A DNA stretch of 64,000 nucleotides from Bacillus marasmi (GTDB lineage Bacteria; Bacillota; Bacilli; Bacillales; Cytobacillaceae): positions 92,261 to 156,260 of the forward strand of contig NZ_LR656176.1 in assembly GCF_902168435.1 (NCBI RefSeq). The letters are read 5' to 3'. The translations under genes were made by a program, and so were the position numbers. Under the pieces are notes generated by a model. The model was given only the letters and a program-made list of their open reading frames with translations, did not search any database and was not told where the DNA came from. Shown one piece after another: positions 1 through 64,000 of this stretch; positions within the stretch are counted from its first letter, which is position 1; each line of letters opens with the position of its first letter.

Positions 1-192
1 TGCATACAGCTGAGCTTCACTGAAATACCTATAAGTTAAATATACAATCAATATAAAAACACCTAGAAAGGCAGAATAGCTTAAAATAAGCAAATTTTGA
101 AATCCAGAAAACCAGATAACGAGTAGCATTATCGATATTTGCAGCAATGAAAACATTATTAAAGGAATATGTTGACGGATAAATAGCTTCAT
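1..192 (-). CDS. Sensor histidine kinase, N-terminal fragment (cut by window edge)
   Basis: Only the first 64 residues lie in the window; the rest continues past base 1. The fragment begins MKLFIRQHIP and contains two hydrophobic stretches (about residues 9-28 and 34-54) with almost no loop between them. This is the layout of intramembrane-sensing kinases of the BceS/GraS type. The ATG overlaps the regulator's TGA (ATGA), so the two are translationally coupled. Pairing with an OmpR-type regulator is known for this family. The signal is not visible here, and cell-envelope or peptide-antibiotic sensing is an inference from the short sensor. No kinase motif is present in the visible part. Confidence 0.75.
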   Translation of the reverse strand, partial: MKLFIRQHIPLIMFSLLQISIMLLVIWFSGFQNLLILSYSAFLGVFILIVYLTYRYFSEAQLYA

Positions 193-893
193 GATTTTGC
201 CTGATTCCAGGTCATATTTAAGCGATAGCCAGCGCCTCGCACGGTTTCAATCGCTCCTTCAATGCCTAGTTCTGTTAATTTTTTTCTTAATCTTGTCATG
301 TTGACACTAACTGTATTATCATCAACAAATATCATATCGTCCCACAGCTTCTCTAAAATTTTATTACGGCTCATAACCTTCGGATAACTAGATAAGAACA
401 TTTCTAGTAGCTCGGCTTCCTTTTTTGTTAAAACTGTCGTCTTATCATTCAGTGTAACTTCTAATCGTTCTGGATATAGGGTCAATCCTTCCAATTCAAC
501 GACCCGCTCCTCTATTTTTGGAGCGTATTCACCATATACTCGCCTCAAATGACTCCGGATTTTGGCCATTACCACTTCATAATGAAACGGCTTAGTAATA
601 TAATCATCTCCACCATTTTCCAACGCCATTACTTGGTCCATATCACCGCTTCGGGCAGAAATAAAAATGATAGGACAGGTGGAAACTGTACGAATTTGCC
701 TGCACCAATAATAGCCATCAAATGTTGGTAAATTAATATCTAATAAAACCAAATGCGGCTCAAATTCCTTAAATTCCGTTAGCACTTGGTCAAATTTTTC
801 TACAATTCTTCCTTCGTATCCATATCTTCCAAAATAAGAATGAAGCAATTCAGCGATTTTTGAATCATCCTCAACAATTAAAATTTTTTCCAA
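189..893 (-). CDS. OmpR/PhoB-family response regulator
   Basis: A DNA-binding response regulator of 234 residues. The receiver domain (about 1-115) shows the acidic pair VEDD near residue 9, the phospho-acceptor Asp in LLDINLP near residue 52, and the KPF lysine near residue 101. The C-terminal winged helix (about 140-230) ends with the usual ETVRGAGYRL. I chose the TTG at 893 because a GGAGG site sits 7 bases before it; the in-frame TTG at 908 lies on the ribosome site itself. It is the first gene of a pair with the kinase downstream. BceR/YvcP-like regulators normally control a peptide-antibiotic ABC transporter, but none is visible in this window. Confidence 0.9.
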   Translation of the reverse strand: MEKILIVEDDSKIAELLHSYFGRYGYEGRIVEKFDQVLTEFKEFEPHLVLLDINLPTFDGYYWCRQIRTVSTCPIIFISARSGDMDQVMALENGGDDYITKPFHYEVVMAKIRSHLRRVYGEYAPKIEERVVELEGLTLYPERLEVTLNDKTTVLTKKEAELLEMFLSSYPKVMSRNKILEKLWDDMIFVDDNTVSVNMTRLRKKLTELGIEGAIETVRGAGYRLNMTWNQAKS

Positions 894-926
894 TATAAAT
901 ACCTCCAATTTACATAAGCCTTATTA

Positions 927-1457
927 TTATATTGTGTTTTGGTACATAGATTTCACAACTTCAGTTTTCACAATCATATCGTATATTGATTGTTTTCTTT
1001 TTGTAAATATCGCTGTCAAAATATAGGTGAACATTAATCCATAAATTATCACACCTAAAAGTGTGTAGGTAAGAGGAATAAATTGGTCACCTAGGTGTAC
1101 AAGTCGGTAAACAAGATAATGTGAAAGCTCCCACGGTAAGAATTTAAGCGCATTTCTAAAAATCGAACGAACCAGAGTTGGATTACTGCCAGTATCATCA
1201 ATGACGGAAATTCCCATTTTTCTTTTTCCAAAGCTCTGACCAACTAGGGATGAATCGCAAATCGCAAAATACAGTAAAACTGGTAATGTTAACAAAGCAA
1301 ATCCTGCCAATTGGGCAACCAATAATGAACCGGTGAATAATTCCTGTATCGCTGGTATCAGAAAAACACTAAGAATAATCAGTAAAACTATATATCCTAA
1401 GATTAAAAGGTAATCATATAAAAATGCTTTCAATCGTATGAAGAAGGAAGCGTTCAT
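927..1457 (-). CDS. RDD family integral membrane protein
   Basis: 176 residues with four predicted membrane segments. RDD-type features are RLKAFLYDYLL at the first helix and GQSFGKRKMGI after the second. The molecular role of RDD proteins is generally unsettled; some are linked to ion exchange or stress. The ATG at 1457 follows GGAGG by 7 bases, and an in-frame GTG lies one codon earlier. The gene ends about 33 bases before the response regulator's start on the same strand, so it may be cotranscribed with the two-component genes. The family call is good and the function unknown. Confidence 0.8.
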   Translation of the reverse strand: MNASFFIRLKAFLYDYLLILGYIVLLIILSVFLIPAIQELFTGSLLVAQLAGFALLTLPVLLYFAICDSSLVGQSFGKRKMGISVIDDTGSNPTLVRSIFRNALKFLPWELSHYLVYRLVHLGDQFIPLTYTLLGVIIYGLMFTYILTAIFTKRKQSIYDMIVKTEVVKSMYQNTI

Positions 1458-1561
1458 CACAAGACCTCCATTTGTTTTATCTGGTGGACTATAAGAACAT
1501 GCTAGAAATACCCTGCCTACCGCTTTGGAGTAAATCAGTCTGTAGCAGTAATCGTTTAATC

Positions 1562-2815
1562 CTACTTATGAGAATTCATTTTGGTGTTAATGAACAAATA
1601 TAGTAAGCCACCAGTAATCGGTAAAATATATGCCGGAATGAACACGAGAAGGAAACCTGACAGTAGCATAGCAGCTGGGAGCATTATTTTCGCAATACTT
1701 ATGCCAATGCTCATTACCCTGCCCCGATACTCATCTGGAATTTCAGTTTGCATCAAGTAAGCCATTGGAATATCAATTAACGCTATGGTGGTTCCGATGA
1801 GAAACATAATACAGCAGTAGAAAATCATGTAGATTTGATTATTAAAAAGGAGCACTTCAAGCCAAATTGGCAACCCAAGCAGCATCATAAATAATGCTAA
1901 ACCATAGCCTATAGCTTTCAGTAATTTATGATAAGGGATTCTGGCAATGATATATTTTACTATCAACGCTCCCACCAGCATCCCAATTGGCATTGAAGCT
2001 TGAATAATCCCTAAATCACGTGAGGAAAGCCCTAAAACTGACGTTACAATAAATGGTAATGGTACCGTAATGGCATAACCGGAGAAAAAGTTAATCGCAA
2101 TTAAAATAACGAATAATTTCATGATGATTTTTCTCTGAACTAAATATCGAAACCCTTCCCTCATATCTTCAAAGATATGAATTTTCACATTTTGCTGTTG
2201 TTCCGTCACATTCAAGTTAAAATCCATAAATAAAATCATACAGCCAGACAATATAAATGAAATGGCATTAGCGATAATGAAAAGCTTTATATCTACTAAA
2301 CCGTAAACGACGCCACCAATGATTGGTCCAAGAACAGTGCCAAGCGAATCAATACTTTTACTTATTGAGTTAATGCTCATTAATCTTTGTTTTGAAACGA
2401 CGTTTGGCTTTGCAGCTTCCAACCCTACCGCAAAAAAGGTCGTAAACAACGTTAACAAAAATGTTGTTATATAAATGAGCAGCAAATTGAGCTGGTACAA
2501 ATAGGATGCACTAAAGACAGTGAGTAACATGATTCCACTAAGAAAATCCATGGCTACAACCAATGTCTTTTTATTAACTTTATCGGCAATGACACCCGCA
2601 AATGGAAAGATTAAAATCATCGGAATGACCCCGAGCATCAGTGTAATTGCAAAGCTTAACGGTGATCCTGTCAGCTTTAACACATATAATCCCAATGCAA
2701 AATTAAACAGGGAGGTCCCGAAAACCGAAATTGTTTTACTAGAGCAATAGAGAAACAGATTCTTCCCTTCTGTCTGTTCCTGCCTTTTGCGATACGTATA
2801 TTGTATAGCGTCCAT
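1562..2815 (-). CDS. Major facilitator superfamily exporter
   Basis: 417 residues with about twelve hydrophobic segments. The inter-helix loop GVIADKVNKKTLVVAMDF after helix 2 is the MFS motif A region, and DEYRGRVMS in the second half resembles its repeat. It looks like the enterobactin/macrolide exporter group (MFS_3), whose members export small molecules by proton antiport. The ribosome site GAGGTGG lies before the ATG. The MerR-methyltransferase fusion lies 99 bases upstream on the same strand, so that regulator may control or accompany the pump. An inverted repeat lies just before the ribosome site (2829-2860). The substrate cannot be read from sequence. Confidence 0.85.
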   Translation of the reverse strand: MDAIQYTYRKRQEQTEGKNLFLYCSSKTISVFGTSLFNFALGLYVLKLTGSPLSFAITLMLGVIPMILIFPFAGVIADKVNKKTLVVAMDFLSGIMLLTVFSASYLYQLNLLLIYITTFLLTLFTTFFAVGLEAAKPNVVSKQRLMSINSISKSIDSLGTVLGPIIGGVVYGLVDIKLFIIANAISFILSGCMILFMDFNLNVTEQQQNVKIHIFEDMREGFRYLVQRKIIMKLFVILIAINFFSGYAITVPLPFIVTSVLGLSSRDLGIIQASMPIGMLVGALIVKYIIARIPYHKLLKAIGYGLALFMMLLGLPIWLEVLLFNNQIYMIFYCCIMFLIGTTIALIDIPMAYLMQTEIPDEYRGRVMSIGISIAKIMLPAAMLLSGFLLVFIPAYILPITGGLLYLFINTKMNSHK

Positions 2816-2828
2816 TTCAGATCCACCT

Positions 2829-2860
2829 CACTTAAACATTTACTGTTTTTAGTTTAAGTG
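2829..2860. promoter_or_regulatory. Inverted repeat before the MFS exporter
   Basis: Perfect 9-base arms CACTTAAAC and GTTTAAGTG around a 14-base spacer, ending next to the exporter's ribosome site. A further half copy (TTTAAGTG) lies near 2904. It could be an operator for the neighbouring MerR-type protein, or a leader hairpin controlling translation. Only the symmetry is seen; the role is inference. Confidence 0.45.
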
Positions 2861-2914
2861 ATTGGGTTGACACCACATCAAGTAGGCGTATATAGTTATT
2901 CTTTTAAGTGAAAA

Positions 2915-4192
2915 TTACAAACGTTGGGTTAACCCCACCTTTTTCCCGAAGAATGAATATGTGTACACCTCTTCACCCTTCACAAAAAAATCCTCGTATT
3001 TTCCACCGTATTGTAAAATCTCTGAGTTTTTATCATCAATTAACTCATACCTTAAATCAACTAACTGTTCCTTAATATAACGGATTGAAAAATTCGACCT
3101 GAACTCCGGTGCGATTTTGCTTTTACTACCGAAATTATTAAAAATAAAGAACGAGCCCAATAGATGTCCCTCAGCTTTCACAAGTTGATCAACTCCCTTA
3201 AGTAAAAAGCTTTCATTCTCGAAGGAATAATTGCTTGTCCCAGTATGATCAATCAATACATCGACGGAATGGCTTACAATTGGAATTTCTAAAAAGTCAG
3301 CACAAATAAACAATACATTTCGCTGTATACCCGTTCTCTCAAGCAAACCTTTTAAAAAGCGGAGTTTTTCAAGATTATGATCAACGGCAATGTAAAGACA
3401 ATCATCTGGTAAATCCTGATAAAGATTACGGAGGAAGATGCCCATCCCTGAACCTAATTCAAGAATGATTTTTTGCTGAAGATTTAAACTATCCAATTTC
3501 CGTATTGCCCAATGCAGGCTTCTATTGATATTTTGCAAATAGTTAGGTTCAGTTATCATAATATATTCATTGATTTGGCCATCATAAATGGGTTCATCAG
3601 TTTGTAGTACGGGCCGATTGACGGAAATGATACCGGATTGAATGGTGTACTTGTGTCCACAGGTACAGGTAAGTGATCCTTCCATAACTTGGTTTTGGCT
3701 GATTGAACCGTTTTCGAGAATCAGCGGTTGGTCGCACTCAGAACAACTAAGGAGTTTCAAAGTATTAATGTGTACACCTTTAGTAAACACAATGCTGCTA
3801 TTTTGTTTATTAAATTGGTCTATTTTCCGGTCGAGTTTTGCTTTAATTTGCTGCAAATCATTTATTTCTTTTTCAATTTTTTTACGCTTCATTGTAAATA
3901 ATGATTGATAATATGAATCTTCATCATAGTTCGTCAATTTGCCAATATTCTTGTAAAGAAAAAACAGTTTGATTTCATTTAATTGAAATCCCATTGCTTT
4001 AAATTCAGTTATCATCTTGAAATCATTTTGGCAACCGTCATCGAATTCATACTGCCCACCCTTTTTTTCAGGTACGATTATGCCTAGGTCCATATAGTGG
4101 CGGATGGTATCCACGCTGACTTCATTCACCTTTGCAAACTTGCCAATCCTCATCTCGATCACCGCACCTTTTATCATTCTTCTTATGCTCAT
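2915..4192 (-). CDS. MerR-type regulator fused to zinc ribbon and SAM methyltransferase
   Basis: 425 residues in three parts. Residues about 14-80 are a MerR winged helix (MRIGKFAKVNEVSVDTIRHY, then MGFQLNEIK), followed by a coiled coil (about 100-130). Next comes a cysteine cluster, CSEC at 150-153 and CTC at 176-178, like the zinc-binding head of RlmA-type 23S rRNA methyltransferases. The last part (about 220-425) is a class I methyltransferase with motif I ELGSGMG at 245-251. An internal ATG at 4153 (MRIGKF) is an alternative start. Its neighbour is an MFS exporter, which suggests a drug-response locus in which the sensor also modifies something. That role is inference; the domains are clear. 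Confidence 0.8.
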   Translation of the reverse strand: MSIRRMIKGAVIEMRIGKFAKVNEVSVDTIRHYMDLGIIVPEKKGGQYEFDDGCQNDFKMITEFKAMGFQLNEIKLFFLYKNIGKLTNYDEDSYYQSLFTMKRKKIEKEINDLQQIKAKLDRKIDQFNKQNSSIVFTKGVHINTLKLLSCSECDQPLILENGSISQNQVMEGSLTCTCGHKYTIQSGIISVNRPVLQTDEPIYDGQINEYIMITEPNYLQNINRSLHWAIRKLDSLNLQQKIILELGSGMGIFLRNLYQDLPDDCLYIAVDHNLEKLRFLKGLLERTGIQRNVLFICADFLEIPIVSHSVDVLIDHTGTSNYSFENESFLLKGVDQLVKAEGHLLGSFFIFNNFGSKSKIAPEFRSNFSIRYIKEQLVDLRYELIDDKNSEILQYGGKYEDFFVKGEEVYTYSFFGKKVGLTQRL

Positions 4193-4286
4193 TATATCCT
4201 TACCTAACCCTTGCCACCATTTGATTTGTCACTTAAAACCACAATTGTAAAGTTACTAAATTTTCTTTCTACTAAACAAAATACTC

Positions 4287-4315
4287 TTGAAATTCATCAA
4301 ATATTTTGTTATATT
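4287..4315 (+). promoter_or_regulatory. Predicted sigma-A promoter of dapA
   Basis: TTGAAA at 4287-4292 and TATATT at 4310-4315 with a 17-base spacer. It stands about 40 bases before the lysine riboswitch, the expected position. Confidence 0.65.
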
Positions 4316-4353
4316 ACAGTCAACTAAATATTTCTTACTTCAAACATTTTGAA

Positions 4354-4531
4354 GTGGGTATAGAGGCGCAGAAACCATTAGTAAGTAATTTGAGGATGAT
4401 GAGATCCGGTGATTTTTACTGAAAGGGGAATTTGCCGAAGCTATAAGAACCTCATTGTTCTTAACGCTGGGTCTGTATTGAATAAGTACAGAACTGTCAT
4501 ATAGGAATCCCTATATGGAGGGCTATCTCAC
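4354..4531 (+). ncRNA. Lysine riboswitch (L-box) aptamer
   Basis: The leader of dapA carries the L-box consensus in order: AGAGGCGC near 4362, AGTAA near 4380, GAGGATGATGAG near 4392, GAAAGGGGAA near 4421, TTTGCCGAAG near 4431, GCTGGGTCTG near 4466, ACTGTCAT near 4493 and GGAGGGCTATCT near 4517. The ends GTGGGTATAG and CTATCTCAC can pair as P1. L-box RNAs bind lysine and stop transcription when lysine is plentiful. A terminator hairpin follows at 4563. The fit to both sequence and neighbouring gene is very good. Confidence 0.93.
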
Positions 4532-4562
4532 GCATCGGAACGTCTTTAGATTATGTTCTTTT

Positions 4563-4592
4563 GCAACAGCGAACCCTCGTTGTTGCTTTTTT
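4563..4592 (+). terminator. Riboswitch expression-platform terminator
   Basis: A 10-base-pair stem (GCAACAGCGA with TCGTTGTTGC, one G-U pair), loop ACCC, then six T. It lies between the L-box and dapA and is the regulated intrinsic terminator. Confidence 0.9.
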
Positions 4593-4658
4593 GCGTTGTT
4601 TTTTGAGTAGCCTTATCCCTCTAATTTTTCAATAAAATTATGTAAAGGATGAGGAATA

Positions 4659-5549
4659 ATGAATTTCGGACAAGTATTAACAGCTATGGTTACCCCATTT
4701 GATGAAAATGGTGATATTGATTTTAATGCAACGAGAAATCTCGTTAATCATTTAATTGCCAATGGTACAGATGCAATTGTAGTGGCGGGGACTACTGGTG
4801 AATCACCAACATTGACTTCGGATGAGAAGGTAGCACTATTTCAATTTGTTGTTGAGATTGTTGATGGTCGGGTTCCGGTTATTGCTGGTACTGGCTCCAA
4901 TAATACAAGAGCGTCTATTATTTTAACAAGATTAGCTACGGAAGCTGGCGTAGATGGCATTATGCTCGTTACTCCTTACTACAATAAGCCATCACAAGAG
5001 GGAATGTATCAGCATTTTAAAGCGATTGCCGAAGCAACTTCTTTACCTGTAATGCTCTATAATATTCCTGGACGAAGTGTTGTCAATTTATCTGTGGATA
5101 CAGTAGTTCGTTTATCTAAGATTAGTAATATTGTTGCTATTAAAGAAGCGAGTGGGAATCTTGATGCTATGGCAGAAATCATTGATAGAACAGCAGATGA
5201 TTTTGTGTTATATAGCGGTGATGACAGTTTAACATTACCAGTATTATCAATTGGTGGAGTAGGTATTGTATCTGTTTCAGCTCACATTATTGGTAATGAA
5301 ATGCAGGATATGATTAATAACTTTAAAAATGGTCACTTACGCGTGGCAGCTGCAACACATCGCAAACTCCTGCCAATTATGAAAGCGATGTTTACTGCTC
5401 CTAATCCCACACCGGTTAAAGCAGCTTTAAACCTCACAGGCGTGTCTGTTGGTGGGGTACGCTTACCGTTAATTCCTTTAACTAGTGACGAAACGAAAAA
5501 CCTAGAACAAGTATTACAAATCAAAAATAATGAAGTCTTGAATTCATAA
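4659..5549 (+). CDS. dapA: 4-hydroxy-tetrahydrodipicolinate synthase
   Basis: Condenses pyruvate with aspartate semialdehyde, the first committed step toward lysine, meso-diaminopimelate for peptidoglycan, and dipicolinate for spores. It has 296 residues, the normal length. Visible active-site features are GTTGESPTL (45-52), TPYYNKP (105-111), Tyr134 and Arg139 in YNIPGR, and the Schiff-base Lys162 in AIKEASGN. It is a single-gene unit behind a lysine riboswitch and followed by a terminator. In B. subtilis one dapA copy sits in the asd-dapG operon without an L-box, so this may be an additional lysine-controlled copy, though other copies cannot be seen here. Confidence 0.96.
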   Translation: MNFGQVLTAMVTPFDENGDIDFNATRNLVNHLIANGTDAIVVAGTTGESPTLTSDEKVALFQFVVEIVDGRVPVIAGTGSNNTRASIILTRLATEAGVDGIMLVTPYYNKPSQEGMYQHFKAIAEATSLPVMLYNIPGRSVVNLSVDTVVRLSKISNIVAIKEASGNLDAMAEIIDRTADDFVLYSGDDSLTLPVLSIGGVGIVSVSAHIIGNEMQDMINNFKNGHLRVAAATHRKLLPIMKAMFTAPNPTPVKAALNLTGVSVGGVRLPLIPLTSDETKNLEQVLQIKNNEVLNS

Positions 5550-5555
5550 ATGATT

Positions 5556-5592
5556 AGGCTGCTAATCCCCTTTGGGATGGCAGCCTATTTGT
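5556..5592 (+). terminator. Terminator after dapA
   Basis: AGGCTGC..ATCCC pairs with GGGAT.GCAGCCT, followed by a short T-rich run. It also lies at the 3' end of the convergent leuA and may serve both. Confidence 0.75.
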
Positions 5593-5603
5593 TAAATTAA
5601 AAA

Positions 5604-7172
5604 CTATTTTACCGGAAGCAAATGTTCAACTACTATACTATTAATTGCATTGATATAAGCTAATGCACTTGCTTTCATAATATCCGTGTCTGTTGCTTTT
5701 GCTGTATATTTCTCTCCTTTATACTCCACTTGGATTTTCACTTTACCTAATGCTTCTTTTCCTCTTGATACACTGTTAATGTTGTATTCAATCAGTTTAA
5801 TGTCTAAGTCACAAATTTCTGAAATAGCGGAGTATAAAGCGTCAATTGGTCCAGAGCCGACCGAACTACTTTTTAATATGATATTACCTTTTTTCATTTT
5901 CACACTTGCTGATGGAAAGATTGGATTACTAATCACTTGCAAATCAATCAATTCATAAAAATGTTCACTATAGTTGGTTAAGTCTTGGTTAGTACTATCG
6001 TGTTTTGAGAAATAATTTTCTACAATCACATACAAATCATGATTATAGACTTCTTTTTTTGCATCCGCTAATTCAAGAAACGCTGTAAATATCCCTTCAA
6101 ATTGTGTTTCAGTTAAATGGTTGAACCCTAACTTTTCAAGCGCATTTCTTACTGCGTGTCGACCAGACCTAGCTGTTAATACTAGTTCCATATCCTCTAG
6201 ACCGACTTCTGTTGGGCTAATAATTTCATAGGCATCTCTTGATTTCAATAAGCCATCCTGGTGAATACCAGAGGAATGTGCAAATGCGTTATCTCCTGTA
6301 ATTGCCTTATTTACTTGAACATCTAGACCCATTAAACTACTAACAAGCCTTGAGGTATTCATTATTTCCTTCGTATTAACATTGGTGTACGCTTGATAGA
6401 TTGCCGAGCGGGTATTCATCGACATTACTACTTCTTCTAAGGCTGCATTACCAGCCCGTTCTCCAATTCCATTTATTGTACACTCCACTTTATCCGCGCC
6501 ATTTTTGATTGCAGCTAATGTATTGGCTGTTGCCATACCAAGGTCATTATGACAATGCACACTTAGTAACACTTTATCATTAAGATTTTTCAAACGATCA
6601 TTCAATTTATAAATGAGGTGGCCAAACTCTTCAGGTTCGGCATATCCGACTGTATCAGGGACATTAATGATGGTGGCCCCTGCTTTTACAACCGCTTCTA
6701 TCGTTGACCATAGATATTCAAAGTCTGAACGGGACGCATCTTCTGTGGAATATTGTACATCCGGCAATAATGTTTTAGCATATTTCACTGCTTCAACACC
6801 AATATCTAAAATTTGACTTTTTGATTTTCCAAATTTCTTTTCAACATGTATATCTGATGTACCTAGAACCATATGAATTAACGGCTTTTCAGCATATTTT
6901 ATACTATTAAAAACAGAATCAATATCGGACTTCACTGCCCTCGCTAACGCAGTTATGATGATGTCATCAGTGTTTCCAACTTTCTTGGCTATTTCTTTCA
7001 CCGCGTTGAAATCTCCGGTTGATGACGCAGGAAAACCAGCTTCAATAATATCCACTTGCAATTTTTTTAATTGCTGTGCTACTTCGAGTTTTTCATAAAG
7101 ATTTAGCTTTGCACCTGGAACCTGCTCTCCATCTCTTAAAGTCGTATCAAATACCCAAATTTTCCTCGTCAA
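5604..7172 (-). CDS. leuA: 2-isopropylmalate synthase
   Basis: Joins acetyl-CoA to 2-oxoisovalerate in the first step of leucine synthesis. It has 522 residues. The N-terminal TIM barrel carries [10 protein letters not shown] (8-17), the metal-binding HCHNDLGMA near 205 and the linker motif HSSGIHQDG. The C-terminal regulatory domain (about 390-522) carries [13 protein letters not shown], the leucine-feedback region. The alternatives homocitrate and citramalate synthase are possible from the barrel alone, but the leucine T-box in front settles the call. It is monocistronic here, not within an ilv-leu operon. Control is by tRNA-Leu charging through the leader. Confidence 0.93.
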
Positions 7173-7210
7173 ATCAGAAACACTCCTTTATTTTTTTTTA
7201 TAGAAAAATA

Positions 7211-7249
7211 AAAAAGCCTCGCCTCTATAAAAATTTATAGAGACGAGGC
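7211..7249 (-). terminator. T-box terminator before leuA
   Basis: On the minus strand, GCCTCG..CTCTATA pairs with TATAGAGGCGAGGC and is followed by a T run. It can be replaced by the antiterminator that contains the T-box. Confidence 0.9.
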
Positions 7250-7475
7250 ATTGCTCGCGGTACCACTCTAATTGATTAATCCTTTTATGATTAATCCACT
7301 CATTTTTCAGTGGCTATCACCACCTATCCATGTAACGGTAGAAAACCGACATCCCCTACTGATAAGTTCAGAGAGTAGCTCTTGGACGAGTTCAAAGGGA
7401 ATAACTACCGATTCACACCAACCATCGGTTCTCTGAAAAGTTTACTTCACCTTCTACTATTTCCAATCTTTGCTT
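7250..7475 (-). ncRNA. T-box leader, leucine-specific (CUC specifier)
   Basis: The canonical T-box AGAGTGGTACCGCG lies at 7269-7256. Stem I is closed by TTCAGAGA and TCTCTGAA (7437-7430 and 7374-7367). It contains the distal GGTTGGTGTGAA region and a specifier bulge with GAA followed by CTC (7390-7388). CTC is a leucine codon, matching the downstream leuA. T-box RNAs read the charging of their tRNA and antiterminate when it is uncharged. Confidence 0.93.
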
Positions 7476-7496
7476 GTTATTATTTAATTAAAAGTA

Positions 7497-7525
7497 ATAT
7501 TAAATTGAAATAATCATTTTGTCAA
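7497..7525 (-). promoter_or_regulatory. Predicted sigma-A promoter of the leuA T-box unit
   Basis: On the minus strand TTGACA (7525-7520), 17 bases, TAATAT (7502-7497). This is a near-consensus promoter just upstream of Stem I. Confidence 0.8.
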
Positions 7526-7540
7526 TACTGAATCTTCAGT

Positions 7541-8530
7541 TTATTCTCTAGAAATGGCACCAGGTACTTTTTCAAGCCATTCTTTATTGATGAGCAATCT
7601 TGTTATTTTTTCCGCAAAGGAACCTGCCTTACTAATCAATGCAGTATATGTAGTGAGCAAATCATGCTTCATTACAGAGCCGAGTGCAAATCCATACTGA
7701 GAAAGCAACGAACCAAATAATCCTGCCAAATGACAAACCATAATCCTGTCAGAGAATATCCTCACTTTACTGTCTGTTAATTCAGCTGTATGGCTTGGAG
7801 GGATTGGTAAATTGTCGTTTGATAAAAGGTCGTATAAGGCATGGTACTGATTTTTTGCCAGATTACCACCTTTTAAAAAAACCTCCTCAATGTCAGTTGT
7901 TGAGGTAGTTTGTGCAAAACCTGTGCATATCGTTTCTATCATCAACAACAACTCAAGAATACTGTAGAGGTTGGCAATTTCCAAACTGTTTAATGGTCGT
8001 GTATCTCCTATCCATCCATCAAGATAGCTAGTCTTTTGAATTTTTTCATGAGCTGTTGGGGCTGGCAATGTTGGTTGCCGCCAATAAACCCCTTTATTTA
8101 GCATTAGTTCCACTACTCGATCATTTAATTGAATCGCATCATCGACGCAACCAGAATGATATTTACGTACATCCTCCCTTGTTGCATATGCAAGTGAGCG
8201 TACATGAAATTCCAAACCTAGACGCGCTCCTATCAGTAAGTATGAAAGAAGAAAGCGATCTGTGAATATAAGGGGCGCAGTCGGATTGATATCAGTTTCA
8301 GAAAAACCCTTCGGTAATGGGTACCCCTCTTGGGAAAGTATCTCTCCTCTTTTAGCCAACAATTTCCTCGCAATTCCTATCGCAAAGTTAAAGAGCTCTT
8401 TAATGTCATTGTCATTTGCATGTTCACTAAATATTGTTAAATACCAAACAGACATCTCATTTATTGAATAACCCGTCCAAAGATAGCCAAGTTCAGACGA
8501 TGTTAATGCAATATTATTTTGATTTTTCAT
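7541..8530 (-). CDS. DUF3231 family protein
   Basis: 329 residues. Family features are LTSSELGYLWTGY at the start, a repeated four-helix-like pattern in each half, WIGDTRPLNSLEIANL in the middle, and a second-half repeat ending EWLEKVPGA. DUF3231 proteins are common in Bacillaceae and have no settled function. The helical, ferritin-like duplicated layout is seen across the family. The ATG overlaps the stop of the upstream FAD oxidoreductase (ATGA), so the two are translationally coupled and probably work together. There is no signal peptide or membrane segment. Confidence 0.85.
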   Translation of the reverse strand: MKNQNNIALTSSELGYLWTGYSINEMSVWYLTIFSEHANDNDIKELFNFAIGIARKLLAKRGEILSQEGYPLPKGFSETDINPTAPLIFTDRFLLSYLLIGARLGLEFHVRSLAYATREDVRKYHSGCVDDAIQLNDRVVELMLNKGVYWRQPTLPAPTAHEKIQKTSYLDGWIGDTRPLNSLEIANLYSILELLLMIETICTGFAQTTSTTDIEEVFLKGGNLAKNQYHALYDLLSNDNLPIPPSHTAELTDSKVRIFSDRIMVCHLAGLFGSLLSQYGFALGSVMKHDLLTTYTALISKAGSFAEKITRLLINKEWLEKVPGAISRE

Positions 8531-9633
8531 GGTAGGTTTACTCCTTTCATTACCTTCACATAAGGACGTAGTAAGAAACTTGCCACTTTTAGCGGATCGT
8601 AAACTTTTGTTTGAAATAGCTTTTTACCCCAATATCCCTTCATGCCGCCTACAATTCGATCAATTCCATCATTCGACAATTGTTCGATCCCCCTTCGCAA
8701 GACAAGTGAGTTTTCATAGCTCTCTCTGATAGGTTCCATTAGTTCTTCGTATTTCCCCTTTCCACATAAATCATAGGCTGCAAAAACTCCGCTTAATAGA
8801 GAGCAATATTGCCCAAAGCCCATGAATGGCATCATCGTTCCAAAACAATTCCCGATAAAGAATGTGTTTCCGATTCTTGCGGTTTGGCATATTCCGATGG
8901 GATAGCCAGTAATCTGGAACTGATCGGTAATTTTTAATTGCTGTTTCCAATCGAATCTAAGCTTTTGAATGAACTGCTCATATAGAGCATTTATATTTAC
9001 AGATTGATTTTTTGGTAAATCTGGAATTGCAATACTAATGGACGCCTCTTTTTCAGAAAATGGAATACAAAAGCCATATCCATATGGAGCTAAATCATAA
9101 TCTATCCATGCCATCACTGTATACCGATCAAAATCCCCTTCTATTGTTGCACCATGAATCGATACGCTTAAATCCTCCCGGAAGTTATGCATTTGCTTCG
9201 CATATTCTCCATCTCCTGTGGCCATCACAACGTGCGTATATTCCTGGAGCAATTGTTCATACGTTTTTTGTGAGTTGTAATTTACAGTTGTTTGAAGCTG
9301 CTGAACTAATTGAGCTTCAAATGATGCTTCCACTCTACCACGGAGATTGGTAAAACCCATTGGCGTTTCAATCTCTGCCATTTCATGTTTAGAAAAAAGT
9401 TTTATTTTTTGAATATGTGATGTCGGTTTTAAATAAATTCCATATTTTTCGGAAAGAGTTGCAATGCAATCATGGGTTGGTCGTGTGAATATCGACATCA
9501 GTGTTTCGCCATTTACAAACCTGTCCCCTACTTTGCTTCTTTTTTCATAAATCTCTGGAGTAATCCCGTACTTCTCGAGGGTTATTGCACACGCTAAGCC
9601 CGAAAGACCTGCTCCCATAATAGCTATTTTCAT
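8527..9633 (-). CDS. FAD-dependent oxidoreductase (geranylgeranyl-reductase-like)
   Basis: 368 residues. The N-terminal dinucleotide fold reads MKIAIMGAGLSGLACAITL, with a Glu ending the second strand (PEIYEKRS). The second FAD motif is the region IGNCFGTMMPFMGFG (about 270-285), which aligns with the usual GDA...P..G.G stretch but lacks its Asp. The AGGAG site fits the ATG at 9633; the earlier in-frame ATG at 9660 has no site. It heads a two-gene unit with the DUF3231 gene. Substrate unknown: polyprenyl reduction or aromatic hydroxylation are both seen in relatives. Confidence 0.75.
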   Translation of the reverse strand: MKIAIMGAGLSGLACAITLEKYGITPEIYEKRSKVGDRFVNGETLMSIFTRPTHDCIATLSEKYGIYLKPTSHIQKIKLFSKHEMAEIETPMGFTNLRGRVEASFEAQLVQQLQTTVNYNSQKTYEQLLQEYTHVVMATGDGEYAKQMHNFREDLSVSIHGATIEGDFDRYTVMAWIDYDLAPYGYGFCIPFSEKEASISIAIPDLPKNQSVNINALYEQFIQKLRFDWKQQLKITDQFQITGYPIGICQTARIGNTFFIGNCFGTMMPFMGFGQYCSLLSGVFAAYDLCGKGKYEELMEPIRESYENSLVLRRGIEQLSNDGIDRIVGGMKGYWGKKLFQTKVYDPLKVASFLLRPYVKVMKGVNLP

Positions 9634-9895
9634 CAAAATACATCTCCTATAGTAGTTCATTACAATAAGAGCATTCCCTTTGTTAATTGGATAAATGTAT
9701 ATTAATTTCCATTTTAATGGTAATAGTTAGGTGTCCCTCGTATAATCAATTTCAACATAATAGCTAAACAGGCTACCACAATTACGTGGCAGCCTGTTCC
9801 TTTTATTTAATCGATTTTTTATTATTTGTACCCGCACTAATTTCTCGGGATAACGAACCACTTCGTTACTACCCAAAAAGTTTTTTAAGTAACAT
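9634..9895. other. Intergenic region with one hairpin
   Basis: The only clear structure is an inverted repeat at 9768-9800 (AACAGGCTACCAC with GTGGCAGCCTGTT). It lies downstream of the minus-strand amidase gene and may end its transcript, although the T run on that strand is weak. I see no gene here. Confidence 0.5.
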
Positions 9896-11392
9896 TTAAT
9901 AATTACTATTTTTTGTTATATCTATCCATTCGTCGGTTTGCTCAAGCAAGTTTGCCATTTGAAAAAGTAAATCCTCTCTTCCATTTGCCGTCATGAATTG
10001 GACTCCAACTGGTAATCCCTGTTCATTTATATGAAGTGGAACACTCATTGCAGGCTGACCTGTCAAATTAGCCAGCTGTGTAAATGGAGTGCGCTTTAAA
10101 CTGTTTTCTATCATCTCATCTATTAATCCCATCTTTCTCACAACTCCTTGGAGTTTCAGTTTACCTATTAAGTTAATCAATCGTTTCTCCGTATTTGTTG
10201 GATCGAGCTCCCCTATCTTAGTTGGTGGGAATGCCGTCGTTGGAGTCATAAAAAAGTCGTATGTTTCATGAAATTGTTCCATAGCAAACGCTGCTTTATC
10301 CCATTCTCTAATACTAAGAACGAATTCATCAGCAGTGATGACCTTTCCGATAAGCCCCAAAATATAAGTAGCAGGTTCAACATCTTTGTAAGTTACCTTT
10401 CTCCCAAGCTCCTTTTCAATATCATGAAATTGTGCTGCTACTTCCCCAAAATACAATGTCATATAGCTGTTTGCTATTTTCTTACCATCAACCGGTGCCT
10501 CGACTTCTTCGACGATATGCCCCATTGATTCTAATAGTTTCGCAGTTTTTAATACGGCTTGTTTACATTCTGGATCTACTTCTTTTCCTATTGGTGATTT
10601 AGTCGAAAAAGCAATTCTTAATGATCTCTGAAACTCTACCTTCAATATTTTAGAATAGCTTGTATCATATGGACTACAATGGAAAGCAGCCCCTTTTTCA
10701 TAGCCTTTCACATAATCTAACATGAGTGCGCTGTCTCGTACGGTTCTAGTTAATACGTGATTAACTGCCGCTCCATGCCAATGTCTACCTTCTCCTTTAC
10801 CGACTGGTGTTCTACCCCTTGTTGGTTTTATTCCAAAAAGTCCGCAAAATGCTGCAGGAATTCTAATTGAGCCACCCCCATCACTTGCCCCTGCAATCGG
10901 AACCATCCCTGATGCTACAGCAGCTGCTGATCCACCACTTGAACCTCCAGGTGAATGATTCAGATTCCACGGATTTCTTGTAGGTCCATAGTATATAGGC
11001 TCAGTAATTCCCATTAAGCCAAGTTCGGGTACGTTGGTTTGACCCACAATCATCATACCGGTTTGTTTAATTCTTTCTACAAATGTTGAATCCTTAATAG
11101 CTCGTACATCTCTAAATGCTTTAGAACCTCGAGTGATGGGTTCTCCCCTGATGTCTTGAGCAATATCTTTAAGTAAAATAGGGATACCAGTAAAGTCACC
11201 ACGCTGAGTTTTTTCCTTTATGGCGGCTCTTGCGCCTTCGTATGTTTTATTGATGACAGCATTTAGTTCAGGATTTTTCATTTCAATTTCTTTTATTGCT
11301 GCCTCAAGAACTTCTTCAACTGTTATTTCACGACCGCTTATTAATTGTGCCAAGCCGACTCCATCAAAATATTTATATGGAAATATAGCCAC
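9896..11392 (-). CDS. Amidase signature family protein
   Basis: 498 residues, hydrolysing an amide bond of unknown substrate. The catalytic Lys is at about 75 (PILLKDIAQDIRG), the cis-Ser in GGSSGGSAAA at about 152, and the nucleophile Ser in DGGGSIRIPA at about 175. All three members of the Ser-Ser-Lys triad are present. It is not GatA by context: no gatB or gatC is nearby, and the 498-residue length fits stand-alone 6-aminohexanoate-hydrolase-like amidases. The start is the GTG at 11392 behind GGAGGTGAT. No signal peptide, so cytoplasmic. It is a single gene between a hairpin and a divergent gene. Confidence 0.9.
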   Translation of the reverse strand: MAIFPYKYFDGVGLAQLISGREITVEEVLEAAIKEIEMKNPELNAVINKTYEGARAAIKEKTQRGDFTGIPILLKDIAQDIRGEPITRGSKAFRDVRAIKDSTFVERIKQTGMMIVGQTNVPELGLMGITEPIYYGPTRNPWNLNHSPGGSSGGSAAAVASGMVPIAGASDGGGSIRIPAAFCGLFGIKPTRGRTPVGKGEGRHWHGAAVNHVLTRTVRDSALMLDYVKGYEKGAAFHCSPYDTSYSKILKVEFQRSLRIAFSTKSPIGKEVDPECKQAVLKTAKLLESMGHIVEEVEAPVDGKKIANSYMTLYFGEVAAQFHDIEKELGRKVTYKDVEPATYILGLIGKVITADEFVLSIREWDKAAFAMEQFHETYDFFMTPTTAFPPTKIGELDPTNTEKRLINLIGKLKLQGVVRKMGLIDEMIENSLKRTPFTQLANLTGQPAMSVPLHINEQGLPVGVQFMTANGREDLLFQMANLLEQTDEWIDITKNSNY

Positions 11393-11526
11393 CCCATCAC
11401 CTCCAGTGGTTTTTACTTCCTATTTTATTCCGAAAATCTTAATCTATTAACGAAGTAGATAAGTTGTAATGAGATAAATTATATATGTTATAATTTGGTG
11501 AAAAAGACAAATAAAATAGGTGAAAT

Positions 11527-12441
11527 ATGAGGAAGAATTACTCAAATCTAAATGGAAAAAATAATCAAAAAACCTATAAAGATCTACGACGGTGGCAAAA
11601 GGAAAGAAAGTCTAAGGTGAAGGATTTATCGATTCAAATTGAACAGTTTCCTAACAAAATGATTGAAGCGCTACAAAATAATCGCAGTAAGATCACTTAT
11701 ACATGGATTGGTCATTCAACCTTTTTACTCCAAATAGAAGGATTAAATATTTTAACTGATCCAGTTTGGGCAAAACGAATGGGTATGCAGAAACGGTTAA
11801 CACAACCAGGCATTCCTCTTTCTGATATGCCTGAAATTGATATTGTCGTCATTTCTCACGGCCATTATGACCATTTGGATTTCTCAACGCTAAAAAAATT
11901 ATCTGGCGATCCTCATTATTTTGTTCCCGTCGGAATGAAAGCCCTTTTTAACAGAAAAGGATATGATAAAGTTACAGAGCTATGCTGGTGGGACAAAGTC
12001 ATTCATGGGAACCTCACGCTTCATTTTGTACCAGCGCAGCATTGGACAAGAAGAACTCTCACTGATATGAATTCATCCCATTGGGGTGGCTGGATGATTC
12101 AATCACAGGAAAAGACCTTTTATTTTGTCGGTGACACAGGCTATTTTGAAGGATTTAAGCTGATTGGCGAAAAATTCAGCATTGATACCGTATTGATGCC
12201 GATTGGTGCATATGAACCAGAATGGTTTATGGCAGAATCACATATTAATCCTGAGGACAGTATTCGAGCATTTCTTGAACTCGGAGCAACTGAATTTGTC
12301 CCGATGCATTACGGTGCGTATCGATTAGCAGATGATACGGGACCAGAGGCATTAGAGCGCTTATGTAGGGAGTGGACAAGACTTAACCTTCCAAAAGAGC
12401 AATTACGGGTTATGTTAATTGGTGAAACCGAAATAAAATAA
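11527..12441 (+). CDS. Metallo-beta-lactamase-fold hydrolase (NAPE-PLD/UlaG-like)
   Basis: 304 residues. The metal site is ISHGHYDHLD (about 113-121), then HW near 177, FVGDTGY near 200 and MHYGAYRL near 270. The GHSTFLLQIEGLNILTDPVW opening is typical of the N-acyl-phosphatidylethanolamine phospholipase D-like branch of the superfamily. Bacterial relatives have untested substrates. The start ATG follows AGGTGAA closely. The neighbour downstream is a small protein of unknown role. The fold is certain and the substrate is not. Confidence 0.85.
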   Translation: MRKNYSNLNGKNNQKTYKDLRRWQKERKSKVKDLSIQIEQFPNKMIEALQNNRSKITYTWIGHSTFLLQIEGLNILTDPVWAKRMGMQKRLTQPGIPLSDMPEIDIVVISHGHYDHLDFSTLKKLSGDPHYFVPVGMKALFNRKGYDKVTELCWWDKVIHGNLTLHFVPAQHWTRRTLTDMNSSHWGGWMIQSQEKTFYFVGDTGYFEGFKLIGEKFSIDTVLMPIGAYEPEWFMAESHINPEDSIRAFLELGATEFVPMHYGAYRLADDTGPEALERLCREWTRLNLPKEQLRVMLIGETEIK

Positions 12442-12517
12442 TCTATTTCCTTTACAACGTTTATTAATGCGTTGTTTGGAACAACCTAAAACAGGATTAT
12501 TTTATGGAGGTGTTGAA

Positions 12518-12754
12518 ATGTCGGAATTAGAGCCATTGGAATACGAAACAGGAACGCCTATCCGAGACTACGATATCATAGAAATTACCAAAACAGCTTC
12601 AGGCTATGAGGCTTTGCTTGATATCAATTTAGACAGTGGATATTCATTGACCCGAACAACGTTGGAAATTTCTGATGAAGACTTGGTTGGCTATGAAACC
12701 GAAAGTGTTGAAGAAGCAATTAAATATGCATTGGGGTTTTTCGAAACTCATTAA
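12518..12754 (+). CDS. Small acidic protein, unknown
   Basis: 78 residues beginning MSELEPLEYETG, rich in Glu and Asp, with no membrane segment. A strong GGAGGTG site lies 4-5 bases before this ATG, which makes it a real gene. It follows the metallo-hydrolase by 76 bases and ends at a terminator. I do not recognise a family. Confidence 0.75.
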   Translation: MSELEPLEYETGTPIRDYDIIEITKTASGYEALLDINLDSGYSLTRTTLEISDEDLVGYETESVEEAIKYALGFFETH

Positions 12755-12762
12755 GCAGCACT

Positions 12763-12800
12763 AAAGGACATAAGGGAAGTAGCCCTCGTGTCCTTTTTTA
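12763..12800 (+). terminator. Terminator
   Basis: AAAGGACA...GGG pairs with CCC...TGTCCTTT, followed by T residues. It ends the hydrolase/small-protein unit. Confidence 0.85.
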
Positions 12801-12869
12801 TCTTCTATATGATATGATTGATGGACTCCTATTCATTACGTGCCAATCCGATTTAATCATAAACACACT

Positions 12870-13286
12870 TTAGAATAGATAACGTCTTTTATGTTGTGAT
12901 TTGATTATTGACCCTAAAATAATTTCTACAACACCTACAGCGAACATTGTCGGCTGCAAGAAACTATACTCACTTACCCAATAAATTTCAGCAAGAATCC
13001 AAATAATCATCGCTACACCAAGCCCCATCGTCATCCATCCTGCAAAACAATGAGTTTTAATGACTAACCATGCACCGATTAAACTGGCTACTCCATTAAT
13101 TGTAAACAAAGCTAAGCCTGGAAAAAAATAAGTATCGAAAGGTGAATTTGTAATGAGATCAAGTGATAATTTTATCAATTCTCCATTAGGCTGAAGCATT
13201 AGCATCAAACCACATACGACTCCACCCAATCCAATAAATGCCAGAAACGCACCTGTAAAATAAGATATCATTTTTTGTTTCTTCAT
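12870..13286 (-). CDS. Four-TM membrane protein, unknown
   Basis: 138 residues with four clear hydrophobic helices (about 8-30, 52-72, 80-100 and 108-128) and short basic ends (MKKQK, SQHKRRYLF). It looks like a small DoxX-like or general membrane protein, but no diagnostic motif is visible. It stands alone on the minus strand, with terminators and divergent genes on both sides. Function unknown. Confidence 0.7.
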   Translation of the reverse strand: MKKQKMISYFTGAFLAFIGLGGVVCGLMLMLQPNGELIKLSLDLITNSPFDTYFFPGLALFTINGVASLIGAWLVIKTHCFAGWMTMGLGVAMIIWILAEIYWVSEYSFLQPTMFAVGVVEIILGSIIKSQHKRRYLF

Positions 13287-13419
13287 ATTCCTATCTACAC
13301 TTCTTTCATTTAGATTAGGAAATGAATCTGCAGGACCATTGAAGTGATTTCCTTAATGCTATTTTACATTTTATTAGTAAATAAATCTGCCCTCAAAAGC
13401 TGTAGAGTACCATTAACTT

Positions 13420-13487
13420 TTTGCATAGTATTTATCAAAAGAAAAATTCCATAAACCCAAGCTTGAAGGGGACAAATACTATGCAAA
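13420..13487 (+). promoter_or_regulatory. Stem-loop covering the start codon of the SLATT-like gene
   Basis: Perfect 14-base arms TTTGCATAGTATTT (13420-13433) and AAATACTATGCAAA (13474-13487). The second arm contains the ATG (13481). The 40-base loop carries the AAGGGG ribosome site (13466-13471). If the mRNA starts upstream, the start codon would be paired, giving translational control. Seen: the repeat. Inferred: the role. Confidence 0.6.
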
Positions 13488-13954
13488 CCCAAATGAAGTT
13501 GGATGTTTTAATGAAGGACATCGATGAAACGATTCAACTGTTTGAAAAAAGACGTGACCGCCATAAAAATAAAGCAATAATCCTTAAACTATCCTCAATT
13601 ATTGGCTCAGCACTTGTCACGGTATTATTAGGTTTAAAAAGTCTACAAAACAACCTAATTTCAGATATTGCGTTAATGCTATCCGCTTTTATTACGATAT
13701 TTAACGGTATCGAGGGTTTTTACAATCATCGAAGCCTATGGGTAAAAGATGTAAAAACACTAACAAGCTTGAGAGAACTGAAGCGTGATTTGGAGTTTTT
13801 TATAGCGGGTGAACCTGAGGAGCAAATGTCTGTTAGGACACTAGCGCGCTTTAAGGATCGTCTCCAAAATATTTGTAATGATGATGTTAAAACTTGGTCG
13901 AAAATAAAAGAAGAGCAGGCCATAACGGATAATGATGAGAAATCTGGAAAATGA
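13481..13954 (+). CDS. Two-TM protein, SLATT/DUF4231-like
   Basis: 157 residues. A charged N-terminus is followed by two membrane helices (about 32-52 and 61-81). The conserved-looking tail HRSLWVKDVKTLTSLRELKRDLEFFIAGEPE follows, then a soluble basic/acidic end. This layout matches SLATT-type proteins, predicted pore-forming effectors of nucleotide-signal conflict systems (SMODS/SLOG-associated 2TM). No SMODS nucleotidyltransferase or SLOG gene is next to it, so it could also be a housekeeping relative. The ATG at 13481 has the ribosome site AAGGGG 9 bases before it. The start codon lies in a stem-loop. Confidence 0.6.
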   Translation: MQTQMKLDVLMKDIDETIQLFEKRRDRHKNKAIILKLSSIIGSALVTVLLGLKSLQNNLISDIALMLSAFITIFNGIEGFYNHRSLWVKDVKTLTSLRELKRDLEFFIAGEPEEQMSVRTLARFKDRLQNICNDDVKTWSKIKEEQAITDNDEKSGK

Positions 13955-13995
13955 ATAGCGAGAGGCATTTAAAGCTATTTCGATAGATCGCTCCG

Positions 13996-14029
13996 TGTGG
14001 CCATCAACTCAATATAATTATTGGCCACA
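13996..14029. terminator. Inverted repeat between convergent genes
   Basis: TGTGGCCA and TGGCCACA, separated by 18 bases, between the SLATT-like gene and the convergent protease gene. It could be a terminator but lacks a strong T run on either strand. Confidence 0.4.
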
Positions 14030-14046
14030 GGGGGTCACATTTGCCT

Positions 14047-14844
14047 TCATTCTTTTAATCCCTTCGGTAAACGCTGACTCACTTCTTCAATTGGAATCGC
14101 AAGCCCTTCCATCTCTTCATCATTATTCACTTTTGGAATTGTTGAAGCAAACACCACTCCAACTACCTCCCCAGCTTCGTTGATTACTGGGCTTCCACTA
14201 TTTCCTCGATATACAGGAGCAGTGATTGCAAGTACTGGGACCTCCACACCGTTAACTGCTCTTAACCCAATCATTTCACCTTTATTAGCAATTTGATAAA
14301 AAGCTAACGGGTTACCAATCACAAACAGTTTATCACCTTCATTCCCATTCAACTCCTCGGCAAGTTTCAAAGAAGGAAGATTTTCACCTTGAATTTCTAA
14401 AAATGCTAAATCGAGTTGAGGATATTCCCTATCAATTCTTGCCTTGAACACTTTTCCATCAGCAAAATGAACAAGGATTTGCTGCATTTCCTCAATTACA
14501 TGATAATTCGTTATGATGTATCCCTCATCAGAAATATTAAATCCGGTACCTTTAATATTATTTCCCTCTACAGCAACAACGGCTTTTTTATATTCCTGAA
14601 TGTCATCGCGCTGTGATAGTTGAAAGGATATCTTCACAAACTCCAGTGCAGGGAGGTTAATAAAAGCAGAGAATACTGATAAGCTACTAATGAAGAACAC
14701 AAGTGCTATCGAGGAAGCTCCAATACGAATAATGTTTCTTCTTCTTTTCTTTCTTCCCTCTTTGTCTGGATCTTCCTCTTCAATTAAAAATTCGTCAATC
14801 GATGGCTCTTCAAATCCTTGTGGTTCATCCTTGTTTTCATTCAT
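14047..14844 (-). CDS. Membrane-anchored trypsin-like (HtrA-like) serine protease without PDZ
   Basis: 265 residues. An acidic cytoplasmic head (1-30) is followed by RKKRRR and one membrane helix (about 40-63), then an extracellular protease domain. The catalytic triad is His115 (TNYHV), Asp145 (PQLDLAFL) and Ser216 (YRGNSGSPV). HtrA/DegS relatives usually add a PDZ domain, but this protein ends right after the protease fold. Likely role: envelope quality control or signalling cleavage. It is a single gene with upstream GGAGGGGGG. The call is firm on fold and catalysis and open on substrate. Confidence 0.88.
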   Translation of the reverse strand: MNENKDEPQGFEEPSIDEFLIEEEDPDKEGRKKRRRNIIRIGASSIALVFFISSLSVFSAFINLPALEFVKISFQLSQRDDIQEYKKAVVAVEGNNIKGTGFNISDEGYIITNYHVIEEMQQILVHFADGKVFKARIDREYPQLDLAFLEIQGENLPSLKLAEELNGNEGDKLFVIGNPLAFYQIANKGEMIGLRAVNGVEVPVLAITAPVYRGNSGSPVINEAGEVVGVVFASTIPKVNNDEEMEGLAIPIEEVSQRLPKGLKE

Positions 14845-15012
14845 TAGCCCCCCTCCTTCACTATTATTTTTGTTATTATACCATAAGATTATTTATTCAT
14901 TTCGTTGCATAAATAACCATTTGGCATTATAATAAATTTTGTTGGAAAAATATTATTAAATAATGCAAAATCTATCAACTAAGTAAAAATCATAATTTCA
15001 GGAGGTTTTTTG

Positions 15013-15837
15013 ATGATGAGAAAAAAATGGAGTCTGTTTTTTATTATGTTAGTATCCTTTGCCACAATTCTTTCTGCTTGCGGAACTGGTAAAGAGAAAT
15101 CAGAGGGTACTGATAAAGAGGATAATGGTAGTAAGAGCTTACGTGTCGTTACAGCAGCTGAGTATGCACCATTTGAATATATGGATAAAGGTGAAATCGT
15201 AGGTTTCGATATTGATTTAATCAATGCCGTAGCTAAAGAAGCTGGGTATACCATCAGCGTTGATAATGTAGGTTGGGATCCACTTTTTGTTGAAATAGGC
15301 GAAGAACGCGCAGATCTTTCTGCTTCGGCAATTACCATTAATGATGACCGTAAACAAACCTACGATTTCTCGGCCCCTTACTTTTTATCAACAAATATGA
15401 TTATGGTAAAAGAAGGAAGTTCTATTAAAACTGCTGGAGATTTAAAAGATAAAAAAGTGGCTGTTCAAAATGGTACTACTGGTCAAGATGCCGTTGAAGG
15501 TATTTTAGGAAAAAACAACGAAAACGTGAAGAAGTTTGAAAACATTCCTCTTGCGATTATGGAATTGAAAAATGGTGGCGTAGATGCGGTTGTTGCAGAT
15601 AATACAGTAGTGGAAGAATATGTAGCAAACAATCCTAAGGACAAGCTCATTGTCATTAATGATGAGGAAGAATTTGCACCAGAGTTTTTCGGTTTCTTAC
15701 TTCCAAAAGGCAGCAAGTTAAAAACTGATCTGGATGAGGCATTAAAAGCTGTGATCGACAACGGAACCTACACAAAAATTTATAAAGAATGGTTTGGTGT
15801 AGAACCAAAAATTGAGAAGTTAAAAGAACAACAATAA
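15013..15837 (+). CDS. Amino-acid ABC transporter substrate-binding lipoprotein (orphan)
   Basis: 274 residues. A signal peptide with lipobox LSAC puts the mature protein on the outer face of the membrane. The SBP_bac_3 fold is shown by RVVTAAEYAPFEYMD, GFDIDLINAVAKEAGY and the C-terminal NGTYTKIYKEWFG. Relatives bind polar or basic amino acids such as glutamine, arginine or cystine. No permease or ATPase gene is adjacent; a terminator follows at once. It must therefore work with a transporter elsewhere or act as a sensor. The ATG at 15013 is 7 bases after GGAGG; TTG at 15010 and ATG at 15016 are alternatives. Confidence 0.9.
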   Translation: MMRKKWSLFFIMLVSFATILSACGTGKEKSEGTDKEDNGSKSLRVVTAAEYAPFEYMDKGEIVGFDIDLINAVAKEAGYTISVDNVGWDPLFVEIGEERADLSASAITINDDRKQTYDFSAPYFLSTNMIMVKEGSSIKTAGDLKDKKVAVQNGTTGQDAVEGILGKNNENVKKFENIPLAIMELKNGGVDAVVADNTVVEEYVANNPKDKLIVINDEEEFAPEFFGFLLPKGSKLKTDLDEALKAVIDNGTYTKIYKEWFGVEPKIEKLKEQQ

Positions 15838-15845
15838 TCATATTG

Positions 15846-15882
15846 AAGGGTGCATGTTCATTTGGATTTGCACCCTTTTGTT
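15846..15882 (+). terminator. Terminator after the binding-protein gene
   Basis: AAGGGTGCA pairs with TGCACCCTT, followed by TTGTTTT. Confidence 0.88.
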
Positions 15883-15904
15883 TTCATTATTTCCTAACAA
15901 AAAG

Positions 15905-15931
15905 AAAACCTCTCCACATTGTGGAAAGGCT
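15905..15931 (-). terminator. Terminator after brnQ
   Basis: On the minus strand CCTTTCCACA pairs with TGTGGAGAGG, followed by TTTTCTTT. Confidence 0.85.
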
Positions 15932-15945
15932 TCTCATTTTATACG

Positions 15946-17325
15946 TTATGCTACGTTTTCTGATTTATCTTTTACATTAAGTGCAAAAAGCTTTTGAATT
16001 CGAACAAACACACCGCTAATGACAATCGCAATTACAACTGGTAATAACCAACCTAAGCCTTGGCTGTATAACGGTAATACTTTTTCATAGAACGAAATGA
16101 TTGGAACCATCCATCCGAAATTATCCATTCCGAACAGTGCACAGAATGTTTTAAATCCATCAATAATGCTGATTAAGAAAGTAACTCCAATTGCTGTTAC
16201 ATATACGATTTGAGAATGATTAAAAAACTTAGAAACGAAGGTTAATAGCATTAGCGCTACTGCTAATGGATATAAGAACATTAATACCGGAATTGAATAA
16301 TTAATAATGTTGGCTAAACCAAAGTTAGCAATCACAAATGATAAGATTGAAAAGAAATATACCCATGCTTTATAGCTTACTTTGGGGAACAATGTATTGA
16401 AATACTCACCACAAGCAGTAATTAAGCCAATGCTCGTCGTTAAACAAGCAAGTATAATAATGATTGATAACATTACGGTACCAGCAGTACCAAAATAATA
16501 AGTTGCTGTCTTCCCTAAAACTTGTCCACCACTCGCTAATATACCGAATTCTTCAGTGCTTGTTGCACCTAAATACGCTACTCCTACGTAAATTAGACCA
16601 AGAAATCCTGTTGCTACCACACCTGATTTTGCAGAAGCCATTAAGACGCCACGAGTGGAAGTGACACCCATTCCACGAATTGCATTAATAACAATAATTC
16701 CAAATACTAGAGATGCTAGTGCATCCATCGTATTATAGCCTTCCATAAATCCTTTTACGAATGCGCCGCTAGTATAAGTATCTTGGGGTGCTTGAATAGA
16801 ACCCATTGGTTTCACAAATACCATAATTAACAAAACTGTTAAAAGAATTAAGATGCCTGGTGAAAGAAATTTCCCTACATTATCAACGATTTTCGCAGGA
16901 TTCAACGAGAACCAAAGCGTAACCCCAAAGAATAACACAGTAAAAACCAATAATCCTACTTGCCCCATGCCTTCACCCACAAACGGTGCAATTCCGATGT
17001 CATATGCAACAGCGCCTGTTCTTGGTGCTGCAAAAAATGGTCCGATTGTTAAGTAAAGTAAAGCCGTAAACCCTATCCCATATATTGGATGAACGCGACT
17101 TGCAAGTTCTTGTAAATTTTTACTACCCGAGATTCCCATTGCTAGAATCCCTAAAAACGGTAGTCCAATCCCGGTAATCAAAAATCCTAATACCGCCATC
17201 CACACGTTAGATCCAGCATTTTGACCGAGTGAGGCAGGGAAGATTAAGTTTCCTGCTCCAAAAAATAATGCAAATAACATAACGCCAACAACAAAATACT
17301 TTGAAAATGGTAATCTATTTTCCAT
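15946..17325 (-). CDS. brnQ: Branched-chain amino acid transporter (sodium/proton coupled)
   Basis: 459 residues with about twelve membrane helices. It opens with KYFVVGVMLFALFFGAGNLIFP, the signature of the LIVCS (BrnQ) family, which carries leucine, isoleucine and valine inward with Na+. The start is the ATG at 17325, which has GGAGGAG 9 bases before it; earlier in-frame ATGs lack a site. It stands alone between two terminators. In Bacillus such genes are commonly CodY-controlled, but I do not see a convincing CodY box here. Confidence 0.93.
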   Translation of the reverse strand: MENRLPFSKYFVVGVMLFALFFGAGNLIFPASLGQNAGSNVWMAVLGFLITGIGLPFLGILAMGISGSKNLQELASRVHPIYGIGFTALLYLTIGPFFAAPRTGAVAYDIGIAPFVGEGMGQVGLLVFTVLFFGVTLWFSLNPAKIVDNVGKFLSPGILILLTVLLIMVFVKPMGSIQAPQDTYTSGAFVKGFMEGYNTMDALASLVFGIIVINAIRGMGVTSTRGVLMASAKSGVVATGFLGLIYVGVAYLGATSTEEFGILASGGQVLGKTATYYFGTAGTVMLSIIIILACLTTSIGLITACGEYFNTLFPKVSYKAWVYFFSILSFVIANFGLANIINYSIPVLMFLYPLAVALMLLTFVSKFFNHSQIVYVTAIGVTFLISIIDGFKTFCALFGMDNFGWMVPIISFYEKVLPLYSQGLGWLLPVVIAIVISGVFVRIQKLFALNVKDKSENVA

Positions 17326-17521
17326 AGCTATTGTCTCCTCCATGATGTCCCAATAAATGATATTCGACAAGATTTGATATATTACGATAATATTACTATG
17401 CTTATCCAAGAATGACAACCCTATTTATAAAGATTTTTTTGACTATTTTAAAAAGACTAAAAGTGGTAATTGTGAGCAAATTACTTGATTTCCAAAAAAA
17501 CTATTTATTAAAGGATAACAA

Positions 17522-17547
17522 GCAGGGTTCAAATTATTGAACCCTGC
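17522..17547 (-). terminator. Terminator after the AhpD-like gene
   Basis: GCAGGGTTCAA pairs with TTGAACCCTGC in the gap below the AhpD-like gene. The T run on the minus strand is short. Confidence 0.7.
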
Positions 17548-17590
17548 TCATTTTCAAACTATATATCTTCCTGTTTTAAAATAAAAATTT

Positions 17591-17959
17591 TTAATGTTGA
17601 ATCTCATTAAGGTCAGTAATGGAATCTTGGACAAGTGTGACTGCTTGACTCATACTTGCACCACCACCAAACGCTGCTGCCACACCCACAACCTCAAGTA
17701 TTTCATCCTCAGTAGCTCCTTGATCTAAACAACCTTTCGTGTGGTAAATAATACAATACTCATCCTGGGAAAAAATACTAATTCCGAGTGCTATTAATTG
17801 TTTTTCTTTTTGTGATAGTTTTCCTTCTTGGAAACAAGCTTCAGTAAATGCGTTATAACTCTCAGCTAAATGAGGCATCTTTTGTGTAAATACACCCAAA
17901 CCATGCTTATACTCATACAATGCCACTTCTGTCTCATTCCTAGGGACGAACTCTTCCAT
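17591..17959 (-). CDS. Carboxymuconolactone decarboxylase / AhpD-like protein
   Basis: 122 residues, all helical. The family motif is [21 protein letters not shown] (about residues 51-71): a CxxxH pattern plus a second Cys six residues on. The usual peroxidase-type AhpD pair is CxxC, so this protein may be a non-redox family member or use the spaced cysteines. [14 protein letters not shown] completes the domain. Three ATGs in a row follow GGAG, and I took the one with an 8-base spacing. It stands alone. Function unknown beyond the family. Confidence 0.8.
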
Positions 17960-18123
17960 CATCATCACTCCAATCGCAAATTCACAACATTAGTATCATT
18001 AATATTGTGAATTTTATTCACCGTAACTTACATGATAAACTTTAGTCATGCTACTACAGTACATCACTAGATAAATGCGATGGCTGAAATAGTTTATCAT
18101 TACTAAAAAAAGGAGGGCTATTA

Positions 18124-18609
18124 TTGCTTGCAGACATCATAAAAAAAGACACTGGTTGCATTGTCAGATTCGAAAGAATGTTAAATCATTCCGCGGAAGA
18201 GATTTGGCCTTGGTTAACCGAGAATGAGCGTCTTCCCCAATGGTTTCCAGAGCTTAGAATAGAAACACTTCAAAAAGGTGGAAGGATTAAGTTTGATATG
18301 GGGGATGGTTCATTCGAAGAAATGGTTATCCTTGATTTAGAAATTTTTTCTATGCTTGAGTTCACTTGGGGTGAGGATACTGTACGATTTGAAATCACTA
18401 AAAAGGACAAAGATCATCAGCTTACACTTATCGAGAATATAAACAAAATAACCAACCATACCGCAAAAGATGTAGCTGGGTGGCATGTCTGTTTAGATGT
18501 GATTGAGCACCTACTTAATGGTGAAGGCATCCAATCAGTCTCTAGAATGGATTTATGGAAAACCTACTATGGGCAATATGACCAGAAGATAACGGAAATA
18601 AGTGGGTAA
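18124..18609 (+). CDS. SRPBCC / AHSA1-like ligand-binding protein
   Basis: 161 residues. The START-like fold is indicated by FERMLNHSAEEIWPWLTENERLPQWFPELR at the start and a C-terminal helix WHVCLDVIEHLL. Members of the Aha1-C-terminal branch bind hydrophobic ligands and are mostly uncharacterised in Bacillus. The start is TTG at 18124 with GGAGG 7 bases upstream. A large hairpin with a T-rich tail follows at 18708. No operon partner. Confidence 0.82.
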   Translation: MLADIIKKDTGCIVRFERMLNHSAEEIWPWLTENERLPQWFPELRIETLQKGGRIKFDMGDGSFEEMVILDLEIFSMLEFTWGEDTVRFEITKKDKDHQLTLIENINKITNHTAKDVAGWHVCLDVIEHLLNGEGIQSVSRMDLWKTYYGQYDQKITEISG

Positions 18610-18707
18610 TCATTCATCATTTCCTGGGTAAGCGCAAGATATGACAGTCTTACGCAAAAACTTCAAGGCGATCGACTTTTCTTTGTCGAAAGAAATCTAA
18701 CCGAGAA

Positions 18708-18772
18708 GGATAAAGAGAAAGGGCGTCATTTTTTAATTACAGACGTCTTCCTCTTTATCTCATTTTTTGTTT
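18708..18772 (+). terminator. Long hairpin terminator
   Basis: GATAAAGAG and GGCGTC pair with GACGTC and CTCTTTATC, with a small internal loop, followed by CATTTTTTGTTTTTG. It ends the SRPBCC gene and faces the convergent TRAP operon. Confidence 0.7.
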
Positions 18773-18798
18773 TTGTTTTTGTCTATGTCTATCGTCTT

Positions 18799-20754
18799 CT
18801 ATTGCGGTACTTCAGCTTTTTGTTTTTTCTCTTTCACTAACCATTGAATGATTAAAAGACCAATAAAGCTAACGATTCCAATTACGTCTGTCACAGTACC
18901 AGGATAAATGAGACATAGTCCACCAACGCCCCCTATCACCCGTTCCCACCAATAAAGCTTTCGATACCAATACCCAATAATCCCAGCGCCAATCATCATC
19001 ATACCGAACAAGGCAGAACAAATAAGCCAAATTAAATACGGAATCGTTGTATTAATCATTAATAGCTCTGGTGACAATACAAACATATAGGGAATGATAA
19101 AAGCGGCAATCGCTAGTTTTGAGGAATTAATGCCGGTTTTTATTGGCTCCCCTCCTGAAACACCGGCCGCAGCAAATGCAGCCAACGCAACTGGTGGTGT
19201 AATATCTGCAATAATTCCAAAATAGAAGACAAATAGATGAGCAGATAAATCTGGAACACCTAATAAAATAATTGCGGGAGCAGCAATAGTTGATGTGATG
19301 ACATAATTAGCAGTAGTTGGCGATCCCATCCCTAAAATAATTGAGGCAATCATGGTTAGGATTAATGTTGGGATTAATGCACCTCCTGCGAAATCCAGAA
19401 GTCCATTAGCAAATTTTAATCCCAATCCTGTTTTGGTTACTACTCCGACAATAATGCCTGCACAAGCTGTGGCAGCTGCCACACCTAAAGCAGTTCGTGC
19501 CCCATCTACAAGTGCTTCGATGAATCCCTTCCAGCTAATTCTCGTTTCTTTACGAATGGCACTAACGACAACTGTGACCACAATTGACCAAATTGCCGAA
19601 CGCATGACACTCATACCAGACATTAACAAAACAACCACTATTACAATAGGAATTAACAAATACAGCTTACTAAACACTTCTTTTTTATTTGGCAATTCAT
19701 CCTTCGTTAATCCTCTAAGTCCGATTCGTTTAGCTTCCAAGTGGGTCATTATCCAAATTCCTGTAAAATAAAGAACCGCTGGAATCGCTGCCGCTTTAGC
19801 TATATCCCAATATGAGATACCATTTCCGATAAACTCCACCATCAAAAAAGCTGCTGCTCCCATAATCGGTGGCATGAGTTGTCCACCTGTTGATGCACTT
19901 GCCTCCACCGCTCCAGCAAACTCTTTGCTATAGCCTAATCTTTTCATCATCGGTATCGTAAAGGCGCCAGAAGTAACAACATTGGCCACTGAGCTACCAC
20001 TAATAGTTCCTTGAAGCGCACTCGAAAAAACTGCAACCTTAGCTGGTCCACCAATCCGACGACCAGCAACTATGAGAGCCAAATCATTAAAATACTCTCC
20101 TACCCCTGTTTTAATCAAAAATGAACCAAACAAAAGAAACAGGAAAATAAAGGTGGAGGATACACCAAGTGGCGTTCCTAATATTCCTTCCGTTGTGAAA
20201 AACATCGTTTGAACAAGTCTTTCTAAAGATATACCACGATGAGCAATGAAGCCAGGCATGTAAGGCCCATACAAGGCGTAGATTAAAAATAATCCCGCAA
20301 TAATGGTTATAGGGAGACCCACAGTCCTCCTGGTGGCTTCCAATACTAACAAAAGAGCGACGAGTCCAATATAAAAATCTAGCGAAGTCATTTGGCCTGC
20401 CTGCAGTACTAATTCATCAATCTTAATAGGCCAATAAGCACCCACGGCAACAGCTAGAATCGCTAAGACTATATCTAACCAGCTCACTCGATTTCTTGAT
20501 AGATTTTTTCTGCGTAGCGGAAAAAGCAAAAAGATAAGGGCAAGTGCAAAGCCTAAATGAATCGACCGCTGGAGCTGTGCTGTTAGTACACCAAAAATGG
20601 AAGTATAAAGCTGAAACAACGAAAATCCAAGCAAACCTATAAAGACAATCCAACCCATAATTCCAGCGAGCTTTCTCGTTCCTGCCTCGGGATCATACTT
20701 TTCCATCAGTGCCTGTTGCTGTTCACGAGTTAAAGTCTCGTAATCATTATTCAA
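18799..20754 (-). CDS. TRAP transporter fused permease (4TM/12TM, TAXI type)
   Basis: 651 residues. The first part (about 28-175) is a DctQ-like four-helix bundle and the rest a DctM-like twelve-helix channel. Features include FGSFLIKTGVGEYFNDLALIVAGRRIGGPAKVAVFSSALQGT and PPIMGAAAFLMVEF. The fused form is the hallmark of TAXI-TRAP systems, which import organic acids or glutamate-like solutes with an ion gradient. It is the last gene of a three-gene operon and overlaps the DUF1850 gene by 8 bases. Substrate unknown. Confidence 0.93.
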   Translation of the reverse strand: MNNDYETLTREQQQALMEKYDPEAGTRKLAGIMGWIVFIGLLGFSLFQLYTSIFGVLTAQLQRSIHLGFALALIFLLFPLRRKNLSRNRVSWLDIVLAILAVAVGAYWPIKIDELVLQAGQMTSLDFYIGLVALLLVLEATRRTVGLPITIIAGLFLIYALYGPYMPGFIAHRGISLERLVQTMFFTTEGILGTPLGVSSTFIFLFLLFGSFLIKTGVGEYFNDLALIVAGRRIGGPAKVAVFSSALQGTISGSSVANVVTSGAFTIPMMKRLGYSKEFAGAVEASASTGGQLMPPIMGAAAFLMVEFIGNGISYWDIAKAAAIPAVLYFTGIWIMTHLEAKRIGLRGLTKDELPNKKEVFSKLYLLIPIVIVVVLLMSGMSVMRSAIWSIVVTVVVSAIRKETRISWKGFIEALVDGARTALGVAAATACAGIIVGVVTKTGLGLKFANGLLDFAGGALIPTLILTMIASIILGMGSPTTANYVITSTIAAPAIILLGVPDLSAHLFVFYFGIIADITPPVALAAFAAAGVSGGEPIKTGINSSKLAIAAFIIPYMFVLSPELLMINTTIPYLIWLICSALFGMMMIGAGIIGYWYRKLYWWERVIGGVGGLCLIYPGTVTDVIGIVSFIGLLIIQWLVKEKKQKAEVPQ

Positions 20755-21259
20755 GGATGTTCACTCCCTTCATTTGTTGAATTAGGTTCAAATGCTTCGA
20801 TTTCAACCTGACCCATGTTCCGGGTTTTATAAACTTAGTTAAAGGATATTGATTTTCTCTGTAAATGACTGTGTGATTGGCTCTAACTTGCCCAATCCGC
20901 AAATCGATGTAATGGAAAAGACGATTCATATTTTTTATGAAATATTTTCCATCACTCTCAATAAACATTTCACCATCTTCTGCATTTGATGGCATTCCGA
21001 CTGCAAAATCTTCGTACTCTAATTCGTATAACTGAATGACTCCTTCATTAGTTAACCTAAAACTTTCCTGAACATCACTTAAATGAATGGAATGAGTATA
21101 TTTGATTTTAAACTTCACATCTTGTTTAATTGGGACAAATGCCAATTGTTTATCTGAATTTTCGAATTCAAAAACAAGTGCTTGTTGATAAGGAATAAAG
21201 AGAACTGCCAACAATATTCCAAGCATCGTTAGTAGCCCAAGCAATATTTTAGCTTTCAT
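20747..21259 (-). CDS. DUF1850 protein of a TAXI-TRAP operon
   Basis: 170 residues. An N-terminal membrane helix (about 5-25) is followed by a small extracellular beta domain. DUF1850 features are YTHSIHLSDVQESFRL and YEDFAVGMPSNAEDGE. DUF1850 genes are regularly found between the binding protein and fused permease of TAXI-TRAP operons, exactly as here. The biochemical role is unknown; a role in binding-protein docking is a guess. It overlaps the permease gene by 8 bases. Confidence 0.85.
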   Translation of the reverse strand: MKAKILLGLLTMLGILLAVLFIPYQQALVFEFENSDKQLAFVPIKQDVKFKIKYTHSIHLSDVQESFRLTNEGVIQLYELEYEDFAVGMPSNAEDGEMFIESDGKYFIKNMNRLFHYIDLRIGQVRANHTVIYRENQYPLTKFIKPGTWVRLKSKHLNLIQQMKGVNILE

Positions 21260-21351
21260 AACTCACACCACCCAGAAAAAGAACAGGAAAAGATAGACCG
21301 GATGCATCTGGTCTATCTTTCATTGATTTGTTTCGTACATACACTTATTAT

Positions 21352-22350
21352 TTAATTTGCTTTAATCCCTTTCTCATCAAAGTACTTCTGGGCTCCTGGG
21401 TGAACATCTATTCCAACACCATTTAATGCTTTTTCTGCCTTAATCAGTTTCCCTTTAGCATGTGTTATCTTGTCTGTATTTTCAAAAATCGCTTTCGTAA
21501 TATCGTAAACTAGAGATTCAGATAAATCATCACGAACAACTAGCATCGCTTGAACAGCAACAGTCGGAACTTTTTCTTCTAGCCCATAAACACCTGAAGG
21601 CACCTCATCCGTTGTATAATATGGGTATTTTTTAATCAATGCTTCTACTTTATCCTTATTAATCGGTACGATGACGACATCTTCAGTTGCAGCAAGACTT
21701 TCAACTGCTCCAGTTGGTGTGCCTGCAGTAACGAAAGCTGCATCAATCGTTCCATCCTGAAGACCAGCTGTTGATTCATCAAAGGATAAATCTTGCTTTT
21801 TAATGTCTGCAAAGGTCAATCCATGAACTTCAAGAATTTGTTCGGCGTTTGCCACAGTTCCAGATCCAGGTGCACCGACAGAAACCCGTTTATCCTTTAA
21901 ATCCTCAATTGATTTGATACCTGATTTTGAGGTTGTAACAATTTGGATTGTTTCAGGATAGAGTGTGCCGATTGCTTTGACGTTATTGATTTTTCCAGTT
22001 TCAAACATCAGCTTTCCTTCTACGGCATAAGAAGCAATATCAGTTTGTGAAAAGGCAAGCTCGGCTTCCTCGTTTGCTAATAGATTCATATTTTCAGCCG
22101 ATGCTCCTGATACCTCTGCATTCGTTTTTATACCTGTTTCATCCGTTATAATTTTGGCAAAAGAACCCCCCAATGGATAGTAAGTACCGCCAGTTCCTCC
22201 CGTAACAATACTAATAAACTCAGGTTTCTTTTCATTACCATTTTTCTTATCTTTTTCATCACTGTCATCTACCTTGTCCGTTCCACAAGCTGCCAATGTT
22301 ACCAATAAAATGCTCATTACAATAGCCCAGATGGACCTTTTCTTTTTCAA
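21352..22350 (-). CDS. TAXI family TRAP solute-binding lipoprotein
   Basis: 332 residues. The signal peptide has lipobox LAAC. The mature protein carries the TAXI pattern TGGTGGTYYPLGGSFAKI and NAEVSGASAENMNLL, and the periplasmic-binding fold to the end. It catches the solute outside and hands it to the fused permease encoded downstream. The start is a TTG after AGGAGG. It is the first gene of the operon. Confidence 0.93.
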   Translation of the reverse strand: MKKKRSIWAIVMSILLVTLAACGTDKVDDSDEKDKKNGNEKKPEFISIVTGGTGGTYYPLGGSFAKIITDETGIKTNAEVSGASAENMNLLANEEAELAFSQTDIASYAVEGKLMFETGKINNVKAIGTLYPETIQIVTTSKSGIKSIEDLKDKRVSVGAPGSGTVANAEQILEVHGLTFADIKKQDLSFDESTAGLQDGTIDAAFVTAGTPTGAVESLAATEDVVIVPINKDKVEALIKKYPYYTTDEVPSGVYGLEEKVPTVAVQAMLVVRDDLSESLVYDITKAIFENTDKITHAKGKLIKAEKALNGVGIDVHPGAQKYFDEKGIKAN

Positions 22351-22507
22351 TACAATTCCTCCTTAAATTAGGATGCTTGCATCCTCCAATTATTTGCTTT
22401 CAATATCCACACAGGTAATACTACTTGTACTATGATTTTTATATCCAGATGGAGAAATATATGATTAATATAAGAACTTATTTTCATTTTTTCTAAAAAA
22501 ACAAATA

Positions 22508-22541
22508 AAAGGCTGACAAAGGGTTACTCATGTCAGCCTTT
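22508..22541 (-). terminator. Second of two tandem terminators
   Basis: AAAGGCTGACA pairs with TGTCAGCCTTT, and a T-rich run follows on the minus strand. Confidence 0.8.
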
Positions 22542-22569
22542 CGATGTAAAAATTTAATTACCTACATAC

Positions 22570-22606
22570 AAAAAAGGTGCGATTTAGTTTCATCGCACCT
22601 TTTTTT
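22570..22606 (-). terminator. First of two tandem terminators
   Basis: AAAAAAGGTGCGAT pairs with ATCGCACCTTTTTT. It lies just past the 45-residue gene on the minus strand and can work in both directions. Confidence 0.88.
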
Positions 22607-22611
22607 CTTCC

Positions 22612-22749
22612 TCACTTTTCTTTTTCATAAGCAATGACAACAACTTCCTTATCAGCTTGTCTACTTAATTTTTCTTCAACTGATTTTAACTCACTCACCA
22701 AATTTGGTGATAGGTCAGCTGCGACAAATTGCTGGTCCTTATCCATCAT
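22612..22749 (-). CDS. Small protein of 45 residues, unknown
   Basis: It reads MMDKDQQFVAADLSPNL at the start and ends VVVIAYEKEK. A good ribosome site (GAGAGGAAGTGA) precedes the two ATGs. The protein has an amphipathic helix, no membrane segment, and a strand-like VVVIAY near the end. Two intrinsic terminators follow directly. I do not recognise a family. Confidence comes from the ribosome site, the terminators and codon use. Confidence 0.7.
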   Translation of the reverse strand: MMDKDQQFVAADLSPNLVSELKSVEEKLSRQADKEVVVIAYEKEK

Positions 22750-22869
22750 TTATCACTTCCTCTCAGCCTTAGCTTTTCCTAGACAAACTCTAAGCTATTC
22801 ATTTTTTTCAATATCACAAAGTGGATTTTTCAGGCTCATTTGGTGAAGATATCAATAGGAGGGATTGCT

Positions 22870-23106
22870 ATGGAGGACATGAATAAAAACGTTCAATCTA
22901 CAAACGAAGCAAATGATAAAATAAACCAAATATTAGAAGATAGTCAAACACCACCTTTGGCCGAAGAGGGGCTATCCACAGAAGCCATGACAAATATTAA
23001 ACTTAATACAGCTATGAATGATAATCACATTAATGATTCTGAACAAGCCCCAACGTATTTATACAATAATACACCGGCAATTAAAATAAACGAGAGGTTT
23101 GACTAA
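22870..23106 (+). CDS. Small hydrophilic protein, unknown
   Basis: 78 residues, rich in Asn, Asp, Glu and Thr, beginning MEDMNKNVQSTNEA, likely disordered. The site AGGAGGG sits before the ATG at 22870, which I prefer over an upstream start without a site. A terminator follows. The composition resembles small Bacillus spore- or stress-associated proteins, but I cannot assign a family. Confidence 0.65.
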   Translation: MEDMNKNVQSTNEANDKINQILEDSQTPPLAEEGLSTEAMTNIKLNTAMNDNHINDSEQAPTYLYNNTPAIKINERFD

Positions 23107-23110
23107 ACAA

Positions 23111-23141
23111 AACAGGCCTGACATTATTGTCTTGGCCTGTT
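23111..23141. terminator. Terminator between convergent genes
   Basis: AACAGGCC pairs with GGCCTGTT across a 15-base loop, between the small gene and the SGNH hydrolase gene. Confidence 0.7.
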
Positions 23142-23145
23142 CTAA

Positions 23146-23862
23146 CTACTTTGTATTCAGCAAGATTTCCATACTTTTATAAAGACGATTGGCAATCAGT
23201 TCATAGCCGGCTGAGTTTAAATGAATTGAATCACTGTATAGATGTACTTTTGGCTGCATTAAAAATAAATCTATCGTTGGTATAAATTGAGACGGACGAT
23301 AGTGATTGGCGGTTTGATTGATTTCCTCGTTCCATTCTTCAATTAACTTTTGGATTTGAACACTATTTTGATACTCCGTATATGGATGATAAAGACCGAA
23401 GACAATTAACGTTGCTTGTTCATTTTCTTTTCTTATTTCCGTAAGAATCCGCTCAAGATTATTGATGTAATGAATTTTCCCTGAGTTCATCCTTTTATTA
23501 GGAAGCTGTTCGAATTTATATTGAGCGCTTTTTCGAAAATCATTTGTTCCGATGTAGACAATGACAAAATCAGCCGAATGAATTGCTGCACTAATTTGTT
23601 TATCTCTTAACTGCCTCAATGTATCATCGGTTGTATATTTAGGAATTCCAAAGTTGCTAATTTTGATATTCGCCAAGTGTTCCTCATCATATATTTGTTG
23701 AAAACGCCCTATATATCCCATTCTCAAAGGATCTCCCGTTCCATGCGTAATCGAGTCTCCCAAGGCAACAAGATGAATTTGATTTTGATATGCAGATGAA
23801 CTAAATAATATGAGTGCGAATAACGCAAAAATCATGTATAACGAAATTAAGATCTTTTTCAT
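23146..23862 (-). CDS. SGNH/GDSL-type esterase
   Basis: 238 residues with an N-terminal membrane or signal helix (about 3-24). Block I is ALGDSITHG (Ser37), block III is YIGTNDFR, and block V is DSIHLNSAGYE with the catalytic Asp/His. These enzymes cleave lipid, carbohydrate or acyl esters. The protein is probably exported. The acyltransferase gene lies 57 bases upstream on the same strand, which suggests that one adds and the other removes or transfers acyl groups on an envelope polymer. That pairing is inference. Confidence 0.88.
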   Translation of the reverse strand: MKKILISLYMIFALFALILFSSSAYQNQIHLVALGDSITHGTGDPLRMGYIGRFQQIYDEEHLANIKISNFGIPKYTTDDTLRQLRDKQISAAIHSADFVIVYIGTNDFRKSAQYKFEQLPNKRMNSGKIHYINNLERILTEIRKENEQATLIVFGLYHPYTEYQNSVQIQKLIEEWNEEINQTANHYRPSQFIPTIDLFLMQPKVHLYSDSIHLNSAGYELIANRLYKSMEILLNTK

Positions 23863-23918
23863 TTGTTAACCCCGGGTTTTCTATTTTTTCAACATGTAAT
23901 ACGACTTACTTCACTGCA

Positions 23919-24983
23919 TCATTCAAAAGTCCCTTGCTCTTCGACTTGATTTGGAAGTAATTTTTGTGTTTTGAGTTTCTCGTAAACTTTATGCCCATAA
24001 CTTTTTAAGGTGGAAATCTTTAGCTCAATTAACGGTTGTGTTATTGCATTAATAGCATTGCTTGATAATATGACAATAATGAATAAAGCGATCACTGACA
24101 TCATCAAAACTTGCCATGGCTCAGATAGCAGTTCTTTATATTCACTACTTCGAAAATATTTAATAAAGAAACCATGTAGTAAGTACACATAAAGCGAACG
24201 TGTACCCCATTTTGTAAAAAAGTAATGCCCCTTTGGTACAAAAGCAAAAAAGCTTAATGTTGCTAATAATGTTAATCCATAAATACCTAATCGGATTAGA
24301 CCACCGTAAGCGCCATTAACATCAAAATCTTCATATGGTTTAGACCCAAATAACCATTTATAGTTAAAATCTGGAATTAAATAAAAAATAAGCAAAAGAG
24401 TTAGGAAAACAATGATTGAACTAAGCTTTATTTTCTTCGTTAACAGTCTCTCAAAGTTTTCTTTTTTGAAAAAGAACCCAAGTAAAAATAATGGAAAGAA
24501 CACAAATGTCCTTGATAGGCTAAGAAAATCATTGATCCCTTCTATATATCCGACCATGATTCCGACACTAATTGCTAATGCTAGTGCAATGAACGACTTC
24601 CATTTTGCAAATAAAAATAGTAATACGTTCCAACAAAACAAACTTATTAGAAACCATAAAGACCACTCCGGAATAAGTGGGTCAAAAATAAGCTCTTTTT
24701 TGTGTTGGAGAAAATAATAATAGGAAGCATACATGCCTTGAAAAATAATATATGGGATGATTAATTTTTTTGCTACTTTCAATAAATAACCTTTTTTTCG
24801 AAAACCTTTTGCGAAATATCCGGAGATGAGTATAAACGCCGGCATATGAAACGAATAAATGGTCGTATACACTGTAAAGATCAGCTTACTATCCTGGATG
24901 TACGATTGAATTAAATGTCCAAAAACCATTAAAAAAACCAGAATTGACTTGGCATTGTCATAATAAGCTTCCCTTGTATTCAT
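23919..24983 (-). CDS. Membrane acyltransferase (acyltransferase family 3-like)
   Basis: 354 residues with about ten membrane helices. It opens AYYDNAKSILVFLMVFGHLIQ, with the conserved His of the acyltransferase-3/fucose-4-O-acetylase group. Members O-acetylate surface polysaccharides or peptidoglycan, taking the acyl group across the membrane. The SGNH hydrolase gene follows directly, a frequent partner of such acyltransferases. The GGAGG site is about 15 bases from the ATG, a long spacing, so the start is less sure. Confidence 0.82.
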   Translation of the reverse strand: MNTREAYYDNAKSILVFLMVFGHLIQSYIQDSKLIFTVYTTIYSFHMPAFILISGYFAKGFRKKGYLLKVAKKLIIPYIIFQGMYASYYYFLQHKKELIFDPLIPEWSLWFLISLFCWNVLLFLFAKWKSFIALALAISVGIMVGYIEGINDFLSLSRTFVFFPLFLLGFFFKKENFERLLTKKIKLSSIIVFLTLLLIFYLIPDFNYKWLFGSKPYEDFDVNGAYGGLIRLGIYGLTLLATLSFFAFVPKGHYFFTKWGTRSLYVYLLHGFFIKYFRSSEYKELLSEPWQVLMMSVIALFIIVILSSNAINAITQPLIELKISTLKSYGHKVYEKLKTQKLLPNQVEEQGTFE

Positions 24984-25120
24984 GGTTAAACTTGAAACCT
25001 CCGAAATTCATAATTTAAAACTCTAATATTATTTATCAAAAATAGGTTTTTTTCAAGACATTTTTTCATCAAATGCTTTACCCAGCAAATCTATTAAATC
25101 GAGGCAAAAAAAGAGAGACC

Positions 25121-25450
25121 CTTTGGCCGAGGGCACTGAAAAAGTCCTTTTTATATGAAAAGGGACATTGAACTTTGCTGTTGATTTCCGCTCCAGGTGC
25201 TTCGCTTTCCGCGGGGCGGGCGGTGAGCCTCCTCGGCGCTTTAACGCCTGCGGGGTCTCACCTGTCCCGCTGCTCCCGCAGGAGTCTTCGCACCTTCCGC
25301 TCCAATCATAGAAACATAGGGCTAATAAAGCCAACCTAGATAGAAAAGACGACTCAAAATCCACATTTGTGAATTTTTAAGTCGTCTTTTTTCTATTTCG
25401 TTTTTGGATTCTAAAAAAACTAATGGTTTTTCAGTGCCCTCACTTTGGCC
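25121..25450. mobile_element. MITE-like insertion with terminal inverted repeats and target duplication
   Basis: Perfect 15-base inverted ends GAGGGCACTGAAAAA (25129-25143) and its complement (25427-25441) bound an element of about 313 bp. The 8-base direct repeat CTTTGGCC flanks it (25121-25128 and 25443-25450), with one extra A on the right. The centre is strikingly GC-rich and carries the CGCTTTCCGCGGGGCGGGC type of sequence I associate with a dispersed Bacillaceae repeat. It also holds a terminator-like hairpin (about 25345-25392). There is no transposase gene. The element lies between ppk and the acyltransferase. Confidence 0.7.
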
Positions 25451-25455
25451 TCTTC

Positions 25456-27570
25456 TCATTCTTCGTCTTCTGACACATGATTTACGATGTCATACAAAAT
25501 TTGTTGACTATTTATGATTGGCTCATTTGCAAACCTAAGTCGATAATGATAGACACCATGTTTACTTTGAATTCTCGCCTTCACATTATCTGACAGTACC
25601 AATGCAATGATTTCTTTAATCCTTTTTTTCAATTTACCATCAAAAATAGGAAACAATATTTCTACTCTTTTCTCCATATTCCTTGTCATCAGGTCCGCTG
25701 AGGATAAAAAGATTTTCTCTTCTCCATTATGATGAAAATAATAGATTCTGCTGTGTTCTAAAAAACGACCAACAATACTGCAAACGGTAATATTTTCACT
25801 GACGCCCTCGATTCCGGGACGAAGGCAGCAAGTACCTCTGACAATTAAATCAATTTTTACTCCAGCGTTTGAGGCTTCATAAAATTTCATAATAATTTGC
25901 TTATCTGTTAATGAGTTCATTTTAGCTATGATACGACCATTATTAAAACGTTTATGATATTCGATTTCCGCATCTATTAATTGGATAAAATCCTTGCGAA
26001 TATCTAATGGAGAAATGGAAAGATGGTGAAATTTCGGTTTCTCAGTAAATCCACTTAAATAATTAAAAAAATTTGTCGCATCAATTCCAATCTTTCGTTT
26101 TGAGGTGAACAAGCCCATATCTGTGTATATTTTTGCTGTTGCATCGTTATAATTGCCCGTACCTAAATGAACAAAACGCTGAATGTTATTATTTTTACGC
26201 CGTACTACTAGTGTGATTTTACTATGGGTTTTTAATGATGAAATTCCATAAATAACATGGCAACCAGCTCTTTCCAATTCCTTTGCCCATTGAACATTGT
26301 TTTCTTCATCAAAACGTGCTTTTAACTCAACTAAAACGGTTACTTGCTTCCCATTTTCCGCTGCTTTTTCAAGTGCCTTAATAATCGGAGAATCACCGCT
26401 AACTCGGTATAAGGTTTGTTTGATTGCTAACACATCCGGATCGTTTGCCGCTTGGGAAACAAAATCGATTACAGGTTCAAATGACTCATATGGATGATGG
26501 AGAAGAATATCCCGTTTCGATATTACATCAAAAATATTTTGCTTTGGCTGAATATCTTGTGATGGCTTAGGTATCATTGCATCATAGACTAAATGATCCT
26601 TCACCTTCGAAAAAGTTTTATAAAAATCAAATAGGAAGGTTAAATCCAGCAAGTCATTAATTAAATATATATCTTTTTCATGAACTTCAAGTTCTTTCAA
26701 AAGATAGTTTAATATTTCATCATTACAGGTGCTTTCCTTAATTTCTAACCTAACTGCTGCTCCCCATTTCCGCTTTTTTAACTCCTCTTCGATTTCCTTT
26801 AGTAAATCTCTTGCCCCTTCCTCGTCAATTGTCATGTCAGCATTTCGAGTAATTCTGAACTGAGTGATGGCTTTTATGGTATAACCTTTAAATAGCTTAT
26901 TAATATGATGACTTATGATATCCTCAAGCAAGACAATTTTATTTATGTCCTTATCAAAATCTAAACAAACAAATCGCTCTAATACAGCCGGAACTTGTAC
27001 TATAGCTAGTTTTGGTAGGTCTTCATCAGCCTCATCATGATCCTCTAATAAAATGGCAAGATTAAGACTTTTATTTAAAAGCATGGGAAAGGGTCGATAT
27101 GCATCAATCGCCATTGGGGTTAGTACTGGAAAGATATGTACATCAAAATGGTCCTTGACAAACTTCCTTTCACGTTCGGATAAATTGTTAATATTTTTTA
27201 CCAACTCAATTTTTTCAATTTTTAACTCTGGAATTATCTCCGCAAAAGTATCATATTGCAAATCTACTAAGCGATGATTCTTTTGAGAAATGGCACACAA
27301 TTGCTCTTTCGGAGTTAATCCAGCTTTATTTTCCGGCTTATTAAAACCTGCTTTCACCTGATCCTTCATGCCTGCAACTCGAACCATAAAAAACTCATCT
27401 AAATTCGAACTAAAAATTGCCAAAAATTTGATTCGCTCTAACAATGGATTGTCTGAATCCATTGCTTCTTCTAATACCCTTTCATTGAAAGCAAGCCAAC
27501 TCAATTCTCTATTGTTATAAAATAATGGATGATCAAGTTGGAGTGGTTTTTTCGATATAGTCGTAATCAC
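25456..27570 (-). CDS. ppk1: Polyphosphate kinase 1
   Basis: Polymerises the terminal phosphate of ATP into polyphosphate, reversibly. It has 704 residues, the usual length. Visible PPK1 marks are YNNRELSWLAFNERVLEEA at the start and the two phospholipase-D-like halves: KTHSKITLVVRR, and HSRIYYFHHNGEEKIFLSSADLMTRN, which bears the phospho-acceptor His region. The start is the GTG at 27570, 7 bases after GAGGAAGTG. It lies 134 bases downstream of ppx on the same strand, forming a polyphosphate synthesis/breakdown pair. Its terminator appears to have been split by the neighbouring insertion. Confidence 0.95.
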   Translation of the reverse strand: MITTISKKPLQLDHPLFYNNRELSWLAFNERVLEEAMDSDNPLLERIKFLAIFSSNLDEFFMVRVAGMKDQVKAGFNKPENKAGLTPKEQLCAISQKNHRLVDLQYDTFAEIIPELKIEKIELVKNINNLSERERKFVKDHFDVHIFPVLTPMAIDAYRPFPMLLNKSLNLAILLEDHDEADEDLPKLAIVQVPAVLERFVCLDFDKDINKIVLLEDIISHHINKLFKGYTIKAITQFRITRNADMTIDEEGARDLLKEIEEELKKRKWGAAVRLEIKESTCNDEILNYLLKELEVHEKDIYLINDLLDLTFLFDFYKTFSKVKDHLVYDAMIPKPSQDIQPKQNIFDVISKRDILLHHPYESFEPVIDFVSQAANDPDVLAIKQTLYRVSGDSPIIKALEKAAENGKQVTVLVELKARFDEENNVQWAKELERAGCHVIYGISSLKTHSKITLVVRRKNNNIQRFVHLGTGNYNDATAKIYTDMGLFTSKRKIGIDATNFFNYLSGFTEKPKFHHLSISPLDIRKDFIQLIDAEIEYHKRFNNGRIIAKMNSLTDKQIIMKFYEASNAGVKIDLIVRGTCCLRPGIEGVSENITVCSIVGRFLEHSRIYYFHHNGEEKIFLSSADLMTRNMEKRVEILFPIFDGKLKKRIKEIIALVLSDNVKARIQSKHGVYHYRLRFANEPIINSQQILYDIVNHVSEDEE

Positions 27571-27704
27571 CAAAATACACTTCCTCATTACTATGAAAAT
27601 TAACATTATTAAAAATATTTTCTATATTAATGTTATCATAATAATATTCTGTGGTATTAAATGGGTGTAAAGTGTTTGTAAAAGAATTGTAAAATTGAAT
27701 ACTA

Positions 27705-29237
27705 TTAGGAAAACAAAATTTCAATATTTCGTTTCAATGCTTTTTCTAAATGCTTTTTTTGTTTATTTGCCTGATATTCTTCAGGTTTCCAATCTTTTTT
27801 GCATAAAGCCTCAAGAAGAATTGTTCCATCGCTTACACTTAGCTTTAAGCAATCGACAACATTTCGCTTTGTACTATTTAAGCTATTTGCCAATTTTAAT
27901 ATCGCACCAAGAAGCCTCATTTTTTTCAATTCATTTTTGGTATACCAATGCTGATAATGTTCAACAAATTGGCGGAATAAGTCCTTTTTCTTGTATGAAG
28001 ATATTAAAGCAAGTTTAACTCGGTCCTTATGCTTCATTCCATCAATCATCCGATTGGTTAATAAGTAAAATGTATGTTCACTACTGGATTCATTAGAAAC
28101 ATGCTCTCCAAAATTATAAATCGAAGCGCCTTTCATTAAATAAAAAAGATCTTCATCAGTAAATTCTGCCAAAGCAAGTTTCTGTAATTGTGTAAATATT
28201 GAAAGGGCTAGATAAGATACTTGCTTAGCATGTTTCTGGTCAACTTCATAATCCTGTGCCAAAAGAAATAAACTCTTCTCCACGACATTTTTAAAAGTCT
28301 TTGATCCATGTGGTCTAGATAATTCTTTATAGAAGATCCCATCCCTTAGTCCCTTTCTGCTAATCAAGAACGTAGTGGTACTAGAAGTATCCATGATTTG
28401 TTCAAATACAAGAACGGCTGGCATGATAATATCGGCACGATCACTTGCTAATCCATCCACTTTCGTTAGTTGCGAAAAGGATAGTGGAGCAAGCAATTCC
28501 TTAACTTCTTGTATGTCAGTTAGTGCCATTTCATATTGGTGGATATCAGCTAGTGGATATTTGGTAATTGCTTGATGAATCTGGGCCATATTTCGCGCAC
28601 TTCCACCGATTGCAATAACAGGAACTTGTTTATTTTTCAACCAATCCAGCGTTTCAAAGTTCTGTTGCACAAATGTACTAATTCTTTGGTTCTCCTCAAG
28701 TGTCGGAACTTCACCGCTTACAAATTGTTTCTTTAAGGCTAGTGCGCCGAAAGGAAAGCTATGATATTCGATTAATTCACGTTTATTAAAATAGGTAACC
28801 TCGGTACTTCCTCCACCGATATCAATCGTGATGGCTTCATCGATGGCAAATGAGTTTAACACAGCGAAATAACCGAAATATGCTTCCTCGTATTCTGATA
28901 GTATTCTAATTGAAAAATCAGTCTGCTTTTCTACTTCAGCAAGAATCTGCTGCTGATTTTTCGCTTGACGAATTGAGGCTGTTGCCACACATTTCACCTC
29001 TTTTATTTGGTGATGTCGTGTTACCTCCTGAAAACTAAGTAGTGTCCTAATTAATAGACTAATTCCTTTTGCCGAGAGAATTCTATCATTGTTCAGATAT
29101 ACACGTAAACGAGCAACAATTTTTACGTTTTCTATTTCCATTAAACGTCCACTCAAATCACGTTTATATATGACTAGACGCATTGTATTTGAGCCGATAT
29201 CTATGATTCCATATTCATTGTACAATCTTATCAACAT
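27705..29237 (-). CDS. ppx: Exopolyphosphatase / guanosine pentaphosphatase family
   Basis: 510 residues. The ASKHA fold begins YGIIDIGSNTMRLVIY, followed by IDIGGGSTE and IAIGGSARNM. The C-terminal half is an HD-like helical domain, as in long Ppx/GppA proteins. It releases phosphate from polyphosphate ends and may also act on pppGpp. The next gene on the strand is ppk1. The start is uncertain between the ATG at 29237 and the TTG one codon on, because the GAAGGG site is very close. Confidence 0.9.
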   Translation of the reverse strand: MLIRLYNEYGIIDIGSNTMRLVIYKRDLSGRLMEIENVKIVARLRVYLNNDRILSAKGISLLIRTLLSFQEVTRHHQIKEVKCVATASIRQAKNQQQILAEVEKQTDFSIRILSEYEEAYFGYFAVLNSFAIDEAITIDIGGGSTEVTYFNKRELIEYHSFPFGALALKKQFVSGEVPTLEENQRISTFVQQNFETLDWLKNKQVPVIAIGGSARNMAQIHQAITKYPLADIHQYEMALTDIQEVKELLAPLSFSQLTKVDGLASDRADIIMPAVLVFEQIMDTSSTTTFLISRKGLRDGIFYKELSRPHGSKTFKNVVEKSLFLLAQDYEVDQKHAKQVSYLALSIFTQLQKLALAEFTDEDLFYLMKGASIYNFGEHVSNESSSEHTFYLLTNRMIDGMKHKDRVKLALISSYKKKDLFRQFVEHYQHWYTKNELKKMRLLGAILKLANSLNSTKRNVVDCLKLSVSDGTILLEALCKKDWKPEEYQANKQKKHLEKALKRNIEILFS

Positions 29238-29400
29238 CCCTTCACAAATAACTTATTTACGGTTGATTATGGTTAATCCTATTTTAAAAGATTGGAAAAT
29301 AAGAAACCATGATTTTTACAAAACCTTAACGATAATCGACTTAAAAATACAATTTGTTCTATGGGAAAGTATTTTTACATAAAAAAGTTATGACAAAAGC

Positions 29401-29437
29401 ACAAAGAGACATCTTCAAACGCTAGATGTCTCTTTGT
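29401..29437 (-). terminator. Terminator after htpG
   Basis: ACAAAGAGACATC pairs with GATGTCTCTTTGT, 26 bases past the htpG stop on the minus strand, followed by a T-rich stretch. Confidence 0.85.
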
Positions 29438-29462
29438 ATTAGGACGTTTTAATATTTCTATT

Positions 29463-31346
29463 TTATACCATAACCTTACAAATATCATTAGTGAACTCGA
29501 CTGGGTCAGCAATTGGCAGACCTTCGATTAATAATGCCTGATTGTAAAGTAGTTTTGTATATAATTCAAGTTTTTGTTTGTCAGACTCAAACGCAGCCTT
29601 CAATGATTGGTATACCTCATGGTTTTTATTGATTTCAAGGATTTTATCTGCTTTTACTTGTTGAGTATTATCCGGCATTGCTGCAAGAATCTTTTCCATT
29701 TCAATTGAAATGTCACCTTCCGTCGCTAGACAAACCGGGTGAGATTTCAAACGTTTTGAAATACGGACATCCTTCACCTTTCCAGCCAAGGCTGACTTCA
29801 TATAATCAAACAGTTCTTTGCTTTCTTGATCCTCTGATTCAGAGTCAGACTTATTATCTTCTCCTTCGATGCCAAGGTCATCACTCGAAATCGATTTAAA
29901 TTCTTTTTCTTTGTAATTCATCAACATTTTTATCGCAAACTCATCAATATCCTCAGTGAAGAACAGGATTTCAAAACCTTTTTCAGAAACAAATTCGGTT
30001 TGCGGAAGCTTTTCGATTCTTTCGACGGATTCACCAGCTGCGTAATAAATGTATTTTTGATCCTCAGGCATTCTAGATACATATTCTTCCAAGGTGACTA
30101 ATTTCTTCTCTTTTGAAGAATAGAACATAAGTAAATCTTGGAGGGCGTCTTTATTAGCACCAAAATCTGCATATACTCCATATTTTAGCTGACGGCCAAA
30201 CGAATTATAGAACTTTTCATATTTCTCTCTATCATTCTTAAGTAGGCTTTGTAGCTCACTCTTAATTTTCTTACCAATATTTTTGGCAATAAGCTTTAAT
30301 TGACGGTCATGTTGAAGCATTTCCCGTGAGATGTTTAGCGATAAATCCTCTGAATCAACCATACCTTTAACAAAACTAAAGTGATCTGGCAAGAGATCAG
30401 CGCATTTATCCATGATAAGAACGCCGTTAGAGTATAACTCGAGCCCTTTTTCAAATTCTCTCGAATAATAGTCAAATGGAATATTTTCTGGAATATACAG
30501 GATTGAATTGTAACGAACTGTTCCATCGACCGTAATATGGATTGATTTTAGCGGTTTATCAAAACCATAGCGTTTTTCCGCATAAAAGTTCTCATAGTCT
30601 GCATCGGTCAGCTCGTTTTTATTTTTCCGCCAAATTGGAACCATGCTGTTAATTATTTCTTCTTCTGTGTATTGTTCGTACTCACTTTCGCTGCCCTCTT
30701 TTAGCTTGCTCTTTGTCACATCCATTTTGATTGGGTAGCGGATAAAGTCAGAGTATTTTTTGATGATTGTTTTTAAGCGATACTCATCGAGATAATCATC
30801 ATAATTTTCATCTTCTGTGTTTTCTTTGATTTTTAACGTAATTTCTGTTCCTACTTCTGCTTTGTCAACAGCTTCAATCGTGTAGCCGTCTGCACCTGTT
30901 GATTCCCACTTATAAGCGATATCACTGCCTAGTGATTTACTTACGACCGTAACAGTGTCAGCAACCATAAAAGCAGCATAAAAGCCAACACCAAATTGAC
31001 CGATAATATCGAAACCATCTTTAAGCTCGGTTTCTTTTTTGAAGGCTAAAGAACCGCTCTTAGCAATTGTACCAAGATTTGTTTCTAGTTCTTCCTTCGT
31101 CATCCCAATTCCAGTGTCGGTGATTTTCAACGTGCGGTTTTCTTTGTCATGCACAATTTTGATAAAATAATTGTCTTTGTCAAAACTTAATGATTCATCC
31201 GTCAAGGCTTTGTAGTAGATTTTATCGATTGCATCACTGGCATTGGAGATTAACTCTCTTAAAAATACTTCCTTATGCGTATAGATGGAGTTAATCATCA
31301 TTTCTAATAGGCGTTTTGATTCTGCTTTAAATTCCATTTTTTCCAT
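29463..31346 (-). CDS. htpG: Chaperone HtpG (Hsp90)
   Basis: ATP-dependent folding chaperone of 627 residues, full length. N-terminal ATPase motifs are [19 protein letters not shown] and [13 protein letters not shown]. The middle domain has [11 protein letters not shown] and NISREMLQ, and the C-terminal dimer domain is complete. It is a single gene with its own promoter, CIRCE operator and terminator. In B. subtilis htpG is regarded as outside the HrcA regulon, so the CIRCE here is a regulatory difference. Confidence 0.97.
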
Positions 31347-31435
31347 ATTGATTTCCCCTTTCGCTTATGTAAAACTACGACTGTTTAAAAATGCATCATC
31401 TTTATGATAGTCATAAAAATTGAACGACAAACAAA

Positions 31436-31462
31436 TTAGCACTCAAGTTAACCGAGTGCTAA
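31436..31462. promoter_or_regulatory. CIRCE operator (HrcA site) before htpG
   Basis: TTAGCACTC, 9 bases, GAGTGCTAA: the full 9-N9-9 CIRCE consensus with no mismatch. It lies about 90 bases before the htpG ATG and just downstream of a promoter, where HrcA binding represses in unstressed cells. Confidence 0.95.
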
Positions 31463-31473
31463 ATCATACCTTT

Positions 31474-31503
31474 TTAATATCATATTCTTTATTTTTCTGT
31501 CAA
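31474..31503 (-). promoter_or_regulatory. Predicted sigma-A promoter of htpG
   Basis: TTGACA (31503-31498) and ATATTA (31480-31475) with a 17-base spacer on the minus strand; TATTAA with 18 is the other reading. The CIRCE begins about 12 bases downstream. Confidence 0.75.
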
Positions 31504-31555
31504 GAGTTTCGCTGGAAGTTTCCTTCTTAATATAAATCCAACGCGTTTTGATGCA

Positions 31556-33457
31556 TTATTTAAGTGATAATTCACCTATTTGTGCATTTGAAGTTAAGTC
31601 GTGTGCACTGATATTGTCCGGAGATAGAGCGTAAATAGTATCTCCTATTGTTACAAGTCTTTGAATGGTATTTTCCCATTGTTCAAATTGACCTTTTTCG
31701 GTCTCATGACTAATCTTTAGCTGAAGTGTAAAGCCTGTTTCGGGATTGATTTTGTAAAGATAGGCACCTTGAAACTCATAAATTTGTTCGTATTCATTTT
31801 TCGTGCTGTTTTGATAAACAGAAATCGGGAAACCAAATAAGTCTTTATTTTTATTAAAAAGAAGCGCTTTATGATCATAATTTAATGTTGAATAGGTTCC
31901 ACGACCTCCGATGACTTCAGTATATTTCTCTTTAGGATTGCTCATATCACTGACATCAAACAATGAGATTTTCACGCCATTTGTTATGACGCGAGGTGGG
32001 CCATTTGAAGCCTTATCATCGACAAGCTTTGTGTCCTGGCCAAAGCCGATAATATGGTTTTCATCATATGGATGCAGATAGTTACTAAAGCCAGGGATTT
32101 TTAATTCACCGAGTACTTTTGGCTGTGTTGGTTCTTTGGCGTCAATAACGAATAGTGGGTCAGTCTCTTTAAAGGTTACCATATAGATTTTGTCACCAAG
32201 AAATCTTGCTGAATATATCCGTTCACCTCGGGCAAGTTCAGAAAGATTTCCGACCTGCTTTAAGTTCTCATTTAATATCAATAACTGATTTGTTGAAGGC
32301 TGTCGTTCGTCCCATGCGTATCCCTTTGTCGTGACTAGACGAAAATAACCATTATACTCATCCATCGAGAATTGATTTAACAGTGTACCAGGAACAACTG
32401 CTGAACTATGGAATTTCACTTCAGTATCCTTAACTGAAAACTTATAGATTGTACTATCTGGCGTGTTGACCTTATTTGATAAATCAAATGCTTTTTCCTC
32501 ATAATGAGGGACAGCTAAATAAAGATTGTCCTTTGACATGTAAAGTTGATTTCCGCTTCCCAGGTATGTCGTGATGGCTGCTTCTTTTTCGGGCTGCGCT
32601 AAATTAAACGAAGCAATCATTGTATAGTTTGCTTCCTTTGAATCCGGAAAATATTGAATCTTATCATAATCTACTGGTATTGAAGAGGTGCTTACGACAG
32701 AATCTGAAAAAGTCGGACGGAGGTCAATCGCTTTATTTTCCTCCAGTATCCAATATTCAGGGAACTGATTCGTGATAAGGTATACGAGACCGTCGATTCT
32801 CCGCGATGACACGTAAGCTCCATCAAGCTTTATTTCGCGAATTTGCACTGGCTTTTCAGGATTTTCCACATTGTAGACAACAGCTTTTGTAGCTTGAGAC
32901 ACTGGTGCCATTTTCATATCTGCTACAGCAGACTGGTTTGTATTGCCGTAAGCTTCATATTTATGGCTTTGTCCAATTACGACTAACTGATTTTGATAAA
33001 GGTAAAGTTCAGTAGGTAAAAAAGAAGGATCATAACTTATCGAAGATGCTACTTTCATATTTCTAGCCTGATTAACTTCAATAATAGTCACTTGATTCTG
33101 CCGCACTTGATATATGTAATTACCATCTGTTTTAACAATGTCTGCTTCATCCACACCCTCAACCTGAACATTTGTTTCGGATGCTTGCTGATTCCCACTA
33201 CTATCAGCACTTGTGGCATCGCTTGCTTTTGATTCGATCAAGTTTTCCTGTGCGCCAAAAAACGACCTTGTGCTTTCCGTGTCTTTTATAATTTTTTTGA
33301 AATAATTATCTAATTTTGCTTTTGTCCCAATTACTGGTAATTCTCCATCAGTCCATTCATTCCATTTTGGTTCGGAACTAGGCTGAAGGTAAACATATAT
33401 AATGATAATCGTTAACACTGCAACTAATATGCCACTAACACCCCATAGTATTTTCAT
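31556..33457 (-). CDS. Membrane-anchored beta-propeller protein
   Basis: 633 residues. One N-terminal membrane helix (about 5-25) anchors a large extracellular domain. The motif VEGVDEADIVKTDG near residue 110 and the many blade-like repeats identify the bacterial beta-propeller family (Beta_propel, PF09826). These proteins occur singly in Bacillaceae and archaea with no known function; a binding or scaffold role outside the cell is inference. The ATG at 33457 has AGGAGGG before it, so the upstream in-frame extension is not coding. It may share no operon. Confidence 0.85.
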   Translation of the reverse strand: MKILWGVSGILVAVLTIIIIYVYLQPSSEPKWNEWTDGELPVIGTKAKLDNYFKKIIKDTESTRSFFGAQENLIESKASDATSADSSGNQQASETNVQVEGVDEADIVKTDGNYIYQVRQNQVTIIEVNQARNMKVASSISYDPSFLPTELYLYQNQLVVIGQSHKYEAYGNTNQSAVADMKMAPVSQATKAVVYNVENPEKPVQIREIKLDGAYVSSRRIDGLVYLITNQFPEYWILEENKAIDLRPTFSDSVVSTSSIPVDYDKIQYFPDSKEANYTMIASFNLAQPEKEAAITTYLGSGNQLYMSKDNLYLAVPHYEEKAFDLSNKVNTPDSTIYKFSVKDTEVKFHSSAVVPGTLLNQFSMDEYNGYFRLVTTKGYAWDERQPSTNQLLILNENLKQVGNLSELARGERIYSARFLGDKIYMVTFKETDPLFVIDAKEPTQPKVLGELKIPGFSNYLHPYDENHIIGFGQDTKLVDDKASNGPPRVITNGVKISLFDVSDMSNPKEKYTEVIGGRGTYSTLNYDHKALLFNKNKDLFGFPISVYQNSTKNEYEQIYEFQGAYLYKINPETGFTLQLKISHETEKGQFEQWENTIQRLVTIGDTIYALSPDNISAHDLTSNAQIGELSLK

Positions 33458-33669
33458 CTGAATCCCTCCTATCACATTAGACGCAAAAGGATGTCCAGAG
33501 ATACATCGAACGGAAAAATATATTCTCATTACGTTTTTATTTTTAATAAAATTATGAAATTTACTTGGCTTTTTTATAAAGTTTTGTCCCGCACACATGA
33601 AAACTTATCCCATAAAATATGAATAAGATAAAACCCTCTTACGGGAAAAGGAAGATGTGGTGCTGTTTT

Positions 33670-34206
33670 ATGAATAATAGCTATTTTACTGAGTATTCCT
33701 TTCAAAATCTCAGGGAAGCCGGAATGAGCTTTGAAGAGGTTTTTAAGCGAATCTTGCAGTTTATGAGTTTATCCCCCTGTGGAAATTATAAATTAATGAT
33801 TGGAACAGATTCCCAGGTTCATAAATGTAAAACGGTCTTTATCACAGGTATCGTGATTCAAAATGAGGGAAAAGGTGTATGGGCTTGCATTAATAAGTTA
33901 ACAGTCCCTAGAAAAATGGTCCATTTGTATGAGCGCATTTCCCGAGAACTTTCATTAACTGAAGAAGTTGTTTCATTTTTCACAAAAGAAAGGAAGGATC
34001 AACTAATTAACATCGTTCTTCCCTATGTCTACCAAGGCGCTTCCTTCACCATGGAAGGCCATATTGATATTGGTGCCGGAAATCGGAATAAGACAAGCGA
34101 GTTTGTGAAAGAAATGGTCGCCAGAATAGAATCAATGGGTGTTGAACCAAAGATAAAACCAGATGCCTTTGTTGCCTCTAGCTATGCAAATCGGTACACA
34201 CGCTAA
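33670..34206 (+). CDS. ykuK: YkuK family RNase H-like protein
   Basis: 178 residues. The central YKLMIGTDSQVHKCKTVFITGIV and GHIDIGAGNRNKTSEFVKEM carry acidic residues arranged as in an RNase H fold (Asp in GTDSQ, Asp in HIDIG). B. subtilis YkuK belongs to this family and its biochemical role is not settled. Three upstream in-frame starts exist; I took the ATG at 33670 (MNNSYF), but no strong ribosome site decides. The gene is divergent from the beta-propeller gene. Confidence 0.8.
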   Translation: MNNSYFTEYSFQNLREAGMSFEEVFKRILQFMSLSPCGNYKLMIGTDSQVHKCKTVFITGIVIQNEGKGVWACINKLTVPRKMVHLYERISRELSLTEEVVSFFTKERKDQLINIVLPYVYQGASFTMEGHIDIGAGNRNKTSEFVKEMVARIESMGVEPKIKPDAFVASSYANRYTR

Positions 34207-34411
34207 TTGTGATCTGGGACTACTTCCCCAGATCTCTCCTATCATTCTTTCCTCTGTAGGAAATACCACATATAGAAAAAACACTAACATATGACAAAAA
34301 CCTCTTATTTCCAACAAAAACTTAAGCAAGTTATACCCGAAAAACCAAAAAATATGTCATAATAGAATTACTTAGACAATTGCATGCGATTGAGGAAGTA
34401 GGTGTAACAAA

Positions 34412-34819
34412 TTGGCGACTGAAATTGAAACGATCTATTATTTGGAAAATCCTGAGAAAAACATTGTGAAATTTGCGACAGGCTACCAATTAAGATACGA
34501 CGATATTGTTAAGGATGTTTTTGGTGTCGCATGTTTAAAGGATTTACCTATGATGATTAAGTACAACAAAAGCTTTCAAGAAAGCCTCTGTAAGAGTAAG
34601 GGGATTATCGAAAGCCAAATTACGATGGAAATGGTCGTTCATGTTGCTTCTAAAAAAGAACTGCTGCAGCTGAGAAATGAACTGATTCAAGATCAGCATC
34701 AAAACGACTCTGCTCTGCAGGAAAACATCTCCTGTCCTTTTGATACTATGATTCGATTACAAGAAGGTATTTTCCAATGGGATCCAACAAGCTCTACCTA
34801 TAATATTGTCAATGCTTAA
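34412..34819 (+). CDS. Conserved-looking protein of unknown function
   Basis: 135 residues, soluble, starting at TTG (MATEIETIYYLENPEKN) with AGGTG 7 bases before. No cofactor motif, signal or membrane segment is visible. A strong bidirectional terminator follows. I do not recognise the family. Codon use and the signals on both sides support a real gene. Confidence 0.65.
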   Translation: MATEIETIYYLENPEKNIVKFATGYQLRYDDIVKDVFGVACLKDLPMMIKYNKSFQESLCKSKGIIESQITMEMVVHVASKKELLQLRNELIQDQHQNDSALQENISCPFDTMIRLQEGIFQWDPTSSTYNIVNA

Positions 34820-34822
34820 ATC

Positions 34823-34861
34823 AAAAAAATCCAGTCCTTCTATCATCGGACTGGATTTTTT
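34823..34861. terminator. Bidirectional terminator
   Basis: AAAAAATCCAGTCC pairs with GGACTGGATTTTTT. It serves the genes on both sides. Confidence 0.92.
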
Positions 34862-34865
34862 GTTT

Positions 34866-35609
34866 CTATTCATAGGTAACTTTTACTGTGTAACCTAAGT
34901 TAGCAAAAAACTCTGTTAATACTTTTTCTGCACTTTTTTCTGCTGTCTGCAACAAACCGATGTTTGTTGCTTCCGCTTTTATTTCCTTTTGAGCTACTGA
35001 AGCAAGATCAAAGCCCTCTGACCAGTCGACTTCACTTCGAAATAACCCCTCATCAGAAAACACAATTACTTTGTCCATCTCAATAGCTGGCTCTTGGATT
35101 AATTTTGCATGGGGCAGAATAATTTCAAGTTGTTTCGTCTCTTCATCCACTTTAACTTGATTTGAAGTTATATCCTTTAAATCAACACCAGCCAGGACCG
35201 TAGCCGGTACAATTAATATTAGCTCACGCTTAGTGCCTGGAAAGTTCATCGATATCTCTTTTCCAAAGAACCGATTATCCTCTTGCTCAATTACAACTTT
35301 AATGTGAGCTTTTGCTGTTGCGAGTGTCGCAAGCTCCTGTACTTGTTCAACAAAACTTGTCTTTTCTATTTTGGTATTACCATCTGATAAATACCAAAAT
35401 CCAACAGCTGCGATTAGAACTATAACGATTGATGCAATGATAATTCTTTTACCCCACATATTAATTAATAGTTTTATTAAAGATTGGGATAATACAGTGG
35501 AACTTACATGATTCCTAAGCACAACTGATGCTGCACTTTCTTTTTCGGCTTCTTTTAGTTCGTTCATGATGCTCTCAAGCTGTCGCGTTAAATCCTCTTG
35601 TTTCCCCAT
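34866..35609 (-). CDS. DUF4230 membrane protein
   Basis: 247 residues. An N-terminal cytoplasmic coiled region (1-50) is followed by one membrane helix (about 54-74) and an extracellular DUF4230 domain (about 85-247) with FVEQVQELATLATAKAHIKVV. The domain's function is unknown. It stands alone, convergent with the previous gene. Confidence 0.75.
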   Translation of the reverse strand: MGKQEDLTRQLESIMNELKEAEKESAASVVLRNHVSSTVLSQSLIKLLINMWGKRIIIASIVIVLIAAVGFWYLSDGNTKIEKTSFVEQVQELATLATAKAHIKVVIEQEDNRFFGKEISMNFPGTKRELILIVPATVLAGVDLKDITSNQVKVDEETKQLEIILPHAKLIQEPAIEMDKVIVFSDEGLFRSEVDWSEGFDLASVAQKEIKAEATNIGLLQTAEKSAEKVLTEFFANLGYTVKVTYE

Positions 35610-36293
35610 CTACTTCACTTCCCTTTTTGCTCATATCTAACTAGAAGTATTTTAAAATATTAAAATAAGAAATTACTATTTATTAAACCTTATTTTAACA
35701 TAATTTACGACAGAGTTCGACACAACTTACACGCATATTATCCACTATTTCACTTTATCATTTGTACATTTAACAATACTATTTTTGTGTAATTATGCAC
35801 GCAAACGCACGCATCAATTCCCAATTATTTGGATAAGAACCGAAATTCGGGCATGAGAAGTGATATTCCCCAGAGAATATAGGGTATAAACATTATTCCT
35901 CACTAATTGAGTCATATACTCCTAACTTTCCCGATAACCCTTGATATGATTTCTGAACATGTTACGATAAAATGAGAACACCATACGAACACACTCGGAA
36001 GAGATTACATATTTCTAAAGACGACTTAATGATATAGACAACATATCATCACCCTCACAATGAAACCAATAGAAGCCAAAACATTATTATCTTCAATATG
36101 TGCTTGACATCTACTACAATTGCTAACTAAACCTGTTAACCCGTGAGTTCCAACATTTAAACATAACGGAACGGAATCATCGTAAACCTTATATTCGGTG
36201 GTTAGTCACACTTGTCATAATCTGAATTTTCAAATCTACTAATTTTTCAGTTTTTTACCTTTTGTCTGGTATAGCTTGAAAGGAGGTGAGTTT
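35610..36293 (+). other. Long leader/intergenic region upstream of the proline symporter
   Basis: No gene found. The left part (to about 35840) is AT-rich. Bases 35850-36010 are a second copy of the promoter region of the proline biosynthesis pair (see the repeat entry). The remaining 280 bases before the small accessory gene show no clear terminator or known riboswitch. Confidence 0.6.
35850..36010 (+). repeat. Copy A of the duplicated proline promoter region
   Basis: Matches 48241-48413. Over the first 121 bases I count 8 mismatches by hand alignment, and the match continues with a small gap to GAGATTACAT, where copy B has GAGATTGCATG (the proH start). It contains TTGATA (35941-35946), 16 bases, TACGAT (35963-35968), a plausible sigma-A promoter identical in both copies. 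Confidence 0.85.
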
Positions 36294-36416
36294 ATGGAAT
36301 TTAGCATCCCTACCGCTACTTGGTTATGGATTTTAACACCAATGCCAATGTTAATTATCTTATCAATCATTACCTATTTTAAAGAAAAGGAGAGAGATCA
36401 CTATGACGGCCTTTAA
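36294..36416 (+). CDS. Small single-TM protein, likely symporter accessory subunit
   Basis: 40 residues, MEFSIPTATWLWILTPMPML at the start, one hydrophobic helix (about 8-28) and a charged tail KEKERDHYDGL. It has a perfect AAAGGAGGTGAG ribosome site. Its end overlaps the symporter's start by 14 bases, so the two are translationally coupled. Small one-helix partners of sodium:solute symporters are known in Bacillaceae; this fits that group by position and shape. It is too short for routine gene calling. Confidence 0.8.
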   Translation: MEFSIPTATWLWILTPMPMLIILSIITYFKEKERDHYDGL

Positions 36417-37875
36417 TTCAGCGACTCTTATTTCAATCACAATTTACCTAATTGGTATGTTAATTATCGGCATCGTTGCTGCCAGAATGACTAAAGATTT
36501 GAATGATTATATCCTGGGTGGGAGGCGCCTTAGTGCTGGAGTAGCTGCTTTAAGTGCTGGATCTTCAGACATGAGCGGTTGGCTAATGCTAGGATTACCT
36601 GGTGCGGTTTATGTAAGTGGTCTAGGATCCATTTGGTTACCGATTGGCTTAGCAATTGGTGCCTACATCAATTGGCAATTTATTGCAAAACCATTTCGAA
36701 TTTACAGTGAACTGGCAAATAACTCAATTACTGTTCCTGAATATTTTGAAAATCGATTCCACGATCAATCAAAACTACTCCGGGTTGTATCTGCGATTGT
36801 CATCCTGATATTTTTTACCTTTTACACATCAGCAAGTTTAGTTGGTGGTGCTGTTCTACTCGAGAATTCATTTAATGTAGATTATACTTTAGCACTTTGG
36901 ATTGGGGCAGCTGTGATATTATCTTATACGCTTTTTGGTGGTTTTCTTGCTGCAAGTTGGACAGATTTTATCCAAGGGATATTAATGTTTTTAGCGCTAG
37001 TAATCATTCCAATCGTTGCCATTACTCAGCTTGGTGGTTGGAATAAGATGGTTCAAAAAATTGGAAACATTGATACATCATTCCTTAATGTGTACTCAGG
37101 AGCAACACTAATAGGAGTAATCTCTTTATTAGCTTGGGGCCTTGGATATTTTGGGCAACCACACATCATCGTACGCTTTATGGGCATCAAATCTACAAGT
37201 GAAATTCCAAAAGCAAGACTTATTGGTATGGTCTGGATGATTATTTCCCTTTTTGGAGCAATATTTGTAGGATTTGCAGGAATCGCCCATTTTTCTGAAT
37301 CTCCCTTAGAAAATTCCGAAACAGTTTTTATCATGTTTTCTCAAGTATTATTTAATCCATGGATAGCAGGGTTTTTACTTGCAGCCATTCTCTCAGCAAT
37401 TATGAGTACAGTAGATTCTCAATTACTAGTATCTTCAAGTGCCTTAGCACAGGATTTCTATAAGGCACTCTTCCGAAGAAATGCTTCTAAAAAAGAAGAA
37501 ATGATTGTTGGCAGAATGGCTGTTCTCGGTATCGCATTGGTTGCGATTCTCCTCGGATATAATCCAAATAGTAAAGTTTTAGAGCTAGTGGGTTATGCTT
37601 GGGCTGGTTTCGGTGCAGCATTTGGACCAGTCATCATTTTAAGCCTATTCTGGAAAAGGATGACAAGAAATGGTGCATTTGCAGGTATTATTACCGGAGC
37701 TTTAACTGTAATAATATGGGGTAACATAAATGGGGGTATTTTTGATTTATACGAGCTCGCACCAGGTTTCTTATTTAGCTGCATTGCTGTTATTATCACT
37801 AGCAGGCTTGATAATGTCCCTTCAAAAGAAATACAGGATGAATTTACAACATATAAAACAACTTTGAGAGGCTAA
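36403..37875 (+). CDS. putP: Sodium/proline symporter (PutP/OpuE type)
   Basis: 490 residues with about 13 membrane helices. SSS-family marks are LNDYILGGRRLSAGVAALSAGSSDMSGWLMLGLPGA near the start, FYTSASLVGGA, and GLGYFGQPHIIVRFMGI. Ser-rich SSDMSGW contributes to the Na+ and proline sites in PutP. It imports proline with Na+, as nutrient (PutP) or osmoprotectant (OpuE); sequence alone does not separate these. Sharing a promoter region with proline synthesis genes favours the osmoprotectant role. It is coupled to a 40-residue partner gene. Confidence 0.9.
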   Translation: MTAFNSATLISITIYLIGMLIIGIVAARMTKDLNDYILGGRRLSAGVAALSAGSSDMSGWLMLGLPGAVYVSGLGSIWLPIGLAIGAYINWQFIAKPFRIYSELANNSITVPEYFENRFHDQSKLLRVVSAIVILIFFTFYTSASLVGGAVLLENSFNVDYTLALWIGAAVILSYTLFGGFLAASWTDFIQGILMFLALVIIPIVAITQLGGWNKMVQKIGNIDTSFLNVYSGATLIGVISLLAWGLGYFGQPHIIVRFMGIKSTSEIPKARLIGMVWMIISLFGAIFVGFAGIAHFSESPLENSETVFIMFSQVLFNPWIAGFLLAAILSAIMSTVDSQLLVSSSALAQDFYKALFRRNASKKEEMIVGRMAVLGIALVAILLGYNPNSKVLELVGYAWAGFGAAFGPVIILSLFWKRMTRNGAFAGIITGALTVIIWGNINGGIFDLYELAPGFLFSCIAVIITSRLDNVPSKEIQDEFTTYKTTLRG

Positions 37876-37895
37876 TTAGTAGAATGATTTATCAA

Positions 37896-37942
37896 AAAAG
37901 AGCAGGAGAGATGCCGTAATTCACGCATCCCTTCTGCTCTTT
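37896..37942 (+). terminator. Terminator after the symporter gene
   Basis: AAAGAGCAG..ATGC pairs with GCAT..CTGCTCTTT. Confidence 0.85.
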
Positions 37943-38002
37943 ATATTTGATTTAATTGTTTATCCTACACTTAGTATAATTTTGGAAAATTCGAATGACA
38001 GC

Positions 38003-38836
38003 TTATGCACCAAGTACATAGAATACGTAACGACTCATTCCTTCAGCTATCGCGAAGACTAATATCGCAGCATAAAGCATTGCATAATTAGTTTTTGGCA
38101 TTGATTTGACTGATAAATAACCAATCGCTGCAAGACCGGCTAATTCTATAATCCAGCGAATACCAATCATTGTTGAATATGATTCTAGTTTCATAGCAGC
38201 CGTTGACCCGTCAATCATTTCTACCTCTGGTAAATACCCAGCAAACATTGCTGAACCTGCCACTTGAATAGCAATACCAATGATTCCAAAGGCAAATGCC
38301 CATTTGATAATCTTTTGTGCTTTCTCATCTTTTACTGTAGCCGTGAGTAATCCAGCACCAAGTACTGGACCTAGTGAAAATGTTGTCCCGAAGAAGACTA
38401 AATACGTATTAAGATGATCCCAGCCATTTACACGAGTTACTGCATACGCACTTGCCATACAATAAATCGTCACTAAACCAACTATTCCAGTTACAAGAAG
38501 AAGAACCGGGTTCAATTTTTTATTTATTAATACTAATCCAGCCATTACACAAACTAAGGCAATAAAAACTCCTGTAAAGACGATTTCATTACTCATCCAA
38601 GACCGTCCGAAGCCTTTAAGAGTGTTTATCGCACTCATTGGGCTACCAAGATGGAAGAACGATCCAATCAATCCTATAATTGATAGTATGGCAATCACTA
38701 ATATTGGTAACTTCATAACCTTTACCGTATCCTTGCCACTTTTCGCCAGACTACCCTGTATAAACGATAAAAATAATATACCTCCTACTGAAGCAGGAAT
38801 TGCAACAGTAAAAATTAATAACGGCCATTCATGCAT
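38003..38836 (-). CDS. dmsC: DMSO-reductase-like membrane anchor (DmsC family)
   Basis: 277 residues with about eight membrane helices, opening MHEWPLLIFTVAIPASVGGILF. DmsC anchors the catalytic and ferredoxin subunits to the membrane and passes electrons from quinol. It is the last gene of the operon. The ribosome site is AGGAGGG. The gap to dmsB is short. Confidence 0.88.
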   Translation of the reverse strand: MHEWPLLIFTVAIPASVGGILFLSFIQGSLAKSGKDTVKVMKLPILVIAILSIIGLIGSFFHLGSPMSAINTLKGFGRSWMSNEIVFTGVFIALVCVMAGLVLINKKLNPVLLLVTGIVGLVTIYCMASAYAVTRVNGWDHLNTYLVFFGTTFSLGPVLGAGLLTATVKDEKAQKIIKWAFAFGIIGIAIQVAGSAMFAGYLPEVEMIDGSTAAMKLESYSTMIGIRWIIELAGLAAIGYLSVKSMPKTNYAMLYAAILVFAIAEGMSRYVFYVLGA

Positions 38837-38860
38837 AAATGATCCCTCCTGCTATAGGCT

Positions 38861-39397
38861 TTATTGTCCTGCAATTACTAAATTTGGTTTTGTGATAGAT
38901 GAGCTAGGCACACCTTTTATATCAGCATTGTTACCATATTTTTTTCGTAATTCATCGATTGGTCCAAACTCGATTGCTCTCATGATGCATGAAGATACAC
39001 ATACTGGATCCTCTCCATTTTCACGCAAATCCAAACAAGTATCACACTTAGTCATCTTCCCAGCTTCTTCATTATATTGTGGTGCACCATATGGACAATT
39101 CCACTGACAATATTTACAGCCTGCACATTTATCCTCATCCACTAAAACCACTCCATCTTCAGAGCGCTTGAACATTGCCCCTGTTGGACAACCCTGAACA
39201 CATCCAGGATCATCACAATGATTACAAGATATTGACACATGCCATATTGATGGTTTAGGGTAAGAGCCTTCAGAAAAATCATAGACTCTTCTGAAGTTCC
39301 TTCCTACTTCTAAATCGCTTTTATCCTTACATGCAATAGTACAGGTTTTACAGCCGATACATTCTGCAACATTTATATAAAATCCCATTTGCGCCAT
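38861..39397 (-). CDS. dmsB: Four-cluster ferredoxin subunit (DmsB family)
   Basis: 178 residues with four Cys clusters: CIGCKTCTIACKDK, CNHCDDPGCVQGCP, CAGCKYCQWNCPYGAP and CDTC...CVSSC. That is four [4Fe-4S] sites, the electron wire between anchor and catalytic subunit. It lacks a signal peptide, as usual, being carried along with the Tat-exported partner. It lies between dmsA and dmsC with short gaps. Confidence 0.94.
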   Translation of the reverse strand: MAQMGFYINVAECIGCKTCTIACKDKSDLEVGRNFRRVYDFSEGSYPKPSIWHVSISCNHCDDPGCVQGCPTGAMFKRSEDGVVLVDEDKCAGCKYCQWNCPYGAPQYNEEAGKMTKCDTCLDLRENGEDPVCVSSCIMRAIEFGPIDELRKKYGNNADIKGVPSSSITKPNLVIAGQ

Positions 39398-39414
39398 TTA
39401 GTAACAACCTCCTT

Positions 39415-41991
39415 CTATTTATAATCAATCACTCGTTGCGGCCATTTAACATCTTCCTCAAGAGGATTACCTGTCCATTTTTCCACATTACATCGAGCAA
39501 GGTTAAAACCTGATGATCCTAGACCCTTTGGAATGTGCGGAACAAATAAATTATCGGCACCAGCACGGTCAATTCCGGTTTTTTCATCAATATCAATCCA
39601 TGCTCCGTGAGGAAGACCAATTACACCAGGCATAATGGTTTCACATACAAGTGCAGGTCGTAATGATTTTCCGAATTCATTGGAAATCAGTACTGTATCT
39701 CCGTCCTTGATGCCAATTTCCTTTGCGTCTTTGCTATTCAAATAAACCGGATTCGGCCATGCTTCCCTAAGCTGCGGGATATTATCAAATACACTATGTG
39801 CACGTCTCAAGTAATGTGGATTAATAATTTGATATGGAAACTTTCCTTTTTTCTTTGTTTTCCAATCTTTAAACGTATCCTCATATCCATGAACTTTTGG
39901 CTCATATTTTGGAATTGGTGCTATTTCTGAATAGGCCTTTTTAGATAGTTCGTTGATTGCCTTACAGTAGATTTCAAACTTTCCACTTTCACTGGAGACT
40001 GGGTTTGCAACTGGATCTTCAATAAAATCTTGATAGGCAATAAACCCAAAATTATCTCCTTGCTTTCGAGGAACCTGATATAGGCCTTTTTCAATGAATT
40101 CTTTTAATGGGATACGTCCCTGCTGCGGTGTTCCTTCGACGCCCATTTCTTTTATGTCCTGAGCCGTAATTGTACATAACGGTTCAAAATCCACACCGTT
40201 TTCTGTAACAACTTTACTACCTGCTAATTGATTAAAATATTGTTGTTTTTCGGAATATGGGAAAACATCTTTTGGATTTTTTCCAAGCTTTTCTAAAAGT
40301 CCCTCAGCAATCATTTGATCGGATTTTGACTCATATAAAGGATCGATAATTTGCGACCAAGTGATTAAGATTTCACGATTCCCACCTTTTACTGCACCTG
40401 GTGTTTCCCATTGTGTTGTTACCGGTAAGACAATATCAGAGTATTTAGCATTTGTTGTTAAGCAATAGGCATTTGTTACAATAAACTCCACTTTTCGATG
40501 CGCTTCGATTCCTTTTGCAATATTACTTCTCGTTTGCAGCGTATTATTATAATTGTGATAAATAAATTGAATATTAGCCTTTCTTTCACCTTCGTAACGT
40601 TGCAGGAACTTTCCATCCAGAACAGCATCCCAAATTTCATTCTCGTTGATCATATTTGTAACTGGATTTTTTACCTTTGGTGTTCCTGCAGCACCTGCCT
40701 TTAGAAGCATAGGTCCCATGTTACCTGCATATTCCCAACAACTTACACCCGTCATATTTCCTGAACTTCCCATATGTCCTGTCATCATTCCAAGTGCTGA
40801 AAACGCTTGTACCCAGCCTTCGCCATTGCTGATACGTGCAGGTGACCATCCAGTTAGTAAAGAAACCCGATCTGTTCCACCTATTTCACGAGCAAGCTCA
40901 CGAATTTTATTGGCAGATATTCCGCAAATTTCTGATGCCCATTCAGGTGTTTTTGGTTGACCGTCATAGGTTCCTAAAATATAATCCTTTAAGTTTTCTT
41001 TTGGATCCGCACCTTCTGGCATATGATCAGCATCGAAACCAATTGTATATTTGTTTAAGAAATCCCATTTTACTAGTTGATTAGTTGGGCTATCCTCATC
41101 TAGAAGTGTGTACATCATCCCAAACGCTAATGCATCGTCTGTTCCCGGGCGAACTGGAACCCAATCAGCATCAAATACATTGGCAGATTCAGAGTACATT
41201 GGGTCAATGACGATGAAACGAGCACCTGCTTTTTTCGCTTGTAAATAGTTATAGGTTACGCTTCCCATCGTACTCCAGGCTGGATTCGCTCCCCATAGGA
41301 CAATCAATTGCGAATTTCTTAAATCTAAGCGATCATTAATACCGTTTGCTAATAAACCTTCACCGACGCCCATGTTTTCCCAAATCCAGCGCCAGGCTCC
41401 CCATGATGAGCTACCATATACTGAGCTGTATCCACCCATAGTTGCCATTACGTTCGTAATATTGACATCACCGCCGGTAACCATGATTGACTCATTGCCA
41501 TATTTCCCACTAATGCGTTTTGTTTCAGATGCGATTATTTCGAATGCTTCATCCCAGCTTATTCGAACCCACTGGTCTTTTCCGCGAAGTTCCTTCTTTC
41601 CACCACCAGGTGCCCAATTTTTTCGTTTCATCGGATATCTTAGACGATCAGCACTAAACACTTGCTTCCGTTGAGAACGACCTCTTAAGCATCCACGTTG
41701 CTGTGGAAAATCAGGTGTATCCTCGTGAGTATCATCTGTTTTTTGACGAATCACAACACCATCTTTAACAAGTACTTTGTTTAAACAGCGGCTTCCGCAG
41801 TTATGCCAGCATGCAGCAGCTTTCCATACGCCTTCAGCTGATGCATCTTCAATCCCTGCAGTAGTTTCAGCTTTCGCAATCAAGCTTCGCCCGACTGGAA
41901 TTGCTGCAGTAGCAGCAACTGCTGAAGTCCATCCAATAAACGATCTTCTCGTAGTTTTGAAGTCTTGAATTTTCTTTATTAGATCGATCAT
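39415..41991 (-). CDS. dmsA: Molybdopterin oxidoreductase, DMSO-reductase-like catalytic subunit
   Basis: 858 residues. A Tat signal (TTRRSFIGW..., about 13-40) sends the folded enzyme outside. The [4Fe-4S] motif is CWHNCGSRC...RGC (about 61-100), followed by the molybdo-bis-MGD fold: LWGANPAW, FIVIDPMYSES, VPVRPGTDDALAFGM, and the C-terminal molydop-binding domain. The family reduces S- or N-oxides, and possibly other oxyanions; DMSO versus other acceptors cannot be decided. It is part of a five-gene operon with its own chaperone. Confidence 0.92.
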   Translation of the reverse strand: MIDLIKKIQDFKTTRRSFIGWTSAVAATAAIPVGRSLIAKAETTAGIEDASAEGVWKAAACWHNCGSRCLNKVLVKDGVVIRQKTDDTHEDTPDFPQQRGCLRGRSQRKQVFSADRLRYPMKRKNWAPGGGKKELRGKDQWVRISWDEAFEIIASETKRISGKYGNESIMVTGGDVNITNVMATMGGYSSVYGSSSWGAWRWIWENMGVGEGLLANGINDRLDLRNSQLIVLWGANPAWSTMGSVTYNYLQAKKAGARFIVIDPMYSESANVFDADWVPVRPGTDDALAFGMMYTLLDEDSPTNQLVKWDFLNKYTIGFDADHMPEGADPKENLKDYILGTYDGQPKTPEWASEICGISANKIRELAREIGGTDRVSLLTGWSPARISNGEGWVQAFSALGMMTGHMGSSGNMTGVSCWEYAGNMGPMLLKAGAAGTPKVKNPVTNMINENEIWDAVLDGKFLQRYEGERKANIQFIYHNYNNTLQTRSNIAKGIEAHRKVEFIVTNAYCLTTNAKYSDIVLPVTTQWETPGAVKGGNREILITWSQIIDPLYESKSDQMIAEGLLEKLGKNPKDVFPYSEKQQYFNQLAGSKVVTENGVDFEPLCTITAQDIKEMGVEGTPQQGRIPLKEFIEKGLYQVPRKQGDNFGFIAYQDFIEDPVANPVSSESGKFEIYCKAINELSKKAYSEIAPIPKYEPKVHGYEDTFKDWKTKKKGKFPYQIINPHYLRRAHSVFDNIPQLREAWPNPVYLNSKDAKEIGIKDGDTVLISNEFGKSLRPALVCETIMPGVIGLPHGAWIDIDEKTGIDRAGADNLFVPHIPKGLGSSGFNLARCNVEKWTGNPLEEDVKWPQRVIDYK

Positions 41992-42009
41992 GATAACCCT
42001 CCTAGTTTG

Positions 42010-42732
42010 CTATTTTTGAAATATTTCTATTTTCAACAGTTCTTCAAGAACTTTTGAATCAATTAATAAGAAATGTTTTAGAATTATAGCCATTCCCTTA
42101 AAAAAATCTGTTTCAGCATGCTCACAAACATTATCAGAAAAATGAGGTGCGAATTTTAGGAGATGCATATTTAAAAATGAGTGCTGTTCCTTCATAAGAT
42201 AAATCATTTCCGCAATAGAATAATCATGTTGCTGCTCACACGATTCGATACAAAGATGATTAAGCTGATACATGAAGTCTAGCTCTAGACCAATATGATC
42301 TTCAGCCTCAATATTAAAATGGGATGTTCGTAATCGATATTTTTCGTAAAGTTTTCGGATATCCATTGTTGTTTTTTGAAAAAGTAATTTGTCCTTTCGA
42401 ACATAAATCGATTCCCATGGCGAAGCGAGTAGCTCAAACGGACCGACAAACATTTTTGTATAATCCCAATGAAGATCTTCAAAATGCCCCCGATTATGGA
42501 TTACATCGTGATGTTTAAAGTATTCCTTTATCTCATTAACTCCTTGTGATAGTTCAAAAGAATCCTCTTGAAAAGGGAATAATTCAATCATGTTTTCTTG
42601 GATAAATGGTTTCAAATATATTTGAGATGGTTCCTCAATGAAAAATCTTCTTAATATGTCGTAAGCAAAATCTCTTGCATATAAAATATTTAGTACATCC
42701 TCGCTTGCGAGTCTTTGTTTAATTGCTTCCAT
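42010..42732 (-). CDS. TorD/DmsD-type molybdoenzyme chaperone
   Basis: 240 residues, all helical. The family's signature region is the ...HWDYTKMFVGPFELLASPWESIYVRKD stretch (about 110-137), matching the TorD family Y..LF.GP....P..S.Y pattern. It binds the Tat signal of the catalytic subunit encoded just downstream and holds it until the cofactor is inserted. The ATG at 42732 follows GGGGAG. Cytoplasmic. Confidence 0.88.
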   Translation of the reverse strand: MEAIKQRLASEDVLNILYARDFAYDILRRFFIEEPSQIYLKPFIQENMIELFPFQEDSFELSQGVNEIKEYFKHHDVIHNRGHFEDLHWDYTKMFVGPFELLASPWESIYVRKDKLLFQKTTMDIRKLYEKYRLRTSHFNIEAEDHIGLELDFMYQLNHLCIESCEQQHDYSIAEMIYLMKEQHSFLNMHLLKFAPHFSDNVCEHAETDFFKGMAIILKHFLLIDSKVLEELLKIEIFQK

Positions 42733-42756
42733 GTTTCTCCCCACTTTCTTGGTGAC

Positions 42757-44091
42757 TTAAATTAAATCTAGTTGAAATTCCTTAGCAGTTACCCAATCCA
42801 GTTTAACTTCACGAATAAGTTGTTCATTTCCATCCAATTCAACTACATTAGAAGATATTACGAGCTCGATATTTTTATTTTTTAGTAAACATATATGTTT
42901 AATCGGAAATTGCAAATAGTGGTGCTCATGATTGAGTGTAAAAGGGATACAATGCTTTTCCATCACCTTTTGCACTTTATATATATCGCTTCCAAAGGCT
43001 TTAGCTGTTTTAAAATAATAGTCCTTTGCTGAAAAATAATAGGTCTCATTTAAAATCTGATCTTGATTTTGCTGATAGATTTGACCCGTAAATTTATTCT
43101 CTAGTGAGCAATAATGAACTCCAAGCTGTAGCTGATTTTCTAGTGCAAATTCAACAAGTTCGAGACAGAGCTCTTGGCTACCTTCTACAGCTAATCCGCC
43201 TGCGTACCAGAAGTTATAATAAACATCAAAAGGTGGGTTTTTTAGTGCAAAGCCGCGTTCTCTAAACGCCTGAGCATTTTCTAACGGAAAACAAAATTCC
43301 AATAGATTAATTCCAAATATTTGTAGTTTCTCTAATTCTAATAATAGCGTCTTCATTTCTGCTCCAGTACCTGGAATGACTGGCATTTCGACTAAAACAT
43401 CCTCAATGTATTGCTTCGCTAAAGCGATTTTTCCGAGTATATGATTTCTTTTCTGTGAAGAATCCTCGAGTTTAATGCTAAAGCGAATTTCATTTAGCCC
43501 AGTCTCCTTTAGGCGTTGCAGTAATTCTTCTGTTAACAAATCACCAGCAGTATACAATCTTGTATGGGTTTGTGGAACTAGCACATTAGCCAGCTGAAAA
43601 AAGCTAATGGTTTCCTCAGCATGGAGGAGCGGTTCGCCTCCAGTCAAAGCTAGGTGGGTAAGTTTAACTCCCTGTTGGACTAATTTAGTAAGCTCACCGT
43701 TGACATTATTATGATTCCTTACATGGAAGGAATAATGATCTTGATTTTTATTAAAACAAAAGTAGCAATCACGATGGCATTTTAATGATACAAATGATGT
43801 ATAACTACCAGTTCCCGTCTGACAGGCATCACAAGCCGAAGATACTCTTTTATTCGAGCGAATGCTTTTATTGTTGTTGCTAAATATGGCTCCTTGCTTA
43901 ATTAGCTTGTCAAGCTGGTCAGTTGACTTCTTAGCTTCGTCATAATCTTTTCCTAATGGTAATCCGTATTCCTGAATTTGTTTTTTTGTATTCTCTTCGA
44001 TATTTTTATAGATAGCTGCGTATTGAAGTAGATTATGATTCTTTGGTTTGTGGTCGATGTTTTTTATGAGCGCATTCATTCCGGATAGCAC
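42757..44091 (-). CDS. Radical SAM protein heading the DMSO-reductase-like operon
   Basis: 444 residues. The radical SAM cluster motif is CHRDCYFC (Cys 105, 109, 112), with TGGEPLLH as the SAM-binding GGE motif. An extra CDAC pair lies at 87-90, and HYCSLENK near the end resembles a group related to pyruvate formate-lyase activases (COG2108-like). It is the first gene of the operon and precedes the chaperone by 24 bases. Roles such as modification of an enzyme subunit or cofactor are possible; none is shown. The start is GTG at 44091 with a very close AAGGG, and the ATG at 44079 is an alternative. Confidence 0.8.
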   Translation of the reverse strand: MLSGMNALIKNIDHKPKNHNLLQYAAIYKNIEENTKKQIQEYGLPLGKDYDEAKKSTDQLDKLIKQGAIFSNNNKSIRSNKRVSSACDACQTGTGSYTSFVSLKCHRDCYFCFNKNQDHYSFHVRNHNNVNGELTKLVQQGVKLTHLALTGGEPLLHAEETISFFQLANVLVPQTHTRLYTAGDLLTEELLQRLKETGLNEIRFSIKLEDSSQKRNHILGKIALAKQYIEDVLVEMPVIPGTGAEMKTLLLELEKLQIFGINLLEFCFPLENAQAFRERGFALKNPPFDVYYNFWYAGGLAVEGSQELCLELVEFALENQLQLGVHYCSLENKFTGQIYQQNQDQILNETYYFSAKDYYFKTAKAFGSDIYKVQKVMEKHCIPFTLNHEHHYLQFPIKHICLLKNKNIELVISSNVVELDGNEQLIREVKLDWVTAKEFQLDLI

Positions 44092-44358
44092 ATCCCTTTC
44101 GAAACTATTTCTCTTAAGCTGCTTATATAATCAGTCACTTTCATCGCGAAAAGGTTGAAGTAATTTTATGAATTCATTATATTGTTTTGAGGTTGTGAAT
44201 AATATGGCCTCAGCAAACGAATATTTGCTTTAGTTTTTGTGCGTGGGAACAAACGGTTTTTACGGTTCTGTGACATTCATTGTTTGCCTTTTAAAGATAC
44301 GTTATGATGAAAGAACTAGTTTTACTATATCTATATAGTAGAAAGGAGACGGGATAAA
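44092..44358. promoter_or_regulatory. Divergent promoter region between the two molybdoenzyme units
   Basis: 267 bases between the start of the radical SAM operon and the PucR-type gene. On the plus strand TTGTTT, 17 bases, TATGAT (near 44280-44308) could drive the regulator, and CTATATCTATATAG near 44326 is a short palindrome before its ribosome site. I find no convincing Fnr box. Confidence 0.4.
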
Positions 44359-45576
44359 ATGGTCGAACAGTATCCGATTCCAGATTATGTTCAAGAATTA
44401 CTAGCTGTGTCTAATCAAGGAGCCCGTTCTATTCTAATTAAGTTATCAAGCCTTTTATCACTTCACGCATATATCACTGACCCTTTATTTCAAATCTCCT
44501 TTTCTTCCGATCATACTTTCTCTGTGGAAGAAGCGAATATAATAGAAATTCAAGATAGGCAAGTTATTAATGGGGCTTCTTTTACTTGTAAAATTTCATT
44601 ACAATCGAAATTCCAACAAGGCTTGGCTTGCCCAATTGTGCACCATGACAATACGATTGGTTACATTATTTTATTAAACAATAAAGATGAAGATATACCC
44701 ATGTATGCCGATTTGTTAAACTTTGTTGCCTCTTTATGCGGTATCCATTTGCAAAAAAGAATTGAAATGATGCAGGAAAAATCAAAGTTTAAAGAAGCAT
44801 TTCTATTCAATCTTTTATTTGGAAATATGAAACAAAAAGAAGAAATCATTGAATACGGAGATATTTGGGGATGGGACTTTCGATTGCCCCATATAGCAGT
44901 CGTTTTTTCGTTATTAGATGCTGATCATTTTATTAATGACCATCAAATGCTGCAAACGATACTCCTTAAGGTTGAAAAAACACTTCTCCAAAAGAACATT
45001 AAACCCATCAGTTTAATCCGTCACAATCAGGTAACCGTCTTACTACCTGTTTCAAACCCAAATTTTGCTTTATTTCGAAAGGATCTTGAGAGTTTATCTA
45101 CAGCGATATTAAATGATACGAGTTCATATATAGGAGACAAACAGCTTGCTTGTGGCTTTGGAAAAGTATATAAAAATCCCACCGAACTATTCCGAAGCTT
45201 TCAGGAAGCCAAAGTTGCCTTTGAACTAGGAATATTAATTAACATTAAGCTACCGTTTTTTTCCGACTTAGGTTTAGAGAGAATTTTATATAAACATGAC
45301 CTCCAAGACTTGAAAGAATACTACGAAAATATTTTAGGTGCCCTACTTGAGTATGACGCAGCAAATGGCACCAATTTTCTAGAAACACTTGAAGCTTTTT
45401 CTTCAAACCAATTTGATATGACAAAAACATCAACTGCTCTTTTTCTACACCGGAATACATTACGTTATCGATTAAAGAAGGTGGAAGAAATATTAAATAT
45501 TAAGCTAGATGACGTTAATAATCGTTTAAATATATCAGCTGCTTTCAAAATCAAACTACTACGAAAACTGACATAA
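44359..45576 (+). CDS. PucR/CdaR-family transcriptional regulator
   Basis: 405 residues. The N-terminal part (about 1-140) looks like a GAF-type sensor, the middle like the CdaR regulator domain, and the C-terminus is the PucR helix-turn-helix: SSNQFDMTKTSTALFLHRNTLRYRLKKVEEILNIKLDD (about 350-387). Regulators of this family usually sense a metabolite and activate the neighbouring catabolic genes. Here the molybdo-oxidoreductase pair follows after 15 bases and the DMSO-reductase-like operon diverges, so it may control either or both. Confidence 0.85.
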   Translation: MVEQYPIPDYVQELLAVSNQGARSILIKLSSLLSLHAYITDPLFQISFSSDHTFSVEEANIIEIQDRQVINGASFTCKISLQSKFQQGLACPIVHHDNTIGYIILLNNKDEDIPMYADLLNFVASLCGIHLQKRIEMMQEKSKFKEAFLFNLLFGNMKQKEEIIEYGDIWGWDFRLPHIAVVFSLLDADHFINDHQMLQTILLKVEKTLLQKNIKPISLIRHNQVTVLLPVSNPNFALFRKDLESLSTAILNDTSSYIGDKQLACGFGKVYKNPTELFRSFQEAKVAFELGILINIKLPFFSDLGLERILYKHDLQDLKEYYENILGALLEYDAANGTNFLETLEAFSSNQFDMTKTSTALFLHRNTLRYRLKKVEEILNIKLDDVNNRLNISAAFKIKLLRKLT

Positions 45577-45591
45577 AAAAGGGTGATTTTG

Positions 45592-47601
45592 ATGAATGAC
45601 GGTATTTTCCGCAATACATGTCCTCGAAACTGCTACGGTACTTGCGCAATCTTGTCTCATGTAAAAGATGGAAAGCTCATTAAGGTGACTGGCGACGCGA
45701 AGCATGGGTACACCAAAGGAAAACTTTGCGCCAAAGGCTATGCCTCCACCCAATTTGTTTACGATTCCAAACGTCTAAGATATCCAATGATTCAAAAAAA
45801 CAGAGGTTCTGGGATTTGGACAAGAATTTCTTGGGATGAAGCCTACACGATTATCGCCAAGAAGATGATTGAGCTTTATGACAGGTATGGTTCAAACCTG
45901 GCTAGTGGCTATAATAAATTTTCCGGAAACATCGGTCTTTTACATTATGCTACAGAAGGAATGTTCAACAGTATTGGTCCGCATACAAAATCAGTCGGTA
46001 ACGTTTGCTCCTTAAGTGGAAAACTCTCGATAAATCAATCCTTTGGGCATAACTTTAGTTCTGTTCCGGAGGATATGGCACACTCAAAATTAATTGTCAT
46101 ATGGGGAGCAAATCCTGCCGTAACCAATGTCCATCAAATGAAGTTTATATACGAAGCCAGAAAAAAGGGCGCAAAGTTTATTGTCATCGATCCATTATTG
46201 ACTGAAACTGCAAAAAAAGCAGACATTTATATTCAAATTAAGCCCGGTAGCGATGCTTGGCTCGCACATGGCGTTGCCAAACTATTAGTTGAAAGCGGAA
46301 ATTACACAAAGGACTCATTACAAACTGATGCCCTTGGTTGGGATGAATATCAATCCTTTTTAGTAGAACAAGTCACTTTATCAGAGGTCTCAGAAATAAC
46401 GGGTGTACCTTATGAAGCAATTACCGAGCTAGCCAAATTATATAAGGAAATTAAACCGGCATGTACTTGGAATGGATTGGGAATTCAACGAACGTTCCAG
46501 GGAAAAGAAAGCATTAGTGCCATCAATAGCCTTGTAGCTATCTCAGGGAATTTATCGATTCAATATGGTGGAATTTATTACATGCATTTTGATGTTGACC
46601 ATTTCCCTTTAAATCTACTCAATCACCGTGGACCAAGTCATCCTACTATTAATTCTTCTCGCGAAATTAATTTAAGTAATTATCCTGAGACTGCATTATC
46701 GCTAGATTCCCCTCCATTGAAATTATTGTGGGTCGCCTCTCGAAATATGATTGTCCAGGACCAAAATCTTAAGGCCTGGGAACAGTTAATGAACCAGCTT
46801 GAATTAATCGTTGTTGTCGATTTATACATGACAAAAACGGCGCAACAAGCTGATATTATATTACCGGCAGCAAGTCATTTCGAAGAGGAAGATTTAAATG
46901 TAGGGTATTGGCATTATTGGTTATCCATCAATGAAAAATCAATATCTCCATTTTATGAAGCAAAGAGTGATCTGCAAATTGCTAGGGAATTAACACGCAA
47001 ATTAAACGATACTCGCAAAGGTTTTTCAAACTTCCCTGCTGAAAAGGAACCACTTGATTGGATAGAAGGTGAATTAACGAGTGAAATAATGGAGATGTAC
47101 TCTATTAAGAGTTACAAGGATTTGCTTAAAGGTCCTCAGAAGAAAAAAGAGATTCATATTCTATCAACTGAACAGCGTAAATACAAGCTTTTTTCACCGT
47201 CAAATTCACAAAATAATGATGGAACATCTCTGATCAATAATGAACCTGATAATATGTACAGATTGCTCTCTCCGCAATCCTTGCTAAAAATTCATTCACA
47301 GTTTGAATCGCTTTCATGGTTAAACACTGGACACACAGAACTGATTATAGAAATTTCCATAGAAGCAGCAACTACCTATAATATTGAAAATCAACAAAAA
47401 ATCGAAGTCTATAATCGTTATGGTGCAATAGTTGGTGTAGCAAAAATAAACCCTTATCTACCAAAGGATATTATTGTTACTAACCAAGGTGGTAAAAATC
47501 CGATTAATCGTTTAGTCGTGCATAAAAGCGATTCAGATTCGAGTACTTTCTTTTATGACAGTATGGTAAAGCTACGGAAATGGAGGGAGGGTTTTGTTTA
47601 A
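45592..47601 (+). CDS. Molybdopterin oxidoreductase without Tat signal
   Basis: 669 residues. The [4Fe-4S] site is CPRNCYGTC...KLCAKG near the start, then LRYPMIQ, WDEAY, IWGANPAVTNVHQ, FIVIDPLLTETA and IKPGSDAWLAHG, with a molydop-binding C-terminal domain. No Tat signal precedes the cluster motif and no membrane anchor gene is near, so it is probably cytoplasmic, using the ferredoxin subunit encoded next. The ATG at 45592 follows AAAGGGTGA. The substrate is unknown. Confidence 0.88.
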   Translation: MNDGIFRNTCPRNCYGTCAILSHVKDGKLIKVTGDAKHGYTKGKLCAKGYASTQFVYDSKRLRYPMIQKNRGSGIWTRISWDEAYTIIAKKMIELYDRYGSNLASGYNKFSGNIGLLHYATEGMFNSIGPHTKSVGNVCSLSGKLSINQSFGHNFSSVPEDMAHSKLIVIWGANPAVTNVHQMKFIYEARKKGAKFIVIDPLLTETAKKADIYIQIKPGSDAWLAHGVAKLLVESGNYTKDSLQTDALGWDEYQSFLVEQVTLSEVSEITGVPYEAITELAKLYKEIKPACTWNGLGIQRTFQGKESISAINSLVAISGNLSIQYGGIYYMHFDVDHFPLNLLNHRGPSHPTINSSREINLSNYPETALSLDSPPLKLLWVASRNMIVQDQNLKAWEQLMNQLELIVVVDLYMTKTAQQADIILPAASHFEEEDLNVGYWHYWLSINEKSISPFYEAKSDLQIARELTRKLNDTRKGFSNFPAEKEPLDWIEGELTSEIMEMYSIKSYKDLLKGPQKKKEIHILSTEQRKYKLFSPSNSQNNDGTSLINNEPDNMYRLLSPQSLLKIHSQFESLSWLNTGHTELIIEISIEAATTYNIENQQKIEVYNRYGAIVGVAKINPYLPKDIIVTNQGGKNPINRLVVHKSDSDSSTFFYDSMVKLRKWREGFV

Positions 47602-48133
47602 ACAAGTGGGTTTTTGCTTTAACGCAGATGACTGTATTAACTGTAAGGCTTGTGAAATTGCCTGTAAAAATGAAAATCAAACACCTGATTACATTAATTG
47701 GCGAAAGGTAAAACAAATTGATTTCGAACTGGCGCTTTCCATATCCTGTAATCATTGTGAAAGTCCAGAGTGTTTTCGTGTTTGCCCCGAACGTGCGTTT
47801 ACGAAGCGCGAAGATGGAATTGTCCTAATTGATGACAACCTATGTACTGGCTGTGGTTTGTGTGTAAGTGCTTGTCCTTACCAAGCACCGCAATTTAATC
47901 CTGAAACAAAAAAGGTTAGTAAATGCCAAATGTGCTATCCAAGACAGGATGCTGGCCTCCCTCCTGCTTGTGTCGAGGCTTGCACCACAGGAGCATTAAA
48001 GCTTATTAATCTAAATAAGTTCTCAAACAAAGCTGTTGTTCGCTCTTTACCTGGATTCCCAGATATCCATATTACATCACCATCAATCGTCTTTTACCCC
48101 GTAAAACCACGAAAACGATATTTTATTAAATAA
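47594..48133 (+). CDS. Four-cluster ferredoxin subunit of the second molybdoenzyme
   Basis: 179 residues with cysteine clusters CINCKACEIACKNE, CNHCESPECFRVCP, CTGCGLCVSACPYQAP and CQMCYPRQDAGLPPACVEAC. It starts at TTG and overlaps the molybdoenzyme stop by 8 bases, behind GGAGGGAGGG. It should accept or donate electrons for that enzyme. The final basic tail is unlike DmsB of the first unit. Confidence 0.9.
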   Translation: MFKQVGFCFNADDCINCKACEIACKNENQTPDYINWRKVKQIDFELALSISCNHCESPECFRVCPERAFTKREDGIVLIDDNLCTGCGLCVSACPYQAPQFNPETKKVSKCQMCYPRQDAGLPPACVEACTTGALKLINLNKFSNKAVVRSLPGFPDIHITSPSIVFYPVKPRKRYFIK

Positions 48134-48139
48134 ACCGCA

Positions 48140-48174
48140 GAGCAGCATCATACAAATGACAGCTGCTCTTTTTT
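48140..48174 (+). terminator. Terminator of the PucR/molybdoenzyme unit
   Basis: GAGCAGC pairs with GCTGCTC, followed by TTTTTT. Confidence 0.88.
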
Positions 48175-48202
48175 CGACAAATTTCGGGCGGTGACAGGCA
48201 CC
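48170..48202 (+). repeat. Dispersed repeat, copy 1
   Basis: Starts TTTTTCGACAAATTTC and ends GGTGACAGGCACC. The same 33 bases occur at 51749-51781 in the same orientation. Here it abuts a terminator T run. It fits a short interspersed repeat seen in Bacillus genomes (recollection, not a search). Confidence 0.8.
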
Positions 48203-48240
48203 CATTCAATTCTCAAATTTTGGGATTAGAGCTTATTTCT

Positions 48241-48413
48241 GGGCATGAGAAGGGATAATCCCCACAGAATATAGGGTATGAACATTATTGCTCACTAATT
48301 GAGTCATATACTCCCCACTTTCCCGATAACCCTTGATATGATTTCAGAACATGTTACGATATATTCGTTAATAAAACGAGAACACAATACGAACACATTG
48401 GGAGAGATTGCAT
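48241..48413 (+). repeat. Copy B of the duplicated proline promoter region
   Basis: The intact promoter of the proline pair: TTGATA (48333-48338), 16 bases, TACGAT (48355-48360), then GAGAACAC and the ribosome site GGGAGAGA before the ATG at 48412. It matches copy A at 35850-36010, apart from about 12 extra bases after the -10 box. Confidence 0.88.
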
Positions 48414-49281
48414 GTTACAAAAGAAAAAAATATTATTTTTAGGGGCCGGCTCAATGGCTGAAGCAATGATTTCTGGAATCGTAAAGGAAGGCGTAATTCC
48501 ACCAAATCAGATTACCGTTACAAATCAAAGTAACATTGACCGCTTAAAACAACTCGAAAATAGATATCAAATTACTGGGGTAAAAAAAGACGAACTTAAA
48601 TTTACAGAATACGATCTCATTATCCTCGCAATGAAACCAAAAGATGCCCAAACCTCATTACTTACTATAAGTGATAGACTACAACATCATCAGCTGATTA
48701 TTTCCGTATTAGCTGGAGTTTCCACCCAATTTATGGAACAGCATCTACCTTCAGAACAACAAGTCATCCGAGTAATGCCCAATACTTCAAGTATGATTGG
48801 GGAATCCGCAACAGGAATTTGCTCTGGAACATGGACCACACGCGAAAATATGAATCTTACTATTGAACTTTTAAAGTGTATAGGTGAAGTTTACGAGATA
48901 CAAGAAGAAAGCATGGATATTTTCACTGGATTAGCTGGTAGTGGTCCAGCCTATATTTATTACTTGATGGAACACATGGAAAAGGAAGGGAAATCTGCTG
49001 GATTATCAGAGAGTTTAACACGCCAAATTATTGCTCAAACCATCAGTGGTGCAGCGAAAATGGTTAAAGTCGCAACAAATTCCCCCGCCGAACTCCGAAT
49101 ACGTGTTACTTCCCCTAACGGAACAACTGCTGCTGGATTAGAAGCACTTGAAACATTTGGTGGAGGAATTGCTATATCTCAAGCCGTTAAAATGGCAACT
49201 AGTCGCTCTCTTGAAATCACTCAACAGCTCAAACAAGATACTGAAAAAACTGCAATCATGAGCACAGGGGTGATGAAATGA
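48412..49281 (+). CDS. proH: Pyrroline-5-carboxylate reductase (ProH type)
   Basis: Reduces pyrroline-5-carboxylate to proline with NAD(P)H, the last step of proline synthesis. It has 289 residues. The Rossmann motif is ILFLGAGSMAEAMISGI, with VIRVMPNTSSMIGE and the C-terminal SGPAYIYYLMEHMEKEG and RVTSPNGTTAAGLEAL. The gene order (reductase then glutamate kinase) matches the osmotic-stress proHJ operon of B. subtilis rather than the anabolic proBA. The ATG overlaps none upstream; its stop overlaps the kinase start by 4 bases (ATGA). Confidence 0.93.
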   Translation: MLQKKKILFLGAGSMAEAMISGIVKEGVIPPNQITVTNQSNIDRLKQLENRYQITGVKKDELKFTEYDLIILAMKPKDAQTSLLTISDRLQHHQLIISVLAGVSTQFMEQHLPSEQQVIRVMPNTSSMIGESATGICSGTWTTRENMNLTIELLKCIGEVYEIQEESMDIFTGLAGSGPAYIYYLMEHMEKEGKSAGLSESLTRQIIAQTISGAAKMVKVATNSPAELRIRVTSPNGTTAAGLEALETFGGGIAISQAVKMATSRSLEITQQLKQDTEKTAIMSTGVMK

Positions 49282-50126
49282 AACTGAAAAAGGAAAAACA
49301 GCGGGTTATTATCAAAATTGGTAGCAGTTCGTTGACAAGCAGTCACGGGGAAATCAGCCGTAAAAAGCTTGAAAAACTTGTTTCTGATATTGTTATATTA
49401 AAGGATTTAGGTCACGAGGTCGTACTGGTTTCTTCAGGGGCTGTCGCTTGCGGATATCGAAAGCTTGGCTGTCTCGAACGCCCGCACACATTACCAGAGG
49501 TTCAGGCAGCAGCATCAATAGGTCAAGGACTTTTAATGGAAGCATACTCCGAACTATTTTTATCCCACGGCTACGTTGCTGGACAAATATTAATTACTAG
49601 AACAGACCTTCTTGATGAAGAAAGAAAGACAAACGTTCATAATACTTTAAATGTTTTATTGGATCGAGGAATTATTCCAATTGTAAATGAAAATGATACA
49701 GTGACGATTGATGATTTAAAATTCGGAGATAATGACACTCTTTCGGCAAAAGTCGCAACCTTAATTAACGCAAATTCATTAATTATTTTATCCGACATAG
49801 ATGGTTTATTTAATGCAGACCCTACAAGAAATCCTAATGCTTTGTTATTAAAAAGCGTTACGAAAATTACGCCTGAAATCGAAGCGTGTGCTGGAAGCGC
49901 GGGAACCAGCATCGGAACTGGTGGGATGAAATCGAAAATTGAAGCAGTAAAAATTGCAATGGCTTCAGGGATTTCAACATTTTTAGGAAACGCCAAACAC
50001 CAAAATATTATCGTAGATGCAGTTTATGGTAATGCTAAAGGTACTTATTTTTCAAAAGAAAGTTTATCTACAAGTTTTACCAGTTATAAAAAGGAGAAGC
50101 GGTGTCTGGTAACAATGAACAATTAG
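49278..50126 (+). CDS. proJ: Glutamate 5-kinase without PUA domain (ProJ type)
   Basis: Phosphorylates glutamate, the first step of proline synthesis. The kinase domain is complete: VIIKIGSSSLTS, LVSSGAVACGY, ENDTVTIDDLKFGDNDTLSA, LSDIDGLFNADP and GTGGMKSKIEA. It has 282 residues, whereas the common form is about 370 with a C-terminal PUA domain. Only about 100 bases separate the stop from the next gene, so the PUA was lost or never present rather than frameshifted off. proA is absent here and must be supplied elsewhere. Confidence 0.9.
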   Translation: MKLKKEKQRVIIKIGSSSLTSSHGEISRKKLEKLVSDIVILKDLGHEVVLVSSGAVACGYRKLGCLERPHTLPEVQAAASIGQGLLMEAYSELFLSHGYVAGQILITRTDLLDEERKTNVHNTLNVLLDRGIIPIVNENDTVTIDDLKFGDNDTLSAKVATLINANSLIILSDIDGLFNADPTRNPNALLLKSVTKITPEIEACAGSAGTSIGTGGMKSKIEAVKIAMASGISTFLGNAKHQNIIVDAVYGNAKGTYFSKESLSTSFTSYKKEKRCLVTMNN

Positions 50127-50174
50127 GATATATAAAAAAGTACGTTAAGAACAGCACCAAACGCATTTCTTTAA

Positions 50175-50224
50175 AAAATGGCAAAAGTGTAACCCACTCT
50201 GGGTATATCACTTTTGCCATTTTT
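50175..50224. terminator. Bidirectional terminator
   Basis: AAAATGGCAAAAGTG pairs with CACTTTTGCCATTTT, between proJ and the convergent MATE gene. Confidence 0.9.
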
Positions 50225-50225
50225 G

Positions 50226-51608
50226 TCATTGTACTGCCAGTATTGGTTCTGTTTTTCCGCTAGAACGTTGTTGCTTTTTTTGTATAATATGGAGTCTTAC
50301 CACTAACACGATCCCAACCGCAAACAACCCTACCGTTAACCCAAGCCAATAGCCAATTGCGCCAAGCTTTGTCGATTGCGCTAAGAAATAACCTAAAGGC
50401 AAACATATCAGCCAGTATCCAATAAGCGTCATCAAAAACGAAATGATCACATCCTGATATCCTCTTAACGCACCAAGTGCAGCGGCTTGAAGGGCATCAG
50501 CCACCATGAAAAATAAAGCAAAGCTTAAAAATCCAACCATAATCTCGATGACTTTCGGATTATGCAAGTATAGCCCCGCAATTTCGTAACGGAAAAATAT
50601 CACGGCTAAACCGCCAACAAAAGCAATAATAAGCGATAGATAAATACCAATCCAAGCATATGCTTTCGCATCCCTTAATCTACCTGAACCGATTTCATAC
50701 CCAATTAATACCGTCTGTGCCATTGAAATACTTAACGGAATCATATATATAAATACCATGACGTTTATGGCTGCTTGATAAGCCGCAACGGTCATCATAT
50801 CAAATTTACTAATTAAGATTGTCACCACTGCAAAAATCGCCGATTCAAAAAATAAGGCCAATCCCATTGGTACACCTATTTTTAATACTTCAATCAGTTC
50901 TGATACTGAGAACTTTGTTAGACTTTCTAAAACGCGATACCCTTTAAAAGGCTTTTGCCTCAGCGTAATCAAAATCATCATGCTGGTCAATAACCAATAG
51001 GTTATTGAGGTAGCATATCCAGCCCCCGCCCCACCAAGCTCTGGAAATCCTCCATTACCAAAAATAAGCAAGTAGTTAAAAAGAAAGTTAATTGGTAAAG
51101 AGAATAATAGGACGACCATCACAACACGCGTTTTTCCCAATGCATATATAAACGACCTCAATACGTTAAATAAGAACAAAGGGATAATCCCATAGCTTAA
51201 TCCTAATAAAAATTCCTTGGCTGTTTGACGTACATGATGATCTACCTTCATCATCTCGAGAACTGCATCTAAGTAGAGGTAACCTAAAAAAATAATGATT
51301 AAACCAAGTCCTATAGATAAATAAATTCCATGTGCAGTAATAGACGAGACACCTTGCTTCTTATTCTCTCCGAATCGCTGAGCAGCTATCGGAGAAACGG
51401 CTAATAAAATCCCACCAAGCCCTGTGAATATTGGATTCCAGATGGAGGAACCAATCGCCACGCCAGCTAGTTCAGTTGAATCATATTGTCCTGTCATAAT
51501 GATATTGAAAAAAACCATTGTATACATGCCGAGCTGCGTAATCAAAATCGGAATAAGCAAGTATGTTAACTGTTTTAGTTTATCCTGCAAAGTATAGGTC
51601 TGATACAT
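50226..51608 (-). CDS. MATE family multidrug/cation exporter
   Basis: 460 residues with twelve membrane helices. The MatE pattern appears in both halves: TQLGMYTMVFFNIIMTGQYDSTELAGVAIGSSIWNP and the second repeat near MGLALFFESAIFAVVTILISKF. It exports organic cations or drugs with Na+ or H+. The ribosome site AGGGGAGG supports the ATG. It stands alone next to the DHA2-type MFS pump. Confidence 0.92.
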   Translation of the reverse strand: MYQTYTLQDKLKQLTYLLIPILITQLGMYTMVFFNIIMTGQYDSTELAGVAIGSSIWNPIFTGLGGILLAVSPIAAQRFGENKKQGVSSITAHGIYLSIGLGLIIIFLGYLYLDAVLEMMKVDHHVRQTAKEFLLGLSYGIIPLFLFNVLRSFIYALGKTRVVMVVLLFSLPINFLFNYLLIFGNGGFPELGGAGAGYATSITYWLLTSMMILITLRQKPFKGYRVLESLTKFSVSELIEVLKIGVPMGLALFFESAIFAVVTILISKFDMMTVAAYQAAINVMVFIYMIPLSISMAQTVLIGYEIGSGRLRDAKAYAWIGIYLSLIIAFVGGLAVIFFRYEIAGLYLHNPKVIEIMVGFLSFALFFMVADALQAAALGALRGYQDVIISFLMTLIGYWLICLPLGYFLAQSTKLGAIGYWLGLTVGLFAVGIVLVVRLHIIQKKQQRSSGKTEPILAVQ

Positions 51609-51738
51609 ACGAGACCTCCCCTAAAAAAATAATTATAGCAGGAATAATTATAGTCGATTAATCAAAGAAAAAACATCATTCTATAAAAGGTTTACACAAA
51701 GTACAAAGCTAAAAAAAGAGCAAACATCACAAGGGATG

Positions 51739-53277
51739 TTATGCTCTATTTTTCGACAAATTTCGGGCGGTGACAGGCACCATATCTTTATCTTCTGCTT
51801 GTTTTGCACGTTTGATGAAGAAAGCGAGGACGAGGGATACTAATGCGATGAAGGTTGCGACAAAGAAGGAATCGTTTATTCCTTCAAGCATCGCCTTCAT
51901 GGCAATTTGTTCTTTTAGTTGAGCCAATAACTCTGGTGTTATTTGCCCTGCATCTGCACTTTGTGGAGCATTTCGCATCATTTCTTCACCAATTTCTTTA
52001 GCATGAGTTTCTGTACGATTTGTCATAACTGTCACTAGCAATGCAGTACCAATCGCACCTGAAACTTGATTCAAGGTATTATTCATCGCTGTACCATGCG
52101 GATATAGGCGTTTTGGTAACTGATTAAGCCCATTAGTCGAAACAGGCATCATAACCATAGACATTCCTAGCATCCTTACTGCATTTAAACCCATTAAATA
52201 ATAATAGCCTGTATCTAGTGCTAATTTACTAAATAAGTAAGTCGTAATCACGGTAATGGAAAGACCCAGAATGGCCAAAATACGTCCACCAAATTGATCA
52301 AATAGTTTTCCAGTTAATGGAGACATCAACGCCATTAATATTGCACCAGGTAGTAGCATGAGCCCTGCATCCATCGGTGAAATTCCCCGAATGGTTTGCA
52401 CATAAATCGGAATTAGCAACATACCCGAAAACATCGACATGTTTAATACGATGGAAATGGCAGATGCTAACGAGAACATTGGATATTTAAACACTGAAAA
52501 ATTCAACATTGGGTCATCCTGTTTAATTTGACGCAGAATAAATGTAACAAGAGCTACAACTCCTGCGATAATGGTTCCATATACAATTGGACTATCCCAG
52601 CCCTTGGTTCCAGCAGAACTAAAGCCGTAGAGAATTCCGCCAAACCCTGCACTTGATAGGATTAGGGAAATAAAATCAAGCTTAATATCCACTTTCTCTT
52701 TTTTGTCCTTAAGTAGGAAGAAGCCGATTAACAACACTAAAATGGCAATTGGAGTAACAAAATGAAACAGCATTCTCCAATCATAATGCTCTATAATCCA
52801 TCCAGACAATGTAGGGCCGATCGCTGGTGCTGCCATTAATATTAATCCAAAAACACCCATCGCTAATCCTCTTTTTTCTATTGGAAAGCTAACGAGCATT
52901 ACATTCATTAACAGTGGCATTAAAATCGCAGAGCCCGATGCTTGAAGCATTCGTCCTGCCAGTAGAACCGGAAACACATCTGCAACACCAGAAATAAGGG
53001 TTCCAATTGTAAATAATCCCATCGCGGCTAAATATAAATGACGAACTGAGTACTTCTGGATTAAAAAAGCGGTAGTTGGTATCAAAACGCCATTCACCAG
53101 CATGAAACCCGTTGTAAGCCATTGAACAGTTGAAGCCTCAATCTTTAAATCTGCCATAATGGATGGCAAGGCAATATTTAATAAGGTATTATTTAAAAAT
53201 GCAATAAACGCACCAATCATTAAGACTGCAATCAAACCATAGGGTGGTCGTTCTGACTTTTTCATTGCATCAACCAT
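51739..53277 (-). CDS. MFS multidrug exporter, DHA2 (14-TM, EmrB/QacA) type
   Basis: 512 residues with about fourteen helices. Features are NNTLLNIALPSIMADLKIEASTVQWLTTGFML (motif D1 region), GRMLQASGSAILMPLLMNVM and APAIGPTLSGWI (motif C, antiporter). It pumps drugs out with protons. The last 14 residues (DMVPVTARNLSKNR) are encoded by the dispersed repeat at 51749-51781, so the natural C-terminus was replaced. A TetR gene diverges 183 bases upstream with an operator between, so induction by the pump's substrate is likely. Confidence 0.92.
   Translation of the reverse strand: MVDAMKKSERPPYGLIAVLMIGAFIAFLNNTLLNIALPSIMADLKIEASTVQWLTTGFMLVNGVLIPTTAFLIQKYSVRHLYLAAMGLFTIGTLISGVADVFPVLLAGRMLQASGSAILMPLLMNVMLVSFPIEKRGLAMGVFGLILMAAPAIGPTLSGWIIEHYDWRMLFHFVTPIAILVLLIGFFLLKDKKEKVDIKLDFISLILSSAGFGGILYGFSSAGTKGWDSPIVYGTIIAGVVALVTFILRQIKQDDPMLNFSVFKYPMFSLASAISIVLNMSMFSGMLLIPIYVQTIRGISPMDAGLMLLPGAILMALMSPLTGKLFDQFGGRILAILGLSITVITTYLFSKLALDTGYYYLMGLNAVRMLGMSMVMMPVSTNGLNQLPKRLYPHGTAMNNTLNQVSGAIGTALLVTVMTNRTETHAKEIGEEMMRNAPQSADAGQITPELLAQLKEQIAMKAMLEGINDSFFVATFIALVSLVLAFFIKRAKQAEDKDMVPVTARNLSKNRA
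51749..51781 (+). repeat. Dispersed repeat, copy 2, inside the DHA2 pump gene
   Basis: Identical to 48170-48202. On the minus strand it is translated in frame as the end of the pump protein. Confidence 0.8.
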
Positions 53278-53311
53278 TCTACCCCTCCTAAACTTTTTCT
53301 TCTAATAAAAT

Positions 53312-53326
53312 TGAACTGTCAGTTCA
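53312..53326. promoter_or_regulatory. TetR-type operator
   Basis: Perfect palindrome TGAACTGTCAGTTCA between the divergent pump and TetR genes. A second half site CAGTTCAA lies at about 53350. It overlaps the likely pump promoter. Confidence 0.75.
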
Positions 53327-53460
53327 CACAGGATAAAATATTATACTACCAGTTCAATTATTGCAATGGAAAAAGTAAGAAACTCCACTATTTTTGTATA
53401 AAAAAACAATTCTTGTACAATAATCTTTATGGATTAAGTCTATACCACACAGGTGATGAA

Positions 53461-54354
53461 ATGAATGACAGAAAACAACACGTTATCAATAAATCGCATG
53501 AATTGTTTATTGATAAAGGCTTTCAAGCCACATCAATTCAAGATATATTAGATTATAGTGGAATATCAAAAGGAACATTCTATAATTATTTTTCCTCTAA
53601 GAATGAATTATTAATCGCACTTTTTATGTCCATCTACAAAAAGCTTGAAAAGGATCGTAACGAATTATTGATTGGTCATAGCCCTACTGATATTGAAGTA
53701 TTTATTAAGCAAGTGGAACTACAAATGAATACTTGTCATGCAAATAATGTTGCTTCCCTTATTAAAGAAGTAAGTTCGTCAAATGACTTGGAGATGAAGC
53801 AATACATCCGTTTGGGTAATTTGAAGTTTATTAGTTGGTATTATTATCGCTTCATTGACTTATTTGGAGAAAGACAGCGTGAGCACTTATTAGATTGTGC
53901 AATCATGTTTATGGGCTTGTTAACATCAAATTTAAAATACTTTGCTATGGCAAATGAACAAAACGCTCACGGAGGAATTTACCACGTTGTAAAATACAGC
54001 GTGGAACGGATTCAATGCATGGTGAAAGATGTATCTCAAAACGAAAAACCTTTATTTCCTCCAGACCTATTGGAAGTATGGCTTCCTGAATGCAAAAATT
54101 GTAAAGAACACTTTCAAAAGAAACTTTATCATTCCATCTTAGAATTAAAAAAAGGAATCAGCATAGAGGAAAATATACCGAAGCTTGCTCAATTGCTAGA
54201 TTTTGTTCAGGATGAACTACTTAGCAGCCAGAATCCTCGGAAATTCTTAATTGAAAGCACGCTCGATTCATTAAGACTAGAACAGGGAGATTCAGAAACC
54301 TGGCATGATGAATTAAAGCGGCTTGAGCAGTTAATTTCGGACTACCTTTCTTAA
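53461..54354 (+). CDS. TetR/AcrR-family repressor
   Basis: 297 residues. The DNA-binding helices are HVINKSHELFIDKGFQATSIQDILDYSGISKGTFYNYFSSKNELL (about 7-51). The ligand domain is longer than usual (typical TetR about 200 residues) and has a CKNCKEH stretch near 222. It most likely represses the divergent DHA2 pump through the palindrome between them. The ATG at 53461 follows AGGTGATGAA; earlier in-frame codons have no site. Confidence 0.9.
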   Translation: MNDRKQHVINKSHELFIDKGFQATSIQDILDYSGISKGTFYNYFSSKNELLIALFMSIYKKLEKDRNELLIGHSPTDIEVFIKQVELQMNTCHANNVASLIKEVSSSNDLEMKQYIRLGNLKFISWYYYRFIDLFGERQREHLLDCAIMFMGLLTSNLKYFAMANEQNAHGGIYHVVKYSVERIQCMVKDVSQNEKPLFPPDLLEVWLPECKNCKEHFQKKLYHSILELKKGISIEENIPKLAQLLDFVQDELLSSQNPRKFLIESTLDSLRLEQGDSETWHDELKRLEQLISDYLS

Positions 54355-54385
54355 GCAAAAGACCAAAATTATTAAAATTGGAAAA

Positions 54386-54419
54386 AAGCCGCTCTCAAAA
54401 ATATGAGGCGGCTTACATT
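54386..54419 (+). terminator. Terminator after the TetR gene
   Basis: AAGCCGC pairs with GCGGCTT, followed by ACATTTTTTC. Confidence 0.8.
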
Positions 54420-54473
54420 TTTTCATTTTGCTGTTGAGAAGATCCTTTTTCACAAACCATCACGAACAAAGTA

Positions 54474-55259
54474 TCATTCACTTGCCTTTGTAAAGACCAC
54501 AGAGCATGAATCAGACATAACATTGAAGAATATAGAATCCCCACTACTATTTTTCGCACTGTAGAAATAACCATCTACAGACTCTACTTCTGAAGCTTCT
54601 TCAGTATAACCAAGTTCTTTAATCTTTTCTGCATATGCTTTATAATCATCTAACTTTTCAAAGGTATAGGTTGCTTCAGCACCTGATGAAGCAAAAGACG
54701 TGATTGCTACGCCTGGATCAGGCAAGCCTCCAATTTTATCGCTTTCCCACTTTGCAATCTCCCCTTCAAAAACCGTCCCACCATTATCACCTTGAGGCAC
54801 TTCACCTTTTGTAGCAGAAATCATCCCAGATTTGCTTTCTTTATCATAAGTAAAACTGATGATTATCCCTTCCTTATTCGTTCCAGTATAATGGTATTCA
54901 TCCATGGTAACAAAGTTAAATGTGTAGCCTTCCTTTTTAATTTTTTTAATGTAAGCTTTTGCATCCTTTTCCTTCATATCGGAAAAAGTATAGCTTGTGC
55001 TTTCTTCAGTTGAGATGTAGCTATCGAGCGTTGCCTTTGGTTCTGGAAGGCCGTACATTTTTGATTTATCCCATTTTGCTTCACCAATTTTCATTTCCCC
55101 TTGACCGTCTTCACCTTTTATTTCAATATTCCCATCCTTGTCGACATCAACTGCTCCGTCTGTAGCTTTTTCAACAATGTCTTCAGGACCACACCCTCCA
55201 ATTATGATAGCGCCAAAAATGATCAGCAGGATTACAAGGAACCTGTTCTTTCTTTTCAT
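54474..55259 (-). CDS. Lipoprotein with duplicated domain, unknown
   Basis: 261 residues. The signal peptide ends in lipobox IGGC, so it is membrane-tethered outside. Two similar units follow: AKWDKSKMYGLPEPKATL...AYIKKIKKEGYT (about 63-115) and AKWESDKIGGLPDPGVAI...AYAEKIKELGYT (about 171-221). The repeat is like DUF6591-type Bacillus lipoproteins, though I am not sure of the family. Function unknown. The ATG at 55259 follows GGGAGAG. Confidence 0.78.
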   Translation of the reverse strand: MKRKNRFLVILLIIFGAIIIGGCGPEDIVEKATDGAVDVDKDGNIEIKGEDGQGEMKIGEAKWDKSKMYGLPEPKATLDSYISTEESTSYTFSDMKEKDAKAYIKKIKKEGYTFNFVTMDEYHYTGTNKEGIIISFTYDKESKSGMISATKGEVPQGDNGGTVFEGEIAKWESDKIGGLPDPGVAITSFASSGAEATYTFEKLDDYKAYAEKIKELGYTEEASEVESVDGYFYSAKNSSGDSIFFNVMSDSCSVVFTKASE

Positions 55260-55296
55260 CAAAGTTCTCTCCCTTCAAAAAATAATATTTATGAAA

Positions 55297-55328
55297 AAAG
55301 CTACTTACAAGTTATGTAAGCAGCTTTA
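55297..55328 (-). terminator. Terminator after the GGDEF/EAL gene
   Basis: AAAGCT.CTTACA pairs with TGTAAG.AGCTTT; the minus strand continues TTTTTTC. Confidence 0.82.
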
Positions 55329-55360
55329 AAATGTCTATATTATTTTATGTTCCTTAATCC

Positions 55361-57901
55361 TTAACTTGCCTTGTCGACGTTTTTACGAATTTTCTCTTCA
55401 ATTTCACTAATCTTCTCATTTAGGTCACCTGGTGGAATGGGTGGACTGAATAAATATCCTTGGACAAACATGCAATTTTGGTCAAATAGAATATCCTTTT
55501 GTTTAAGTGTCTCTACCCCTTCGGCAATAACATTCAAATTAAAATGATGTGCCATTGAAATAATAGTAGAGACAATTGTTGTATCCTTCTCGTTATTTAG
55601 TAGATCACGTACAAAGGATTGATCTATTTTAAGACGATCAAATGGTAAATGCTTTAAATAAGAAAGCGAAGAGTACCCCGTACCAAAATCATCAATGGCA
55701 ATTTGAATACCCAACTCCTTTAAAGAATGGATGGTGTTTTGAGCATGCTCACGGTTCATCATCATTGACTCTGTTATCTCTAATTCTAAAAAGTGTGGGT
55801 CAAGTTCCGTTTCAATTAAAATGTCTTTTACTGTTTCAACTAGATTTTGCTGATAAAATTGTCGTATCGATAAATTCACCGCGATAACAATATCACTTAT
55901 ACCCTGTTTATGCCATTCCTTTAGTTGCTTACAGGATGTTCGTAATACCCACTCACCAATCGGGATAATCATACCCGTATCCTCCGCAATTGGAATAAAT
56001 TGATTGGGTGGAATGAGACCATGCTTTGGGTGGTTCCAACGCAACAACGCTTCAACACCAGAAATTTTTCCTGTTTCTATATTAACTTGCGGTTGATAAA
56101 CCAAAAACAGTTCTTGATTTGCCAGAGCGTAATATAAATCATTTTCTAAAAGAAGATAATCGTATGCCTTTCCGGCCATCGTTGGTTGATAAAGCATGAT
56201 TTTTGCATTTTGTTGTTGAGCATCTCGAAGCGCTAAGTTGGCATGCTTTAACAGTTCATCTATCTCTCTTCCATCTTGAGGGTAAATGGCAACACCAGCA
56301 CTTATTGAAATGTTTACAAGTAAGTGATTTACCACTAAAGGTTTTCTAAATGTTTGGTGGATGGAATCAACTACAGCTTCAATTTCTGCTTCGTTTTGAA
56401 TATTTGGTAGGATTATAGCGAACTCATCACCGGTTAAACGGACTAATAGCATTTTACCATAAAGTTGCTCCTGTAATCGCTCGGCTGTAACTTTTAGAAT
56501 CGTATCACCAAATGCATGACCTAGTGCTTCGTTTATTTTCTTAAAACGATCAATATCCAAAATGATTACCGCAGACTGATGATTATGTAATTGAAGAGTA
56601 TCATTCAATTTTTTATCTTTTACATATCTTAAATTAGGTAATTTTGTCAACTCATCATAGAAGGCCATATACTGAATCATTTCCTGGTCTTTTTTCTGCC
56701 TCGTAATATCACGGAAAACGATTATTACCCCAGATAGGCGATTATTCTCATAGTATGGTGTAACTACATAGGAAGCTGGAAAGGTTGTCCCGTCTTTTCT
56801 CCTAAAATAGTCATCTTGTTCTTGGAAAATATCCACAGTTTGATTTCGACGTTTATTGGGGTAAGTACAAAATAAGTAATTATCCACAGCAAGTCTTTGG
56901 TGAACAAGTTTATGAAAATTTTCACCTAGCAGTTCTTGCTGTGACCATTGGATTAAACGAATTGCTTCCGAATTCACAAGAGTTACGTTACCTTTTACAT
57001 CTAATACAACTAGACCTTCACCCATATTTGAAGTGATTGTTTTTAGAAACTTTTCGTTTTGTTTTAGGAGAATTTCTGCATTTCGTTGTTTCAAAAAAGG
57101 TTCTTCTACGGCAGTGTGATAAACTGCTCTCTGTAAAAAGTAATAGCCTGCAATTTGAAAAATATGACCTATAAAGTTATTAATATCAAAAACAGATTTA
57201 TAAGAGGTAAAATAGTAATCTGAGATAATTAAATAAACTGAAGCAACAATAATAATTGCGCTAAAGACTTCCATTGTGCGAAACCGTTTTATCACAATTA
57301 AAATAACAAGTACTTCAATTATCATGCCAACGTATTGCAGATTATTTTTTAAAGCAGTAGTTCCTATCCCTTCGACTACTAACTCTGGTAATAGCGGGGT
57401 AGGAGAGTATACAACAGCAATCCAACCAAAAGCGTAAACGGTTGCAATACAATAGGCTATGTATTTTAGTTTTGCGGATACATGCTTATCATGTGTAGCA
57501 ATAACGGTTAACAACCCGATTACTTCCGTTAACCGGGTTGCCATAAATAACCATGTTGCCTTGTAAGGTGAGCTCTCGGAAATAAAATATGGCATTCCAT
57601 TATATGTTATCGTATGTACAAGCTCTAACAAAGCAACTGCAAGAAATAATGCGCCAATCCAAAGGCGATAACTGGACAAACTATGTGGAAACACCAACCA
57701 GGACTGAATTGCAATTGACAATGCAAAAGTAATAATAAATATTCCCATTATTAAGTGAATAGTTAAATAGTTTTGCTCCCCAAACACCCCATATAATGAT
57801 TGACGAAACACTATTGAGATGAACAGAATAACTATTGATAGTATGATTATGATTCCGTGTTGTTTCCATAATTGATAAAAAAGTGAATTGCTGCGATTCA
57901 A
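55361..57901 (-). CDS. MASE3-PAS-GGDEF-EAL protein, probable c-di-GMP phosphodiesterase
   Basis: 846 residues. Membrane MASE3 sensor (about 15-260), PAS (about 285-400), GGDEF (about 410-570) and EAL (about 590-830). The cyclase signature is TGDEF, not GGDEF, so synthesis is doubtful. The EAL catalytic residues look intact: EALLRW, NLS, ELEITES, IDDFGTGYSS, LKIDQSF, AEGVET. So it probably degrades c-di-GMP, with the degenerate GGDEF perhaps binding GTP as regulator, as known for similar proteins. A TTG at 57901 has AAGGTGAT before it; the ATG at 57922 has no site. Single gene. Confidence 0.88.
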   Translation of the reverse strand: MNRSNSLFYQLWKQHGIIIILSIVILFISIVFRQSLYGVFGEQNYLTIHLIMGIFIITFALSIAIQSWLVFPHSLSSYRLWIGALFLAVALLELVHTITYNGMPYFISESSPYKATWLFMATRLTEVIGLLTVIATHDKHVSAKLKYIAYCIATVYAFGWIAVVYSPTPLLPELVVEGIGTTALKNNLQYVGMIIEVLVILIVIKRFRTMEVFSAIIIVASVYLIISDYYFTSYKSVFDINNFIGHIFQIAGYYFLQRAVYHTAVEEPFLKQRNAEILLKQNEKFLKTITSNMGEGLVVLDVKGNVTLVNSEAIRLIQWSQQELLGENFHKLVHQRLAVDNYLFCTYPNKRRNQTVDIFQEQDDYFRRKDGTTFPASYVVTPYYENNRLSGVIIVFRDITRQKKDQEMIQYMAFYDELTKLPNLRYVKDKKLNDTLQLHNHQSAVIILDIDRFKKINEALGHAFGDTILKVTAERLQEQLYGKMLLVRLTGDEFAIILPNIQNEAEIEAVVDSIHQTFRKPLVVNHLLVNISISAGVAIYPQDGREIDELLKHANLALRDAQQQNAKIMLYQPTMAGKAYDYLLLENDLYYALANQELFLVYQPQVNIETGKISGVEALLRWNHPKHGLIPPNQFIPIAEDTGMIIPIGEWVLRTSCKQLKEWHKQGISDIVIAVNLSIRQFYQQNLVETVKDILIETELDPHFLELEITESMMMNREHAQNTIHSLKELGIQIAIDDFGTGYSSLSYLKHLPFDRLKIDQSFVRDLLNNEKDTTIVSTIISMAHHFNLNVIAEGVETLKQKDILFDQNCMFVQGYLFSPPIPPGDLNEKISEIEEKIRKNVDKAS

Positions 57902-58138
57902 AGCGATCACCTTCTTCCCCATGCTGTCTTATGATAATTCTGTGTGTCTATGTTTAGTTTACAGCATACCAATTCAAAAGGAGAACAAAAGCATTCCATA
58001 TTATGTGTACTTTTGATGACATTTGTAAAATTACCCCATTTATCTTTCGAAGCCTAATTTATACATAGCTTGCTTACAAAATAAGGTTTTTATCTTGATA
58101 GTGTCCGCATATGTATTAAATAAAGGGGGAGATTTATC

Positions 58139-58285
58139 ATGGCTTATTTATGGATCATGACAATTGGATTTATTCTCTGTCTTGGAATGGTTGGAGGCTC
58201 ACTATTCTTTTTACTTCGCTCCATTTTGAATAGTGATGATTCGACTAGAATTGATTTGCACGACTCTACAAAACATCCAAAATAG
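58139..58285 (+). CDS. Small one-TM protein of 48 residues, unknown
   Basis: It opens MAYLWIMTIGFILCLGMVGG: one membrane helix (about 3-28), then a polar tail ending DSTKHPK. A strong AAAGGGGGAG site lies 7 bases before the ATG, and a terminator follows. It is divergent from the EAL protein and convergent with the coat gene. I do not recognise the family. Confidence 0.75.
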   Translation: MAYLWIMTIGFILCLGMVGGSLFFLLRSILNSDDSTRIDLHDSTKHPK

Positions 58286-58301
58286 CAAAACTTCAATTTG
58301 A

Positions 58302-58335
58302 AGGGGACGCCTTGATTTGTAGGTGTCCCCTGTTT
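58302..58335. terminator. Terminator between convergent genes
   Basis: AGGGGACGCCT pairs with AGGTGTCCCCT, followed by GTTTTG. Confidence 0.82.
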
Positions 58336-58366
58336 TGATTTACATTGTTTTTCTGAACTAAAATAC

Positions 58367-59134
58367 TTATTTTTTATGCTTTGGTTCCTTAAAACCTACA
58401 CTGATGTTTTTGATATGATACGTATAAATTCTAAATACTTCATCGTGATGCACCAAGATAATATGATCATTTGCATAATCAACTAATATCCCTTGAGTAT
58501 TCTCTGGCCCTTTGCCATTAACCACTACCCAGTTATGAATCATTTTTTTCAAAAGATTTTCAAAATCAGAAGCAGTGATATAATTCGGTTTCGTATTGGC
58601 CGGAGTTGCATCAACAACCTCCCCTTCTGAAGACTCGCTTGATTCTGAAGATGATTCTGATGAGGATTCATTTTCCTCTTCTTGATTTTCTTCAACTGCA
58701 CAGATGCTTTTTATATGCTCAAGTTGGTAATAAAAGACATCATTTTCTTCCGTTTGCAAAACTAAAAAGTCTGGCTTTACATCAATCACTACGCCTACTC
58801 TGTGCGAAGGTCCACCACCGTTAATGTGGATTTTTTTCTGAAGTAGCAGCTTTAAGAGCTGATTAAAATTAGCAGGTTTCATTTTGTTCCCATCAGGCTC
58901 TTCAATTTCCTCTAACATCTTGCTTCCAAATTTCGCATTTTCAATAATACTTTTTATATGTTTAAGCTGATAATATACGGTTTGGTTATCCTCTGTTCTT
59001 ATTTCAATTAAATCTTTGTTTACACCCATTAATTTACCTGTTCGCGACTCAGGTCCATCTTTATAAATCTTTAATACTTTCCCAACCATGTTTTCCATAT
59101 ATGACAATACATTCTTTTTTTGCATATCCTCCAC
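58367..59134 (-). CDS. cotB: Spore coat protein, CotB-like
   Basis: 255 residues with three repeats of an Sm-like/RRM-sized unit: KIYKDGPESRTGKLMGV...VYYQLKHIKSI, INGGGPSHRVGVVIDV...VFYYQLEHIKSI and VNGKGPENTQGILVD...RIYTYHIKNIS. This is the pattern of CotB of B. subtilis. CotB's long Ser/Lys-rich tail is missing; instead a Ser/Glu run (about 158-172) lies between repeats two and three. Expected in the outer spore coat after mother-cell expression, although I did not resolve the promoter. Confidence 0.85.
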   Translation of the reverse strand: MEDMQKKNVLSYMENMVGKVLKIYKDGPESRTGKLMGVNKDLIEIRTEDNQTVYYQLKHIKSIIENAKFGSKMLEEIEEPDGNKMKPANFNQLLKLLLQKKIHINGGGPSHRVGVVIDVKPDFLVLQTEENDVFYYQLEHIKSICAVEENQEEENESSSESSSESSESSEGEVVDATPANTKPNYITASDFENLLKKMIHNWVVVNGKGPENTQGILVDYANDHIILVHHDEVFRIYTYHIKNISVGFKEPKHKK

Positions 59135-59266
59135 TTACCCCCTACAGTCATTTATACTTTGTATGTTATGTGCCTGTAGGGCCGAGTGTATAAGAGCATT
59201 GCCTATTTTATCAAGAAATCGTTATTTGCCCATTTGTTAAAATACAGATTAAAAACAAGGACTAGC

Positions 59267-59884
59267 TCATTTATTAATTGAAAAATCTATCGTTTGATAT
59301 ACAACAACAAATGTTGCCAAAGAATAAAGAGCTTCTTTTAAACCAAAAACCATCACAGCACTGCTAAAAATAAAGAAGTTTATTAGCATGACAATTTGTC
59401 CAATTGAAACTCGTAACCGTTTACTAAGGATAATGGCAACAATTTCTGTTCCATCTAACGACCCACCATATCGGATAATCAAACCCACTCCAAATCCAAG
59501 CAAAAAACCACCTATAACGATAGCTATTAATGGACTGATAGTTATGGGCGGAAACGGCTCGAGGATGTATGTCCCTATCGCCAGACTAAGGTTTGCATAA
59601 AGACTCATACACACAAATCTTGTCCCAATATAAAAATAGCCTAACAATAGAAATGGGATATTTAACAGGAGTAATAGAATCCCAATTGGAATTGGGAAGG
59701 ATGATGATATTAACACTGATATTCCAACGATACCGCCATCAATAATATGATTTTTGATTAAGAAGCATTGCAAAGAAATTGCGACCAGTGTAGCACCCAA
59801 TAGTATCCCCAAGCCATCCTCGAAGTAATTATTATTCCCTGATCGGCTATAATTGTTATAAAAGGCGAGCCTTATGTCATACAT
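59267..59884 (-). CDS. YitT family membrane protein lacking DUF2179
   Basis: 205 residues with five or six helices. Features are GLGILLGATLVAISLQCFLIKNHIIDGGIVGIS and GGSLDGTEIVAIILSKR. YitT proteins usually continue with a C-terminal DUF2179 domain to about 280 residues; here the gene stops at VVVYQTIDFSINK, right where that domain would begin. No remaining coding sequence lies in the 130 bases beyond, so it is a short form or an old truncation. Function unknown. Confidence 0.82.
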   Translation of the reverse strand: MYDIRLAFYNNYSRSGNNNYFEDGLGILLGATLVAISLQCFLIKNHIIDGGIVGISVLISSSFPIPIGILLLLLNIPFLLLGYFYIGTRFVCMSLYANLSLAIGTYILEPFPPITISPLIAIVIGGFLLGFGVGLIIRYGGSLDGTEIVAIILSKRLRVSIGQIVMLINFFIFSSAVMVFGLKEALYSLATFVVVYQTIDFSINK

Positions 59885-59997
59885 AGATACCCTCCCTTTA
59901 TTATTAATCTAACATTACTTTTAATAGTCAATTATATGTTTAATATATTCCTAGAAAGATTAAAATAGCTCGGATTGTATCTCTAAAACAATAAAAA

Positions 59998-60028
59998 AAC
60001 ACTCGCTAGCTATGAACCGCGAGTGTTT
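59998..60028 (-). terminator. Terminator of the exporter operon
   Basis: AAACACTCGC pairs with GCGAGTGTTT; the minus strand runs on into TTTTTTT. Confidence 0.92.
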
Positions 60029-60035
60029 CTCTACT

Positions 60036-60710
60036 TTATATAGCAAAAAATGCTCCAATGGAACTAAAACCAACTCCGATAATAAACTCAATAATCACAA
60101 CAGTAATTGCTTGTTTTTTACTTAACCCAGCAACAGCCTGTAAACCTAATGCAAATACGACATAATACCATACATGAATAATATCAAAGTTTACAGCGAT
60201 GGTGTGTATTAACTGATTGTCTACAAACAATGGTGCCAAACTTGTATAGTATGGTTCATAACCACCAATTGCAAGTGCAATAAGTCCGTTTAACAATAGT
60301 CCTACTGTTGAAATGATACTCACGTGCACAACAAGACTGAAAAGCGTTTTGAAAGTCGTATCATTTCCTATAATCATCATTGCCACTTTGTAAAACAATG
60401 CAACAAGTAAAAATCCGATTGCCACACCAATTACCCCAGTTGCAGCTCCCATACCAAGTGTGACCCCTACTGGTATATCGATACCGAGCTCTGCAAGTTC
60501 CTCGTTTTCCTGCAAAATGGGATTTCCTAAACTGATATAAGCAACAAGCGCAGAAGTTATCCCTGCAAATATCATCATCATAATAAGGGGAAGTGCAATT
60601 GGAGCTTTTACTTTCATTCTTTCAAACTGTAATGATGGTGAAAATAACATACCAAATAAGTTAGGTTTCTTCGATGTTTTCACTTCTTCTAAATTAACCT
60701 CTGCTTGCAT
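60036..60710 (-). CDS. yknW: Yip1-domain protein, YknW-like
   Basis: 224 residues with about five membrane helices and a cytoplasmic head. It opens MQAEVNLEEVKTSKKPNLFGMLFSPSLQFERMK, with the Yip1-type short amphipathic start before the helices. In B. subtilis YknW helps assemble the YknXYZ exporter, which protects against the toxin SdpC. Here the gene comes last in the operon rather than first. The ATG at 60710 follows GAGGAG; the upstream extension has none. Confidence 0.82.
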   Translation of the reverse strand: MQAEVNLEEVKTSKKPNLFGMLFSPSLQFERMKVKAPIALPLIMMMIFAGITSALVAYISLGNPILQENEELAELGIDIPVGVTLGMGAATGVIGVAIGFLLVALFYKVAMMIIGNDTTFKTLFSLVVHVSIISTVGLLLNGLIALAIGGYEPYYTSLAPLFVDNQLIHTIAVNFDIIHVWYYVVFALGLQAVAGLSKKQAITVVIIEFIIGVGFSSIGAFFAI

Positions 60711-60735
60711 AATGAACACTCCTCGTTTCGTAATG

Positions 60736-61935
60736 TTATTCATATCGTAATGCGTCAATTGGATTGAGCTTAGCTGCCTTATTAGCAGGAATTAACCCAA
60801 AAACGATTCCAAGTACCATCGAAAATAATACTCCACCAATGACTACTGTCGGAGAAACTAGCGGCGGCCATTTGGCGTAAGTTGAAACGATATAGGCACC
60901 ACCCACTCCTATTCCTATCCCGATTAACCCACCCAAAAGGGTAAGCATCATCGCCTCAATTAGAAATTGGAGAAGTATCTTCCCTCTCGTTGCACCTAAC
61001 GCTTTACGAATGCCAATCTCACGGGTCCTTTCTGTGACTGAAACTAGCATGATATTCATAACACCTATTCCACCAACTAGTAAGGAAATCCCGGCAATTC
61101 CACTTATAATCATTGTCATGATATTGGTTACTTTCGATAAGCTTTTTTGAATTTCTTCAAGATTAAACACTTCAAACTCACCCTTTAAATCAGGAGATTT
61201 TGAATCATTGAGAAGATTTACAGCCTTTTCTCCACCAACTTCTAACGAATTTGCATCTTTAGCCTGTAATGTTACGGACTGAATTTCGTCAGTACCGTAT
61301 AGGACTGGCCAGAGCGTCAGTGGAAATAGTATTTCTGACATCCCGAAATTTAGCAGGCTATCGGCAGTTTTGTAAACACCGATAATTTCAAACGGCTGAC
61401 CTTTTATTTCGAAAATTTGACCAACTGCCTTTTGGCCCTCGTAAAACTCCTCGGCTGTCTTTTGGTTGATCATGATGACATTGTTGGATTGAGAAAAATC
61501 AAGCTCATCTAGCTTTCTACCTTCAACCATTTTAATAGAATTTACAGCAAAGTAATCGCTCGTTATACCAAAGATTTGTGCTTCAGACATCTTTTCATCC
61601 ATTGAAAGCGATTCGAATGTACTATTTGTCGTGATTACATGCGAGATTTCTGGAATACTTTTCAGTTGTTGAAGGTTTTCTTGTGAAAAGGTCGGACCTT
61701 CATAAGCCATTAATGCATATGGATCCTCCGTATTAGGAGTAAATACAATTTCAATCGTATTATTTCCATCCCCAGCAAATTGTGATTTTAATGCAGCCTC
61801 TCCACCTTGACCTATTGCTACAACTGTAATAATCGAACCTACGCCAATAATGATACCAAGCATTGTCAAAGCGGAACGAAGCTTATGAGCTAGAATGGAC
61901 GAAAGGGCAATTTTCATGCTATCTAATAAGCTCAA
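60736..61935 (-). CDS. yknZ: MacB-type ABC permease, YknZ-like
   Basis: 399 residues. A first helix (LRSALTMLGIIIGVGSIITVVAIGQG), a large extracellular MacB_PCD domain (about 40-260) and three C-terminal helices with the FtsX domain (VGGIGVMNIMLVSVTERTREIGIRKALGA). It does not pump through the membrane like a classic permease; MacB-type pairs drive export by mechanotransmission with the adaptor. Its start overlaps the ATPase stop (ATGA). Confidence 0.92.
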   Translation of the reverse strand: MSLLDSMKIALSSILAHKLRSALTMLGIIIGVGSIITVVAIGQGGEAALKSQFAGDGNNTIEIVFTPNTEDPYALMAYEGPTFSQENLQQLKSIPEISHVITTNSTFESLSMDEKMSEAQIFGITSDYFAVNSIKMVEGRKLDELDFSQSNNVIMINQKTAEEFYEGQKAVGQIFEIKGQPFEIIGVYKTADSLLNFGMSEILFPLTLWPVLYGTDEIQSVTLQAKDANSLEVGGEKAVNLLNDSKSPDLKGEFEVFNLEEIQKSLSKVTNIMTMIISGIAGISLLVGGIGVMNIMLVSVTERTREIGIRKALGATRGKILLQFLIEAMMLTLLGGLIGIGIGVGGAYIVSTYAKWPPLVSPTVVIGGVLFSMVLGIVFGLIPANKAAKLNPIDALRYE

Positions 61936-62615
61936 ATTAATACTCCCCTTCTATCTTCAATGATTCGACCATCCCGCAATACAATCCGTCGTTTGGAATA
62001 TGCTGCAACTTCTTCTTCATGTGTTACCATGACAATGGTTGTTCCTTCTTTATTTAGCTGGGTAAATATATTCATAACCTGTTCTCCTGATTTCGTATCA
62101 AGAGCTCCCGTCGGTTCATCGGCCAAAATAAAGGTTGGATCATTGGCAATTGAGCGAGCAATGGCAACCCGCTGTTTTTGACCTCCAGAAAGTTGGTTTG
62201 GCAGGTGGTCAACACGGTCAGCCAGCCCCACCTTCGTCAGTGCCTCAAGAGCCCGCGCTCTTCTTTCACTTTTCTTTATTCCCCCATATACAAGAGGTAA
62301 TTCCACATTTTCTACGGCTGATAATCTGGGTAGAAGATGGAAATGTTGAAATACAAAGCCGATATATTTATTCCTTATTAACGCTAGGTGAGCTTCATCT
62401 GCCTCTAAAACATTCACCGCGTCAAGTATGTATTCACCGCTTGTTGGTCGGTCTAAACATCCGATAATGTTCATTAAAGTTGATTTACCTGAACCCGAAG
62501 GCCCCATTATCGATACAAATTCACCCGACTCTATGTTTGTATTAATCTCATGAAGGACTGGTACCTCAAGAGTTCCTTGCTTATATGTTTTATGGATGTG
62601 CCTTAGACTAATCAT
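61932..62615 (-). CDS. yknY: MacB-type ABC ATPase, YknY-like
   Basis: 227 residues. Walker A is GPSGSGKST, signature LSGGQKQRVAIARSI, Walker B ILADEPTGALD, switch His in VTHEEEV. It powers the YknZ-like permease. The start overlaps the adaptor stop by 8 bases. Confidence 0.94.
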   Translation of the reverse strand: MISLRHIHKTYKQGTLEVPVLHEINTNIESGEFVSIMGPSGSGKSTLMNIIGCLDRPTSGEYILDAVNVLEADEAHLALIRNKYIGFVFQHFHLLPRLSAVENVELPLVYGGIKKSERRARALEALTKVGLADRVDHLPNQLSGGQKQRVAIARSIANDPTFILADEPTGALDTKSGEQVMNIFTQLNKEGTTIVMVTHEEEVAAYSKRRIVLRDGRIIEDRRGVLI

Positions 62616-63789
62616 TATCTTTCACTTCCATCCCGTCTTTCAATTTAGCGGACGGATTGTTGACAATCTTGTCACCTGCTTTTACCCCCTCAAGGATTTC
62701 AAGCCAATCTCCATCTCCCATTCCAGTTGTAACTGCTTGCTTCCGAAGCTTCTTACCATCAACTATGAAAATATACGTAGAATCTTGCTTCTCTACAATG
62801 CTCTTTCGCGGAACAGCTAGTATTTTTTTTGTATCCAGTTGGACCTCAATCGTCACATGATAACCAGGAGAGAGCCCGTCTTGTGAATCCAATGAAGCCT
62901 TAAAGTCATAATATGAAATATTTTGCGAGGATTGTCCTGACACACTAGCGGCTAATCCACTACTATCAGAAGTTGGATATTGACTAATGTTCGTTATTTT
63001 TCCTGTCCATGATTGATTTTGAAGTGCTTTTGACGTGATTTTAATCGGCATCTCAGGGTGGATTTGTGCCATCTGCAGTTCCGTTAACACTCCATGAACC
63101 TGATATGGATCCTGTGATGCTATTTGAATGACAGGATTTCCTTGACCTGATAAGTCCGCATTACTTTGTCCACTATCCTTTTTCACTGTTTTTACAATTC
63201 CCTTTATGCTACTTGTAACAAACAATTCTTGTTGTTTAAGCTGTAATTCCTGTTCTTGAAGTTTATTTTTTTCCTGCTCTAATTCAGTCGTTTTTAATTG
63301 AAATTCCACTTCAGCAAGTTGCTTTTCCAATTGGGTAAGCATCGCATCGTCTGCCCCATCGTTTTTGCTTGTTTCAATATCTTTTTTCAATGATGCAATT
63401 TGGCTCCTATCCTGTTCATAACGAAGATTCGCCATTTTTTTATCAATTTCAAATTGTTTCAATTGAATCGAAAGCTCTGGATTATCGTATGAAAATAATT
63501 TTTGTCCAGGCTCAACCTGTTGGCCTTCCTGTACCAAAATTTCTTTAAGCTTTCCTCTTGTTGGATCCATATAAAACGTTTCCTCACTCCCCGGAACAAC
63601 CCGCCCGGACACTAGCTTTGTATTACTGATTTCCCGTTCAGTTACTTTTGAAAATTTCAGGTCATCAGTACTTCCCTTACTTCTGTTTTGAGCAACAGCA
63701 ATGTTGATACCGACAAGAAGCATAATTGAAACAAGTACGCCAAGGATTATCCATATTTTTTTGGGATTTCGCTTGTGTTCCAATTCCAT
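62608..63789 (-). CDS. yknX: HlyD/MFP-type adaptor, YknX-like
   Basis: 393 residues. An N-terminal anchor helix (about 11-33), a lipoyl half, a coiled-coil hairpin rich in Glu, Gln and Lys (about 105-190), the second half and a beta-barrel/membrane-proximal domain. In B. subtilis YknX joins the ABC exporter on the outside face. It is the first gene of the operon X-Y-Z-W. The site AAAGGAGGGGAAATC precedes the ATG. Confidence 0.92.
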   Translation of the reverse strand: MELEHKRNPKKIWIILGVLVSIMLLVGINIAVAQNRSKGSTDDLKFSKVTEREISNTKLVSGRVVPGSEETFYMDPTRGKLKEILVQEGQQVEPGQKLFSYDNPELSIQLKQFEIDKKMANLRYEQDRSQIASLKKDIETSKNDGADDAMLTQLEKQLAEVEFQLKTTELEQEKNKLQEQELQLKQQELFVTSSIKGIVKTVKKDSGQSNADLSGQGNPVIQIASQDPYQVHGVLTELQMAQIHPEMPIKITSKALQNQSWTGKITNISQYPTSDSSGLAASVSGQSSQNISYYDFKASLDSQDGLSPGYHVTIEVQLDTKKILAVPRKSIVEKQDSTYIFIVDGKKLRKQAVTTGMGDGDWLEILEGVKAGDKIVNNPSAKLKDGMEVKDND

Positions 63790-64000
63790 GATTTCCCCTC
63801 CTTTTATTGGAAAATTTTAGATAATTCTATATCATTATAAAATTTAATATTTTTCAATAAAAGGGTTTAATTTACACTTTTGGTAGAGTATAATGTATTT
63901 TGACAATTAATTTCAAAATATTACATTATATTACAAACGTAAAGAAACTGTAAAAATCAATAGAAAATGATCATATATACTGAAAAAGGCCGACCTAAAT
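63790..64000. other. Upstream region of the exporter operon
   Basis: AT-rich with no gene and no clear operator. The promoter of the YknXYZ-W operon probably lies here but I cannot place it. Confidence 0.4.

Follow-up and report, generated by a model that had tools for sequence, protein, structure and literature searches.

In Bacillus subtilis and Bacillus licheniformis, the proHJ and proHJAA operons, respectively, are induced osmotically from a SigA-type promoter, and in B. licheniformis a 130-bp fragment conferred osmotically controlled activity on a reporter, according to the portions of the published accounts used here (PMC9437891, PMC3858371, PMC9245794). As outlined there, both operons resemble the locus described below in that proJ follows proH and that proH is preceded by a promoter composed of -35, -16 and -10 elements. 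They differ from it in that, within those same portions, no symporter is mentioned inside either operon and opuE lies separately, whereas relatives of the genome analysed here have putP behind proHJ(A), and also in that the promoter is present twice in our locus. The opuE gene of B. subtilis, whose product is a proline symporter belonging to the same family as the putP considered here, is under osmotic control and was reportedly found to possess two promoters in work by von Blohn in 1997. We know of no promoter sequence common to opuE and proHJ of B. subtilis. In Halobacillus halophilus, the proline operon has the content proHJA and includes proA. Likewise, it is a proline synthesis operon for osmoadaptation, as summarised in the part of the source consulted (PMC2412884). 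A parallel of another kind is offered by the SNAP hypothesis, in the outline given by its source (PMC7055797), in which a segment is duplicated and different genes are lost from each copy, resulting in a new gene order with remnants; our locus is similar in this respect and differs in that the unit is a single operon and the promoter is kept in both copies. A literature search of incomplete coverage yielded, in titles and abstract openings, no description of a proHJ-putP operon or of a promoter shared by proHJ and a symporter. Both the promoter and the enzymes belong to a known kind, of which the joint operon, the proposed split and the retention of two promoters represent a variant.

Here, we analysed a 64-kb stretch of contig NZ_LR656176.1 (the window), in which one promoter region is found both ahead of a predicted proline symporter gene and ahead of proHJ. 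We consider it likely that an old operon for proline synthesis and import was split into two loci, each with its own copy of the promoter. The features involved are the following:

35807..35898, + strand: upstream part of copy A, resembling copy B and poorly conserved among relatives
35899..35968, + strand: promoter core of copy A, with 3 mismatches to copy B in 70 bases, zero of them assigned to A
35969..36011, + strand: former proH 5' leader and start codon in copy A, from the alignment to copy B
36017..36119, + strand: remnant of proH coding sequence, from blastn, local alignment and repeat family D2
36294..36416, + strand: membrane-type ORF of 40 aa with a GGAGG ribosome site, overlapping the putP start
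36403..37875, + strand: predicted sodium/proline symporter gene of the putP/opuE type (TIGR02121, 706.4 bits, cut-off 515.5)
48170..48202, + strand: 33-base dispersed repeat (repeat family D3) at the left edge of copy B
48291..48360, + strand: promoter core of copy B, from alignment and pattern match
48412..49281, + strand: proH, pyrroline-5-carboxylate reductase (TIGR00112, 259.1 bits, cut-off 196.75)
49278..50126, + strand: proJ, glutamate 5-kinase of 282 aa, short form (TIGR01027, 316.7 bits, cut-off 186)
51749..51781, + strand: 33-base repeat again, identical in sequence, closing the proHJ-MATE block on the right and lying within the 3' end of an MFS gene

The name proH was given to 48412..49281 because the gene adjoins proJ; against the ProI-named model NF005813 it scored 284.2, under the cut-off of 404.

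An ungapped alignment of 35850-35967 with 48242-48359 shows 8 differing bases among 118, which bears out a sequence-only reading of this DNA that had counted 8 differences over some 120 bases. That reading had the start of copy A right (35850) and placed the start of copy B one base too early (48241), an ungapped comparison begun there instead of at 48242 giving 90 mismatches. When gaps are allowed, the match runs from 35850 to 36010 and from 48242 to 48413 (85% identity across 173 columns; E 2.5e-53 for a search of the 64 kb), the second-best match to the copy region there having an E value of 1.2. The pattern TTGATA-N16-TACGAT, which had been noted in both copies, is indeed present in each on the plus strand, at 35941 and 48333, at no third plus-strand position of the window and nowhere on its minus strand. 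A whole-genome search with the copy B region returned two matches, both within NZ_LR656176.1. As the genome holds just these two copies, a mobile or repetitive element is rejected as the origin of the shared region; a sequence scattered over many genes, the outcome that the sequence-only reading had set against itself, did not appear in the relatives either, where each positive genome gave one match among the at most four candidates scored. No T-box, riboswitch or other Rfam RNA reached the gathering score in 30000-64000.

The core of copy A consists of the CTCACTAATTG block, TTGATA (-35) and a 16-base spacer with TG before TACGAT (-10). Copy B shows in full the sequence and position expected of a proHJ-type promoter, namely a SigA-type -35, a TG-extended -10, the conserved sequence and a position ahead of proH, and copy A shares these except for a deletion of 12 bases immediately 3' of the -10 hexamer and the missing intact proH. 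In its leader, GAACA and ATACGAACA are kept. At the former start of proH, ATG has become ATA in copy A (36009-36011), as had been noticed before; the resemblance, thought to end at this point, resumes within proH. Here, blastn aligned 36017-36108 with 48586-48679 (74% over 94 columns, E 3e-11), and local alignment extends the proH remnant to about 36119. The copied coding sequence begins at approximately codon 59, about 170 bases of proH are lacking between the promoter and the start of the remnant, and the reading frame is broken. The proH genes of several relatives match the remnant directly (e.g. 78% over 54 bases for the nearest relative, G004), and no proJ remnant is recognisable in copy A after the proH fragment. 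Because copy A runs on into this decayed fragment, the remnant of a lost gene that the splitting of an operon would leave, proH evidently once preceded the putP of the window.

The gene order in relatives points the same way. A PutP with at least 77% identity is encoded by 40 relatives. In 13 of them, the nearest one included, the gene that immediately precedes putP on its strand is proJ or proA; their neighbourhoods hold proH, proJ, in some cases proA, the small ORF and putP, with the promoter element ahead of proH in all 13. Upstream of putP in the other 27, which weigh against this reading, proH, proJ and proA were not found in the approximately 1.5 kb or more examined. Species of Neobacillus, Cytobacillus, Niallia and Bacillus are among the relatives in which a similar symporter occurs. 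In G004, putP lies directly behind proHJ. The proH side of this single operon carries orthologues of the window genes 29463-31346 and 34412-34819, which are situated left of copy A in the window, and its putP side carries orthologues of 51739-53277, 53311-54354 and 54474-55262, which are situated right of copy B. G004 shows the unsplit order between common flanks, apart from the window genes 31556-34206 and the DUF4230 gene 34866-35609, which are not there in G004, another gene being found where these would lie.

The ancestral operon would have read osmotic-type promoter, proH, proJ, (proA), small ORF and putP. In this lineage it would have been duplicated or partly copied and then subjected to complementary loss, in an order and by a mechanism of duplication that we infer: copy A would have been left with putP, the small ORF and the promoter after proJ and most of proH were shed, copy B would have retained the promoter and proHJ without putP, and the DMSO-reductase-like block and the MATE-type gene would have come to lie inside the same interval. 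Because both copies sit between the genes that flank the single operon of G004, the arrangement suggests a duplication in place, after which one copy lost proHJ and the other lost putP. A search of 48000-52000 found neither a putP nor a small-ORF remnant behind the proJ of copy B; such a trace of the split need not survive. Since copy B lacks it, copy B is possibly a copy of promoter and proHJ alone, or an imported block.

The latter leads to a variant of the split, rather unlikely in our judgement, in which block B (promoter, proHJ and MATE-type gene) was imported from a related genome or moved via the 33-base repeats and the resident proHJ was deleted thereafter. The block is indeed bounded by the identical repeats listed above (48170-48202 and 51749-51781), the left one of which adjoins the onset of the similarity between A and B, and across the genome the 26-base core of the repeat has 73 sites when up to 3 mismatches are allowed. 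Recombination at these repeats is a likely route by which the split arose. Against an import, the core of copy B is closer to that of copy A (3/70) than to that of any of 26 relatives (least difference 0.21, in G004), and the trees show no foreign placement. In these trees, long branches lead to the ProH and ProJ of the window, neither of which has a supported partner; PutP groups with G004 (support 84/77). As ProH and ProJ are left unplaced, copy B possibly arrived from a near relative. The interval from putP to the MFS gene contains a block named DMSO-reductase-like by eye, copy B and the MATE-type gene; for the large subunit of the DMSO-reductase-like block, the four other genomes of the genus gave no match at E 1e-100. 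G001-G003, three genomes from this genus, each have one glutamate kinase (E 1e-60 or better), of the housekeeping type and with 46-48% identity. A stop within the second, housekeeping proB was considered and rejected, the gene being an intact ORF of 363 aa.

Whether split in place or by way of a moved block, the proposed operon has left copy A without the gene it served, and the distribution of its changes bears on its present use. Copies A and B differ at 11 of 59 positions in the upstream part (35840-35898), 3 of 70 in the core, 5 of 39 plus 17 gap columns in the leader and 29 of 98 plus 8 gap columns in the proH remnant, counts which depend on the alignment, the pairwise alignment of the remnant giving 23 mismatches in 98. 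Each difference was assigned to one side by the majority of 15 relatives, with at least five agreeing. The core differences were assigned to B (three) and never to A, the leader differences to A (five) and never to B, those of the remnant to A in 14 and to B in 9 cases with 6 unassigned, and those of the upstream part to A in 4 and to B in 5 cases with 2 unassigned. Changes on the A side are therefore rarer in the core (0/70) than in the remnant (14/98; Fisher p 4e-4) or the leader (p 0.005), with a p value of only 0.041 relative to the upstream part (4/59). If only those columns are considered that the relatives and B conserve, gaps in A being counted as changes, core and remnant compare as 0/43 vs 11/54 at 70% conservation (p 0.001), 0/33 vs 9/47 at 85% (p 0.009) and 0/30 vs 5/32 at 100% (p 0.053). 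At 43 of the 47 columns that are at least 90% conserved in 27 proHJ copies, copy A agrees, and the remaining four all lie inside its 12-base deletion. It is unlikely that B has recently overwritten A, since A carries the base of the majority of relatives at all three core differences.

The contrast between an unaltered core and a decaying remnant argues that promoter A is probably still used, and we conclude that selection appears to have acted on the core of copy A from the loss of proH there onwards, the simplest reason being that it would drive putP, to which its transcript would extend; a sequence scan found no terminator-like site between the two. That copy A is instead a dead relic, with putP expressed from another, unrecognised promoter, is improbable. 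The 12-base deletion beside the -10 would suit a relic, as would the lost start codon, the altered ribosome site and the leader of approximately 300 bases ahead of the small ORF, and the deletion together with the 5/39 leader changes could weaken the promoter. Start codon and ribosome site, however, concern proH alone, the core stayed free of A-side changes despite the decay of the adjoining remnant, and copy A is the sole promoter-like site on the plus strand before the small ORF in a scan that was weak (5 sites found vs 4.5 expected).

The sequence-only reading had proposed a search of relatives for the same pair of regions; the element of copy B was sought at the DNA level in 193 genomes of the family, our own included, with at most four first-look candidates scored per genome. 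It is present in 27 of these, our own and 26 relatives spanning 5 of 25 genera, and among the candidates scored each relative has one match, always ahead of proH followed by proJ. A profile built from the 27 proHJ copies detects copy A at E 7.6e-19, as well as three more loci at E 5e-9 to 1.5e-17. Two of the latter lie outside the family, with proH, proJ and proA behind the element; the third belongs to G085, a genome from the family, where proJ and proA follow the element directly and proH is absent from the stretch examined. Blocks of the element conserved in at least 90% of copies include ACTA about 35 bases before the -35, CCTTGA, TG before the -10 and, within the leader, ATACGAAC. The element was rejected as a feature of putP in general: none of the 27 putP loci without proHJ or proA has a match below E 1, the best one being E 1.4 in the approximately 1.5 kb or more upstream of each. 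Its occurrence at a putP gene therefore marks descent from the operon.

The proposal that a duplicated proHJ promoter was recruited to the symporter thus stands as far as the duplication, the conserved proHJ element and the retained core of A are concerned; recruitment is not supported, because of the proH remnant in copy A and the order proHJ-(proA)-putP in 13 of 40 relatives, which indicate that this promoter already preceded putP and that the intervening proHJ was lost. It is very doubtful that the promoter was copied in front of a putP with no earlier link to proHJ, a course in keeping with the 27 of 40 relatives in which neither proHJ or proA nor the element was seen upstream of putP, and at odds with the inclusion of proH coding sequence in the copy and with the nearest relative, where putP follows right behind proHJ between common flanking genes.

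The small ORF belongs to the same picture of the putP half. An unnamed membrane-type ORF of about 28-50 residues lies ahead of putP in 40 of 40 relatives, and none was found at 7 more distant putP genes from 6 genomes. Comparison of the small ORF and its relatives with Pfam (5 proteins) and NCBIfam (8 proteins) gave no named small symporter subunit, the two NCBIfam matches being at chance level (E 0.027 and 0.1).

The alignment of the 27 proHJ copies reveals which promoter bases are kept, a point that bears on how SigA-type proHJ promoters are activated osmotically. Copy A provides a natural test in this respect: the gene it served is gone, its core is without A-side substitutions, and its ribosome site and start codon have decayed, so that the core including the upstream block is the part that would matter. 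Because the promoter is duplicated ahead of putP and proHJ, represents a conserved proHJ element and has kept its core in A, common control of putP and proHJ is plausible, and by analogy with the proHJ promoters of B. subtilis and B. licheniformis both copies would be expected to respond to osmolarity. We tentatively suggest, as something that may hold for this group, that a conserved promoter module, comprising approximately 70 bases and a leader (upstream TCACTA block, -35, TG-extended -10 and GAACA motifs in the leader), would unite proline synthesis and import in a single salt-responsive regulon, that selection would have kept this module at both halves after the break, and that the undescribed membrane protein of about 28-50 residues would be an obligate partner of the symporter. 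As such, the locus would illustrate how the two halves of a split operon can remain under shared control, and it draws attention to a small protein that possibly belongs to the symporter.

The window's ProH and ProJ sit on long end branches in the trees, 0.59 for ProH (median 0.18) and 0.45 for ProJ (median 0.095), and the proHJ copy of the window (48412-50126) therefore seems to have evolved rapidly. Window ProJ (49278-50126) counts 282 amino acids compared to 374 in the nearest relative, G004, where a C-terminal extension missing from the window protein accounts for the greater length; ORFs of 266-280 amino acids occur in some relatives too. In G085, a relative of the same family, the promoter region conserved ahead of proH-proJ lies directly 5' of proJ-proA, with no proH within the stretch examined, and this locus is perhaps another case of the element outlasting proH.

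Conserved proHJ element in G085:
L122 2335-2448, minus strand

Between putP and proHJ lie two gene sets, named by eye from their translations, and a dispersed repeat of 33 bases has two copies in the window.

38003-48133, opposite strands, two putative molybdopterin-oxidoreductase-like gene sets
48170-48202 and 51749-51781, the dispersed repeat

The large subunit (39415-41991) had no match at E 1e-100 among the four other genomes of the genus. With as many as 3 mismatches allowed, the 26-base core of the repeat was found at 73 genome sites, of which 17 are forward and 56 reverse; many of them cluster in a few contigs and are one-sided in orientation within these; a control search with the reversed pattern gave 0 sites.

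Directly ahead of putP a small ORF was found, of about 28-50 residues across the set.

36294-36416, plus strand, small ORF with a counterpart upstream of putP in 40 relatives

In all 40 (PutP identity at least 77%) it overlaps or directly precedes putP, and the ORF carries the pattern ATWxWLLIPMPLLIVLSxITYF; this motif was not found at 7 less similar putP genes (58-64% identity, 6 genomes; one locus having only 406 bases upstream). Of 41 sequences the pattern caught 39, and in these, to which the count was confined, minority letters at codon positions 1, 2 and 3 numbered 146, 56 and 290. No family match was obtained in NCBIfam (8 proteins) or Pfam (5 proteins). Judged by eye, the product has a single hydrophobic stretch, and it could possibly be an undescribed subunit of the symporter.
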